Shown in pieces: positions 1 to 64,000 of a DNA stretch of 64,000 nucleotides. The number at the start of each line of letters is the position of its first letter. The first letter of the stretch is position 1. Position numbers and translations under genes: made by a program. The notes beneath the pieces are model-generated. The model was not told where the DNA came from, searched no databases, and saw only the letters and a list, made by a program, of their open reading frames with translations. Source of the stretch: Turnera subulata (lineage: Eukaryota > Streptophyta > Magnoliopsida > Malpighiales > Passifloraceae); contig JAKUCV010007332.1 of the NCBI GenBank assembly GCA_028386065.3, forward strand, positions 159,475 through 223,474, in the 5' to 3' direction.

Positions 1-75
1 ATAGATGTGATTATATAATTCTGAAAATCTATTTATAAGATCGATCAATACACATCTCTTTGGATAGAAAGTATA

Positions 76-182
76 CTAAGCAGTCTTCTCCTTAGCAGCC
101 TTCTCCAGAGCTTTGGCTGGAGCATTGGCAGTAGAAGCCTCCTCAACAACAGGTAATCATCAACGGCTGCTTCATGAGCAGG
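76..182 (-). CDS. possible terminal coding exon, Ala/Lys/Glu-rich
   Basis: On the minus strand a pyrimidine-rich tract ending in TTGCTTGCAG gives a good 3' splice site just above 182. The following sequence reads to a TAG stop at 76-78, and its last 20 or so codons are rich in Ala, Lys and Glu, ending AAKEKTA. Within the exon the frame that ends in this tail is not open back to the acceptor, so a one-base indel or a mis-set boundary is likely. I do not recognise the protein. It may be the last exon of a host gene lying left of the window, or a gene fragment. Confidence 0.25.
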
Positions 183-430
183 CTGCAAGCAAAGGAAAAA
201 AAGTGTAAGAATAAGAAATAGAGATAATTAATTTATTATATATATAATAATAGGTTTAGATTTTGTACACTATACTTCAAATAAAATTCTAAAATTAATT
301 TTATCCTCTCCAACACGGCACCAAAGCCTAAGCTTTACTTTAGTAATAATAAAAGATAACTCTCCTCTAGGTACACTCACCACCAGATAGGTGTTGTGTT
401 TAGTTGCAAACTTATTTTTAGAGTCATAGC

Positions 431-762
431 TAGGGGTGAGCACGGACCCCGAACAATCCAAAAATTTTGAATCCCAAATCCAAATAAATCTAAATTTGAA
501 ATTCCAGATTGTCTAATAAACATTAAAGTTCGGTATGTAATTTTGAAACACTTTTGGATTATGTAATTTTGTAAGTGGATTAAAGAAAATGTAACAAATT
601 CGGGATATTGGAACTATCCCGAATTATCCAAATTAAAATTCAGAAATATGGAATTCTGGCTATTAGAATTTAATATGGACAGAGGTTTTGACAATTTCAG
701 GATTCCGAATTCCATACCGAAAAGTACATATTCCAATCCAAATTCTCGAATGCTCAGCCCTA
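431..762. mobile_element. hAT-type MITE (about 332 bp)
   Basis: The left end reads TAGGGGTGAGCA and the reverse complement of the right end reads TAGGGCTGAGCA, 11 of 12 matching. This is the usual hAT terminal motif. The 8-bp flanks (GTCATAGC and ACCATAGT) share a central CATAG, which fits a decayed 8-bp duplication. The interior is A/T-rich with repeated GGAATTC-like words and has no coding capacity. Confidence 0.6.
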
Positions 763-1715
763 ACCATAGTATATATGTATGGCCATAGTTTTCGGACAAG
801 ATAGTCGTATTGTTCTTGTCTTTGGTTGTGCTCATTGTATTTCTTTTTTTTTTCTCTTAAACTTGAGTGGTTTTTTCTTTTCTCAATATTGAATTTATGT
901 GATCTTCATGCTATGTTTTTACCTTTCTTTTCAAGCCTAATAATTGAGTGAAAGAGATTGGGGATAAAGATTTGACTAGGATTATATCAACAGGTGCCTG
1001 AAAACTAAAGTAATCAGTCACCGTGGTAATATCCTTTAAAGCCCAATATCTAAAGGCTAGCTTGTAAAGAGAAGAGAGACCGTCATAAAAATGCAAAACC
1101 AATTGTCCCTTTTAGGCCTATGACAGTGATATTCACGGAAACTAGCAAACGCCCTCACGTTGTTTCGGCCATTGAAGATTGTCACTAAAAAATTTACAAT
1201 ATTGAGTACCTATCAAACTGTTTAATTAAAAATCAACCCTATTTAAAGTATTCTAATTAATACAATCCTCTAATTATATAATTGAAAAATTGTCTAACTA
1301 TGCAACTCTATTTTTACTCTATCTCAAGATCTTAATTAAGAAATCGTCTAATTGTGTAACCTCATCTTTACTAAGTCTCATGATCTTTCATATTTGGGTG
1401 TGGATTTGATTTATTCATATATCCCTTCTAAAGGCTCACTAGAAACCACTCCTCATCCACACTTTTACAAACACTGGCATACACTTCCAGTCCTTATTGA
1501 CCCCGACTATCATGCAAATTCGATTGATGAATGTTTTAAAAATTTATTGAATCTTGCATATAACTCATGTTAGATATGTGTTTAAGAAATATTATTGATT
1601 GTAAATTTTTTAAATGAAAAAAAAATTGCAATAGATGAGTAACGAAGAAGAAAATTTGAAGAATGACACCTATTCTCACTTTTTTTCTTTTTTCCTACTA
1701 ATTAAAAGTATGACA
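763..1715. other. A/T-rich intergenic DNA, no gene seen
   Basis: This is low-complexity A/T-rich sequence. A 73-codon open frame at 1352-1573 has no recognisable domain, promoter or homologue that I know and is not supported as a gene. Confidence 0.5.
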
Positions 1716-1720
1716 AAACT

Positions 1721-4714
1721 TGAAGCGCCCCGACCCGTATTTACCGTACACAGTAAACACGTGCCAGAACTATTCTTACTACAGTAGCAGACAGTACATA
1801 CAATATAAAATACAATACAAGCAATCCCCAAATACAATATTCGTCACCCGATCCCGGGGACCATTATTCAAGCCATTACACTCCAATCTAGTCGACAGCA
1901 GAGGACATAGGATACAACAGCAAATATAATACAGCAACAACAGCAGCAGAAAATATCCCCAACAGCAATAACACAATAGAAAGACAAGCAGCGGAAGACT
2001 TAGAATGAGATGCAGCGGAGGTATAGATCCGGAGTCTGGTGGAGTAGGACCAACAGCTGGCCGAACCACGTACCTGTACTACGAGCAACTAATCCTACGG
2101 GATGAAACCCCGCAGGCGAGGGGTGAGTCCGAAGTGCTCACCGACGAAGGATAAACAGTAATATGCAGGCAAACACAATACTTTCGAAGTAAAATTCCAG
2201 CAAAAGACATAACAGTGAAAAACCAGAATATAACTGAGCCAAGACCAAAAGAATAATTATTATTACCAAATTTTATCTTTCGGGCTCTGTCATTGGACAA
2301 GCTAGGGTCGTACCTGGTTATTAACATGTTCTGAGTGCTAGATCAATCCAAGAGAACCCAGGGATCGACATCCCAAAAATATAGATCCTAGGGATAGACA
2401 TCCCAAAAATATAATCACGGGATAGACATCACAAGCATAGACATGCTTATCACAAGTAACCTAGATCATAGCCACCATAAAACAGTCTCTAACCATCTAG
2501 TCGTACCACTACTTTCCTAGTGACAAATAAGTTGTCAACACAACTTCCAATTATCCAATTTTCTCATCATGTCAGTATATCCACAATCAACAAATCAGCA
2601 ACCACAACAGTAATACCACAATCAGACTCAATTGGCTCAGCAGTTCAATCAGGCAAAATAATCACAGAAAAACAAACACAGCTTCATGTGCAACATATCA
2701 AAGGTTATCCATCCTCACCTTAGCCGATTTCCCTACTCTTGAAAGTCCTCAAATTGTCCCGACTTCGGTTCCTCGGGATACTGTTCGTTATCGGCTCCTA
2801 TATAGCAAATAACAGCACATATTCACATAAGATGCACATAAATGCAAATGATGCTATACCGTAAAAATAAAGCCTAAACTGGTTCGTTTACGTCCCGGTG
2901 AAACCCCGTTATCATTATCATTCACTATTTATTATTCCTGTGTCAAATACTACACTATACTTTTACCCGGTTATTATTCTGGTATTTACTTTGATAATAC
3001 CATTTCCTTATTTATTTATAAGTATGTACTTTCCAAAATAATTATTATTGACCATATATATATATTCCCAAAATAATATTGTGTCAAAGCACTTATTTCA
3101 TTTATCCTCACAAATATAATCGTATACCATGTATATACTTTTCTGCCGTATTTTCCAAAAATATACTTATCACAAAATATTTCCTCAAATGCTAACGTGC
3201 ATATATATCTCTTCCTAAAAGTAATTATTATAACGTATTTCAATGGTATTTATCATATAATATTTTCCGGTAAAACATTTACATCCTATATATCCTTAAA
3301 AAAATTTACCACAATTTAATAATTATGTTATAATTATAATTATCATATGAAAGTAATTATTTCTTTTATTCCACAAAATATAATCATATACCATACATTT
3401 ATTATTTTATTTCCAAAAACCATATATAATCCATATTATTTATTTCTTCCCAGAATATATTTATTCTTTAATATCTATTATTATTTATTATTATTATTAT
3501 TATTTTTTAATTTCCGGACTAGGCCAAATAGTGCAAGCCCAGCCCAGTGCTTAGCCCCATATAACCCAGGTATATCCATATCAGGACCCAGGCCCACTAG
3601 TCTAAGCCCGATTGCAACTCAGCCCATTCAACCCAAGCCCTAAGTCATAAGAGAACCGGGTCAACCCAAACGGAATCGGGTCAAACCCGTCACAGATGGG
3701 TCGACCCGCGTCTCTTCCATACACAGCTCACCTTCCCGTTTGCAGGGTGGCGGCGGCTGGTCACTGTGCGACGACGAGGCGACGAAGGCGTGGCTGAAGG
3801 GGGAGGCGCACGACGGCAAACAAAGAGGGAAGCGGCGGAGGAAGGTGCGGCGACGAGCAACGAGAAAGGAGGGCGGCGACTCGTCAAGGGGACGGATCTG
3901 CAGGCACGGTGAAGGGGGGTGGCGCGACGGTATTGCTGCAGGCGGTTGCTGGCAGCGGTTTGCAACAAGGGCGCGGCGAGTCTCGGGACGGCTGCAGCTG
4001 CGACGCGATGGCAGGAAAAGGAGAAGGACGGTAAGGCGACGAGTCCTGCAGGTGGCGGCTGCGTCCTTTCCGGGCTATCTCCACTAGCGGCGCCGGCGAG
4101 GAGAAAAGAAATGGATGGTGGTCGGAACGGGTGGTGTGTTGGTGGCGGTTGTGTTGTGTGTTGTTTGGTATTTTATTTTTTTTTTCTTTTCTTCTTTTTT
4201 TCCTGGTTTTGGTTGCAGGGAAGAAACTGGCAGAGTATGGTGCTGGTTGTTTACAGTGGTGGTTTGCAGGGAGAATGAAGGAAACTGGCAGTGGAGTTGT
4301 GAGGCAGGGAAGAATTCACAGGTAACAAAGAAAACGTGCATGGGTATTGTCTAAACAGGAAAGAGGCGGCGACTGCCTGTATAATTGAGCCGCCTAAATT
4401 ATGCAGGTTTGTCTGCACATAACCCGTGCACCGATCGGACCAGAAAATATCTATTATACCCACTTGACTTAATTTCTGGTCCAGTAATTCGAGGTTAAAC
4501 CTGACTTTTCTTACGATTCCTAGACCCGAAAAATGCCAACTCTGGTCCGAAAAATCCGCTGAAAAATAGGGAACGTGAGGTAAAGGTCGGTTTCAGGATG
4601 CAATGCATAATTTACCCTGAAATAATTACCCAAGATTAATTTCATTAGATAAATTACTGTATAAAGTTTTTTTTACAGTCCCGGTAAAACATAAATTTTA
4701 CCCGGGCCGTTACA
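1721..4714 (-). repeat. Element A 3' LTR (2994 bp)
   Basis: It begins TGAAGCGCCCCGACC on the plus strand and ends GGGCCGTTACA, and it aligns along its length with 23423-26406. Read on the minus strand it starts TGTAACGGCCCGGG. It holds a degenerate palindrome set (2361-2448, including AAGCATAGACATGCTT), an A/T-rich zone (2880-3520) and a GC-rich coding-like zone (3720-4090). Open frames in the GC-rich zone are not supported as genes. On the minus strand that zone ends at a GGTGAGC splice-donor-like site. Confidence 0.92.
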
Positions 4715-4730
4715 GTCTACCCCCCTTAAA
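4715..4730 (-). other. polypurine tract of element A
   Basis: On the minus strand the sequence just before the 3' LTR reads TTTTAAGGGGGGTAGAC, a purine run directly abutting TGTAACGG. This is the expected plus-strand DNA primer site. Confidence 0.8.
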
Positions 4731-4755
4731 AGAATTTCGTCCTCGAAATTCATGC

Positions 4756-5097
4756 CTATTCTGTAAAGAGATGCGGATACTGGGACCGCATGTGCTCTTC
4801 AACTTCCCAAGTAGACTCGTTAGCGGAATGCTTACTCCACTTGACCTTGACCATAGGAATGGTACAGTTCCGCAACTGCCGAACTTCTCGAGAAAGAATC
4901 TGCTTCGGCACTTCTGTGTAGGTAAGATCCTCTGCTACCTCAACATCCACTGGGGCAACAATGTGACTAGGTTCTGATCGATATCTCCTCAACATAGAGA
5001 CATGGAACACGTCATGAATACGTGATAGCTCATCAGGTAAAGATAACCTGTAGGCTAGTGGTCCAATTCTCTCCATGATCTCATAGGGTCCAATATA
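4756..5097 (-). pseudogene. Element A pol C-terminus with chromodomain-like module
   Basis: The translation carries the conserved post-integrase block (GPLAYRLSLP, IHDVFHVSMLRRY) followed by a chromodomain-like tail (REVRQLR, VKVKWS, STWEVEEHMR, YPHLF), ending at a stop at 4756. This module targets chromovirus integration to chromatin. Its upstream half lies at 19031-20017. The reading frame resumes exactly across the CCTTG duplication of element D (codons for SPR on one side, YIGPYEI on the other). This piece is open but separated from the rest of pol by 13.9 kb. Confidence 0.9.
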
Positions 5098-5102
5098 CCT
5101 TG

Positions 5103-5267
5103 TTTAACAGCCCGGGTAAAAATTTTGATTTTTACCGTGATTTACTGTTGAATTAATCTTGGGTAATTAATTCAAGGTAAATCGGGTGTCGTTTTTCGAA
5201 ACCGAGAGTTTTCCCGCGTTCGTGATTTTTCCGTGGATTTTTCGGACCTAAGTTGGTATTTTTCGGG
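5103..5267 (+). repeat. Element D 5' LTR, first 165 bp
   Basis: It matches the start of the D 3' LTR at 16090, apart from a small deletion after the first hairpin. It stops at TTTTTCGGG where element C begins with TGAAACGCCC. This is the left piece of an LTR interrupted by C. Confidence 0.85.
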
Positions 5268-8200
5268 TGAAACGCCCGACTCGTATTTATCGTACACAGT
5301 AAACACGTGTCAGAACTGTGACGACTCAATCAAACCAAACCCAGCATACAGTGTATACAACAGTAACTCGGCTCAACAGCCCAAAAATAATAACGTCAAT
5401 AACTACATAACCGGCCCAATGGCCCAACAATAGCAAAATAATGCACAGCGGAAGACTTAATAACTCACAAAGACACTGTATGCGACACATGATGCAAACT
5501 ATGGATCCGAGCCCTGTCCAAGGGATAACGCCGCAGCCTGTCTGGAATGCACCAAACCTGTACCACAAATAACTCATCCTACGGGATGAAAGCCCGCAGG
5601 TGAGGGGTGAGTCCGAAGTGCTCACCAACCAAGGATAAACAGAAATATGCAGGCAACTATAATACTTCAAAGAAGAAATACAGACAATAATCACAACCAT
5701 ACCAAAGTCAATACCGTACAAAACAGACCAAACTCAAGGACTCGACCCAACGTATCAAGGATTTTATTTCCAATTTTATTATTCTGGCCCCGTCACGGAT
5801 AAGCTAAGGTCGTACCAGGCTATCAACCTGTTTATGGTGCCAGATCAAAAAAAAAAACCCGGGATCAACATCCCAATATCAAATCTCAGGGATCAACATC
5901 CCAATAACAATCTCAGAGATCAACATCCCAATCACAATCTCAGGGATCAACATCCCAATCACAATCTCAGGGATCAACATCCCAATAACAATCTCAGGGA
6001 TTAACATCTCAATAACAATCTCAGGGATCAACATCCCAATAACAATCTCAGGGATCAACATTCCAATCACAATCTCAGGGATCAACATCCCAATCAATCC
6101 GGCATCAACATGCCCATCACAAGTAACCCAGATCATGGCCACCACAAAACAGTCCCAAACCATCCGGTCGTACCTCTACTTACCACGTGACAATAAAATC
6201 ATCATCTCAAATCAACTTCCAATTTCCATTTCTTTTTTCCCGATTATCCATATCATAGTTTATTCCAATTATCCAATCACAACACTGTCTACCGACAACA
6301 ATCACAATATCCCTAACAGTCAACAATTATCCAACTTCCTATTAGCTCAGGTTATACAGTAGACCAATCCATCAACAGTTTCATAACATCAATTACTCAC
6401 AGACCAACATCAATCACAACACAGTATCCAAGAGTCCAATAACAGTCAACGCAGCGGTTCAATCAAGCAAATCAACATCATAGCAACAACAACAACAATA
6501 ACCATAGCAGCCAAATAACCAACACAATTCCATATTATCAATTAACCAACAACAATACATATAACACCAATTATTCACAATTAACAGTTCATCACAATAT
6601 CCACACGACCAATAACACAGTCCAACAACAGCAACATCGATAACCATAACAGTCAAATAACCAACAATGACCCTCTCAGCAGTTCATTCAAACAACAAAA
6701 CACACAAAGTATTACTGGCACATATCAAGGGTTATCCATCCTCACCTTGGCCGATTACTCAACTCCGTAAACAATGACCGGTCCCAAGCCGGGTCCTCGA
6801 AAAACTGCTCGATATCCGAACCTATACAACAAAACAATATATACACATAAATGCACATAATCGGTATACTATGATGCCAAAACTGCGAAATAACCCATCC
6901 CGGTTACATATCTTTCATTATTTCCCTTTACCGAAAAATATTATACCGTACGTATATCCGAGTATAATTTCGGTACCATACTTTAATTAAAACTCTTTTC
7001 AAAATAATTTCATGAAATAATTATAATTTTCCAAAATTATAATCTCCTTAATTGTTTTCCAGAAAAATAATAACGTATTTATAATTTTCAGAAAATATTT
7101 ATATAGCATTTATCTTTTTCTAAATTTATATACAATAATATTTTCCAACACAAAATATAATTACCTTTAACTTTCAAAGTACATATATATATATATTCCT
7201 CAACCATAATTTTCTAGAGAAGATAATACATATATTAAATTTCCAGAAATTAATTTTATGGTATATATATATTTTTTCAATTAATAATATTTTTTCTCCA
7301 AAACATAACTTAATTATTTATCAATGTATATATATTTATTTTTCTCAAACTACCAGAATTAATTGATCATAATTTTCTCAAAGTAAATATATTTTTTTTT
7401 TCAAAACTGATTTTATTCCAGAAAATAAATAAATAAATATATATTAATCCCTTTTTTTTTACTGGACTGGGCCATGAACAGTAAGCCCATGCCCAGCCCA
7501 AGAACTAAGTCCAGCAACCTAACAGGTCAGCTTCCGGCCCAGGCGCACAGGCCCAGACCATAGTATGAGCCTCAGGCCCACGCCAAGCCCAGACCGCGCC
7601 AGCCAAGACTTCAGTTGACCCGTTAAGGAAACGGGTCGCTCACCCTCGGTGTCGGGTCTGCCTCATCACACCCGGGTCACCCACGACCCGTGGCTGTTGT
7701 TGCTGCTGCTCACCTTCGCAGCGGAGGTGACGGCGCGGCTGTGGCGAAGCGACACGGGGATGGCAAGGCGAGGCGGCGTGCGGCGTGAAGGCGGCGGTGA
7801 GAGAGGTGGTGACGGCCGGTGTGGGCGAGGTGATGGCGTGACCCGTCTGGTTGTGGATCACTCCATCGGCACGCCTTGGCTGGACGGCGCTGCAGCAGCG
7901 GTTGCAGGTGGGAGACAACGCGAGGACGGCGGTGGCAGCAGGTTGCAGCAAGCGGTCGTCGGTGCTGGTGGCTGCTACTCACGGCGGTTGGCAGAAGGGG
8001 AGGCGGCTCGGGCAGCAACTCTTCCTCTTTCTTTCTTTTTTTTCTTTTTCCTTATTCTTCCTTCCCGATTTCTTTTTTCCTCTCCCTCTCTATTTTTTTC
8101 TTTTTTTTCCTCTCTTCTTTTTTTTCCTTTCTTCGTCTCTTCTTTTTCTTCTCTATTTTTTTCTCTTCTTTCTTTTCTCTCTTTTTTTTTTTCCCTTCTT

Positions 8201-8566
8201 CCCCTTCCTGCTTTCTTCTTCCTTTAAAACCATAAAAATTACTGTGCATCACTGTGCGATCTGTGATTCCTTCAATAATGCAGCTTGTCTGCATTGTTGA
8301 AGCTAGTCGGTCCGGACCAGAAAATAACTGATACCCCCCCAGTTATTTTCCGGTGTGATTTTCCGAGAAATTCCGAAACCCGAAAAATACCAACTTAGGC
8401 CCGAAAAATCCACAGAAAAATCACGAGCGCGGGAAAACTCTCGTTTTCGAAAAATGACTCCCGATTTACCTTGAATTAATTACCCAAGATTAATTCAACA
8501 GTAAATCATGGTAAAAAGACTTTTACAGTCCCGGTAAAAATTAAAAATTTTACCCGGGCTGTTACA
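5268..8566 (-). repeat. Element C 3' LTR (3299 bp)
   Basis: It runs from TGAAACGCCCGAC to GGGCTGTTACA and has the same architecture as the D and E LTRs. From its 3' end (low coordinates) these parts appear: a conserved 8-bp-stem hairpin near 5578, the palindrome array 5861-6114, a C/A-rich zone, an A/T-rich zone (6900-7460), and a GC-rich then polypyrimidine block (7540-8230). Long frames across the last block (7649-8300) are low-complexity and not credible genes. Confidence 0.88.
5861..6114. repeat. Array of about ten short palindromes, spacing 23-28 bp
   Basis: Units read GGGATCAACATCCC (5-bp arms, 4-base loop) separated by CAATMACAATCTCA-type spacers. The first is at 5861-5874 and the ninth at 6078-6091. 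The tenth, at 6101-6114, reads GGCATCAACATGCC: both arms have changed so that pairing is kept. The second copy of the array is at about 13003-13230 in the C 5' LTR. Confidence 0.85.
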
Positions 8567-8585
8567 GTCTACCCACCTTAAAAAG
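8567..8585 (-). other. polypurine tract of element C
   Basis: On the minus strand the bases before the 3' LTR read TTTTTAAGGTGGGTAGAC and directly abut TGTAACAGCC. This fixes the orientation of element C as minus. Confidence 0.75.
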
Positions 8586-8709
8586 AATTTCGTCCCCGAA
8601 ATTCCGTCTTATCCGTGGGTCCTACCACGATAAGCTTCTGGCACACTCTGCCAGGTGTCCAACCTTAACCCGAGATACCGCTTATACCCTTAAGCGACAT
8701 CTCGTCCTC

Positions 8710-8717
8710 TATAAAAA
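8710..8717 (+). promoter_or_regulatory. TATA box of ORF-A in element C (antisense promoter)
   Basis: TATAAAAA lies 35 bases before the ORF-A start codon and is followed by CCAAACCTCA. The same TATA and CCAAACCTCA arrangement precedes ORF-A in elements D and E. Confidence 0.65.
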
Positions 8718-8894
8718 CCAAACCTCATAACTGGCAAACTCACACACAGTCATGGACTCTCCACTGAGGACAAGAACTACCTCAGACTCCGAGAACAACA
8801 GCTACATCGGCGGCACTGCCTTCCCGACAAGCTCCGATGAAGAACCTCCGAGGAAGCGCTTCAAGACGAACATCATCGGCCTGAAGGAACACAT

Positions 8895-10340
8895 CGTGAT
8901 ACCCCAGGTACACCCTAGAATATAGAGAAGTATTTGCATGATGAGATCCGGGTGTAGCTTGTCCTTCCGGCACGTTCGTATAGGTTGGATAGGGTATTCG
9001 AGAGAAAGTAGGTGATGTTGATAATGTTGGGTGTACATGATGGTATGGGTTTAGGCTCGGTAACATGATTGATATCGGATTGAGATGAGATGGTTCGCAT
9101 AGGCCTTGCCTAGTGCACANNNNNNNNNNNNNNNNNNNNNNNNNNNNNNNNNNNNNNNNNNNNNNNNNNNNNNNNNNNNNNNNNNNNNNNNNNNNNNNNN
9201 NNNNNNNNNNNNNNNNNNNNNNNNNNNNNNNNNNNNNNNNNNNNNNNNNNNNNNNNNNNNNNNNNNNNNNNNNNNNNNNNNNNNNNNNNNNNNNNNNNNN
9301 NNNNNNNNNNNNNNNNNNNNNNNNNNNNNNNNNNNNNNNNNNNNNNNNNNNNNNNNNNNNNNNNNNNNNNNNNNNNNNNNNNNNNNNNNNNNNNNNNNNN
9401 NNNNNNNNNNNNNNNNNNNNNNNNNNNNNNNNNNNNNNNNNNNNNNNNNNNNNNNNNNNNNNNNNNNNNNNNNNNNNNNNNNNNNNNNNNNNNNNNNNNN
9501 NNNNNNNNNNNNNNNNNNNNNNNNNNNAAGAGAAGTATGAACCCTAGATGCCTAAGGGTTCCAAAGGGATGGATTTGATGGCTTGATGTGCCTAATGGTT
9601 TGGTAAGTGGGGTTTGCTTACTTGTGATGATTGATGGTGCTACTTGCTTGGTAGATGCTCAATTGCTTGGTGAATTGCACCTATGGTGCTAAGCTGATGA
9701 TGTTGATGAAAGCCTTGGCTGAGCTGATGTGCCCATAATAGGGCTAAGCATTTGCACATTCATGCATTCCATTGCACGGATGCTGTATATTATATGTAAC
9801 GATGCTATGTATATATATATGTATCGATGGACCTTGCGAAGGCTGTGACTGCTTGGTCATTATGATGTTAACCTTGCTGTTGGATGCTATTTGCCGCTTG
9901 TTTGGTATTGTTGGTTGTTGCTAGTAAGTTGATTCTACTTACTGAGTCAGTGGACTCACCCCCCCCCCCCCCCCAATTCTTCTCCTTATTTTTCAGGTGC
10001 GAGAATGAGAGTACGGGCAGCGTAAACTGATGGGTATAGCTGAGTTGTATTATTTACTTAGTTGTATTAAAAGAGGTTATAATTGACATTGTATGAGTTA
10101 GTGCCCCTTGTAGCAGAATTCTATAACATTAAAGGATATGGAGTTTAATTCATTTTGGTATTTCTGTTGCCTTTGCATTCTTTGTTTGTTTCCGTTTACG
10201 CTGTGCATGTTCTTGTTAGTAACCCGCGAGGCAGAGGCAACAAGCTTCTGTGATGTTGTGTATAGGCCTTGGGGGTGCCTTGTGGCACGATGATGGTGCA
10301 CACGGTTCCTGGCCGGTCGCGCTTAGGCGGGGGCGTGACA
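8895..10340 (+). mobile_element. solo LTR (1446 bp including an assembly gap)
   Basis: It starts CGTGATACCCCAGG (TG to CG at the first base) and ends GGGGGCGTGACA, with CACAT on both sides (8890-8894 and 10341-10345). The same family begins at 63804 with TGTGATACCCCAGG, which supports the first base being a mutated T. No internal region is present, so it arose by LTR-LTR recombination. It sits inside ORF-A of element C and is the youngest event of the left nest. The plus strand is inferred from the TGTGATACC start matching the 63804 copy. Confidence 0.85.
9120..9527. other. assembly gap (408 N)
   Basis: An uninterrupted run of N inside the solo LTR. Open frames that cross it are artefacts. 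Confidence 0.99.
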
Positions 10341-10613
10341 CACATGGTCGTCTCCAGCAAACGGCGAAAGAAAAGTGCTCCCAAGAAAGCTGAGGATAAG
10401 AAGGGCAAGGCGATAGCTGAGAGCAGCACTCCGCAGCAGACACTGACGCAGCTAAACGTCTCACTGAAGAAGATCAGCTCGGCGGTGTTGCAGATAGAGC
10501 TGGCGTGCGCGGAGCTCTTCCCTCATATGAAAACCGTCCAAAAACTTGTAAAAGACTTAGAGAAGCATGTAACTCAATAGAGTACTTCTTCTCCGTTTGT
10601 AAAACTATTATGA

Positions 10614-10619
10614 AATAAA
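10614..10619 (+). terminator. poly(A) signal of ORF-A (element C)
   Basis: AATAAA lies 34 bases past the ORF-A stop within ATGAAATAAATAAAATAAG. The corresponding site exists in D (ATGAAATAAATAAAATA on the minus strand near 15480-15497) and in E (AATAAATAAA near 45368). Confidence 0.5.
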
Positions 10620-11330
10620 TAAAATAAGTTTCCTTTTTAAATCAAAATCTCTTGTTAAATTGTGAAAACTCATGCTAATAGAAAAATAAAAACATCACAA
10701 AGCAAAACAAAAATCAACAATAAGAATATAAAATCAAATATAAAGAAATCAAAAATTAAATCTCGTTTAACAAAACCAAAGTATAAAGAAGTTAAAACGA
10801 AACACGTTTTCATGACCGGTGCTCGTATCGGACGTAAACATCCTCGAACCCAAGAAACGTGACACGTGCGACTAACGGTGACGTCTGTTTCCCTCGTGAA
10901 AAAGATGACCGTTAACTCGCACAGTGACGATCACGAGAGCGTGCTGTGTCCCTCGAGAGAAACGTACCCACTTGTTCACAAATTCCGCATGAGCCAAAAA
11001 CGTCTGTCAAGCCTTGTATCTCTCCACGACGTCCGAACAAGTGTAAGCTTGTCGCACATGCGCTCTACTCGAGGTACAGTCCCATCCGTCTAGCCTCAAC
11101 GGTCACAAATGCATGTGATAAAAGATGCAGGAAAATATAGAAAAACCATAGAAAGAAAGGACAAAGTAGCCAGAGCGAAAGAAAATCATGAGATGGTAAA
11201 AGGCTGAAAAATTCTGGCACTGGTAGCCCGAAAAACGTGTAAAGTAACAAGGCAATAAATGAATGCAACGAAAAATTTCAAAAAGCAAAATCTTGAAAAT
11301 CAAAAACGGTAATCACGCTCCCCATAAGAG

Positions 11331-11337
11331 TATAAAA
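11331..11337 (+). promoter_or_regulatory. TATA box of ORF-B in element C
   Basis: TATAAAA within CATAAGAGTATAAAAG lies about 110 bases before the ORF-B start. Element D has the same words on the minus strand at 14817-14823, and element E has TATAAAAG at 44412-44418. Confidence 0.6.
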
Positions 11338-11448
11338 GAAACGGAGCGGTGAGGTGTAAATCATCAAAACATCTAAAAGCAACAAAACGCTCAGAAACAC
11401 AAAACCACAACTCTCGAAAAAACAAAATACCCACGCGTCCAAAACAAC

Positions 11449-12132
11449 ATGCCTGCTCCCTCATCTGTCTTCTTCGTCGAAGGTGCCAATCTAGGCAGAA
11501 GGAACCGAATGGCCTACAGCATGGTCAACGAGCGTCCAGAAGAACTACCGAACGAGCTCGGCAGGATGCCGCGTCTGGTCTTCATCGACAAACTCTACTC
11601 ATCGAGGTTCTTCATCACTCCTATGGAAGAGACGTTCTTCCTGGAGGACCATGGCACTCTGAGGACCTCCTACTACGGATCGGCAAACTCCATCATGTTC
11701 TTCATCTTCGAAAAACTTCAGGAGTTCAACCTGGAGTCCACTTGCCATACCCTGGAGCAAGGCACCTACTATCTGCTCTCGATGACGGCCCAGAGCATGC
11801 CCAGAGTCACTCGTCTGCCCGTAACTTGGCCCAAGGCCCGACTACTGGTGTGGAACTGCAGAGGAGTCGCAAGGCGTTCCCAGGAGTTCTCGCGTACTCT
11901 GAGGGACCTGAAGAACCAATACAAGCCCAACATGGTTCTTCTCACGGAGACCCAGTGGCAGCCTCAAGACGATCACGATCTCATCCCACTCTGGTTCCCT
12001 CAAGCAAACCGGTTCGAGCTTCCCTGTCAGGACAACAGAGGCGGCATGTGGTTCTCTTGGAGCGACAACATCCAAGTCAACATCAACAACGACCCAAACA
12101 GCTTCAAGGTCAATGTCGTTCCAGGGCGATAA
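11449..12132 (+). CDS. ORF-B of element C: novel N-terminal region plus LINE-type EEP-like segment (227 aa, intact)
   Basis: This is the only uninterrupted copy of ORF-B in the window. Residues 1 to about 125 match nothing I recognise (conserved words GRMPRLVF, LYSSRFF, TPMEETFFLED). Residues 132-205 resemble the start of the endonuclease/exonuclease/phosphatase (EEP) domain of plant LINE ORF2: VWNCRG (134-139, with the Asn of the active site), a helix, PNMVLLTET (160-168, with the metal-binding Glu), then GGMWFSW (198-204). The domain then stops; the later Asp and His active-site motifs of a roughly 230-residue EEP are absent. So catalysis is unlikely, and a binding or regulatory role is inference. 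The gene is antisense to its retroelement, with its own TATA box and an AATAAA at 12313. The first ATG after the TATA box was taken as start and is conserved in D and E. Confidence 0.75.
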   Translation: MPAPSSVFFVEGANLGRRNRMAYSMVNERPEELPNELGRMPRLVFIDKLYSSRFFITPMEETFFLEDHGTLRTSYYGSANSIMFFIFEKLQEFNLESTCHTLEQGTYYLLSMTAQSMPRVTRLPVTWPKARLLVWNCRGVARRSQEFSRTLRDLKNQYKPNMVLLTETQWQPQDDHDLIPLWFPQANRFELPCQDNRGGMWFSWSDNIQVNINNDPNSFKVNVVPGR

Positions 12133-12312
12133 ATGTATTTTTTTTTATAAAAAGTCAATGTAATATTTCTATTTGTAATATCAATATTTGCAATATTAAT
12201 AATATTTATATTTTCGCTTATTTATGGCATCATTACCTCTTATGTGTATGTTCTGCGACAGCTGGCATCCCTTGACTGGATCCATAATGCACTAACTAAA
12301 ATGATATAAAAT

Positions 12313-12318
12313 AATAAA
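12313..12318 (+). terminator. candidate poly(A) signal of ORF-B (element C)
   Basis: AATAAA about 180 bases past the ORF-B stop, just before the primer-binding site of element C. It is a common word in A/T-rich DNA, so the call is tentative. Confidence 0.35.
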
Positions 12319-12386
12319 CAAATGGAGCGAACTATGCAATCAAGGACAACAAACACACAAAGACTGCCCAACAAGACCTAATGCCC

Positions 12387-12398
12387 GCTCCGCTACCA
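12387..12398 (-). other. primer-binding site of element C
   Basis: On the minus strand it reads TGGTAGCGGAGC, three bases after the LTR end. It matches the usual initiator-tRNA-Met site (TGGTATCAGAGC) at 10 of 12 positions. The same two differences occur in A, D and E. Confidence 0.6.
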
Positions 12399-12401
12399 AA
12401 A

Positions 12402-13644
12402 TGAAACGCCCTGACCCGTATTTACCGTACACAGTAAACACGTGTCGGAACTGTGACGACTCAATCAAACCAAGCCCAGCATACAATGTATACAATAGTA
12501 ACTCGGCTCAACAGCCCAAAAATAATAACGTCAATAACTACATAACCGGCCTAATGGCCCAACAATAGCAAAATAATGCACAGCGGAAGATTTAATAACT
12601 CACAAAGACACTGTATGCGACACATGATGCAAACTATGGATCCGAGCCCTGTCTAAGGGATAACGCCGCAGCCTGTCTGGAATGCACCAAACCTGTACCA
12701 CAAATAACTCATCCTACGGGATGAAAGCCCGCAGATGAGCGGTGAGTCCAAAGTGCTCACCAACCAAGGATAAACAGAAATATGCAGGCAACTATAATAC
12801 TTCAAAGAAGAAATACAGACAATAATCACAACCATACCAAAGTCAATACCGTACAAAACAGACCAAACTCAAGGACTCGACCCAACGTACCAAGGATTTT
12901 ATTATTTTTTTTCCAATTTTATTATTCTGGCCCCGTCACGGATAAGCTAAGGTCGTACCAGGCTATCAACCTGTTTATGGTGCCAGATCAAAAAAAACTC
13001 AGGATCAACATCCCAATATCAAATCTCAGGAATCAACATCCCAATAACAATCTCAGGGATCAACATCCCAATCACAATCTCAGGGATCAACATCCCAATC
13101 ACAATCTCAGGGATCAACATCCCAATAACAATATCAGGGATCAACATCCCAATAACAATCTCAGGGATCAACATCCCAATCACAATCTCAGGGATCAACA
13201 TCCCAATCAATCCGGCATCAACATGCCCATCACAAGTAACCCAGATCATGGCCACCACAAAACAGTCCCAAACCATCCGGCCGTACCTCTACTTACCACG
13301 TGACAATAAAATCATCATCTCAAATCAACTTCCAATTTCCATTTCTTTTTTCCCAATTATCCATATCATAGTTTATTCTAATTATCCAATCACAACACTG
13401 TCTACCGACAACAATCACAATATCCCTAACAGTCAATAATTATCCAACTTCCTATTAGCTCAGGTTATACAGTAGACCAATCCATCAACAGTTTCATAAC
13501 ATCAAATACTCACAGACCAACATCAATCACAACACAGTATCCAAGAGTCCAATAACAGTCAACGCAGCGGTTCAATCAAGCAAATCAACATCATAACAAC
13601 AACAACAACAATAACCATAGTAGCCAAATAACCAACACAATTAA
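12402..13644 (-). repeat. Element C 5' LTR, truncated (about 1.24 kb)
   Basis: It aligns with the 3' LTR from 5268 to about 6530, including the hairpin array near 13003-13230. It ends abruptly after AACCAACACAATT, where the sequence switches to the last 100 bp of a plus-strand LTR. Confidence 0.85.
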
Positions 13645-13745
13645 ATCTCTATTGTATACACTGTATGTTGGGCTTGGTTTGGTTGGGTCGTCACAGTTCC
13701 GGCACGTGTTTATTGTGTACGGTAAATACGGGTCGGGGCATTTCA
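13645..13745 (+). repeat. Element D 5' LTR, last ~100 bp
   Basis: It reads TATTGTATACACTGTATG through GGGGCATTTCA and matches the end of the D 3' LTR (about 18930-19025). The primer-binding site follows immediately. It is the right remnant of the LTR broken by element C and a later deletion. Confidence 0.85.
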
Positions 13746-13748
13746 TTT

Positions 13749-13760
13749 TGGTAGCGGAGC
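13749..13760 (+). other. primer-binding site of element D
   Basis: TGGTAGCGGAGC three bases after the 5' LTR end. It is identical to the sites in C and E and fixes the plus orientation of D. Confidence 0.6.
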
Positions 13761-14025
13761 GGGCGCTAGGTCTTGTTGGGCAGTCTTTGTGTGTTTATTG
13801 TTTTTGTTTGCATAGTTCGCTCCATTTGTTTATTATTTTGTATCATTTTAGTTAGTGCATTATGGATCCAGTCAAGGGACGCCAGCTGTCGCTGAACATA
13901 TACGTAAGAGGTAATGATGCCATAAATAAGCAGAAATATAAATATTATTAATATTGCTAATATTACTATTACAAACATAAGCATTACATTGATATTTTAT
14001 ATATATAAAAAAGAAAATACATTCA

Positions 14026-14706
14026 TCACCTTGGAACGACGTTGACCCTGAAGCTGTTGGGGTCATTGTTGATGTTGACTTGGATGCTGTCACTCCACGA
14101 GAACCACATGCCGCCCCTGTTGTCCTGGCCTGGAAGCTCGAACCGGTTTGCTTGAGGGAACTGGAGTGGGATGAGACCGTGATCGTCTTGAGGCTGCCAC
14201 TGGGTCTCTGTGAGAAGAACCATGTTTCACTTGTATTGGTTCTTCAGGTCCCTCAGGGTACGCGAGAACTCTTGGGAACGCCTAGCGACTCCTCTGCAGT
14301 TCCACACCAGTAGTCGGGCCTTTGGCCAAGTTACGGGCAGACGAGTGGCTTTGGGCATGCTCTGGGCCGTCATCGAGAGTTGGTAGTAGGTACCTTGCTC
14401 TAGGAAATGGCAAGTGGACTCTAGGTTGAACTCCTGAAGTCTTTCGGAGATGAAAAACATGATGGAGTTTGCCGAGCCGTAGTAGGAGGACCCCAGAGTG
14501 CCATGGTCCTCCAGGAAGAACGTCTCTGCCATGGGCGTGACGAAGAACCGCGATGAGTAGAGTTCGTCGACGAAGACCAGACGCGGCATCCTGCCGAGCT
14601 CGTTCGGTAGTTCTTCTGGACGCTCGTTGACCATGCTGTAGGCCAGACGGTTTCTTTTGCCTAGGTTGGCACCTTTGACGAAGAAGACGGATGAGGGAGC
14701 AGGCAT
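14026..14706 (-). pseudogene. ORF-B of element D, one premature stop
   Basis: It is close to the element C copy along its whole length, including VWNCRG, LLTET and GGMWFSW. A TGA at 14224-14226 replaces the Pro codon just before NMVLLTET, leaving a 159-codon N-terminal piece and a 65-codon C-terminal piece. Start codon and upstream TATA box match the element C copy. It is antisense to the plus-oriented element. Confidence 0.75.
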
Positions 14707-14816
14707 GTTGTTTTGGACGCGTGGGTGTTTTGTTTTTCCGAGAGTGGTGGTTTTGTTTTTCTGGGCGTTTGGTTGCTTTAAAATGCTTTTGATGATTTAC
14801 ACCTCACCGCTCCGTC

Positions 14817-14823
14817 TTTTATA
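14817..14823 (-). promoter_or_regulatory. TATA box of ORF-B in element D
   Basis: On the minus strand it reads GAGTATAAAAGACGG, preceded by CCCCATAAGA as in element C. Confidence 0.55.
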
Positions 14824-15525
14824 CTCTTATGGGGAGTGTGATTACTGTTTTCGATTTTCAAGATTTTCTTTTTGAAAATTTTGCCGTTGCTTCATTTATT
14901 GCTACGTTACTTTATACGTTTTTCGGGCTACAATGCCAGAGTTTTTCAGTTTTTTCCCATCTCATGATTTTCCTTCGCTCTGGCTACCTTGTCCTTTCTT
15001 TCTATGGATTTTCTATATTTTCCTGCATCTTTTATCACATGCATTCGTGACCGTTGAGGCTGGACTGATGGGACCATACCTCGAGTAGAGCGCATGTACG
15101 ACAAGCTTACACCTGTTTGGACATCGTGGAGAGATGCGAGACTTGAAAGACGTTTTTGGCTCATGCGGAATTTGAGAAGAAGTGGGTAACGTTTCTTTCG
15201 AGGGACACAGGACGTGCTCGTGATCGTCACCGTTAGCTCCGTATGTCACGTTTCTCGGGATCGAGGATGGATACGATCGATCTAGAGCGTCGAGCATAAA
15301 AACATATTTTTGTTTTAATTTCTTTATATTTTGGTTTTGTTAAACGAGATTTAATTTTTAATTTATTTATATTTGATTTTATATTCTTATTATTGATTTT
15401 TGTTCTACTTTGAGATGTTCTATTTTTCTGTTTAACATAAGACTTTGTAATATAAGAATTTTGATTTAAAAAGAAAGCTTATTTTATTTATTTCATAGTA
15501 GTTTTACAACAGGAGAAGAAGTACT

Positions 15526-15904
15526 CTATGGAGTTACTTGCTTCTCAAGATCTTTTACAAGCTTTTGTACGTTCTTCACGTGAGGGAAGAGTTCCGCGCA
15601 CGCCTGTTCGATCTGCATCACCGCCGAGCTGATCTTTCTTCAGTGAGATGTTCAGCTGCGTCAGAGTCTGCTGCGGAGTGCTGCTTTCAGCCGTCGCCTT
15701 GCCCTTTCGATCTTCAGCCTTCTTGTTGGCACACTTCTTTCGCCGTTTTGGGGAGACGACCATGTGCTCTTTCAGGCCGATGATGTTCGTCTTGAAGCGC
15801 TTCTTTGGCGGTTCTTCATCGGAGCTTGTCGGGAAGGCAGTGCCACCGATGTAGCTGTTGTTCTCGGAGTCAGAGGTTGTTCGAGATCGGAGTGGAGAGT
15901 CCAT
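15526..15904 (-). pseudogene. ORF-A of element D, frameshifted near residue 90
   Basis: The first 90 codons match ORF-A of element C, including both basic clusters (PPKKRFK, KRRKK). After SLKK a one-base loss shifts the frame, and the product ends at 15545 instead of the family stop at 15526-15528. In the shifted frame the C-terminal helix can still be read from the DNA, so the event is recent. Confidence 0.7.
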
Positions 15905-15938
15905 GGCTGAGAGTGAGTGTCTCAGTTTTGAGGTTTGG

Positions 15939-15946
15939 TATTTATA
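15939..15946 (-). promoter_or_regulatory. TATA box of ORF-A in element D
   Basis: On the minus strand it reads CTTATAAATACCAAACCTC, about 40 bases before the start codon, the same layout as in C and E. Confidence 0.6.
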
Positions 15947-16071
15947 AGAGGATGAGATGTCGCTTAAGGGTATAAGCGGTATCTCATGTTGAGTTGGACA
16001 CCTGGCAGAGTGTGCCAGAAGCTTATCGTGGTAGGACCCACGGATAAGACGGAATTTCGGGGACGAAATTC

Positions 16072-16089
16072 TTTTTACGGTGGGTAGAC
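16072..16089 (+). other. polypurine tract of element D
   Basis: The run TTTTACGGTGGGTAGAC stands directly before the LTR start TGTAATAGCC at 16090. Confidence 0.7.
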
Positions 16090-19025
16090 TGTAATAGCCC
16101 GGGTAAAAATTTTGATTTTTACCGGGACTGTAAAAGTCTTTTTACCATGATTTATTGTTGAATTAATCTTGGGTAATTAATTCAAGGTAAATCGGGAGTC
16201 GTTTTTCGAAACCGAGAGTTTTCCCGCATTCGTGATTTTTCCGTGGATTTTTCGGATCTAAGTTGGTATTTTTCGGGTCCCGGGATTTTCGGAAAAATCA
16301 CACCGGAAAATAACTAAGGGGGTATCAGTTATTTTCTGGTCCGGACTGGACTCGCTCCATAATGCAGACAAGCTGCATTATTGGAGAATCATAGGTGAAA
16401 TAGTTTCATCGTCTATAAAAGGAAGAAGAAAGCAGGAGAGGGGAAGAAGAGAAGAGAAAAAGAGAGAAAAGGAGAGGAAAAAGAAAAGAGAGAAAAAGAA
16501 AAAAAAGAGAAAAAAAAGAAAAAAAAAGGAATCAAAAAAATAGAGGGGAAAGGAAAAAAAAAGAAGAAAAAAGAAAAAAATATATAGAAAGAGAAAAAAA
16601 AAGGAAGAAAATCAAAGAAAAAGAAAAGAAAGGAAAATAAGAAAATAGGAGTAAAGGAAAGAAAAATAAAGAAAAAAAATAGGAAGAAAAAAAAAGAAAC
16701 CCGGAACGTGAACAGTTGCCACCCGCCCCTGCACTGTTCACGACGAAGCGTTCGGAGGCAAATAACGTCGCACCGCCGCCACCAGCATCACCTCCTCTCC
16801 GTCGCCGACCTGTTGTCGTCGCCCCCGAGTCCTTCCGTCCACCATAGCGCCGTGACGCGTCGTTGACCCGCGGCGAAACCCGGCGGATCCAGCTCCCTCG
16901 CGCCTGCCGCCTCTTGCCGACGACGCAGCGCCGCCGTTCCACCGCCCTTGGAGTCGCCCTCGTCTGCCGCTGCTGTGGGTGTGCTCGCTTCCCTTCCTCG
17001 AGCCTGTCGTCGCCGTCGCGCCGCTGCAACCTGCCAAGGTGAGCAGATCCGGATTCGTTGACCCGCGTGCTTGTCCGGGTCGCGAACTTGGGTTTTCAGT
17101 TGTGGGCTTGTGTGTGGGTTGGGCCGAATGGATGTTGGGCCAGGCTAGGCGTGGGCCTGTGTTCGGGCCTGCTGCCTTGGTCTGGGCCGGCACTATTCAT
17201 GGCCCAGTCCGTTTAATTTTTTTTAAAAAACAAAATATATACATATATGTATTTATTTATATTCTGGTATTTAATTTTGAGAAAAAAATATATATTTATT
17301 TTGAGAAAATTATGGCCAATTTAATTTTGGTATTTTGAGGAAAATATAAATATATATACTTTGATAAATAATTAAGTTATGTTTTGGAGAAAAACTAATA
17401 TTATTTGGAAAAATATATAAATAACGTGAAAATAAATTCTGGAAATTTAATATATGTATTATTTTCTCTAGAAAATTATGGTTGTGGAAATTATATATAT
17501 ATATATGTACTTTGAGAATTAAAGATAATTACATTTTGTGTTGGAAAGTACTATTATATATATATATAGAAAAAGATAAATACTATATATAATTTCTGGA
17601 AATTATAAATAGGTTATTATTTTTCTGGAAAAATTATGGAGATTATAATTTTGGAAAATTATAATTAGTTTGAAAAGAGATTTAATTTAAGTATGGTACC
17701 GAAATTATATTCGGATGTACGTACGGTATAATATTTTCGGTAAAAGATAATAATAACGAATATGAACCGAGATGGGTTATTTCGAAGTTTTGGCATCATA
17801 GCATACCGATTATGTGCATTTATGTGTATATGTTGTTTTGCTGTATAGGTTTGGATATCGGGCAGTTTCCCGAGGAGCCGGCGTCGGACCGGTCATTGTT
17901 TCAAGAGTTGAGTAATCGGCCAAGGTGAGGATGGATTTCCTTCAATATGTGCCTGTATTAATCGGTTATTGTGTTTGATGATTATTGCTATGTTGCTTGT
18001 TGCATTTGCTGTGTTTTGGTTTGGGATGTTTATCCCATGATCTTGATTGTTGTCGGGATGTTTATTCCAGTATGTTGATTTGGTTTTGGGATGTTTATCC
18101 CTGTGTTGAGATTTTGGATGTTAACCACTGTGTCATTTTGGTCTAAAGTATAATGGAATAAATAATTAATTGTGATAAGGATGTCGATCCTTGGTTTGGT
18201 TTGGGATGTCTATCCCGGTATTTTGGTTAGGGATGTTGATCCCTGTGATTTGATTTTGATGATGATAATATAATTGTCACGTGATAAGTAGTGGTACGAC
18301 TCGATGGTTTAAGACTATTTTGTGGTGGCCTTGACCTGGGTTACTTGTGATAAGCATGTCTATGCTTGGGATGTCTATCCCGTGATTATTTTTGGGATGT
18401 CTATCCCTGGGTTCGTTTTATTGGGATGTCAATCCCTGGGTTCTCTGGATTTGGTCTGGCACCCGGAATGTGTTGATAACCAGGTCTGACCCCTAGCTTA
18501 TCCGTGACGGGGCCCGGAAAGATAAAATTGGAAATTGGATTTTTATTTGAGTCTTTTGGTCTTGGACCGGTTTTGGGTCGCGTCTTTGTTTTGGTGTGTT
18601 TGGCTGTTTAGCCTGTGTTTGACTTGAGTATTTATAGTGTGCATATTGATTGTCTTTCCTTCGTCGGTGAGCACTTCGGAGTCCCCCCTCACCTACGGGC
18701 TTTCATCCCGTAGGATGAGTTATTTGTGGTGCAGGTTTGATGCATTCCAGACAGGCTGCGGCGTTATCCCTTGGACAGAACTTGGATCCATAGTTTGCAT
18801 CTATGTCGCATACAGTGTTTATGTGAGTTATTAAGTCTTTAGTTGTGCATTATTTTTACTATTGTTGGGCCATTGGGCCGGTTATGTTGTTATTGTCATT
18901 TTTATTTTGGGCTACTGAGCCCGAGTTTCTGTTGTATACACTGTATGCTGGGCTTGGTTTGGTTGGGTCGTCACAGTTCCGGCACGTGTTTACTGTGTAC
19001 GATAAATACGGGTCGGGGCGTTTCA
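16090..19025 (+). repeat. Element D 3' LTR (2936 bp)
   Basis: It runs from TGTAATAGCCCGGG to GGGGCGTTTCA and is the most complete D LTR. Parts in order: a 5' hairpin (CCCGGGTAAAAA paired with ATTTTTACCGGG), a long purine tract (16400-16710), a GC-rich block ending in AAGGTGAGC near 17040, an A/T-rich zone (17210-17760), the conserved CAAGGTGAGGATGGAT box near 17921, the palindrome array 18023-18436, a CCTACGGG/CCCGTAGG hairpin near 18692, and the terminal ACGTGTTTACTGTGTACG block. Confidence 0.9.
18023..18436. repeat. Palindrome array in the D 3' LTR (about 11 units)
   Basis: Units of the form GGGATGTYTATCCC occur at 18023, 18055, 18088, 18203, 18368, 18394 and 18423. Variant units keep pairing with different arms: AAGGATGTCGATCCTT at 18177-18192, AGGGATGTTGATCCCT at 18229-18244 and AAGCATGTCTATGCTT at 18352-18367. 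One unit near 18116 is decayed. Spacing is irregular, unlike the array in element C. Confidence 0.85.
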
Positions 19026-19030
19026 CCTTG

Positions 19031-20017
19031 GGCTCAGCTTTCCTCTCTTGCCAAACCTGATTACACCCTTCCAAGGTGCTACTCTGAGGAAAACCTTCTG
19101 ACCAACGTTATACTCCATCTCTCGTCGGTGTTTGTCGGCGTAGCTCTTCTGCCGATCCTGAGCAGCTCTCATACACTGTCTCACTGTCTGGATCTTATCC
19201 ACTGTCTGTTGGACTAATTCTAGACCAATGATCAACCTCATACCTTCTTCATCCCAACACACTGGACTTCTACACTTCCTTTCATAGAGGGCCTCAAAAA
19301 GTGGCATACCAATGCTGGAATGGTAGCCGTTGTTGTAGGCAAACTCTGCCAAGGGTAGATACTTATCCCAACTCCCACTGCAGTTAAGTGCACAAGCCCT
19401 CAACATATCCTCCAGCGTCTGTATAGTCCTCTCAGACTGTCCATCTGTCTGAGGATGAAAAGCAGTGCTGAAGCTCAGCTTAGTCCCTAGCGCTGCTTGT
19501 AAACTCTTCCAGAAACGTGATGTAAACCTCGGATCCCTGTCTGAGACTATAGACTTTGGAATCCCATGTAGTCTCATAACCTCAGCAACATACTTACCCG
19601 CCAATGTGTCCATGGTATCAGTTTGGCGGATAGGTAGAAAATGTGCCGATTTTGTTAATCGATCAACGATGACCCAAATAGCATCATGCTGCCTCCGAGT
19701 CATCGGTAAACCAATCACAAAATCCATAGTGATCATCTCCCACTTCCACTCTGGCACTGTCAAAGATCTCAACTTTTCTGCTGGTGCTTGATGCTCAACT
19801 TTCACCTGTTGGCAAGTGAGACATCTTACAACATACTCAGCTACATCCTTCTTCATACGAGGCCACCAGAAATGACTCTTCAGGTTCTGATACATCTTGG
19901 TGCTTCCAGGATGCATCGCATATGGCGTCATATGACCTTCTTCCAGGATCTGACTGCGCTGATTACTGACATTGGGTACACATACTCGTTTCCCAATCAT
20001 CAGTGCGCCATCATCAG
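19031..20017 (-). pseudogene. Element A integrase
   Basis: It holds the zinc-binding H2C2 segment (HPGSTKMYQNLKSHFWWPRM then CLTCQQVK), then the integrase core with Asp in TMDFVIGLP and in IVSDRDPRF, and Glu in DGQSERTIQTLE. The spacing fits the D,D-35-E pattern of Ty3/Gypsy integrases. The frame is open to the CCTTG duplication at 19026-19030, where element D cuts it. The C-terminal part continues at 5097. Confidence 0.9.
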
Positions 20018-20647
20018 CTATACGGAACTTGTCCTCTTTTCCACTCCTTCCTTAAGCTTGACCAGGTCGGGATCTCCATCTTGTAACTCCACTATCCATC
20101 TTCTTAGATTAGACTTGACACTCATATGTTCCAGTAAAGCTCCTGTATCATCAACTGTCAAACCGACTCCCAACTTCCTTAGCTCGATAAGTGAGAACAT
20201 CGAGTAACTAGTGGAAGCATCCTCTGGTTGTCTCCGGCTCAAGGCATCAGCTACCACATTAGCCTTTCTTGGGCGATACTCGATAGTACAGTCATAATCA
20301 TTAAGTAACTCAACCCAACATCTCTGTCATAGGTTAAGCTCCTTCTGAGTCATGATGTACCTAAGACTCTTGTGGTCAGTGAAAATCCGACACTTCTCTC
20401 CAAACAAGTAGTGTCTCCAAATCTTCAGAGCCAAAATCACAGCTGCCATCTCAAGATATGCGTCGGATAATTCTTCTCATGAGTCCTCAACTGCCTAGAG
20501 GCGTAGGCAATCACCCATCCTTCTTGCATCAGCACGGCTCCTAAACCAAGTCCCGATGCATCACAAAACAACAACATACTCAACACCAGGCTTCGGTACT
20601 ATCAGAACCGGTGTTGTGCTCAGCTTCTTCTTAAGCTTCTCAAAACT
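20018..20647 (-). pseudogene. Element A RNase H region, broken
   Basis: Recognisable words on the minus strand include [32 protein letters not shown] and [10 protein letters not shown], the normal RNase H order of Gypsy elements. Several stops interrupt the frame (near 20644, 20320 and elsewhere). The 79-codon piece at 20018-20257 carries the conserved DALSRR end. Confidence 0.8.
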
Positions 20648-21931
20648 CTACTGACATTCCGGGCTCCAAACAAATGCCTGTTCTTTCCTTAATAGCTTGG
20701 TCATGGGACTGGCTAATAAGGAAAAACCTTCAATGAACCTCCGATAGTATCCTACAAGTCCAAGAAAACTTCTGACTTCGGATACATTCTTAGGTGGTTC
20801 CCATTCCAATACGGCCTTTACTTTGGCAGGTTCAACCTTTATTCCATCCCCGCCAACCACATGTCCAAGGAAAGAAACTTCTCCAAGCCAAAATTCACAC
20901 TTACTGAATTTGGCATGCAACTGCTTCTCATGTAACCTCTGAAGCACTATCCTCAAATGCTCTTCATGTTCCTCTTTACTCTTAGAGTAAATGAGGATAT
21001 CGTCGATGAAGACCACGAAAAACTTATCCAAAAATTCGTTCAAGACCAAGTGCATCAAGCACATGAACACTGCTGGTGCATTGGTCAATCCAAATGGTAC
21101 CACTGTGAACTCAAAATGACCATACCGTGTGCGGAAGGCAGTCTTCGGTATGTCCTTCTCAGCAATCTTGATCTGGTGATATCCAGACCGAAGATCAATC
21201 TTGGAAAACACAGTGGCTCCTTGCAACTGATCAAACAGGTCACCAATCCTAGGCAACGGGTACTTGTTCTTAATTGTCACCGTGTTCAGCTGGCGGTAGT
21301 CTACACACATCCGCAAGCTACCATCCTTCTTCTTGACAAACAGAACTGGTGCACCCCATGGTGAGGTACTGGGTCTGATGAAACCCTTTTCTAACAGCTC
21401 ATCCAACTGCTTCTTCAGCTCTTGGAGCTCTTTTGGTGCCATCCTGTATGGAGCCATCGATATGGGTGTGACTCCAGACATCAGGTCGATAGTATACTGA
21501 ACTTCTCTGTCGGGTGGCAAACCTGGCAAATCATCTGGGAAGACATCAAGGAACTCCTTCACCACTGATATATCTCCCGGGGTAGGATCTCGTGTATCTT
21601 CACTTGTGATGTGGTTCAGCAAAACATCTGGACCATGCGGCTTCACTCCAGAATCCTGCATAGCAGAGATGCTACATGCAGCAGCAGCTCTCCTAATACC
21701 GGTTACCAAAACTTGTCGTCCATTATCATAAGTCAGCAGCACTTCCTTAGTCCAACAGTTCACCAGAGCATTATATCTCGACAACCAATCCATCCCTAGG
21801 ATTATGTTGAATCCGCCCATGTTCATCACAAGCAAACGAGCTAAGAAAACCTCATCATCATAAGAAAGGAGAACATCCTTGCACACTTGTGTTAATCTCA
21901 CCACTATGCCCGCGGGTAATCTAACCCTCAA
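20648..21931 (-). pseudogene. Element A protease end and reverse transcriptase
   Basis: A 427-codon open stretch. It starts within the tail of the aspartic protease ([11 protein letters not shown]), then the RT with [37 protein letters not shown] and the catalytic box [12 protein letters not shown]. The two aspartates of the FIDD box are present, so the RT core itself looks intact. Stops on both sides (protease/RT junction near 21980, RNase H at 20647) inactivate the polyprotein. Confidence 0.9.
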
Positions 21932-21979
21932 CGGACTTGCTAAACTCTCTTCCTTACAGCTATGTTGTATGGAAAAACT

Positions 21980-22270
21980 CTAAACGATAAAAGAATGTGT
22001 GGCACCAGGATCAATCAAAGTGTATGCAATACTACCGAAAGCTGTAAAGGTACCTGCAATAACATCAGCATTCTCGGGATCATCCTCAGTCGTGATCAGA
22101 AATGCCCTCGGAGCAGCTGCACTCTGGTTCATAGCTGATTGTGTCCGAGTAAGAGCAGCTCCTCGTCCACGGCCTCGTCCAACTCCAGAACCACTGGGTA
22201 CGCTGGCTACTGATGCTTGTACCGTGTGAGCAGGAACAGCAACTCCAGATCTTCCCAACCTAGGACATGA
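21980..22270 (-). pseudogene. Element A aspartic protease, N-terminal part
   Basis: Downstream of the zinc knuckle the frame reaches a DPGATHSF motif, the D-x-G active site of Gypsy proteases. It ends at a stop right after FIV. The rest of the protease lies in the open frame below 21931. Confidence 0.8.
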
Positions 22271-23299
22271 ACTCCGGTAATGCCCAACTACATTGCACTC
22301 AAAGCACCTCACCCTAGTCAGAGGAGGTCTAGGGCGAGTGTCTCCAGATGAAGTCCCTCCGAACTGGGTCCATGAACTCCCACGATTGTTGTTGTAGTTG
22401 TTGCTCCATCCTCGACCCTGAGATACTGGCATGGAATGAGTCTGTCCATACCCTGACCTGTTACTGGTGCTCTAGAACCTCTTGTTCTGATTCTCAGCAT
22501 TCTGTGCAAATTTCCTCTTCCGGACTTCTTCCATCTCTCTCTCGTTCCCCATCCAGATAACTTCTGCTTGAAGAGTATCTGCAAGTATATCCTGATAAGT
22601 CTCATAAACCTTGCACCCCATAACTGTCTGAATGCAGGATCGCAAACCATCCTAGAAATGCTTGCATCTGGCCTCTGGTGTGGACACATACTCCGATGCA
22701 TAGATGGATAAGCGATCAAGCTGGATCTAATAGTCGTTCACCGACTGTCCGATTCTCTGTCGCAGACTCAGGAATTCTCGCTTGAGCTGGTCCTGGTATA
22801 AATCTGTGACAAACTTCCTTCGGAACATCTCAGTAAACTGTGCCCAGGGCATGGTGAATGGTTTCACCATGTCACGTGTTGCTGAATCCCACCAATCCAC
22901 AACAAAATTGCCAAACATGGATGCAACATACCTAGCCCACCTGTCATCTGTGCATCTCAGCTTCAACATCACTCGGTGAGCTTGTTGAAGCCATTTGTCG
23001 GCTGCCTGTGGGTTAGTAACCCCTGTGAAGGCATCAAGACCTAGCTTAGACAACTTAGTGTAAACAGGATCCTCAACAGGTCCTTGTTTCTCCTGTTCAC
23101 GAGCTTATCTGGCCTCCAAAAGGGCATCTTTAGCATCCTGACGTTGTAAGATCTGCGCCATGGTGGGCATCATCTGTGTGGTGTTCGCTGGTACAACCGC
23201 GGGTACTTGTCCACCCACGACTGGTTGCGGCTGATCGACCGATACTTGGTCGTCTTCCAAACGCTGCTCAACATGCTGGTTTCCTCCTACCAAATCCAT
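22271..23299 (-). pseudogene. Element A gag with zinc knuckle
   Basis: The frame starts at 23299 with a Gln/Val-rich leader and continues into the retrotransposon gag core (AADKWLQQAHRVMLKL, FVVDWWDSATRDM, FTEMFRRKFV) and a CCHC knuckle (CFECNVVGHYRSSC). At least four in-frame stops interrupt it (near 23105, 22730, 22650 and 22472). The reading frame is otherwise conserved, so decay is mainly by point mutation. Confidence 0.88.
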
Positions 23300-23407
23300 T
23301 CGTACCTATATGAGAATGTATGCATGCGGGTTATGCCAAGAGAATGACAAGAATATGCACATATAGGCAACAAGCAAGCACAATATCACCCTAAGGACCT
23401 ACTGCCT

Positions 23408-23419
23408 GCTCCGCTACCA
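23408..23419 (-). other. primer-binding site of element A
   Basis: On the minus strand it reads TGGTAGCGGAGC, three bases after the LTR end, identical to the sites in C, D and E. Confidence 0.6.
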
Positions 23420-23422
23420 AAC

Positions 23423-26406
23423 TGAAGCGCCCCGACCCGTATTTACCGTACACAGTAAACACGTGCCAGAACTGTTCTTACTACAGTAGCAGACAGTACA
23501 TACAATATAAAATACAATACAAGAAATCCCCAAATACAATATTCGTCACCCGATCCGGGGACCATTATTCAAGCCATTACACTCCAATCTAGTCAACAGA
23601 AGAGGACATAGGATACAACAACAAATATAATAAAGCAACAACAGCAGCAGAAAATATCCTCAACAGCAATAACACAATAGAAAGACAAGCAGCGGAAGAC
23701 TTAGAATGAGATGCAGCGGAGGTATAGATCCGGAGTCTGGTGGAGTAGGAACAGTAGCTGGCCGAACCACGTACCTGTACTACGAGCAACTCATCCTACG
23801 GGATGAAACCCCGCAGGCGAGGGGTGAGTCCGAAGTGCTCACCGACGAAGGATAAACAGTAATATGCAGGCAAACACAATACTTTCAAAGTAAAATTCCA
23901 GCAAAAGACATAACAGTGAAAAACCAGAATATAACTGAGCCAAGAAAAAAAGAATAATTATTATTACCAAATTTTATCTTTCAGGCCCTGTCACTGGACA
24001 AGCTAGGGTCGTACCTGGCTATTAACATGTTCCGGGTGCTAGATCAATCTAAGAGAACCCAGGGATCAACATCCCAAAAATATAGATCCCAGGGATAGAC
24101 ATCCCAAAAATATAATCACGGGATAGACATCCCAAGCATAGACATGCTTATCACAAGTAACCCAGATCATAGCCACTACAAAACAGTCTCTCACCATCTA
24201 GTCGTACCACTACTTTCCTAGTGACAAATAAGTCGTCAACACAACTTCCAATTATCCAATTATCTCATCATGTCAGTATATCCACAATCAACAAATCAGC
24301 AACCACAGCAGTAATACCACACTCAGACTCAATTGGCTCAGCAGTTCAATCAGCAAAATAATCACAGAAAAACAAACATAGTATCATGTGCAACATATCA
24401 AAGGTTATCCATCCTCACCTTAGCCGATTTCCCTACTCCTGAAAGTCCTCAAATTGTCCCGGCTCGGGTTCCTCGGGATACTGTTCGTTATCGGCTCCTA
24501 TATAGCAAATAACAGCACATATTCACATAAGATGCACATAAATGCAAATGATGCTATACCGTAAAAATAAAGCCTAAACTGGTTCGTTTACGTCCCGGTG
24601 AAACCCCGTTATCATTATCATTCACTATTTATTATTCCTGTGTCAAATACTACATTATACTTGTACCCGGTTATTATTTCGGTATTTACTTTGATAATAC
24701 CCTTTCCTTATTTATTCATAAGTATGTACTTTCCAAAATAATTATTATTGACCATATATATATATATTCCCAAAATAATATTGTGTCAAAGCACTTATTT
24801 CATTTATCTTCACAAATATAATCGTATACCATGTATATACTTTTCTGCCGTATTTTCTAAAAATATACTTATCATAAAATATTTCCTCAAATGCTAACGT
24901 ACATATATATCTCTTCCTAAAAGTAATTACTATAACGTATTTCAAAAGTATTTACCATATAATATTTTCTGGTAAAACATTTACATCCTATATATCCTTA
25001 AGAAAATTTACCACAATTTAATAATTATGTTATAATTATCATATGAAAGTAATTATTTCTTTTATTCCACAAAATATAACCATATACCATACATTTATTA
25101 TTTTATTTCCAAAAACCATATATAATCCATATTATTTATTTCTTCCCAGAATATATTTATTCTTTAATATTTATTATCATTATTTATTATTATTTTTTTT
25201 TAATTTTCGGACTGGGCCAAATAGTGCAAGCCCAGCCCAGTGTTTAGCCCTATATAACCCAGGTATATCCATATCAGGACCCAAGCCCACTAGTCTAAGC
25301 CCGATTGCAACTCAGCCCATTCAACCTAAGCCCTAGGTCATAAGAGAACCGGGTCAACCCAAACGGAATCGGGTCAAACCCCTCACAGATGGGTCAACCC
25401 GCGTCTCTTCCATACACAGCTCACCTTTGCGTTTGCAGGGTAGCGGCGGCTAGTCACTGTGCGACGACGAGGCGACGAAGGCGTGGCTGAAGGGGGAGGC
25501 GCACGACGGCAAACAAAGAGGGGAGCGGCGGAGGAAGGTGCGACGACGAGCAGCGAGAAAGGAGGGCCGCGACTCGTCGAGGGGACGGATCTGCAGGCGC
25601 GGTGAAGGGCGGTGGCGCGACGGTATTGCTGTAGGCGGTTGCTGGCGGCGGTTTGCAACAGGGGCGCGGCGAGTCTCGGGACGGCTGCAGCTGCAACGCG
25701 ACGGCAGGAAAAGGAGAAGGACGGTAAGGCCACGAGTCCTGCAGGTGGCGGCTGCGTCCTTCCCGAGCTGTCTCCACTGGCGGCGCCGGCGAGGAGAAAA
25801 GAGATGGATGGTGGTCGGCACGGGTGGTGTGTTGGTGGCGGTTGTGTTGTGTGTTGTTTGGTATTTTATTTTTTTTTCTTTTCTTCTTTTTTTTCCTGGT
25901 TTTGGTTGGTGGGAAGAAACTGGCAGAGTATGGTGCTGGTTGTTTGCAGTGGTGGTTTGCAGGGAGAATGAAGGAAACTGGCAGTGGAGTTGTGAGGCAG
26001 GAAAGAATTCACAGGTAACAAAAAAACGTGCATGGGTACTGTCTAAACAGGAAAGAGGCGGCGGCAGCCTGTATAATTGAGCCGCCTCAATTATGCAGGT
26101 TTGTCTGCACATAACCCGTGTACCGATCGGACCAGAAAATATCTATTATACCCACTTGACTTAATTTCCGGCCCGGTAATTCGAGGTTAAACCTGACTTT
26201 TCTTAAGATTCCTGGACCCGAAAAAAGCCAACTCTGGTCCGAAAAATCCGCAGAAAAATCGGGAACGTGGGGTAAGGGTCGGTTTCAGGATCTAATGCAT
26301 AATTTACCCTGAAATAATTACCCAAGATTAATTTTATTAGATAAATTACTGTACAAAGTTTTTTTTACAGTCCCGGTAAAACATAAATTTTACTGTGGCC
26401 GTTACA
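23423..26406 (-). repeat. Element A 5' LTR (2984 bp)
   Basis: It aligns with the 3' LTR at 1721-4714 throughout, with scattered substitutions and small indels. It is flanked by the TSD AAACT at 26407. The long frames at 25383-26112 lie in the GC-rich LTR block and are not genes. Confidence 0.92.
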
Positions 26407-26411
26407 AAACT

Positions 26412-27119
26412 ACATAATTTTTTCTGGAAGAAATCACTAGCTAATCTTTTGCATGAATGTGATTGAATGGAGATAGTTTTAAAGAAATAAAATAGACAAA
26501 ATTCAAAAAGAATTTAACTTCACAAGTGATAAACATATTTTTTACGAAAAATGTTCTCCAAAAAAATCATAAAAAATTCATGCATAAAAAGTTCTTATAG
26601 CGACCATTTTGGTTTTTGCCATTAAAAAATTCAATTTAGGGTGGCCATGTATGGAAAATTAGACTATATTTTTTTTTATTAAAGATCGAAAAATTTACTA
26701 TGTAAAAGATGAAAATAGCCTCTGTGCAAGTTAAAAAGATTGGCCATTAGCATGAGAAAAACACTCTCGTACTGATTGTATTCTCACACGAAGGAAAAAG
26801 AACCAAAAAAAATTGTCTAAAGTTGGTGCGTGAGGGCTGTGTGTCGTGATTATTATTTTTTAAGGGAAAAGTTTTCCAGAAAAAAAAAAATCCAGGCATA
26901 AGAAGGTCATGTAATGACCGTTTTGAATTTTTCAGAAAAAAAAAACTATTCAATTTAGGGAGACCGATGTGACATGTCACGTAAAATTTGACTATGATAT
27001 TATGCAAAAGATGAAAATAAGTTGGGGCAAGTTAAAACTTATAAAGATTAGTGATTAGCTTTTAGTATGAAAATCATTCTCTCAAAAATACTCTCACAGT
27101 AGCACAAAAAATATACTCT
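26412..27119. repeat. A/T-rich DNA with a diverged direct duplication
   Basis: About 26541-26770 and 26868-27110 are diverged copies of one another. Shared words in order are ATTCAATTTAGGG, AAAAGATGAAAATA, GCAAGTTAAAA and ACTCTC. No coding or transposon-end signal is evident. Confidence 0.5.
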
Positions 27120-27120
27120 A

Positions 27121-27297
27121 AAGGTTTTTTTTGCTTTCGCACTAGTGTTTTGGGTACTAATCCAGCTCATGGCATGATTGGAACCATAAAAGTTGGCGCC
27201 ACTAGTCTCTAGAGTGTTGTGTTCCCAAAATTCGAACTCAAAATCCTTTGGTTAAGTTAGAACAACTCCAACCAGTTGATCTAAACCATCGGAATTT
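27121..27297 (-). mobile_element. probable tRNA-derived SINE
   Basis: On the minus strand there is a box-A-like TAGATCAACTGG near 27285 and a box-B-like GAGTTCGAATTT about 40 bases on. The body ends in a short A run (GCAAAAAAAACC). This is the layout of an internal RNA polymerase III promoter in plant SINEs. I could not identify a clear target-site duplication. Confidence 0.45.
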
Positions 27298-27808
27298 CTC
27301 CTGCAGCAAGTTTAATGTTATACTATAGATAATTACGGTGCAATATGTTTTTCTTTCTCTTTGGACAGCGTTGTCTATACAACTTTTTGTCCCTTTTATA
27401 TGTCTATACTCTTATATATCGTCTCTTTTGGGGGCCTCAGTTAGCCTAATAGCTGACGTGAACTGCCAAGCTGAGGGTACATTGCACATGCTATTTTTTA
27501 ATGGGTGGCAGTATGTGAGTGTGAACTCCACTTTTTTCTTTTTCAAATAACTAATTCTTCCCATTTTTTTTCATTGCAATTTTCATTTAACAAATTAACA
27601 TAACAAATTCTCAATTAAAAAATTGAAAAAACAAGAGAACTCAACAGAACAAAATTCCCAAACTAAGCCACCAACACTGTCCATGCCGACCACCACAAAT
27701 CCGACAACAACCCCAACTTGCCATTTTTCTTTTCGAATTTGTGGACACTGTCCACTGTCCAGGCCGTTAAATTTTTTTTTTTTTCAACAAGCATCAAACC
27801 ATAACATC

Positions 27809-28073
27809 GGGTTTAATTACATATAGAGGGTCTGTACTATTTCAAAAGTATCGTCTGGGATCTTTACTATTTTTTGTCCCTTTTACAGGTCTATACTCTT
27901 ATTTTTCATCCCTTTTAGGGGTCTCGGGCAGTCTACGTCATCAGCGGGGCTGCCCGAAGCCCTTAAAAGGAACGAAAAATAAGAGTATAGACCCGTAAAA
28001 GGAACAAAAGATAGTACAGACCCCAAACGATACTTTTGAAAGAGTACGGACCCTATATATACGATTTACTCTT
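27809..28073. mobile_element. fold-back MITE, Mutator-like (copy 1)
   Basis: The two halves are nearly inverse to each other: the left holds GGGTCTGTACTATTTCAAAAG, the right the complement of GGGTCCGTACTCTTTCAAAAG. The centre contains GGGGCTGCCCGA. Both ends resemble the ends of the MuDR-like element at 35231-42159. No coding capacity and no clear TSD. Confidence 0.65.
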
Positions 28074-28572
28074 ATTATACTTATTTCTATTTTTCGTCCC
28101 CTTGATAATTATCCTATCAGTGGAAGGGTAAGATGAGAATAAGCAAACAACTCCTACATAAAACTAGGCTAGATTTATCCTACACAAATCTAAGCTAGAT
28201 TTATACCATGTATGAGGTTGTCTAACATAGAAATAGATGATATATAAAGATTTTTAAGAAAAGTTTGAGAGTGATTAAGAAGATTTAAATATCCAAAAAA
28301 GCAATTAACCCTTCATAAATCAATCCTGCAGCCTAAGAAAAGAAAAACAACTTGCAATAAAAATAAATAAATCATTTTACACTGGAATTATTTATTCAGC
28401 TATATATGCTAGTCAACTATAGCTCAACACATCAACATCCAACAAAGATTTTCTTTTCTTTTACATTATTTTTCTCATTTAAAGTTTAGTTCTTCTTAAC
28501 GAAAATTCTTGCTCTTCTTTACAACTTTCCAATATTGCCGAAAGAGTAACTAAAGGAAAAGGAAAGATAGAT
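28074..28572. other. A/T-rich intergenic DNA upstream of the MADS-box remnant
   Basis: No gene, repeat structure or transposon end was recognised in this stretch. It could hold the former promoter of the MADS-box gene. Confidence 0.4.
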
Positions 28573-28667
28573 ATGAAGGAAATCGATAAAAAAAGACAAA
28601 AAGTTGATTACCTTTTCAAAACGCAAGTCTGGCATCTATAGAGAGGCTTGCGAGCTCTCTACACTAA

Positions 28668-31600
28668 GGCACCGTTTGTTTCGTGGTACTTGGACCAAGT
28701 CCAAGTGGACTCGTCTGGACTTGGACTCGAGTCCGCGTTTGGCTCGCGGACTTTGGATGAGTCCATGTGGACTTCCGTGGACTCTAGTCCCCTGCTCGTG
28801 GTACTCGGGCGTGGACTCGAGGCCCCTCGAGAAGGTGGGGCCTCGAAGTCCAGGCGCGATGGACTCCGAAACTGTGACTTTAATACCCTCGCACTTTTCC
28901 CTAATTCCCAAAAAACCATGCATCAAAACTCCCTTTTCTTCCCCAAAATAATTCCAGACCCGACACAGAGCTCTCATCTCCCCCACCCTGCTCTCAACGA
29001 AGGTGAGCTCCTCCCTCTCCCCCAAAATCCCATCGGCCACCGTCTCCCTCTCTCCGTCTTCTTCTTCATCTCCCTCCTCCTCTCCCTCCTCCTTCTTCTC
29101 CCCATCGTTCGCCATCCTCTCGTTCTCTTCACCGTCCTCTCTTCCCTCTTCCTCTTTGGTCTCCTTCTCAAAACCCCAAATCGAGCTTTGGAAGCCCTAA
29201 TTTCGAAACCCTCCCTTATCCTTCCAACCACCGGCCTCTTCTTCGTCCTCCTTCTTCTCCCCATCGCCCGCCACCCTCTCCTTCTCTTCACCGTCTTCCC
29301 TTCATCTCCCTCTTCTTCTTTGGTCTCCTTCTCAAACCCCCAATTCGTAATTTGGAAACCCTAATTTCGAAACTCTCTCCTATTCTTCCAACCACCAGCC
29401 TCTTCTTCATTCACCTTTTATCCCTCAAATTTGATCTATGCAAACCCTATCGAAACCCCTAATTTAATCCTTTGCTGGTTCACTTTCAGCTACCTCTTCT
29501 AAATCTGTCGTTCTTTGTTGCAGGTCGTGCTGGAGTTTGAGAAGGAGGCACGAACAATTTGGCTATGCTTCATTCGATTACACCCAAAAGCCCCAAATTG
29601 ATTGATTTTTCAAAACCTTTGGTAAGAACAGTTTGCATTATATATGGGCTATGTGTCCCCGTATTTACCTTTCACTGTTGTCTTCAAATTTTGGTTTCTG
29701 GGTATTATGGAATGGGTTTCTCGTTGTCTTTGCAATGTTAATTGTGTTCTGAAAAAAATATAGAAATTTTTCCTCTTGGTTTTCATATAGATGGAATGCA
29801 TGTTCTTTGCTTTGCAATGTGTTGGGTGTTTATGTTTGAGTTAAATCCAATCTTCTAGAGCCATGATACTGCTTGCTGTTATTGATGTTTGTTGTGGTTT
29901 GTTTTTGTTCTAATTCTCTATCATCATCATCATATTAGCTGGTAATATGTTGTTGTTTGCTTTAGCTTGTATTCTGAACCGGGCAATGAAGAGTGCAAGT
30001 TATTAGATGCTTGCATCAATCCAAAAGAATGCATCAATATAGGTTCTTATGATGCCTTTTGGCAGTGACATAGTGGTGAACTTGTGAATTCGTTCTGCTA
30101 GAAGAATGCTTTTTGTTTGGAATAACAGACAAGTCAATGGTCTAGTCCTACAACTATCTTAATTGGATCTAACTTGGTTTACTATCAAATCTCAAAGTAA
30201 GCTGGTTTGTGGTGCTTATGCTATAAGAAGCTTGTCATAAATCATTCTATACTTTGTATGATAAAGGTATAGCTGTCTTATTCATAGTAATATATGAAAA
30301 ACATGTCATGCTTTGGAAACATGGCTAGGATAGCATGTAATCATGTCAAGTGTAGTAAAATCCTTGTTTAACCACTATGTACAATATTTTGAATTGAGAT
30401 TTGTTACGTTAATTTGTTTTCTACCTATCAATATTATGTTCCTATGTACATTCTTGCACACAGTATATTGATTTTTAATAAATAGAGATTACCAAAATGC
30501 AAGAGATGGTCATAGCTTATTGATTCAGTGTATTTATTTTGACCAAAATGCATTTTCATTTCTGTATTTCTGACATAAATAGCAGTGTGGTATCTGCGAA
30601 CTGAATGAGTAAAAGAAGAACACTTCTACTTCAATTGTCTTATGTGCTAACTAAATGAGTAAGTTTAGCATGTTCTATACTTGGGTTTCACCTACCCACC
30701 TGTTATGTATGCATAGGATTTTGAAGTTGCTTTCTTTAGATTTGTTCTGGACACATGAATATGTACAAAGTTCTTCAGTTTGTTTGTCTTCATTTCAAGA
30801 CACTAATAAATGTTATGCGCCAATGTGATAGTGTGCATAAGCTTCTCTGTAATGCATAAACATGTAATGAAGACAAGCTTCTCGCTTTGCAGGTTGAGCA
30901 CTGATTTATAATTGGAGGCAAGCTTTTGTGGAGCAACATCTAAAAGGCTTCTTTTTCTGGTTTTCTTTTTGCGGGAGTGAGCTAGGAAAGGAGGATTCAA
31001 TTTTGTGTTTCTTGTAACATTCCATGTAACATGATTTAGGATATTTTGTTTTCGTCCTCCTTGCGTTGTCAAATTGGCATTGTACATTATAACTGTTATG
31101 AATAGAAATGAGAGAAAGATTTACACACCTGTCTTGAAACTTTTACTTACCCCCTTGAAAGAATGTAAGCCCCAATTTAATTTCCTACTTATCAATTTTA
31201 TAATGTCATTTTGGACTTCCATCTCAAAATATGTAAAATTGTGGTGAAGACTAACAATGAAACCAAAAATACTTTACCAAACTTCTTACCATTTCAACAA
31301 TGCATGTTAGTTGCTGAAATTTCTTATGATCATGCCTCCAATATGATTTCTTGGATTAAGTGTAGTAGGAATATATCTTTAAAAAATAATACTAAATATA
31401 ATAGGATAATTCATGGTGTACATATTAAGTGTTATAGAGGAAAAAATTACAAAAACCATATATTGTATATGTGTCTATAAAAATAATGTGGAAATTATAA
31501 TATAGGACTTTGAATTTTTCATTCACAGCATGTAGGGATATTTAGGTCATTTCTGCCATTTAGTCCTAGTCCAGTCCACTTACAACCAAACATCATTCCT

Positions 31601-31720
31601 CTGGACTAACCTTAAGTCCACAATATACAGTCCACACAACCAAACGTAGTCTGGACTTGCCTAGTCCAGTCCATGTCTACTTAGACTTGGACTGGCAAGT
31701 CCCATGTTCCAAACGGTGCC
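28668..31720. mobile_element. non-autonomous PIF/Harbinger-like element (3053 bp)
   Basis: The ends are GGCACCGTTTG and its complement CAAACGGTGCC, with TAA on both sides (28665-28667 and 31721-31723). A 3-bp TAA duplication is the hallmark of PIF/Harbinger. The subterminal zones are full of TGGACT/AGTCCA words (28685-28870 and 31560-31705), likely transposase binding sites. No transposase or Myb-like reading frame was found. The inside looks like a gene 5' region: a pyrimidine-rich leader, an exon-like piece at 29524-29621 between a TGTTGCAG acceptor and a GTAAGAAC donor, and another TTTGCAG at 30891. Confidence 0.75.
29079..29412. repeat. tandem direct duplication of about 165 bp
   Basis: Two CT-rich copies share CTTCTTCTCCCCATCG, TTGGTCTCCTTCTCAAA, CCCTAATTTCGAAAC and TTCCAACCACC in the same order. 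It lies inside the Harbinger-like element and creates long low-complexity frames that are not genes. Confidence 0.65.
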
Positions 31721-32353
31721 TAACGGGCCTAAAGTTGGAGTTGTGATATTTTCACCAGCTGGTAAACCCTTTTCATTTGCGACTTCCTCTATTGATTTTA
31801 TAGCAAATCGCTTTCTAGGCAGACATCCGCCAACAAGTAACGATCAAGTTCATCCTATTGCTGAGGCCCATCGGCAAATAAGGATCGATGACTTCAATAA
31901 GCAATACAACGAGCTCCTTCATAGTCTTGAAGATGAGAAAGAGAAAATCAAAATTCTCAAAGAAAAACTGAAAGGAAAAGACTACAAAGGATGGTGGGAT
32001 GTGAAAACTAGCCAACTTAGCAAAGAAGAGTTTGTTGAATTGGAGAACAGATTCAAAAATCTCCATATCAACCTGCAAAAAAGTCTTGCTAACAAGAAAA
32101 ATGGAGAACTAGTTCTCTGTCGGCTCCTTCTGTTGATCCCAATACTGATATAGTCTCTGATCCATTCACTTGTAATCCAAATAGAGAGACCAATCATGAA
32201 AATCCATTCACTTATATTATGTGTTGTAATGACTTCTTAACCTGCTGATAAGCCACCTACGTTTTGGTTCTTCTTCCCTCCAATCTCATTCATCGTTAAT
32301 TTAAGACTATTGGAGAAACCTAGAAAGGAAGATGAATTTTGTTAGTTTAGTTG

Positions 32354-32600
32354 GGGGGTAAATCGCATATATAGGGTCCGTACTATTTCAAAAGTATCGT
32401 TTGGGGTTTGTAGGGTCTATACTCTTATTTTTCGTCCCTTTTAGGGGTCTTGGGTAGTCCACATCATCATCGGGGCTGCCCGAGGCCCTTAAAAGGAACC
32501 AAAAATAAGAGTACAAGCCCGTAAAATGGACAAGAAATAGTACACACCCCCAAACGATACTTTTGAAACAGTACAGACCCCATATATGCGATTTACTCCC
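32354..32600. mobile_element. fold-back MITE, Mutator-like (copy 2)
   Basis: It starts GTAAATCGCATATATAGGG and ends with the complement, and the two halves pair almost throughout. The inside matches copy 1 at 27809 (GGTCTATACTCTTATTTTTCG, TCATCGGGGCTGCCCGA). It lies about 100 bases after the MADS-box remnant. Confidence 0.7.
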
Positions 32601-32657
32601 ATAACACCTTTTGAGGTTGACCATCATCGAACACCAACTCTACCTTATCTATAAAAC

Positions 32658-33142
32658 ATGAAACTCATATACATTCAAATCTGGTGGTACGGAGCCCCAC
32701 AACCTAATAACCACCGCAAGGAACGGAGGCCCAACACCTCTCCACATTCACGCGCCCCCTTCGCCGCCTCCTCTCCTCCAAATAATAACTCCGTCATGGG
32801 CCAAGTCAAGATCCTCAAATGCGGGGAGCAACTCATGAAGCCGGTGCCTCCGATCAATAAGGCGAAGCCAAAGGATGTCGTAACCGATCGGAAGGACGTG
32901 GATCTGGGGTTAACTGACCGGATCCCGAGATGGTGACAGCTCAGATCCGGCTTACTGAGTCGAAGCAAGCCGGCGGGTTCTACGCCGGATCAGCTTTTGT
33001 GACTTCTCCTCCCCCTAGTTCTTTGTTGTTGCCGGGTTTTTCACAAAGAACGCTATTGAACGTTGCTACTAGCCTCCACGACGGTCAAGACAGCAGAGCC
33101 CCAGCCATCTTCACTGCCATTCTCCCCCAAACCGCCTCGTGA
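32658..33142 (+). pseudogene. PNRC-like gene copy, frameshifted
   Basis: Two overlapping frames (32658-32936 and 32930-33142) make one protein-like sequence. The first part has GQVKILKCGE and the second AQIRLTESK, FYAGSAFVTSPPPSSLLLPGF. The SPPPSSLPLPxF word is the proline-rich nuclear receptor coactivator (PNRC) motif found in a plant family with QVTILKRGE at its start. The frame changes near 32925, where the family has an LGPDPE word, so a short deletion is likely. No introns are seen. Family assignment is from motif recall, not a search. Confidence 0.5.
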
Positions 33143-36100
33143 GGGTCGTTCCAACGATGTGTCTTTAGTTTTTTCTAAAAAAAAAGAAAGAAGAAAAAGA
33201 GGAGTCATGGATTTTGGAGTTATATTTTTTTAGATGGGTTCATTATGTGTCAATTCTTGCGATTTTATTGTTGTTTTTTTACCAAATTTTATTTTTTAAA
33301 ATATTCAAATTTGTTCATAATAGAATTTGTTAAAAATCTAAAAAGAAAATGTAACAGTCCGGGTAAAAATTTGGTATTTTTATTGGGACAGTAAAAGTCG
33401 TTATACAGTGATTTACCTTTGAATTTAATCTTGGGTAATTAATTCGAGGTAAATCGGGCATCGTTTTTCGAAACCGAGGTTTTTCCCACGCTCGGGATTT
33501 TTCAGTAGATTTTACGGACCAAAGTTGGTATTTTTCGGGTCCCGGAATCCTCAGAAAAATCACATCGGAAAATAACTAAGGGGGTATGCTGTTATTCTCT
33601 GGTCCGGTTTGGACACGCCTGCATTATTGAGGCAATAATGTAGGCGGCGCCTTTTCTTTTTCTTCTTGTGTCACCAGTGATTTTCTGCATCGCCTAACTC
33701 GCGTTTTTTCTTCTTCCCTGCTTCCAGAGCGCACACACACAGCCTTCATCTTCATCTCTTCCTCTGCAAACCTTCTCCCAGTAGCCATCCTTTTCCTGCA
33801 AAAATTCAAACACCAGTGCAACTTCCATACAAAGAACCAAAACCAGAAAAAAAAAAAAAGGAAACACACTGACACCCACCCAAAACGCCACCGTCTCACC
33901 CTTCCTCTTCCTCTCTTTTCTTTTCTTTTCTTTTTCTTTTCTTCTCCTCCCACACCTGCTGCCACAACCATCCGAGACCATCACACCACCGACCACTACC
34001 AGTCGCCGCCATCCTCTTCTCCTTATTCTCCCTCTCGTCGTCGACGTCCTCGCTCTCCTCGTCACTGTAGTACGTCGGCAAGCCGCCATCGACGCCCTCG
34101 CGTCCTCTCTCAGCAACCCGACGACCGCCGCGAACAGCTGCTGCCTCGCCTACTTTGTCGCCTCCGTCTGTGCCGCCGTCGCGTGCCACCCTCGTCGTCT
34201 TGTCGCTCGCCGCGCCGACCACCAAGGCGAGCTGCATACCCACGGATGAGAGGACCCGAGAGTGTAGTGGTCGGGTTGACCCGACAGGTTCGTGGGTCTG
34301 ATTGATGGCTTGGGCTGAAGCGGGCCTGGGTTGGGCGTAGGCCTGTGGCTCATGCCTTGGCCTGGACCTCTGCGCCTGGTCCAAATGCTGATCCTTGGGT
34401 TTGGACTGGGGCTAGTACTAATTTGGCCCAGTCCGGGAAATAAAAAGAAAAAGAGAAATCTGGAAAAAGGAATAATTCTAGAAAAAGGGAATAAAATGGA
34501 AAATAATAATAATAATAAGGTTTATATTTTTGGAAATAATATTTGGAAAAAATTATATGGTATATTATATGGAAAATTATTATTTTGGAAAAGTAATTTT
34601 GGAAAGAGTATTAACAAAGTATTAAATACCGGAATAATATTCGGGTATAAGTATGGTATTATTTTGACACTTGAAAATAAATGGTGAATGATGATGATAA
34701 CGGAAAATAACCCGAGGCAGTACCGAGTCGGTTTAGTAATTTATCTTACGGCATACTGTATTAGTCTGACATCTGCATATCATCTTATGTGTGCATATAT
34801 TATTGTTTGATATAGGAGTTGATAACGAGCAGTTACCTGAGGAACCAGACTTGGAATCTGTTGGGCAATTCCAAAATTGATTATCAGCTAAAGTGAGGAT
34901 GGATAACCCTTGATATATTGCCTATAATACTGTTGTGTGTTCTTGATACTTGGATGTGCTTTGTTGTTGATTGAACAAGTTGTGTGCTGATATATATTGT
35001 TGTTGGATATTTGATGATATGGAATTGTGTTGGTTATTTGGCTGCTATGGTTATTGTTGTTGTTGTTGTTATGATGTTGATTAGCTTGATTGAACCGCTG
35101 TGTTGACTGTTATTGGTTCCGTGGATACTGTGTTGTGATTGATGTTGGATTATGAATAATTGGTGTTATAAAACTTTTGATGGATTGGTCTGTTGTATAA
35201 CTTGAGTTAATAGGAAGTTGGATAATTGTTGGGTTAATGCATATATTGGGGTCCGTACTATTCAATTTGTCCCTTTTAGGGGTATGTACTATTTTTTGAC
35301 CCTTTTATATACCCATACTATTCGAAATTGTCCCTTTTAGGGGGTCTGGGTCAGCCCCCCATCTGACGTGGACTACCAGGGCAGGCACTGGATTAAACGC
35401 GCGCTAACTGAGTGACATGTGGAGGCGCGTGTTCGTCACTCGCTGCCAGCTCGGCTTGTGGGGCCCATTGCCCGTTTTCCCTCAGGTTTAATATCGTTTT
35501 ACTTTAATTCTGGTTTTTTTTGAAGAATTAATTAAATATCAAAACCGAATTAAATTGGACAAAACGATCGGCAGAGGCAGGTGCATTAGGACCCTCGAAA
35601 TTAACTGACCAAAACGATCAGTAGAGGCAGGTGCATTAGAACCCTCAAAATCAAAGGAGAAAACATTCCCCCAATTCGAACCCTAAATTCTGATTTCCCT
35701 TATTCCCCCAACTCGTCAATCCACCAAGTCCTCACTCCCCCGATTCCTTTACCCCCCCCAAAAAAAAAGAACCCCTTATTAGAACCCTAAATCCCCAATT
35801 CATGATTTTCCCAATTCTCAATCCCGCAATTCTCCAATTCCGTAATTCCACAATTCCCAATTCCCCCCTACACTCTTTCTTCGAACCGTAAATCCCGATG
35901 TAGCAACCCTAATCGATCACAACCCTGCTCGCACCGTACTGAGTAAACACCATTTGGTGTTGGTGCAGCAAAAAACGTAAACTTAACACCTTCAAGTCGC
36001 GGGGTTTCAACTGTAGAAGATGCAATGGGTCCAAGCGGTGATGTGAAGTAGGGGAGACGAAGATAGAGACAGCAAGGACAACGACTAAAAGGGAAAAGAA

Positions 36101-36399
36101 AAGTGAAGCAGACGTGGAGAGAAGACAGAAAAGCTCGGTGAATGAGAAATGTAACATGTGATTGTGAATAAAGTTGCTTTGGTTCCTTTCGGTGCATTGT
36201 TGCTTTGATGTAATCCACCCTTGTCGGTATTAGTTTATTTTTTAGGTTTTTGTGAGTTGGTGTTTTCCAAAAAGAACCCTAGACCACTGTGTGTGATGTG
36301 CAATTAAAAATTTATTTTAAAATTGTTAGAAATAAATTTAAAATTCCTTCTGTTGTTTGCCTGTAGGTGTAGTGCAGTATTGTATTCTCTGGTTCCATC

Positions 36400-39300
36400 A
36401 TGGATAGAGATATTGAATTAGTGTTTCACATTGGTGGTGAACTGCATAGGGCCGAAACAAGCACTGAGTATATAGGGGGTGAAGTCTGTCGTAAGAAGTG
36501 GGATCCTGAACACTTAGATTACATATTATTAGTCGGTTTTTGTGAACATTTTGGTTATGTAAAGGCTCAAAAAATTTGGTATTTGATACCCGGTTTGAGT
36601 CTGCATGATGGGTTGAGGGAAGTGACTATTGACATGAGCTCGGTCTTTGGGTTGCTGGACTTGGCATCTAGAATTGATGTGGTGGAATTCTATGTAGAGC
36701 TTGGGGATGAGGTGAACGAATTAATTCGTAATCCACCTAGGGTAGTGGCAAGGAACTTAGGATATAATGAATGGGGACAACTTGTAGAGTCTAGTGGGAC
36801 AAGAAGGTCTGTGAATGCTGATGAGAGTGCAGTGAATGCGGATGAGAGTGCAGTGAATGCTAAACAGGTTGGGCTTTCCGAAGTGGTTGACACTGATGAG
36901 GATGTCATAAATGAAGGAGTAAATGTGGATGTGTGTGAAGGACAACAAGATAAGAAAGCCACAGATGGTGAGGTAAATGGGCTGGAACAATGCGCAGAGA
37001 ATGAGTTCATTATTTGTGTAGAAGCTGAAGATGCAGAAGAAGATGTAGAAGAAGATGCAGGAGCTGAAGAAGATAAAGATGCAGGGGAAGATGGAGACGA
37101 AGATGCAGAAGAAGATGAAGATGCAACAACTGATGAAGATGCAGAGGAAAAAGAAAGAGGAGAAGAAAATGTTAATGAAGATGAAGTTGAACATACAGAT
37201 AGATGGGAACCCACTGGTTTTCTGACAGACGATGAGGATGAAGAATTGTTGTTGTACGTGCAAAGGCAGAGGGAAGTTGAAGCTACACACAAGAAAGCTC
37301 AAGAAGATGAGGCAGTAACTAATGGTACTGGTACCAAGGCAGAAAAAAGTGGGCCTAATGCTATTGGTACAGAGGCCGAAACAAATGGTCCCACATCAAC
37401 TGACAACAGAGAGGGTAATATTGGAAATGTAGAAACCCTGGGTAGGAGTGTAAATGGTGCACAGGACAAGGGCAAAAATGTGGAGGAAACTGGAGAACCC
37501 TATCCAGATGAGCATCAGTTGGAGTTTGAGTCAGATGAGTGTGGAAGCTTCCTAGAGACAGATGGAGAGGATAACAATGGAGACAGTGCACAGAGGACCA
37601 AGTCTAAATCCATCAATTACAATCCATCATCAGCAACGCCATAATTTCAGGTTGGCATGATCTTTGTGGATAAGCAACAGATCAAAGAAGCCGTTACAAA
37701 GCATTCAATAGTAGAGAGGAAGGACATCAAGGTCACCAAGGATGGAATATCTAAATTCACTGTTGTATGCAGAGGGAAAAAGTCTAAGTGGCGCTTACAT
37801 GTCTCTCACCAAGGCAGAACGAAGAGATGGACAGTGAAGACACTCCTAGAGGAAGGGCATGGTTGCGGTAATGCATCTACAATGTCAAGGATCACATATT
37901 TGGTAGTGGCAGATCACTTCATTAAAATAAAAGGCAATGCGGAGATGAAGGACGATGTGAAGGAGAAGCTGAGGTTTGAAGTGTCAAAAAACATGTGTAG
38001 AAAGGCAAAGATAGAGCTGGAGAAGCATTATTATGGTGATATGCTTGCTGAGTTTCAGAGATTGGAGGATTATGCCGAGGAATTGAGGACAAGTAACCCT
38101 GGAAGTAGTGTGTGGGTGCATGCAAGCGAGAATGGTAGGTTTAAATCAATATATGTTTGCTTCCACGCTATTAAAAAGGGGTTTATGGATGGATGCAGGA
38201 AGATTATTGGGCTTGATGGATGTTTCCTCAAGGGTCCATTCAAAGGACAGATTTTATATGCAGTTGCAAGGGACGTAAATAACCAGATGTACCCACTTGC
38301 GTGGGTTGTGGTTAATTATGAAAGGAAGGAGACATGGACAGATTTCCTTTTAGCATTGATGCAAGACTTGGGTATTCCAATGGGGTTGGGAAATGGTTGG
38401 ACTTTCATTAGTGATCAATAGAAGGTATGTTATGTAATTTCTTTATGAGTATACATATTTGTGTCAGTTGTTGGTAAGTTGAGGTTGATATGTACACTAC
38501 TCTGTTATCTGATTGTAGGGTCTTGTTGCTGCGATGGTGGACTTGATGCCATATGCAAAACATAGGCGTTGTGCACGCCATATTTTTGCAAAATGGAGAA
38601 AAAACTGGAAGGGGGACGAGCTACATATCCAGTTTTGGAGAGCTTGCAAGGCCACATGTGAGCCTGACTTTCATGCGGAGTTGGAGAAGCTTGGAGCAAT
38701 TGCAGAAGAGGCTCGGGAAGAGTTTAAAGAGGTCAGTCCGAGGGTTTGGTGCAGGTGTTACTTCACAACAGATGCAAAATGTGATGTTGTGGATAACAAC
38801 ATGTCCAAGACATTCAATGCATGGATCATTGAAGCGAGATATAGAAGTATAGTTACCATGCTGGAGATGATTAGAAAAATGGTGATGAAAAGAATAGGAG
38901 ACAGGAAGAATTTTGATGAAGATAAATTTATAGATGGTGTTGCACCAAAAGTTTGGCACAAGATTGAAGAGAATAGGGATATAGCATGCAGCTTTGTAGT
39001 TGACTTCAATGGAGATGATTGCTACGAAGTAGTTAGAGGTGATGAGCAATATGTGGTGAATCTACAGACCAGAACATGTAGCTGTCGGAGTTGGGATTTA
39101 TCTGGAATACCATGTGCACATGCAGTATGTGCAATAGAGCATGAGAAGTTACAGATTGCAGATTATGTTTGTAGTTGGTATTCATAGGAGAAATTCAAGT
39201 TGACTTATGCCAATACCATTCAAGGTGTCAGAGGAAAAAAATTCTGGCCTAACACCGGGAAACCTGACATACTGCCACCACTGATAACAAAAATGCCTGG

Positions 39301-40505
39301 CTGGAAAAAGACAAAGAGAGATGGTGAATGTTGGGAGAAGAAGAATAAAAGAGGAGGGTCCAAATTAGGGAGGCATGGGAGAGTGATGCACTGCAGCAAC
39401 TGTGAAAGTGCTGAGCATAATATTGCCACCTGCAAAGAACCCAAGCAGCCCAAAGAGGTAACGTAACAAGAAGCAATAACATTGTTAAGCTCACATTCAT
39501 TATTATTCTACTGACATTGACTCTTAATATGCAGAATAACCTTCCAGTAATAAATGATGCCAATGCCACAAATGCTGATCAGTCTGAGACACAGCTTTCT
39601 GCACACAAAGCTAATGTTGAAAATGTAGTAAGGCTAAATTAGTGTTGATTTTAAAATCTATTTCATATGTGTTGAGCTTAAACTCTATTTCATATATTTA
39701 GGCTCAAGTTTCAGCTGAAAGACAACGTGGTGGAGGCCGGGGTGGAAGAGGTAAAGGCAAACAAGGAAAAAGAGGTAGAGTAGCCTCTGCATCAACCTCT
39801 GAAAAGGGTAGAGGCAGAAGGACAGTTCAAAAAACCCCTCGGCCAAAACCTCTTAGACAAGTTGGTTATGGATTGTTTGCAGCTGCCTCTGGTTATATGG
39901 CCACAAATGTAAGTGTTGAATTGTTCAAATACCTTGTTGATAGTTGTTGCTCTTGCCGTGGCAGTTAATTGATTGAATTGTTTTCTCTTTCTCTCTTGGA
40001 AAAGATGGGGTTGCCAACAAAGACAGTAGTCAGAATCCCTGGAGGAAATACGGGAAACAGAGGTGGTGGAAGAGGTGGTCGAAGAGGTGGGAGAGGCGGA
40101 GGAAGAACTGGAAGAGATGGAGGCAGGGCAACAGTTGCAGATGCCAACGCTGCAACGCAGGTTACAGGCAATGACGCTGCAACTAGTCCTGGAAGAACTG
40201 CAAAGAGCATGACTAGTCCTGGAAGAACTACTAATGAGGCTGCATCTAGTCCTGGAAGAACTACAAGGAGCATGACTACTAATGCTACAACAACCAGTCC
40301 AGGAATAACTACAAGGAGCATTACTACGAGGAATGAAACTGCTGCAACTCGAGGAAGAAAGAAAAATGCCACAGCAGGCACAACAGTTGCTTTCAATCAT
40401 TGCACTACACGTCCAACTCCTCCAGCAGACAAAGCCAAACGGAAAAGAGCCACTGCAGACATCAATTGTTCCAGTGCAACAGCACGGAAGAAGCATAAGC
40501 AATGA
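36400..40505 (+). pseudogene. MuDR-like transposase, five exons inferred, three in-frame stops
   Basis: Inferred exons are 36400-38424, 38519-39457, 39535 to about 39627, 39702-39908 and 40005-40505, with GT-AG introns. The N-terminus (residues 1-100) is the PB1-like domain common in plant MULEs. A long acidic Asp/Glu repeat follows, then the MuDR DNA-binding domain (VGMIFVDKQQIKEAV), the DDE core (IGLDGCFLKGPFKGQ, FISDQ), a SWIM zinc finger (CSCRSWDLSGIPCAH), a zinc knuckle (CSNCESAEHNIATC) and a Gly/Arg-rich tail. Stops are TAA at 37642, TAG at 38419 and TAG at 39185, all in an otherwise continuous frame. The third catalytic position appears as NNMSKTFN where relatives usually have Glu (MSETFN), which would be Glu to Lys. 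Confidence 0.85.
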
Positions 40506-41062
40506 ATGAAGACAATCTATGTTGTTTTGGTATTTCTATGTTATGGGTGATGTAGTTTAATGAACTGTAATGTACTAGTGATTGTAGTAGTCATATGCTC
40601 ATATGTTGAAGAGCATATTTTTGTTCATTGAGGGATGTCCACTTTTGTTGGTTGAACACACCTGGGATTGACATCCTCAATGTGTTTTATTGACTAATGC
40701 ACACTTGCTATTTTGGTTTTTATAATGAATTTTATGTTATGCTGTGAGGTTCTTAAATTGGTTTTTAAACTGGATTTTCAAACACTTCAGTTGCCAGTTC
40801 GTGATGGACATCAAGACACCAAGTACATTCATCATTTGCAGTCAGAAAATGACTTTTCATATATCACAAATGGGATTACATCGGTCTATCACCCGTAAAG
40901 ACCTTTACAAACCATTCAATACCATCAATTCAATTCCTAATTAACATGCCACTACCCTGCAACACAACTACTCTATCCTACTTCCACCACAAAAACCAAT
41001 CCCACAAGTGATCTGCAACCACCGAAAACCAAACCCAAAATCCACAGCAGTGCACCACATAC

Positions 41063-41617
41063 TCACTGACAATATGATATACACACCATTAGCCCTACTA
41101 TTATAATTAAACCTGCATACAAACACTTTGAAATTCCACTGTTGCGATAAATGGCCTTCCTCAATTCTTCATTCTCCAACGCCATAGCATGAAGCCCATC
41201 CGAAAGTCTAGCATTCTCCATCCTCAGCGCCTGTAATTGGGTTACCAATTCGCTGTTAGCCATCGCTTCAACTCGCAGCTCGGCTTCTAGCTTTTGATTT
41301 TCTCGGTGCAGCTCCCCCTCTCTATCCCTTAACCCTCTAATTACATCAGCAAACCAACCACCAATATCAGCATCAACAAACCTGAAAAATCCACAGACGT
41401 TGCACCGATGAAACCTCATCGCGGGGTGTAGATCAGTCCACGAAATCCACCGCCCAGTCTTTTTTCCGCATGAGCAGTTCACGTCGCCCCCTTCATAATC
41501 GAAATTCGGCTTCTGCTTGCCAATAGAAGAGATTTTTTTCTTCACTTCTTTCGCTGCCCGATTCAGTGGTGCAGAAGACTTTGACGATGCACTCGAACGA
41601 CTAGAGCAGCTCGACAT
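41063..41617 (-). CDS. GRF-type zinc-finger protein with coiled coil and C-terminal membrane segment (184 aa), inside the MULE
   Basis: A Ser-rich, basic N-terminus leads into a GRF-type zinc finger (CSCGKKTGRWIS at 48-59, then FHRCNVCGFFRF at 69-80, ligands Cys48, Cys50, Cys72, Cys75 in the usual C-x-C...C-x2-C order). Residues 95-155 are Glu/Leu/Arg-rich with heptad spacing, a likely coiled coil. Residues 165-182 are a hydrophobic helix followed by a short tail, so the protein may be tail-anchored. The gene is intronless and intact, convergent with the transposase gene, and about 300 bases from the right TIR. GRF fingers bind nucleic acid; the role in transposition is unknown. The start is the first ATG of the frame. 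Confidence 0.75.
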   Translation of the reverse strand: MSSCSSRSSASSKSSAPLNRAAKEVKKKISSIGKQKPNFDYEGGDVNCSCGKKTGRWISWTDLHPAMRFHRCNVCGFFRFVDADIGGWFADVIRGLRDREGELHRENQKLEAELRVEAMANSELVTQLQALRMENARLSDGLHAMALENEELRKAIYRNSGISKCLYAGLIIIVGLMVCISYCQ

Positions 41618-43309
41618 CCTCTACAATGGAAATAAAGGAAGGAGTCAGACCCCAATTAGGGTTTATGTTGATGAAGAAAAGGAGGGATCGAGGGATTTGA
41701 GAGATTGGGGAATTAGGGACCTAGGGTTCGTGTTTTGGGGGTTTAAATAGAAGTGAGTTGAAGTTGTATTTTTTTTGGATCAAACGCGCCTCAGCTGATC
41801 GTTTTGATCAGTGGAGGTTAGTCTTTTTTTAAAAGAAAACTCTGTTTAGTTAATCTTTTTCATTTCGTAAATATAAATAAGAATTACGAAAATCGGCCTA
41901 AGGGAAAACGGGCAATGGGCCCCACAAGCCGAGCTGGCAGCGAGTCATGAACATGCGCCCACGCGCCTCCACGTGTCACTCAGTTAGCGCGCGTTTAACC
42001 CAGTGCCTGCCCGGGTAATCCACGTCAGATGGGGGCCTGACCCAGTCCCCTAAAAGGGACGATTTCGAATAGTATGGGTATATAAAAGGGTCAAAAAATA
42101 GTACAGACCCCTAAAAGGGACAAATTGAATAGTACGGACCCCAATATATGCATTAACCCGATAATTGTTTGACTGTTATTGATATTGTGATTGTTGTCGA
42201 TAGACTGTGGAATAAACTATGATATGGATAATTAGGAAAAAGAAAATGGAAATTGGAAGTTGATTTGAGATGATGATGATTTAACTGTCACATAGAAAGT
42301 AGTGGTACAACTAGATGGTTAGAGGCTAGTTCTGTAGTGGCCATGGTCAGTTTCTTGATTTGGGAATGTTGATCCCGGTTTGGTTTGATTGGGATGTTGA
42401 TCCCGGATTGATTGTGTTATTGGGATGTTGACCCGGGTTATGCTTTGGCCTGGCATCTGGAATTAGTTAATAACCTAGTACGACCCTAGCTTGTCCAGTG
42501 ACGGGGCCCAGATATTAAAATTGGAAAAGTTAATGAGTGAGTCGTGTCTTTTGGTTTTGGGTTTGGGATGTCGATTCTTATGATTTGGTTTTGGAATGGA
42601 TATGACTTCATTGTCACGTGGTAAGTAGAGGTACGACTGGATGGTTTGAGACTGTTTTGTGGTGGTCATGATCTGGGTTACTTGTGATGGGCATGTTGAT
42701 GCCGGTTTGATTGGGATGTTGATCCCTGAGATTTGTTATTGGGATGTTGATCCCGGGTTCTTTTTGATCTGGCACCAGGAACAGGTTGATAACCTGGTAC
42801 GACCCTAGCTTATCCGTGACAGGGCCCGGAAGATAAAATTGGAATAATAAAGTCTTGGGTTTGTTTGGGTCGAGTCTTTGGTTTGGTATGTAGTAGCTGT
42901 TGATGCTTGTATTTCTTCTTTGAAGTATTATCGTTGCCTGCATATCTCTGTTTATCCATGATTGTGCTTAAATGTACCGGTGAGCGTTTCGGACTCACCC
43001 CTCGCCTGCGGGGTTTCTCCCGTAGGTTGAGTTATTTGTGGTACAGGAACGATGCATTCTGGCAGCTGTGACGTTACCTCGGGCAGGACTTGGATCCATA
43101 AGTTGCATTGCATGGTTTCATACTATTATTGAGAATGATAAAATTGCTTCCGTTGTGCTATATTTTGGGTCCCCGGGTTCGGGTGATGTGTTTTTGGTAT
43201 TGGGCCGATGGGCCAGATTTATGATGTTTATGATGTTTGTGCCACGTGTCGGCACTGTTGTTTGGTAATTTCTATTTGTCGGGTAATTGTTGGTCGGGGC
43301 GTTTCATTT

Positions 43310-43321
43310 TGGTAGCGGAGC
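43310..43321 (+). other. primer-binding site of element E
   Basis: TGGTAGCGGAGC three bases after the 5' LTR end at 43306. Identical to the sites in A, C and D. Confidence 0.6.
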
Positions 43322-43502
43322 GGGCGGTAGGTCCTTGGGTGATTGTTTTGCTTATTTGTTGTGCATAGCTCGCTCCATATGTTTAACATTTTGCATTTAT
43401 ATCATTTAGTTAGTACATGATGGATCCAGTCGAGGGACACCAGCTTGCCACAGAACATTCACATAAGAGGTAATCGATGCCATAAACATGCAGAAATATA
43501 AA

Positions 43503-44327
<825 letters not shown>

Positions 44328-44411
44328 AGTGTTTGATGCTTTGTGTTTTCTTTGCCTGAATGTTTTGTTTTCTTTGGATGCTTTGTGGTTTTTGCTTTCT
44401 TTTGTTTTGCC

Positions 44412-44418
44412 TTTTATA
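44412..44418 (-). promoter_or_regulatory. TATA box of ORF-B in element E
   Basis: On the minus strand it reads TCTATAAAAGGC, about 90 bases before the ORF-B start. Confidence 0.5.
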
Positions 44419-44437
44419 GAAAAATGTTTACCTATTT

Positions 44438-44550
<113 letters not shown>

Positions 44551-45408
44551 GGAAAAGGAAAAAAAAAAAGAGGAAGAAAAAGTAAGAAAATAAAAAAAGG
44601 GGAGAAGTAAATAGTTAAAAAAAAGAGAAGAAAAAAAAAAGAAAAGAAAGATAAAAAAAGAAAAAGAAAAATAAAATAAAATAAAATATTTTTCGGGGAT
44701 AGGGGAAGTTGATTTCTTTCCACAAAACTCCAAACCATTTACGATCTTCAAGATTTCGCTTTTTGAAAATTTTGCCACTGGTTTGAATTTTTGCTTCGTC
44801 ACTTTATATGTTTTTTGGGCTACAAACGCAAGTGTTTTTAGCTCGTTCTCATCTTACGTTTTCTTTCACGTTTGGCCACCTTGCTTTATTATTTTTATGG
44901 CTTTTTCCTGCATCTTTTATCACATGCATCCGTGACCGCTGTGGTTAGATTGATGGGACCATACCTCGGGTAGAGTGTATGTGTGACAGGTTGCACCTGT
45001 TTGGACATCATGGAGGGATACGATATCTGGAAGACGTTTTTAGCTTGTGGACAGGTGGATATCGTTTCTTTCGAGGGACACAGGACGTTCTCGTGATCAT
45101 CACCTTGCGAGTTAATGGATGTCGTTTTCACAAGAAGAACTGACATCTCCGTCAGTTATGCGAGTTGCGTTTCTCGGGTTCGAGGACCTAGACGACCGAT
45201 CTAGAACGCTGAACATGAAAAACAAGTTTTGTTTTGTTTTAACTTTCTTATGTTTGATTTTATTTCCTTCTTATTGGTTTTGTTCTGCTTTAAAATGTTT
45301 TGTTTTTCTATTTAACATGAGTTTTTATATTATAAAGAGAGATTGTTTTATAAAGGAAAAAGCTTGTTTATTTATTATCATAACGTTTTACAATAGAGAA
45401 GAAGTACT

Positions 45409-45806
45409 CTATGGAGTTACTTGCTTCTCTAGATCTTTTACAAGTTTTTGTATATTTTTATCTGGGAGGAGAGTTCCGCACACGCCAGTTCGATCTGCAT
45501 CACCGCCGAGCTGACCTTCCTCAGTGAAGTGTTCAGTTGCGTCACTGTCTGCAGTGGGGTATCGCTGAGAGCAGTTGCCTTGCCCTTCTTTTCATCAGCA
45601 TCCGTGCGACCGGATGGCTCCTCCTTGCCGACAGGTTTCTTTCGCCGTCTTCGAGAGACCACCATATGTTCTTTGAGACTGATGATGTTCGTCTTAAAGC
45701 GCTTCTTCAGAGGTTCTTCATCGGAGTCTGTTTGGAAAGCAGCACCACCGGTATAGCTCAGCTCCTCTGACTCAGAAGTCGTCCTAGTTCTTATGGGAGA
45801 ATCCAT
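45409..45806 (-). pseudogene. ORF-A of element E, frameshifted near the C-terminus
   Basis: It is the longest ORF-A variant: about ten extra residues stand between the second basic cluster (RRRRKK) and the DEKKGKA segment. It matches C and D through VMQIELACAEL, then a one-base loss shifts the frame and ends the product at 45438. The family stop lies at 45409-45411. The C-terminal helix sequence is still present in the shifted frame (KLVKDLEKQV). Confidence 0.7.
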
Positions 45807-45840
45807 GTCAGAGAGCAGGTTTGCCAGGGTTGAGGTTTGG

Positions 45841-45848
45841 TTTTTATA
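45841..45848 (-). promoter_or_regulatory. TATA box of ORF-A in element E
   Basis: On the minus strand it reads CTTATAAAAACCAAACCTCA, 35 bases before the start codon. The same words precede ORF-A in C. Confidence 0.6.
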
Positions 45849-45990
45849 AGGGAGCCAGAGATGCGTAGGGGTATAAACGGGCTATCGTAATGAGTTCGGA
45901 CAGCTGGAAGAGTGTACTAGAAGCTTATCGTGGTAGGACCCACTGATAAGACAGAATTTTGAGGATGAAATTTTTTTAAGGTGGGTAGAA

Positions 45991-48938
45991 TGTAACAGCC
46001 CGGGTAAAAATTTGGTATTTTTACCGGGACTGTAAAAGTCGTTATATAGTGATTTACCTTTGAATTTAATCTTGGGTAATTAATTCGAGGTAAATCGGGC
46101 ATCGTTTTTCGAAAGAGGTTTTTCCCGCGCTCGGGATTTTTTCGTGGATTTTACAGACCAAAGTTGGTATTTTTCGGGTCCCGGAATCCTCAGAAAAATC
46201 ACACCGGAAAATAACTAAGGGTGTATGCTGTTATTCTCTGGTCCGGTTTGGACACGCCTGCATTATTGAGGCAATAATGCAGGCGGCGCCTTTTCTTTTT
46301 CTTCCTGTGTCACCCGTGATTTTCTACATCTCCTAACTCGCGTTTTTTCTTCTTCCCTGCTTTCAGAGTGCACACACACAGCCTTCATCTTCATCTCTTC
46401 CTCTGCAAACCTTCTCCCGGTAGCCATCCTTTTCCAGCAAAAGTTCAAACACCAGTGCAACTTCCATACAAAGAACCAAAACCAGAAAAAAAAAAAAGGA
46501 AACACACTGACACCCACCCAAAACGCCACCGTCTCACCCTTCCTCTTCCTCTCTTTTCTTTTCTTTTCTTTTTCTTTTCTTCTCCTCCCACACCCGCTGC
46601 CACAACCACCAGAGACCACCGACCACCACTAGTCGCCACCATTCTCTACTCCTTATCCTCCCTCTCGTCGCCGACGTCCTCGCTCTCCTCGTCTCTGCCG
46701 CCGTCGCGTGCCGCCATCGACGTCTTGTCGCTCGCCGCGCCGTCCACCAAGGTGAGCTGCAGACCCGTGGATGAGACGACCCGGGAGTGTTGTGGTCGGG
46801 TTGACCCGACAGGTTCGTGGGTCTGATTGATGGCTTGGGCTGGAGCGGGCCTGGGTTGGGCGTGGACCTGTGGCTCATGCCTTGGCCTGGACCTCTGCGC
46901 TTGGGCCAAATGCTGATCCTTGGGTTTGGACTGGGGCTAGTACTATTTTGGCCCAGTTCGGGAAATTTAAAAAAAAAGAGAAATTTGGAAAAAGAATAAT
47001 TCTGGAAAAAGGGAATAAAATGGAAAATAATAATAATAATAAGGTTTATATTTTTGGAAATAATATTTGGAAAAGATTATATGGTATATTATATGGAAAA
47101 TAATTATTTTGAGAAAGTAATTTTAGAAAGAGTATTAACAAAGTATTAAATACCGGAATAATATCCGGGTATAAGTATGGTATTATTTTGACACTTGAAA
47201 ATAAATGGTGAATGATGATGATAATGGAAAATAACCCGAGGCAGTACCGAGTCGGTTCAGTAATTTATCTTACGTCATACTGTATTAGTCTGACATCTGC
47301 ATATCATCTTATGTGTGCATATATTATTGTTTGATATAGGAGTTGATAACGAGCAGTTACCTGAGGAACCGAAATTGGAATCTGTTGGACAATTCCAAAA
47401 TTGATAATCGGCTAAGGTGAGGATGGATATCCCTTGATATGTTGCCTATAATACTATTGTCTGTTCTTGATACTTGGATGTGCTTTGTTGTTGATTGAAC
47501 AAGTTGTGTGTTGATATATATTGTTGTTGGATATTTGATGATATTGGAATTGTGTTGGTTATTTGGCTGCTATGGTTATTGTTGTTGTTGTTGTTATGAT
47601 GTTGATTTGCTTGATTGAACCGATGTGTTGACTGTTATTGGTTCCTTGGATACTGTGTTGTGATTGATGTTGGATTGTGAATAATTGGTGTTATGAAACT
47701 GTTGATGGATTGGTCTGTTGTATAACTTGAGTTAATAGGAAGTTGGATAATTGTTTGACTGTTATGAATATTATGATTGTTTTCGATCGACTGTGTTGTG
47801 ATTGGATAATTGGAATAAACTATGATATCGATAATTGGGAAAAAGAAAATGGAAATTGGAAGTTGATTTGAGATGATGATGATTTAACTATCATATGGAA
47901 AGTAGTGGTACGACTAGATGGTTAGAGGCTAGTTCTGTGGTGGCCATGGTCAGTTTCTTGATTTGGGGATGTTGATCCCGGTTTGGTTTGATTGGGATGT
48001 TGATCCCGGATAGATTGTGTTATTGGGATGTTGATCCCGGGTTATATTTTGGCCTGGCATCCGAAATTAGTTAATAACCTGATACGACCCTAGCTTGTCC
48101 AGTGACGGGGCCCGAATATTAAAATTGGAAAAGTTAATGAGTGAGTCGTGTCTTTTGGTTTTGGGTTTGGGATGTCGATTCCTGTGATTTGGTTTGGAAT
48201 GGATATGACTTAATTGTCACGTAGTAAGTAGAGGTACGACCGGATGGTTTGAGACTGTTTTGTGGTGGCCATGATCTGGGTTACTTGTGATGGGCATGTT
48301 AATGCCGGTTTGATTGGGATGTTGATCCCTGAGATTTGTTATCGGGATGTTGATCCCTGAGATTTGTTATTGGGATGTTGATCCCGGGTTCTTTTTGATC
48401 TGGCACCAGGAACAGGTTGATAACCTGGTACGACCCTAGCTTATCCGTGACGGGGCCCGAAAGATAAAATTGGAATAATAAAGTCATGGGCTTGTTTGGG
48501 TCGAGTCTTTGGTTTGGTATGTAGTGGCTGTTGATGCTTGTATTTCTTTTTTGAAGTATTGTGGTTGCCTGCATATCTCTGTTTATCCATGATTGTGCTT
48601 AAATGTACCGGTGAGCGTTTCGGATTCACCTCTCGCCTGCGGGGTTTCATCCTGTAGGTTGAGTTATTTGTGGTACAGAAACGATACATTCTGGCGGCTG
48701 TGACGTTACCTCGGGCAGGACTTGGATCCATAAGTTGCATTGCATGGTTTCATACTATTATTGAGAATGATAAAATTGCTTCCGTTGTGCTATATTTTGG
48801 GTCCCCGGTTTCGGGTGACGTGTTTTTGGTATTAGGCCAATGGGCCGGATTTATGACGTTTATAATGTTTGTGCCACGTGTCGGCACTGTTGTTTGGTAA
48901 TTGCTATTTGTCGGGTAATTGTTGGTCGGGGCGTTTCA
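45991..48938 (+). repeat. Element E 3' LTR (2948 bp)
   Basis: It runs from TGTAACAGCCCGGG to GGGGCGTTTCA, with a polypurine tract (TTTAAGGTGGGTAGAA, 45975-45990) directly before it. It is uninterrupted and serves as reference for the broken 5' LTR. Frames in the GC-rich block (46263-46909) are not supported as genes; that block ends in CCAAGGTGAGC near 46755. Confidence 0.9.
47966..48385. repeat. Palindrome array in the E 3' LTR (7 units)
   Basis: GGGATGTTGATCCC occurs at 47966, 47994, 48025, 48316, 48344 and 48372. A unit with both arms changed, GGCATGTTAATGCC, is at 48293-48306. A related palindrome, CAGGTTGATAACCTG, follows near 48413. Confidence 0.85.
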
Positions 48939-49034
48939 GAAAAAAATATTAAAATTTTTTTTCTATTTTTTTATGAATTGAGGAAATAAAGCCTCATTTT
49001 TAAAATACTGTACAATTTGATTTTTTTTGGAAAA

Positions 49035-49235
49035 AATCTGGTATGGGGACCTACTATATACAGTGTACAACACATACGCCTCTCACCTGCTGCCACATGT
49101 CGAAAAAGTGTACGCAAGTCATGCACCCCAAGTCGATCAATCCACGTCAGCTGCTGGGCTAACCGAAACCCCAGAAAAGGACGACGTACAAGAGTATGGG
49201 CATATAAACGGGACAAAAAATTGTATAAGCCCTTG
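49035..49235. mobile_element. diverged remnant of a Mutator-like MITE
   Basis: Words such as CCACGTCAGCTGCTGGGCTAA, CCCCAGAAAAGGACGACGTA and AGAGTATGGGCATATAAACG recall the MULE and MITE ends elsewhere in the window. The structure is decayed and no ends are clear. Confidence 0.35.
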
Positions 49236-50079
49236 TCAATAGCTTCACAAGCAATTTGCAGACCTTCTTACACCGCACATGAAAAAAATCACCAGCACAA
49301 AATAGGTATTTTCCTAAATAATTGTGTGTCTTCAAAACATCAACCATGACTCCATTATAAGATGCATTGTCCAAAGTGATGGAGAAATTTTTTTTCTCGA
49401 TTCCCCACTCTTTTAATAAAATCAACATTCTCTCAGCCAAAATAATACCACTATATGGAGTGAGAACAAAGAAAAGTATAAAATTTCCTTATGCAGATCT
49501 CAATTTTCATCAATAAAATGTGCAGTCATGTAGTGATCAGTGGTAATAGAGGTCCACCATTCTAAAGTCAAAGAAATCCGACTACGGGTAAACTAAAGCA
49601 TATGCATGACATTCTCCTTCTCAGATGTATATAACTTCACGACATCTGATTTAAATGTATTCCTTGAAATATACTTCACTGGAGGATTTAAAAAAAATGA
49701 ATGTCTCAGTTACCTTCGTGCTCCAAAAAAAGAAGCTATGATTATGTTTGATAATTACAGTGGTAATTTTTTTACGGTAGACCTCTTGATCAATTTAGCA
49801 TGTGAATCTTGCTCTTCACCCCGCTTAACACAACTCTCAATATGTCTCCTCAAGTTTGAAGTCCCATAGTTGAGTTCCACTGTATACTCGGTCAAACACC
49901 ATTTGTACTTAACTTGATGCCATCTGCATCTTCTTTTACTATTTCAAATTCGTCCCATACTTGTGAAGTAGTGCATCTTCTTTTATTATTTCAAATTCGT
50001 CCCATACTTGTGAAGTAGTCCTCCTTACTTGTTTAGAGTTACTAGAATGACTTTGCGCAACTTCTTCTAACTCCATCAT
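49236..50079 (-). pseudogene. hAT transposase fragment (BED-finger type)
   Basis: Read on the minus strand in several frames: KCGTNLK-like and TSNLRRHIESC words of the BED-finger region, then YISRNTFKSDVVKLY, RISLTLEWWTSITTDHYM, TAHFIDENWDLHKEIL, and the open 49159-49440 piece with EWGIEKKNFSITLDNASYN and GDFFHVRC. The order is that of RICESLEEPER-like hAT transposases. Stops and frameshifts are frequent, the C-terminal half is missing, and a 47-bp tandem duplication (49926-50019) lies in the N-terminal part. Confidence 0.7.
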
Positions 50080-50254
50080 TAAAACCTGAATAAGAGTACA
50101 AAGTAATGCAAAGAAGTTAGATGTACCCCCACTCTACTGTTTAGTTGTTAATATTCTCTGATGATAACCAGCCCTTATCATATTGCAAAAATATCCTTAA
50201 AAGAAAGTAAATGAAAAGCCAAGGCATACAAAGAAGCTGGCTGAAGAATTGTAA

Positions 50255-50332
50255 AGAATAAGAAGTATCCTAAACATCCAATTACTCTAACCTAGAATAA
50301 GAAGTATCCTAAACATCCAATTACTCTAACCT
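50255..50332. repeat. 39-bp perfect tandem duplication
   Basis: Two identical copies beginning AGAATAAGAAGTATCC (50255-50293 and 50294-50332). Confidence 0.9.
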
Positions 50333-51769
50333 CACTGCAATGCAGCAATACTCCAGTTGTGTTGAGAACCAGGAGTCGCCCGAAAACCGGGGAGACAATA
50401 CGCGAGGCCTAAATGAGTTCCATACACGTGACCAGGACACCACTCTGTAACCCAAAACCTCAAGGTATTGGGTACATGGGTCCACTTCACTTATATGTTA
50501 CTCACTTGGCCTCTTTCTTTCCGATGTGGGATACACCACTCACACTTGTATTCCAACAATCTCCCCGTCAAGTGTGAGACTCTTCCATATCGGACTGACC
50601 ACGGGCCTACTCCCCCTTCAACGGAAACTTTTTGCAATATCACCAAGAGCCCACTCTGCCACTAAGCCCGTTCCAGGAGCACGCGTCTGCCGATGCTCGA
50701 AGAGCTAAACTTCACTTAGGCCGAAAGACAAGAAAGCCACTCAGAAGTATGAGTCTGTCGATACCACTCTTATTTGGAGCCACGCCTTACAACTCCAACA
50801 CGAGCTTGGTCCAAGAGCCCAACCGCTCAAGTGCAGCAATATTCAAGGAACAATCGAGAGAAATAGGGGGCATCTTCAAGACAAAGGCATCACTTGGTGA
50901 AGTGGTATTAAAATAAGAGTAGTGTGCATAACATATGATATATTGACACCCTTCTATCGGTTGGGAAGTGGGAAAAATGGAAGGGAACTTTCATCAAAAC
51001 AAGCTTTGAAAGAAAGAATGATCCTAAAGGGATCCGTCATGCATCATCCAAAGTCAATCTTAAGGCCAACAATTTTTACATGTAACTAATAATAGTTTAG
51101 CATCAAAAAAAAACTAATAATAGTTGCAGTAACTATATAATGGAAGTCTGCAACTCCTTGCTGTATGCCTCTTATTCACTTTAAACAAAGCAAGGCAAGG
51201 ATTTCCAGTTTACATCAATTGCTGCAGACCTTGCATTTCATAGAGTATCCAACAATTTGGAAAATATCTAAAGGAAAAAAAGAATAACAAATAACAAATC
51301 CCAGGAAAGGGAAGTCAAAAATTTTGTCAAAACATATTGCACCATTGGCAGACAGCGAGAGAGGATGCACAAATTTCAACTGCTTCTTTCAACACTAAAC
51401 ATCCATAAGAAGAAGAAGCAGATATGGTTTTTCTTTGCATCTCAATCTCAATGGGTGTAACATAACCATCTCCTCCTCGCACGCTAGTAAGAATCACATT
51501 TGGCATATCTCTCCATGGATACAGGAAGAGGAGGTGGTGGAGAGAGACACTACTCGTCTAATTAATGGACGACAACTAAATTCGATCAATACATACGCAT
51601 CTCTTTGGTTAGTCCGAGGCCAAAAGTCGAGCAGCAAGAGCTTCCTGGTTATAGCTTCCATGCATCTCCTCTTTCTACTTTTGTATTATAGCTCCAAGAC
51701 CTGGTGCTGATAGAAGTCATTGCCATGTCCGTGTTTAGTTTATAAAGTTGTATCGGTGGTGGATGCCAC
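50333..51769. other. non-coding DNA with an unidentified repeat-like segment
   Basis: The part 50352-50640 (ACCCAAAACCTCAAGGTATTGG, CGATGTGGGATACACCACTC, CAACAATCTCCCC) looks like a dispersed plant repeat, perhaps an LTR or TRIM fragment, but I cannot place its ends. The remainder shows no gene or structure. Confidence 0.35.
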
Positions 51770-52989
51770 TAAGGGTGAGCAATCGGTACGGCACGGTATA
51801 CTGTACTAATTTTTGGGTCGTACCGACGGTATCAAAGGGACCCCCATACCGACCTCCTACCGATCGGTCCATACCGTGCTGGAAATTAGGTCATACCGAC
51901 AAATACCGACTCGGTTCGGTCGGTATACCGACAATACTGTGTCGACTTAACCATGAAAGAAAAAAACTTCTAAACTGCAAATTCAATTGAAAAAAAAATA
52001 TAATATTTTTATTTTTATTTTGTTTATCCAATCAATGTTACTAAGACAGATACAAATCCCAATTAATGTATGATTTTCTAACAATTTACTAACAATAAAA
52101 CCCAAATCTTGCCAATACTTAATGTTACGAGTGAAAAAATATGGAAATTTTTAATACCAATTAAACCCATGTCTTGTGTCAATACAGATACAAATCCGAG
52201 CAACAATCTTGCCGAATTTATGGTGAGAAAAACCATAATCACACCCGATTTGCGAGCAACAATCAATCTGAGACCTAAAAAAAACACTGACAATTCCAAA
52301 TCGATCAACACCATACTGCCATAGCCTATAATCCACCACAAAACCCAACCAACAAACACAACAAATCTCGAGTAGTTGAGATTCGGAGGAATAAAGAGAG
52401 AGGGGCGAAGAGGATGAAGAACAGAGGAAGAGATGAGAGGAGAAACAAAGAAAAACTTACCACCACACCTGAATCCGTCGGCTTTTTTGACACATTCAAC
52501 GGATGAGTACTCCGATTAATGCTATGGGGAGGTGGGTTGGTGAGGGTGGAAGTGGTGGCGTTGGTGAGGGCTTTTGAATCCTCTGTAGATTACGATGAGG
52601 CTGATTAGGAGCAACGCCTTGTTCATATAAGCAAATTGAAAGCCCAGGACTTATAGAATCAAGGTTTGTTTGTTTGCTTGTCTTGATTTGAGTTTCAGAG
52701 AGGAGGGGTGTGGTGTTGGTTGTGAGAGAGGGGGGAGAACGGATGAGAGGGAGGGAGAGAGAAAAGAAAAAATTAGAAATTTAGGGGTTTAATGAGTATT
52801 TATATGTCGGGACGGTATATGTCGTATATCGACGTACTGACCCAACACATACCGACATAGACCCGCTATTTCTCAGCACGGTATGATGCCGCCCCGACTT
52901 ATTTTAAAGCTTCATCTTCCGACTGATGCCTAGCCAAACTCAGTCGATACCGGTCGGCTCAGTCGGTACGATAAAGATGCTCTCCCCTA
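51770..52989. mobile_element. non-autonomous hAT element (1220 bp)
   Basis: GATGCCAC flanks both ends exactly (51762-51769 and 52990-52997), the 8-bp duplication of hAT elements. The ends are TAAGGGTGAGC and the complement of TAGGGGAGAGC. Many copies of palindromic CGGTATACCGAC and TCGGTAC words fill both subterminal zones. No transposase is present. The frame at 52078-52359 has no recognisable domain. Confidence 0.85.
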
Positions 52990-53076
52990 GATGCCACATA
53001 TCTACTCTTGGTTGTTTTAGCAATGATGGAGTAGGCTTATTCACTTCTTTGAATCCTGATAACTCATCAAAGGTTA

Positions 53077-53204
53077 TCCAGATTGTAAAGGAGAGATTGT
53101 TAAATTGAATGCTAACTCATGATATTTGAATTGTATCTTTTCCAGATTGTAAAGGAGAGATTGTTAAATTGAATGCTAACTCATGATATTTGAATTGTAT
53201 CTTT
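53077..53204. repeat. 64-bp perfect tandem duplication
   Basis: Two identical copies beginning TCCAGATTGTAAAGGAG (53077-53140 and 53141-53204), just beyond the hAT element. Confidence 0.9.
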
Positions 53205-53937
53205 TAGGCATTATTTTAAAACCTTTCAAAATTAATTTGGGAAAATTATGTGAAAATTTGTAATATTTTTGTATTGGATTATGATGTATAGCATCATTAA
53301 TATGATAATTAATATATCATAATTAAGTATTTAACAAATAATATGGTTTATTTAATATGAATAAATAAGATTAAAATGATTTGCTATTTCAAATTATGTT
53401 TCACAAATAAATAATGCGTGAATTAATACAAACATTGATTTATTTAAGGCTGCCAATGAGTCGAGCCGAGTTGATCTTTTGATGGCTCAAGCTTTGCTTG
53501 TGTTAATTTAGTCAAGCTCAAGTTCGGTTCATATTTGTCTCGAGTCTAAATATTAAGCTCAGGCTCGACTCACTAAGATTTTTGTACCCTTATGCTAGCT
53601 CAGCTCAACTCTTTTAGTAAGTTTTATTAAGCTATAAAAAATGCAAATTATAATTTTATAGGTTAAATCTCTTTTTGTAGGTTTATATGGTCTTTTCTTG
53701 ATGCAGAATATTTTTGTTTTCTTATAAAGTGTAATATTTTTTGTTCCCATTTATATTTAATTTTTTTAGCATATCTTAAATTGACAAATACTTAATATTG
53801 GTAACTATTATTTCTTAAGTAATAATTTCAAAGAGCTTATATAAAGTAATAACCTTTGTTGATCAATAATCTAGTTAAGTTACTTAATCATTTAATGCTC
53901 AAATCCTACTAAATTTAACTTATAAGAATAAAGTTAT
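53205..53937. other. A/T-rich DNA, no gene seen
   Basis: Contains a segment with repeated GAGTCGAG and CAAGCTCA words (about 53455-53640) that may be a decayed MITE. No ends or coding sequence were recognised. Confidence 0.35.
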
Positions 53938-56900
53938 TGTAAGTAACCGGGTACAACAAGAAGAAGATGCAACACGCAGCGGAAATAAACCTGGAACTAA
54001 TGGAGGATCCATGTGAAACGGGGTAAACCGAATAACAAGAATTTCATACCTGGATGTGTCGAACTCTTTCACTCAACACTAGTGACGAATAAGCAAGAAC
54101 CAGACCAAAAATCTGATTCCTCTACGGTATCCACACGAACTGTTGATGATCGCCAGCAACCGTTACATAATCACTAACTCGAGCACTCCCGAACCGCAGT
54201 GCTAGCTGCAGAATTCCGAGAGCAAGAGAGCCTAGAGAGTTTGATGTGTTTTTCTCACAAATGATGTGTATGCTGAGCTCTCAAAAAATCTGCTCAATCT
54301 CTCACACATATCATCTACATGTAATGCATAGTTTATTTAGACATTGGCCAACATAATCATGGATTAACTTTCATGATTGTGTCTTTTCTTTAATCATATA
54401 TCTTATACATGATTATGTCTCCACTATGTTATAAAATTACACATCTTTTTGGACAATAATCTGGTTCAATAATTCTGGTAATTAGTGAACCAAATCAACC
54501 CAAATAACCCAGTCGAACCATTGTCCAACCATTAGCTCAATCACCTGGTCGAACTATGGTCCAACCATGGTCTAACCACTAGCTCGAATCAACAATTCTA
54601 AGTGTGTGACCCTGTAGGCACTTGTGACGTTTGGCAATAATTATAAACTCTTATTTACAATTATAAACAATGAGCGGTGTCTAGCAACACATCATTGCTA
54701 CCCAAACGACAAGATCAGTACTGATTCATTATGCCTCGGAAAAATATCATTATCCTTTCGTCTCATAATATCAAGTTGAAACACGAGACATGGAATATGT
54801 CATTCTCGTTTATGTTTAATCTAACGTTTCTTGATCCCTGAGTTAACTGTGTAAAACAGATACAAATGATATCCCCATATCACTTAATCTGAGCATGGCC
54901 ATGCATTTACTGAAACACCCGTGTCCCAATTTTACAAATAAAATACTCAAACAAAAGAAATTACCAAAATACCCCTGAAACCCAGGACACGAAATCCAAT
55001 ATCAAAACATTATCTGGAAAGAGATTCTTATTATTCCGAGATGTCATAAAGAACAAATACAAAACCGGCTTAACAAGCCTCAAGTCAACCCGGCATCCTG
55101 CCGATACATCATCAAATACCAAATCCCGGCATCCCGCCGATAAAATAGTCCAAATCAAAATGACATCTCATCAAAATCCAATGCAGCGGAAGATAAAGAT
55201 AAAATAAAGCAAAAGTAAAAATGAAATGCAAGTCGGCTCTATGGATCCAACCGGGAGAAGGAGCACAGCTACCTGCTGAGATAACCACGTCTGAACTCTG
55301 GAAGTGAAGAAAGTGACTGCACGCTAACTAAGAGTCTGAAAAAACAACGTTGGCGATTATGTGAGTCGCCTACTCAGTGAGCAGTATAAATCTAATTATG
55401 TAGGTGTGCAGAACAAGTTCGAAAGGAAAGAAGAGAAACAAGACAAGTATGCAAACATACAACAACCAGTACTAACATGCCAAGACATTCAAGCAAACAG
55501 TTCATTATTCTCCATTTGTTGTGTGTTAAGGTTTCTTATTATAATTTATTATTCAGGGCCCCCGACTGTGTGCGTCGAGCACGGTCTCGTCTCATGAGAC
55601 AACCAGGCATAAGCCCAAATAAAACCAGGCACGAAGCCCAAACATATCCATAGAGAGAGTGAGAGAGAGAGACAGAGAAAGAGGGAGGTAGAAAGGGGGA
55701 GGTAGAACCGGTCATTACAGACCCATATGCTAATCCGCATATCACATGCTATCCCGCATGCAAACCCGAGGGGTATCACTTCCAGCTCGAACCAACCGGT
55801 CATCAGCACACAGTAGCCTATCTTCTACTGTACATTATCTTTATTCACAAGTTATGAGTTTATGTGTGCCAAGAGTTGTGATCTAATAGGGTTGTGTGAA
55901 TAATCAACTCAATCAAATATCCGGGTCTCCGACCCACAGTACATCACACAAAACACCCAAAATCACTCCACATGTTATATTCCATAACAATCCAAATATC
56001 ATGCTCACAAGCAAATAGTACACTTAGGCACACAATACGGATCACAGCATGTTAGCAAACAGGCATGCAACTCAAACAGACCAATCCAACAGGCTCATGC
56101 ATACAAACATAAAAAGACGTATAAAGTCACCTCAACGACGATTGTCCTGTGGAGCTTTCCCCAATACTGATCCTCCAGCTCCTGAGGTATTACCCGTGCC
56201 TGAATACCGGCACACACAAGTATTACAAAATAATTACAACCAAAACGTGCATGCATGATCACTAAATGCTCAACTGAGTTATACCCGACCCTAACTAGCC
56301 AATTATGTAATTTTTTGGTCTAAGCCTGACAAGATGTTCTCTCGCCTAAACTCCGAGTATCGAGACCTAAGGTTCACCGGGCTTAAGCCCAACTAAGTCC
56401 ATAAATAGTTCCCCGGGCCCATGGCCCATTCATTTTGTCCTCAACGAGTTCCCGAGCCTAAAGCCCATCTAGGTCCAATGGTTATCAAATCAAGTTATAA
56501 AAATCACATTACCGGCCTAGGCCCGATTCGGACCAATTTCCACTTAAGGGTTTTTACCGAGTCCAAATATTCCCGGCCTATGGTTCTACCCGTGTCGGTA
56601 AACTCCCGGTTACACACACTCACAGCCCCGCACCCGGTATTCCACTAAACATCCTTTATTTCCGATACGACAATTATTCCTACATTAATTATTACATGCC
56701 ATGAATGTACATCAAATTACACATCGAGGTAATACCGTTTAATACCGGAATAAAACCCGAGCCTTCGCGGAAAATTCCCGAGCCTTGCCGGATTCCGGTG
56801 AACCTCGCCGGATTCCGATGAACCTCGCCGGAACTCACCCAAGAACTGCCACAACCAACAACATATTCACATCACACCAAAACAAATACACAACACTATA

Positions 56901-58384
56901 CCCCACAGATCCTTAAACGAATTACAAAAGAAAAAAAAAAACAAAATGGATCCTTACCCGGAAATTCGAATACCACTGTCCCACACCCAAAATCCGAGCT
57001 TGCAACCTCCCTGCCCGGAAGAACTCGCCACCAACAATTCCATGCAGCCACTGTCCACCGACGCACGCAACCACCCACTCACAGCAACCCGTGCTTCACC
57101 TGTGAGTCCGACCCGTCAACAAGACACCACCATCTCGAGCCAAAAGTCGGCCACCATAACACACAACACCAGCCACCCCGAACACCAGACCCCGTCACCA
57201 GTCACACAAACCCGAGCAACACACAACCTCCAAATGGTTAGTCCAACAACCCAGGAAGCAAGGAGAAAACAGAAACAAGGAACTGAAAGAGATGGAGAAT
57301 CCGACGGCTTACCTCGTCGGCGATGCAGCCGGTCGCGAGAGAGGCCACACAGAATCCACTCGATCCGTCTCTGGTCAACCGGCCTCGGGTCCTCGTGGTT
57401 TAGTCGACGGCGGCGACAGCTTAATGAAGAAGAGAAAAGAATGTTGGTGACGGCGAGTTGTGTGTGAGGGAGAGAAGGCAAGGTGATGATGATGGCGAAA
57501 GGGAATGAGAGGGTGAAGAGGAAGAGAGAGAGAGTGAGAGAGAGAGAAGGAAGGAAGAGAGGGGGGTCGGCGGCGGTTTGGAGGAAAAGAGAAGAAGAAG
57601 AGAAAAGGAAGAGAAGGGTTTTAGGGTTCGTTTGTTTTTTTTTTCTTTTCTTTCCAAAACGACGTAGTTTCAATAGAAACCACGTTAAACTTCGCGTTTC
57701 ACCCCGATCTCGAATCCGTTTCCCACGGGACCCGAACCATGAATAATACCAACTTAAAATTGACATTTCCAAGGCATAATAATTTATTTCCTCGACTAAA
57801 ACTCGAAAATACCTCAAGGGCAAAATTGGAATAAATTCCAAAAAATTCCAAAAATCCCATTATAAAAATCCGAGGCGTTACATTTACAGTTCAACTCTAT
57901 CAAGAGGCCCAACTGATAAGATTCTCGTTATATGGGTTCGACGAATTCCATCTTGATCATACAAAACCCACTACACATTATATCATGTACCCAATTACGA
58001 ATGACCAAGAGTAATATCAAAGTATATGACTCACGTATTGGGAACCTTGATGATCTCAGGTCTAAGGATAGTACATATAAGAATCACTAATGACAACATA
58101 AGTCCTTGCAGTGTTCTTATGTCGGGTCAGTCCAGTCCACAAGTTCTCTAACTTGTACCCGTATGTAGAACTCATATCTCATATAATTCTCAACATACGC
58201 TAGTCTTAATTTATTATTACAACTTATCCATAATAATAATCGACTAGGGACATTTCTAGAATATAAAATACTCTTAGGTTATAAATATGTTCAAGCAAGA
58301 TTAACAAACATATTTATTGGAATAAAACCTTAATCAAAATACATGACTATACAATCATCCAATGATTGGCTTTTGGGCATTACA
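53938..58384 (-). repeat. probable Copia LTR, split by a solo Gypsy LTR
   Basis: Read on the minus strand it starts TGTAATGCCCAAAAGCC (58384) and ends GTACCCGGTTACTTACA (53938), with a segment resembling known eudicot Copia LTR ends (TTCCGCTGCGTGTTGCATC). About 1.47 kb remains after removing the insert at 54911-57882. No polypurine tract is seen next to it and the flanking five bases do not match, so it is unclear whether it belongs to the Copia pol at 60295-63500 or is a separate solo LTR. Confidence 0.5.
54911..57882 (-). mobile_element. solo Gypsy LTR (2972 bp)
   Basis: It starts TGAAACACCCGTGTCC and ends CCGAGGCGTTACA, with TTTAC on both sides (54906-54910 and 57883-57887). On the minus strand it begins TGTAACGCCTCGG, a Gypsy-like LTR start. 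Contents resemble the other LTRs: an A/C-rich 3' part, then a GC- and pyrimidine-rich block (56940-57640). It belongs to a family different from A, C, D and E. Frames at 56946-57841 are not supported as genes. Confidence 0.85.
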
Positions 58385-58518
58385 CTAATAATTATTGTAT
58401 TAAATTTATTAATGACCATTAAATTTTTTAAAGAATATTAATAACATGAAATTTTTCATTAATAATATAAATTAAATTATATATATATATTAGTATTAAT
58501 AAGAAAAAATATTTAATT

Positions 58519-59950
58519 TGTAACGACCCGGCTAAAATCATTGAGATTTTACCGAGTCGTTTTAACTCTTACAACGGTAAATAGATTTTATCATTGTAAT
58601 TGAGAATTCTATTGTACCAAGTTTCCGAGTTTTACCGAGAGTAACCAAACTACGTTTCGATCACTGAGGATATACGATGTATTGGAGTACCTTCGTTAAC
58701 TGAGCCTCGGAATTTAATTGCGAGGGTTACTCGGAACTTTCGAGAATCCTATACGGCAACCCAAGCCTAAGTTTTCAATTCCGAGACTTGGGCAACGCTC
58801 AGGGGAATTAATCAAATTTTCCGAGCCCAAGTCATATTTTTGGACTCGGGACGGAAAATTTGAAAGGACAATATTACCCCTCACCCTTTTCCTTCTCTTC
58901 TTCTTTTTCTTTTCTTTTTCTCTTTTTCTTCTCACTTTTTCCTCACGTTTTTTTTTCCACGCTTCTTCTTCCTCGTGTTCACCTGCCACCAACCGGCCAT
59001 TCCTCCCCACCACCTTCTCCACTTTCTTTTTTTTATCTTATCTCTTCTCCTCCTTTCTTTTCCACCAACCGGCCACTACCCCCTTTCCACCATCATCTCT
59101 TCTTCTTTTTCTTTTCCTTTTTCCTTTCCCCTCTCTCCCGCCTCTGCTCCCTCTCCCCTGCCATCACCACCGATCCTCCTTCCCTTCTCCCTTCTCCCTC
59201 TGCCGCCATCCGAGCCACCATCGCCCCTCCTTCTTCCTCTCCTCTTCCCTTCCTTTCCGTGCAAGCTGGGTCGCCGCTGCTCTTCTCCCTTGCAACTTCT
59301 TCACGTCGCGCCGCCCGCGACCATCTCTTCCCCTTCTGCCTTGCTATCAAATGCGCCACCTTCTTCCCCTGTCTTCCCAACACTGCCGCCGATCTGCTCT
59401 CCCTCTCGCCATCAAGCGTCGCCGCTTCCAGGACCGTCATAGCAGCCACGCCGCCTCGACGTGCCACCGCTCCACCTGCCCCCTAAAGTCCTCCGCCTCT
59501 GCAGCACGCGTCGTCATGGGGTAAGCTGCTGCTGTCGATTTCTTCTTCCCCTTCTCTATAATTCTTCTCGGCTAGAGATTACCTGGGTTGTTTGTTGTGG
59601 TTTGTGATGAGTAATCCAAAAGTTGTGACTGTAGAGTTGTGGAGCTTGGATGATGGGTGTAGTGTTGTTGTCGATCGATGGTTTGGGTGGATTTTTGGGC
59701 AGTGAGCAGAAGCAATGGAAGTTGAGCATTTTGGTAACTGCCGTGAACAGTGTCTGGCCGGATTCCGGCGAGCCTCTGGCGAGTCCCAGGAATTTTCCGG
59801 CAAACCCGGAAACGAACCTGTTAGGTAAAACCCGAGCCTTGGACCATCCATATACATCCTTAACGAACCCGAACGATATTAAAAGGACTCGGACATTAAA
59901 ACGGCGATTAGTTAAGCAATTAATTAAGTTAATTTATAATAACCTATAAA
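58519..59950 (+). repeat. fragment of another Gypsy LTR
   Basis: It starts TGTAACGACCCGGC and contains the paired GGCTAAAATCA / GATTTTACCGAG segment, then a pyrimidine-rich block (58880-59470) and a Gly/Val-type A/T transition. No matching end was found, so the right limit is approximate. Long frames at 58718-59524 are low-complexity LTR sequence. Confidence 0.55.
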
Positions 59951-60294
59951 TTTATTTTATGCTTTGTAATATAATTTTGTAATTATAAACTAAAATGATG
60001 ATAAATTTGTATTTTAGTTTATTTACGGTTTTTGTCTTTATAAATATATGTATATGTATATACATACATACGGTCGTATGTGATTTACTAAGCATACATA
60101 TATTTTATAATAATTACCTCTTTTAGCATATATATACATGTAATTAAGTAATTAACAATTTAATTTACGGATTAAAAATGATATTATTCTATTTGGATTT
60201 AACTACATATTTATAAGTCTTTTACATAACCCGTACAAAATCTATTTTATGGCTATGCCATGATTGTTAATTTACCGGAAGTAATTTACTAAAG
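59951..60294. other. A/T-rich non-coding DNA beside the Copia pol remnant
   Basis: Rich in TATATACATA words. Probably 3' untranslated sequence of the Copia element or the tail of the preceding LTR. Confidence 0.35.
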
Positions 60295-63200
60295 TTAATC
60301 ATCCATGTATCTAATACCAATGGATCTAGTATGACCATCATGCTTCTGCTGTGTGAGCGGCTTAGTGAATGGATCTGCTACATTGTTCTCAGAAGGAACT
60401 TTGCACAACCTCACATTGCCTCTATCGATAATCTCTCTAATAAGATGGTAGCATCGGAGTATATGTTTGGATCTTTGGTGGTATCTAGGTTTTTGAGCCT
60501 GTGCGATTGTTCCATTGTTGTCACAATAGCGCTCAATCGGATTGTGAATGCTTGGAACCACCCCAAGTTCAGTTATGAACTTCTTAATCCAAACAGCCTC
60601 TTTCGCTGCATTAGAGGCAGCTACGTATTCAGCCTCAGTGGTTGAATCGGCAACTGTTTCTTGCTTTGAACTCTTCCAGCATACAACACCACCTCCAAGA
60701 CAAAACACATATCCTAACTGCGATCTAAAGTCATCCTTGTCAGTTTGGAAGCTAGCATCTGTGTAACCCTTTACAACAAGCTCATCAATGCTTCCGTATA
60801 CAAGGAATGCATCCTTAGTTCTTCTAAAGTACTTAAGGATGTTCTTAACTGCTGTCCAGTGACCTTCACCGGGATCAGATTGATATCGGCTTGTGACACT
60901 TAATGCATATGCGACATCTGGTCGAGTACATAGCATGGCATATATGATAGATCCTATTGCTGATGCATAAGGGATCTTACTCATTCGCTCTCTCTCCTTA
61001 GATGTGCTAGGACATTGATTCTTTGAGAGAGTTATGCCATGTGACATAGGCAAGAAACCTTTCTTGGAATCTTGCATGCTAAACCTTTTAAGCACCTTGT
61101 CAATATATGTACTTTGAATTAGGCCAAGAAGCCTTTTGGATCTATCTCTGTAGATCTTTATACCTAGCACGTAGGCAGCTTCACCTAAGTCCTTCATTGA
61201 AAAATTCTTTCCGAACCAAGTCTTTACAAACTGTAGTGTTGGAATATCATTCCCAATGAGCAGAATGTCATTAACATACAATAGCAAGAAAATGATAGTG
61301 CTCCCACTAACCTTCTTGTAAACACATGGCTCATCTTCATTTTTAATGAAACCAAACTATTTGATTACTTCATCAAAACTAAGATTCCAACTCCTAGAAG
61401 CTTGCTTTAATCCAAAAATGGATCTTTGCAATTTTCATACCTTATTAGCATTCTCTGGAGTGACAAAACCTTCAGGTTGTGTCACGTACACATCCTCCAA
61501 AAGATTTCCATTAAGAAAAGCGGTTTTGACATCCATCTGCCATATTTCATAATCATGGTATGCAGCTATAGCAATAGAATTCGGATGGATTTAATCATGG
61601 CAACTGGCGAAAAAGTTTCATCATAGTCAATACCATGAACTTGTTTGAAACCTTTCGCAACCAATCGCCCTTTAAAGGTAACCATATTACCATCCATGTC
61701 GGTCTTTTTCTTAAAGACCCACTTGCACCCAATGGGTTTTACCCCTTCAGGTGGATCAACCAAGGTCCAAACCTTGTTTTCATACATGGATTCCATCTCA
61801 GAATTCATGACTTCTAGCTGCTTCTTAGAGTCTGGACCCGTAATTGCCTGCTGATAGGAAGTGGGCTCATCTTCATCCATGAGCATCACGTCTCCAATAT
61901 GAGTCAAAAGAAATCCATATCTCTCAGGCTCATATCAAGTCCTATCAGACCCACGTGGTCCATGTGTTACAGGTATAGGATTTTCACCCACAACAACTTG
62001 TGGTCCCTGTTCTTGTTCCATCTCAGCCTCTATAGCTTCTTGTTATGCTCGAACTTCTTCGAGTTCTATTTTTCTCCCACTGATCGTTCTAGAAATAAAT
62101 TCTCTTTCTAGAAAAATAGTAATACGAGCAACAAACACTTTTTGCTCTATGGGATTATAGAAATAATATTCTTTAGTTTCTTTAGGATATCTAATAAAAA
62201 GGCACTTGTCAAATTTAGGGCCGAGTTTGTCTGATGTTTGTCGTCTTACGTAAGCATCACAACCCCAAATCTTCACAAAAGACAAACTGGGGCGTTTCCC
62301 AGTCCACATCTCATATGGTGTCTTTTCAATCGATTTAGATGGAACACGGTTAAGTGTGAAGGCAGCTGTCAATAAAGCATGTCCCCAAAATGATGAAGGA
62401 AGGTCAGCTTGACTCATGATAGAACGAACTCCTTTCAGATACACCATTCCATTGAGGTGTACCTGGTGGAGTAAGTGTGATACTATACCACATTTCTTTA
62501 GATGATCAAGAAATTCTCGGTCTAAGTATTCACCTCCTCGATCAGATCGGAGCATTTTGATACTCTTGCCAAGTTGATTCTGTACTTCATTCTTGAATTC
62601 CTTGAACTTTTCAAAGGATTCTGACTTGTACTTTATAAGATACACATAGCCATATCTACTATAATCATCAGTAAATGTAATGAAGTACTGAAAACCACCT
62701 CTAGTCTGTGTTGACATAGGCCCACATACATCAGAAAGTATAAGACCTAACAAGTCTGAAGCTCTCTCACCTTTACCAGCAAAAGGGACCTTCGTCATTT
62801 TGCCCAATAAATATGATTGACATGTCTCATATGATTCAAAATCAAAAGAGTCTAAAAGCCCATCCTTATGGAGTTTAGAAATACGAGTCTTGTTTATATG
62901 GCCCGACAATGCAAGAGATAGGTCGTATTAGAATCGTTTAATTTAACCTTCTTCGAATTATTGTTATAGATTGGAGTTTCTCGGTTTAGAACGTACAAAT
63001 CATTGCTTAAATATGCACCACCATAATAAATATCATTCAAATAAATAGAAAAATAGTTGTTCTTTATTACAAATGAAAAATCCTTCTTGTCCAGACAAGA
63101 AACAGAAATCAAATTCCTGCTTATAGTAGGTACATAATAACAATCATCAAGTTCCAAAACCAAACCACTCGGTAAAGATAGATAATAAGTATCTACGGCT

Positions 63201-63500
63201 AATGCAGCAACTCTTGCTCCATTTCCAATGCGCAGGTCCACTTCACCCTTTTCCAACCTTCTACTCTTTCTCAAATCCTGCACATTTACACAGATATGAG
63301 ATCCATATCCAGTATCTAATACCCATTATGAAGAGATAGAAATATTAGCTTCTATAACAAGAATACCTGAAGTGGAAGTCTTACTTCCCTTCTGTTTCTT
63401 CACCTCTTCAAGGTAAATAGGGCAGTTACGCTTCCAATGGCTAGGTTTCTTGTAATGGAAACATTGTCCTTCCTGTGCAACACCACCTTTGGATTTCAGC
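60295..63500 (-). pseudogene. Copia gag-end/pol: knuckle, protease, integrase, RT, RNase H
   Basis: Minus-strand order is that of Ty1/Copia. A knuckle near 63450 has lost one Cys (CFHYKKPSHWKRNC). A protease DTG follows (WVLDTGYGSH, near 63325). The pre-integrase and integrase (62043-63283) have YSRYGYVYL and LRSDRGGEYLD, with a frameshift and deletion around the conserved NGVSER. The RT N-part is at 61566-61907, and RT end plus RNase H at 60295-61287. The RT box reads YVNDILLI where relatives have YVDD, so a catalytic Asp is lost. The RNase H end (VVKGYTDASFQ, NNGTIAQAQKPRYHQRSKHI) is long and open. Words such as SMQDSKKGFLPM suggest an Angela/Tork-like lineage; not proven. Most of gag is missing. 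Confidence 0.88.
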
Positions 63501-63803
63501 ATATTGATAGGGGTCCTGCAAGTGCACAGGGTTGTTGTAGTACTATCAAGGTCGTATCCACAGGGACTGCGTTGAGCCTGTTACTTTCAATTAGACAAAT
63601 TAGGCTAAGATAAGCAAATAGAAGTGGAGTTGAGTAAATGCTAGTTGAAATATAAACAGAGCAACAAAATAAAGCAACAGTAGTGTTGAAGTAAGAAAAG
63701 ATCAGATTTGGTGAAGTCTTAGGTATCCGGGGTTCACATGTCCTATTTCATGCTTTAAATTGCTCAACAGCCTCACAACAGGCTGAGCTTGTTTGACGGC
63801 CTG
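63501..63803. other. unassigned sequence between the Copia remnant and an LTR
   Basis: The part GGGTCCTGCAAGTGCACAGG with CGTATCCACAGGGACTGCG recalls a dispersed plant repeat. I cannot name its family, and no coding sequence is visible. Confidence 0.3.
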
Positions 63804-64000
63804 TGTGATACCCCAGGTACACCTAGGTGCCTAGAGGGATACTTAAGTGAATGGAGTCGGGTGTTACTCGTCCTTTGAGGATGCTCGTGTAGGTTATGTT
63901 GGTATGGGTCTAAGCTCGGTAACATGTGCGAGTGTTGGATTAAGGATAATGGTGCACTTAGGCTTGGCCTAGTGTGCACAAATGGGTTCGCGGTGACCCG
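63804..64000 (+). repeat. start of an LTR, same family as the solo LTR at 8895
   Basis: TGTGATACCCCAGGTACACC, then GGTATGGGTCTAAGCTCGG and GGCTTGGCCTAGTG-type words, match 8895-9119 in order. The element runs out of the window. Confidence 0.7.

What the first reader, a model, noticed from the sequence alone, without database searches (positions are those of the whole stretch)
8752..12132. LTR retrotransposon family whose only genes are two antisense genes
Elements C (8752-12132), D (14026-15904) and E (43644-45806) each have LTRs, primer-binding site and polypurine tract in one orientation and two conserved genes in the other. No gag or pol is present. The same two-gene order and spacing in three copies of different age, with the frame of both genes kept despite many substitutions, indicates that the cassette spread with the element. 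Antisense extra ORFs are known in a few plant Gypsy elements (for example Grande and Ogre-type elements), but those keep gag-pol. Here the antisense genes have fully replaced it, which I have not seen described.
Basis: partly seen in the sequence, partly recalled or inferred. Interest (0 to 1): 0.92.

Follow-up and report, generated by a model that had tools for sequence, protein, structure and literature searches.

The report
Two-gene antisense retrotransposon satellite family
A repeated family of retrotransposons in a plant genome carries none of the genes a retrotransposon needs to copy itself and instead holds two well-preserved genes written on the opposite strand, which likely help it while a related complete retrotransposon likely does the copying.

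Summary
C, D and E belong to a non-autonomous LTR-retrotransposon family of a 519-Mb plant genome: 2.5-3.2 kb LTRs around a 2.25-2.67 kb inside (nine complete copies) holding two genes, both antisense to the element. No gag or pol lies inside the element in any of 20 loci. Six of nine complete copies have flush 5-bp target duplications. In copies chosen by their spacer, dN/dS is 0.13 for ORF-A (17 of 20; 0.36 with all 20) and 0.19 for ORF-B (18 of 20), against about 0.7 in neutral simulation. Each gene has a conserved TATA box. PBS, PPT and LTR ends match a chromodomain Gypsy element, the likely helper, whose pol stops 41 bp before its 3' LTR. ORF-A ends in about 90 residues of a LINE-type endonuclease; ORF-B has a predicted long C-terminal helix. 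Neither has a relative in a protein set that holds thousands of relatives of the helper's RT. No expression data: function and mobilisation are inferred.

The parts
5268..8566 (-). Element C, 3' LTR (element-sense strand is -)
   Evidence: Self-blast; LTR end ...TGTTACA| at 8566 and TGAAACG start at 5268
8567..8579 (-). C polypurine tract (AAGGTGGGTAGAC on - strand)
   Evidence: sequence
8710..8715 (+). TATA box of C ORF-B, 42 bp before ATG
   Evidence: TATA-like hexamer within 120 nt of the B ATG in 36 of 38 copies
8752..10580 (+). C ORF-B (antisense to element), split by an insertion at about 8911-10340
   Evidence: tblastn pieces 8752-8901 and 10341-10547
11331..11336 (+). TATA box of C ORF-A, 118 bp before ATG
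   Evidence: 40 of 43 copies have a TATA-like hexamer within 170 nt of the A ATG
11449..12132 (+). C ORF-A, 227 aa, open; residues about 133-219 resemble the N-terminal part of LINE-type endonucleases
12387..12398 (-). C primer-binding site TGGTAGCGGAGC
   Evidence: sequence
12402..13648 (-). C 5' LTR, truncated
   Evidence: 5268-6529 matches 12402-13642 at 94.8%
13649..13745 (+). Element D, remnant of 5' LTR
   Evidence: Inverted match to C; LTR end ...TTTCA|
13749..13760 (+). D primer-binding site TGGTAGCGGAGC
   Evidence: sequence
14026..14706 (-). D ORF-A, one internal stop
15545..15904 (-). D ORF-B (119-aa frame)
16077..16089 (+). D polypurine tract
   Evidence: sequence
16090..19025 (+). 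D 3' LTR
42208..43306 (+). Element E 5' LTR (part)
   Evidence: 93.1% to 47811-48938
43310..43321 (+). E primer-binding site TGGTAGCGGAGC
43644..44327 (-). E ORF-A, one in-frame stop; second subfamily
45438..45806 (-). E ORF-B, 122 aa, open
45989..48938 (+). E 3' LTR (start taken from blast edges)
23416..26406 (-). Helper-type Gypsy element, 5' LTR
   Evidence: 95.5% to 1713-4714
19026..22719 (-). Helper gag-pol (zinc knuckle, protease, RT, integrase), damaged; continues at 5267-4759 beyond the nested C and D
4759..5267 (-). Helper pol end; the corresponding part of helper copy L059 has a chromodomain
1713..4714 (-). Helper-type Gypsy element, 3' LTR

Best explanation
C, D and E are copies of a non-autonomous LTR-retrotransposon family that holds no gag or pol and carries two conserved genes on its antisense strand; it is likely copied in trans by a chromodomain Gypsy helper, while its two proteins likely act in the nucleus to favour the element's own expression or copying. 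Shown here: the structure with flush target duplications, matching PBS, PPT and LTR ends in helper and family, purifying selection on both proteins, and a conserved TATA box before each gene. Predicted: each gene is a separate Pol II unit transcribed from the 3'-LTR side towards the 5' LTR; ORF-B (basic middle, long C-terminal helix) dimerises and binds nucleic acid or chromatin; ORF-A (new N-terminal domain plus a LINE-type endonuclease piece that ends before the TAVYASP stretch) binds rather than cuts. Inferred design reason: whole genes with their own poly(A) signals can ride inside an LTR element only in antisense, because in sense they would cut the genomic RNA short. Selection on a protein made by a helper-dependent element implies that it acts mainly on its own copy or family, as an anti-silencing or RNA-recruiting factor would.
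For: Whole structure: nine complete copies among 20 fetched loci, LTR K2P 0.022-0.047 (0.8-1.8 My at 1.3e-8), 6 of 9 with flush 5-bp duplications read by eye. Inside the element no pol/integrase in 20 of 20 loci and no gag in 20 of 20 (L018 has gag only in its flanks). Selection: spacer-picked ORF-A 0.133 (17 of 20; L032, L034, L042 dropped because their 3' part does not align; 0.359 with all 20), ORF-B 0.185 (18 of 20), neutral simulation 0.70 and 0.66; window pairs 0.17-0.22; E-type against C-type ORF-A 0.14 at dS 0.61, within E-type 0.27. Of six frames the gene frame is lowest and nearly stop-free; spacer frames are 0.65-0.81. TATA before A in 40 of 43 and before B in 36 of 38 copies; AATAAA after B in 37 of 37. 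B lies upstream of A on the same strand at 0.9-1.3 kb in 21 of 40 E-type hits; the other 19 have no B among the 150 listed (by eye). Helper shares PBS, PPT and LTR ends, has several copies in open frames over 1500 codons, a chromodomain (one copy tested), and no A/B in 3 of 3. A's C-terminus scores 39.6 bits against six endonuclease heads of long ORFs of the same genome, best of 2000 shuffles 10.2. B has one confident helix, residues 77-124.
Against: No RNA or protein evidence: transcription, localisation and trans-mobilisation are untested. ORF-A could not be folded (mean pLDDT 31) and its N-terminal half has no known relative. AATAAA asymmetry between strands is partly base composition: 45 seen against 22 expected on the gene strand, 5 against 2 on the other; AATAAA follows ORF-A in only 3 of 43 copies. 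The mirror element-sense frames are also low (0.24 and 0.26), as expected from shared third positions, but in B that frame has only 2.4 stops per copy. Synonymous divergence (0.25-0.38) exceeds spacer divergence (0.107), probably because copies were picked by spacer and codons are GC3-rich, but this is unresolved. Helper and family LTRs are only about 74-79% alike, in parts. Many copies are decayed: ORF-A is open in 4 of 20 and ORF-B in 11 of 20 spacer-picked copies. Weak ORF-A matches to helper LTR ends are unexplained.
Confidence: 0.57

Rival explanations
1. Passenger capture: an LTR element swallowed two host genes by chance and spread them as cargo without use to the element; the low dN/dS is left over from their life as host genes.
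For: Gene capture by plant LTR elements is known (PMC7264820). ORF-A contains a LINE-type piece.
Against: C-type and E-type elements share order, spacing, spacer and LTRs, so they diverged as elements, yet dN/dS between them is 0.14-0.22 at dS 0.55-0.71. Neutral change over that distance gives about 0.65-0.69.
Confidence: 0.08
2. The conserved sequence acts as RNA or DNA (packaging signal, siRNA source) and the open frames are by-products.
For: Antisense transcripts could form double-stranded RNA; the review PMC7264820 raises this for antisense ORFs.
Against: Differences gather at third codon positions (46-69%); the gene frame is lowest and nearly stop-free, while the mirror element-sense frames carry 10.5 (A) and 2.4 (B) stops per copy.
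Confidence: 0.05
3. The two genes serve the host: a domesticated gene family that sits in dead elements.
For: Strong purifying selection.
Against: Many copies, many of them decayed, and complete elements 0.8-1.8 My old.
Confidence: 0.05
4. The proteins act on the helper rather than for their own element, for instance diverting its GAG or RT, like a satellite of a virus.
For: Helper dependence and shared ends; both genes kept across two subfamilies.
Against: No data on interaction; no gag-like Pfam match for either protein at E up to 1.
Confidence: 0.25

Closest known systems
Maize Grande gene23 and related antisense ORFs (RIRE2, Retand, PvRetro13)
   Same: Antisense gene near the 3' LTR; own promoter and nuclear protein reported for Grande; PvRetro13 ORF2 has an SMC-type domain (PMC7264820, parts 1-2 of 3 read)
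   Different: Those elements carry gag-pol with the antisense ORF beyond pol; Retand ORFs usually carry TRP28 (PMC11963269, passages seen). Here gag-pol is absent, there are two genes, the likely helper has a chromodomain, and no Pfam domain passes its cut-off
LARD / TRIM / TR-GAG non-autonomous LTR elements
   Same: LTR, PBS and PPT kept; helper needed
   Different: LARD and TRIM lack coding regions, TR-GAG lacks pol but is gag-bearing by name (PMC5818461, passages seen); here two antisense proteins are conserved
Wheat RLG_WHAM and RLG_Sabrina
   Same: Whole populations lacking RT and INT coding (PMC9744471, passages seen)
   Different: No antisense genes reported in the passages seen; 'antisense' occurs 0 times in that text
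VANDAL/VANC anti-silencing in Arabidopsis
   Same: Mobile element encoding a protein that counters silencing of its own family (PMC10398659, PMC5735166: starts of abstracts in a listing only)
   Different: DNA transposons (recalled); no sequence relation tested
HTLV-1 HBZ
   Same: Antisense gene of a retroelement (PMC11963269, passages); basic and helical protein (recalled)
   Different: Complete retrovirus; no homology tested

Membership tests
Non-autonomous LTR retrotransposon | Two LTRs, PBS, PPT, target duplication | tested here: met
   9 complete copies among 20 loci, 6 of 9 with flush 5-bp duplications
Non-autonomous LTR retrotransposon | No pol coding | tested here: met
   no RT/integrase match in 20 of 20 loci
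LARD | No coding capacity inside | tested here: not met
   two ORFs under purifying selection
TR-GAG | Sense gag kept | tested here: not met
   helper gag pieces match inside the element in 0 of 20 loci
Antisense-ORF Gypsy elements (Grande, Retand, RIRE2) | gag-pol present, antisense ORF between pol and 3' LTR | tested here: not met
Antisense-ORF Gypsy elements (Grande, Retand, RIRE2) | Antisense gene with its own promoter | tested here: inconclusive
   TATA boxes kept; no transcript data
Retand | TRP28 domain (PF04195) in antisense ORF | tested here: not met
   no such match at E up to 1 in 24 and 22 proteins
Chromovirus (helper element) | Chromodomain at the end of integrase | tested here: met
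   L059: PF00385, 28.0 bits, cut-off 25.1; one copy tested
Chromovirus clade Tekay/Del (helper element) | RT tree position | not tested
   The Tekay label rests on recalled LTR/PPT style only
LINE-type endonuclease (ORF-A C-terminus) | Sequence homology to LINE endonuclease | tested here: met
   all six endonuclease heads match by blastp (E 3e-10 to 3e-5); that these six ORFs are LINEs is inferred from their 1377-1388-codon frames; PF03372 below its cut-off in 23 of 24 proteins
LINE-type endonuclease (ORF-A C-terminus) | Complete catalytic domain | tested here: not met
   Only profile positions 2-88 of 225 matched; ends before TAVYASP

The most novel reading that the evidence does not exclude
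This is a retrotransposon satellite in the sense of a satellite virus: it borrows the whole replication machine of a chromovirus but brings its own two-gene programme, run from its own promoters on the opposite strand, that controls where, when or whether its RNA or the helper's is copied.
Probability: 0.4. Interest if true: 0.88.

Novelty: new variant of a known kind. Interest (0 to 1): 0.74.

Why it matters
Helper-dependent LTR elements are usually treated as non-coding parasites. Here two protein genes stayed under selection across two subfamilies although the element needs a helper, so these proteins must matter to the element itself. That turns the open question of what antisense genes of plant retroelements do into a clean test: no gag-pol confounds it, intact alleles are many, and the likely helper is in the same genome. 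It also suggests a general rule, that whole genes can be carried by LTR elements in antisense. If ORF-B counters silencing it would be a retrotransposon parallel to VANC.

Tried and rejected
Structure: AlphaFold2 of ORF-A failed (mean pLDDT 31), so no fold search was run; ORF-B gave only helices, too little to search. PDB sequence search gave nothing credible (best E 0.14 and 0.26). Protein database: ORF-A no hit (25 candidates), ORF-B none of 4205 candidates; the positive control with the helper's RT region gave 7983 hits, the named ones in the listed 120 being plants. Strand bias of AATAAA as proof of the antisense design: rejected as proof, because composition explains part. Weak ORF-A matches to helper LTR or pol-end pieces (E 3e-4 to 0.003, 24-68 residues, 25-29 bits): none of 300 Markov shuffles reached them, but they differ between helper copies, one runs through a stop, and L059 and the C and D LTRs show none; I take them as chance, not proven. 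Copies L032, L034, L042 were dropped from the main ORF-A count because their 3' part does not align; with them dN/dS is 0.359. The ORF-A copies are chosen by similarity to C, so their dN/dS (0.100) is biased and was not used as main evidence. Co-location of pol and ORF-A hits over contigs was not scripted.

Papers: the searches listed no LTR element whose only genes are antisense; that covers what those searches of an open-access library listed, and one search was a poor query. Passages only were seen of PMC11963269, PMC9744471, PMC6317226, PMC13317346 and PMC5818461; a term search of PMC3059260 found nothing. The primary papers on Grande gene23 and on extra ORFs in Gypsy elements were not read; they are cited through the review PMC7264820.
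Full report
What is there. The window lies in contig C6630 of a genome held as G000 (518.7 Mb, 7125 contigs); that it is a plant is inferred from the relatives of its Gypsy pol. It contains a damaged Gypsy element on the minus strand (LTRs 1713-4714 and 23416-26406, 95.5% alike, gag-pol 22719-19026). Elements C and D sit inside its 3' coding end, in opposite orientation to each other, between 5268 and 19025. A third copy, E, lies at about 42208-48938. Each of C, D and E has two genes, B then A in gene orientation, on the strand opposite to that of the PBS and, in C and D, the PPT.

Whole elements elsewhere. Twenty ORF-A hits were fetched as 10-kb loci. Nine give a clean pair of whole LTRs around B and A; six give partial pairs, one a tandem, and four (L011, L014, L021, L022) none. 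In the nine the inside is 2.25-2.67 kb, the aligned LTR blocks are 2.5-3.2 kb and differ by K2P 0.022-0.047, or 0.8-1.8 My at 1.3e-8 per site per year (this rate is quoted in PMC5818461). Six of the nine are flanked by perfect 5-bp duplications flush with TG...CA ends: L012, L013, L016, L019, L023, L027 (read by eye). The helper's RT and integrase find nothing in any of the 20 loci. Its gag pieces find nothing in 19, and in L018 only on both flanks, where the element is inserted in a helper's gag. So the cassette spread inside an integrating LTR element and not by chance beside it.

Helper. The family shares PBS (TGGTAGCGGAGC), PPT and both LTR ends with the Gypsy element of the window. Inside the LTRs, blastn of the C and D insides against the helper pieces finds only about 38 bp next to the 3' LTR in common. 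Of 98 scored RT copies (7839 candidates) several lie in open frames of over 1500 codons. In the 3' ends of two copies (L059, open frame 1542 codons; L060, 1397) and of the window copy, pol ends 41 bp before the 3' LTR and no A/B gene is present. L059 has RNase H, the integrase zinc-binding domain and a chromodomain above the Pfam cut-offs. The clade name Tekay is recalled and was not tested by a tree.

Selection. To avoid choosing copies for intact genes, 20 further copies were taken by DNA similarity of the non-coding spacer between the genes (20 of the 40 listed). In these, ORF-A is open in 4 of 20 and ORF-B in 11 of 20. Yet pairwise dN/dS is 0.133 for A (17 copies; 0.359 if the three with an unalignable 3' part are kept) and 0.185 for B (18 copies). 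A neutral simulation with the substitution spectrum of the elements' own LTR pairs gives 0.70 and 0.66; single simulated pairs go down to 0.36 (A) and 0.19 (B). A six-frame control shows the gene frame as the lowest and the only one nearly free of stops; the mirror element-sense frames are 0.24 and 0.26 but carry 10.5 and 2.4 stops per copy. The spacer gives 0.65-0.81 in all six frames. A second subfamily, the E type, has at least 39 further copies at 92-94% DNA identity to E. ORF-A of ten of these plus E against five C-type copies gives dN 0.086, dS 0.61, ratio 0.14; within the E type the ratio is 0.27. Distances of A, B and spacer among 34 copies correlate (Mantel 0.76-0.82 with E, 0.25-0.36 without it), as expected if they travel together with some recombination.

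Gene layout. A TATA box lies at -42 of the B start in all copies printed, including C, D and E, and at about -114 to -120 of the A start in the C-type copies printed that have one (-91/-92 in E-type): 36 of 38 and 40 of 43 copies by pattern, and 9 of 10 E-type copies for A. AATAAA follows B in 37 of 37 copies but A in only 3 of 43. Element-sense frames of nine insides reach at most 182 codons stop to stop.

Proteins. ORF-A is 227 aa. Its residues about 133-219 match endonuclease heads of six long ORFs, presumed LINEs, of the same genome (39.6 bits against their profile, best of 2000 shuffles 10.2), in line with a sub-cut-off Pfam match in 23 of 24 copies. It stops before the TAVYASP stretch, so a full nuclease is absent. 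Residues 1-128 match nothing in these searches. ORF-B is typically 125 aa: serine-rich start, basic middle (KKRFK, RRRKKR), and a helix at 77-124 with pLDDT of 93-98 over its core. Neither protein has a relative at E up to 0.001 in the 5.8-billion protein set, whereas the helper RT has thousands. A and B are therefore lineage-limited as far as that set shows.

How it likely works. The sense RNA, made from the 5' LTR, is likely packaged and copied by helper proteins. Separately, two antisense mRNAs likely make A and B. Because the element gains nothing from a protein that helps all copies alike, their preservation points to action biased towards the element's own copy or family: anti-silencing at its LTR, or recruitment of its RNA. 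B is the likelier nuclear factor. All of this is inference; only structure and selection are shown. The antisense placement is explained if complete Pol II genes would otherwise end the genomic RNA early; the AATAAA asymmetry fits but is partly composition.

Known and new. Antisense ORFs are known in Grande (own promoter), RIRE2, Retand and PvRetro13, beside gag-pol in what was read (PMC7264820 parts 1-2; PMC11963269 passages, which also mention non-autonomous Retand elements lacking some domains). Non-coding or pol-less derivatives are known as LARD, TRIM and TR-GAG (PMC5818461 passages). The listings showed no LTR element whose only genes are antisense. The fair class is a new variant of a known kind.

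Noticed in passing
window 8911-10340: About 1.4 kb insertion that splits C's ORF-B, with 408 N inside and an ACACAT-like repeat at both edges; looks like a solo LTR of another family (by eye).
   Followed up: partly
L018 (gene orientation about 990-1313 and 9373-9999): Helper gag matches on both sides of the element: this copy is inserted within the gag of a helper copy.
   Followed up: partly
window 36400-39187 (+): MULE transposon genes (MuDR DNA-binding, MULE and SWIM domains), with an acidic-repeat ORF in front.
   Followed up: partly
window 41063-41617 (-): 184-aa ORF with a zinc-finger-like CSCGK...H..C..C pattern (GRF-like by eye, recalled), coiled coil and C-terminal hydrophobic segment next to the MULE.
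   Followed up: no
window 60295-63283 (-): Broken Copia pol (RVT_2, rve, gag_pre-integrs).
   Followed up: no
G000 contigs C5662 and C6648: ORF-B recurs at regular spacing (2486 bp apart, three copies; 6304 bp apart, two copies), suggesting tandem arrays of the family.
   Followed up: no
L009: A partial second ORF-A start sits in tandem just before the full one.
   Followed up: no
ORF-A/ORF-B against spacer, L029-L048: Synonymous divergence exceeds spacer divergence two- to three-fold; selection of copies by spacer and GC-rich third positions may explain it, or the spacer is constrained.
   Followed up: partly
window 4630-4761 and L060 2397-2588: Short weak matches of ORF-A residues 41-84 and 82-149 to helper LTR or pol-end pieces; beyond 300 shuffles but not seen in L059 or the C and D LTRs.
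   Followed up: partly
window 33348-35230: An LTR stretch of the same family, 93-95% alike to E's 3' LTR, without a partner seen.
   Followed up: no
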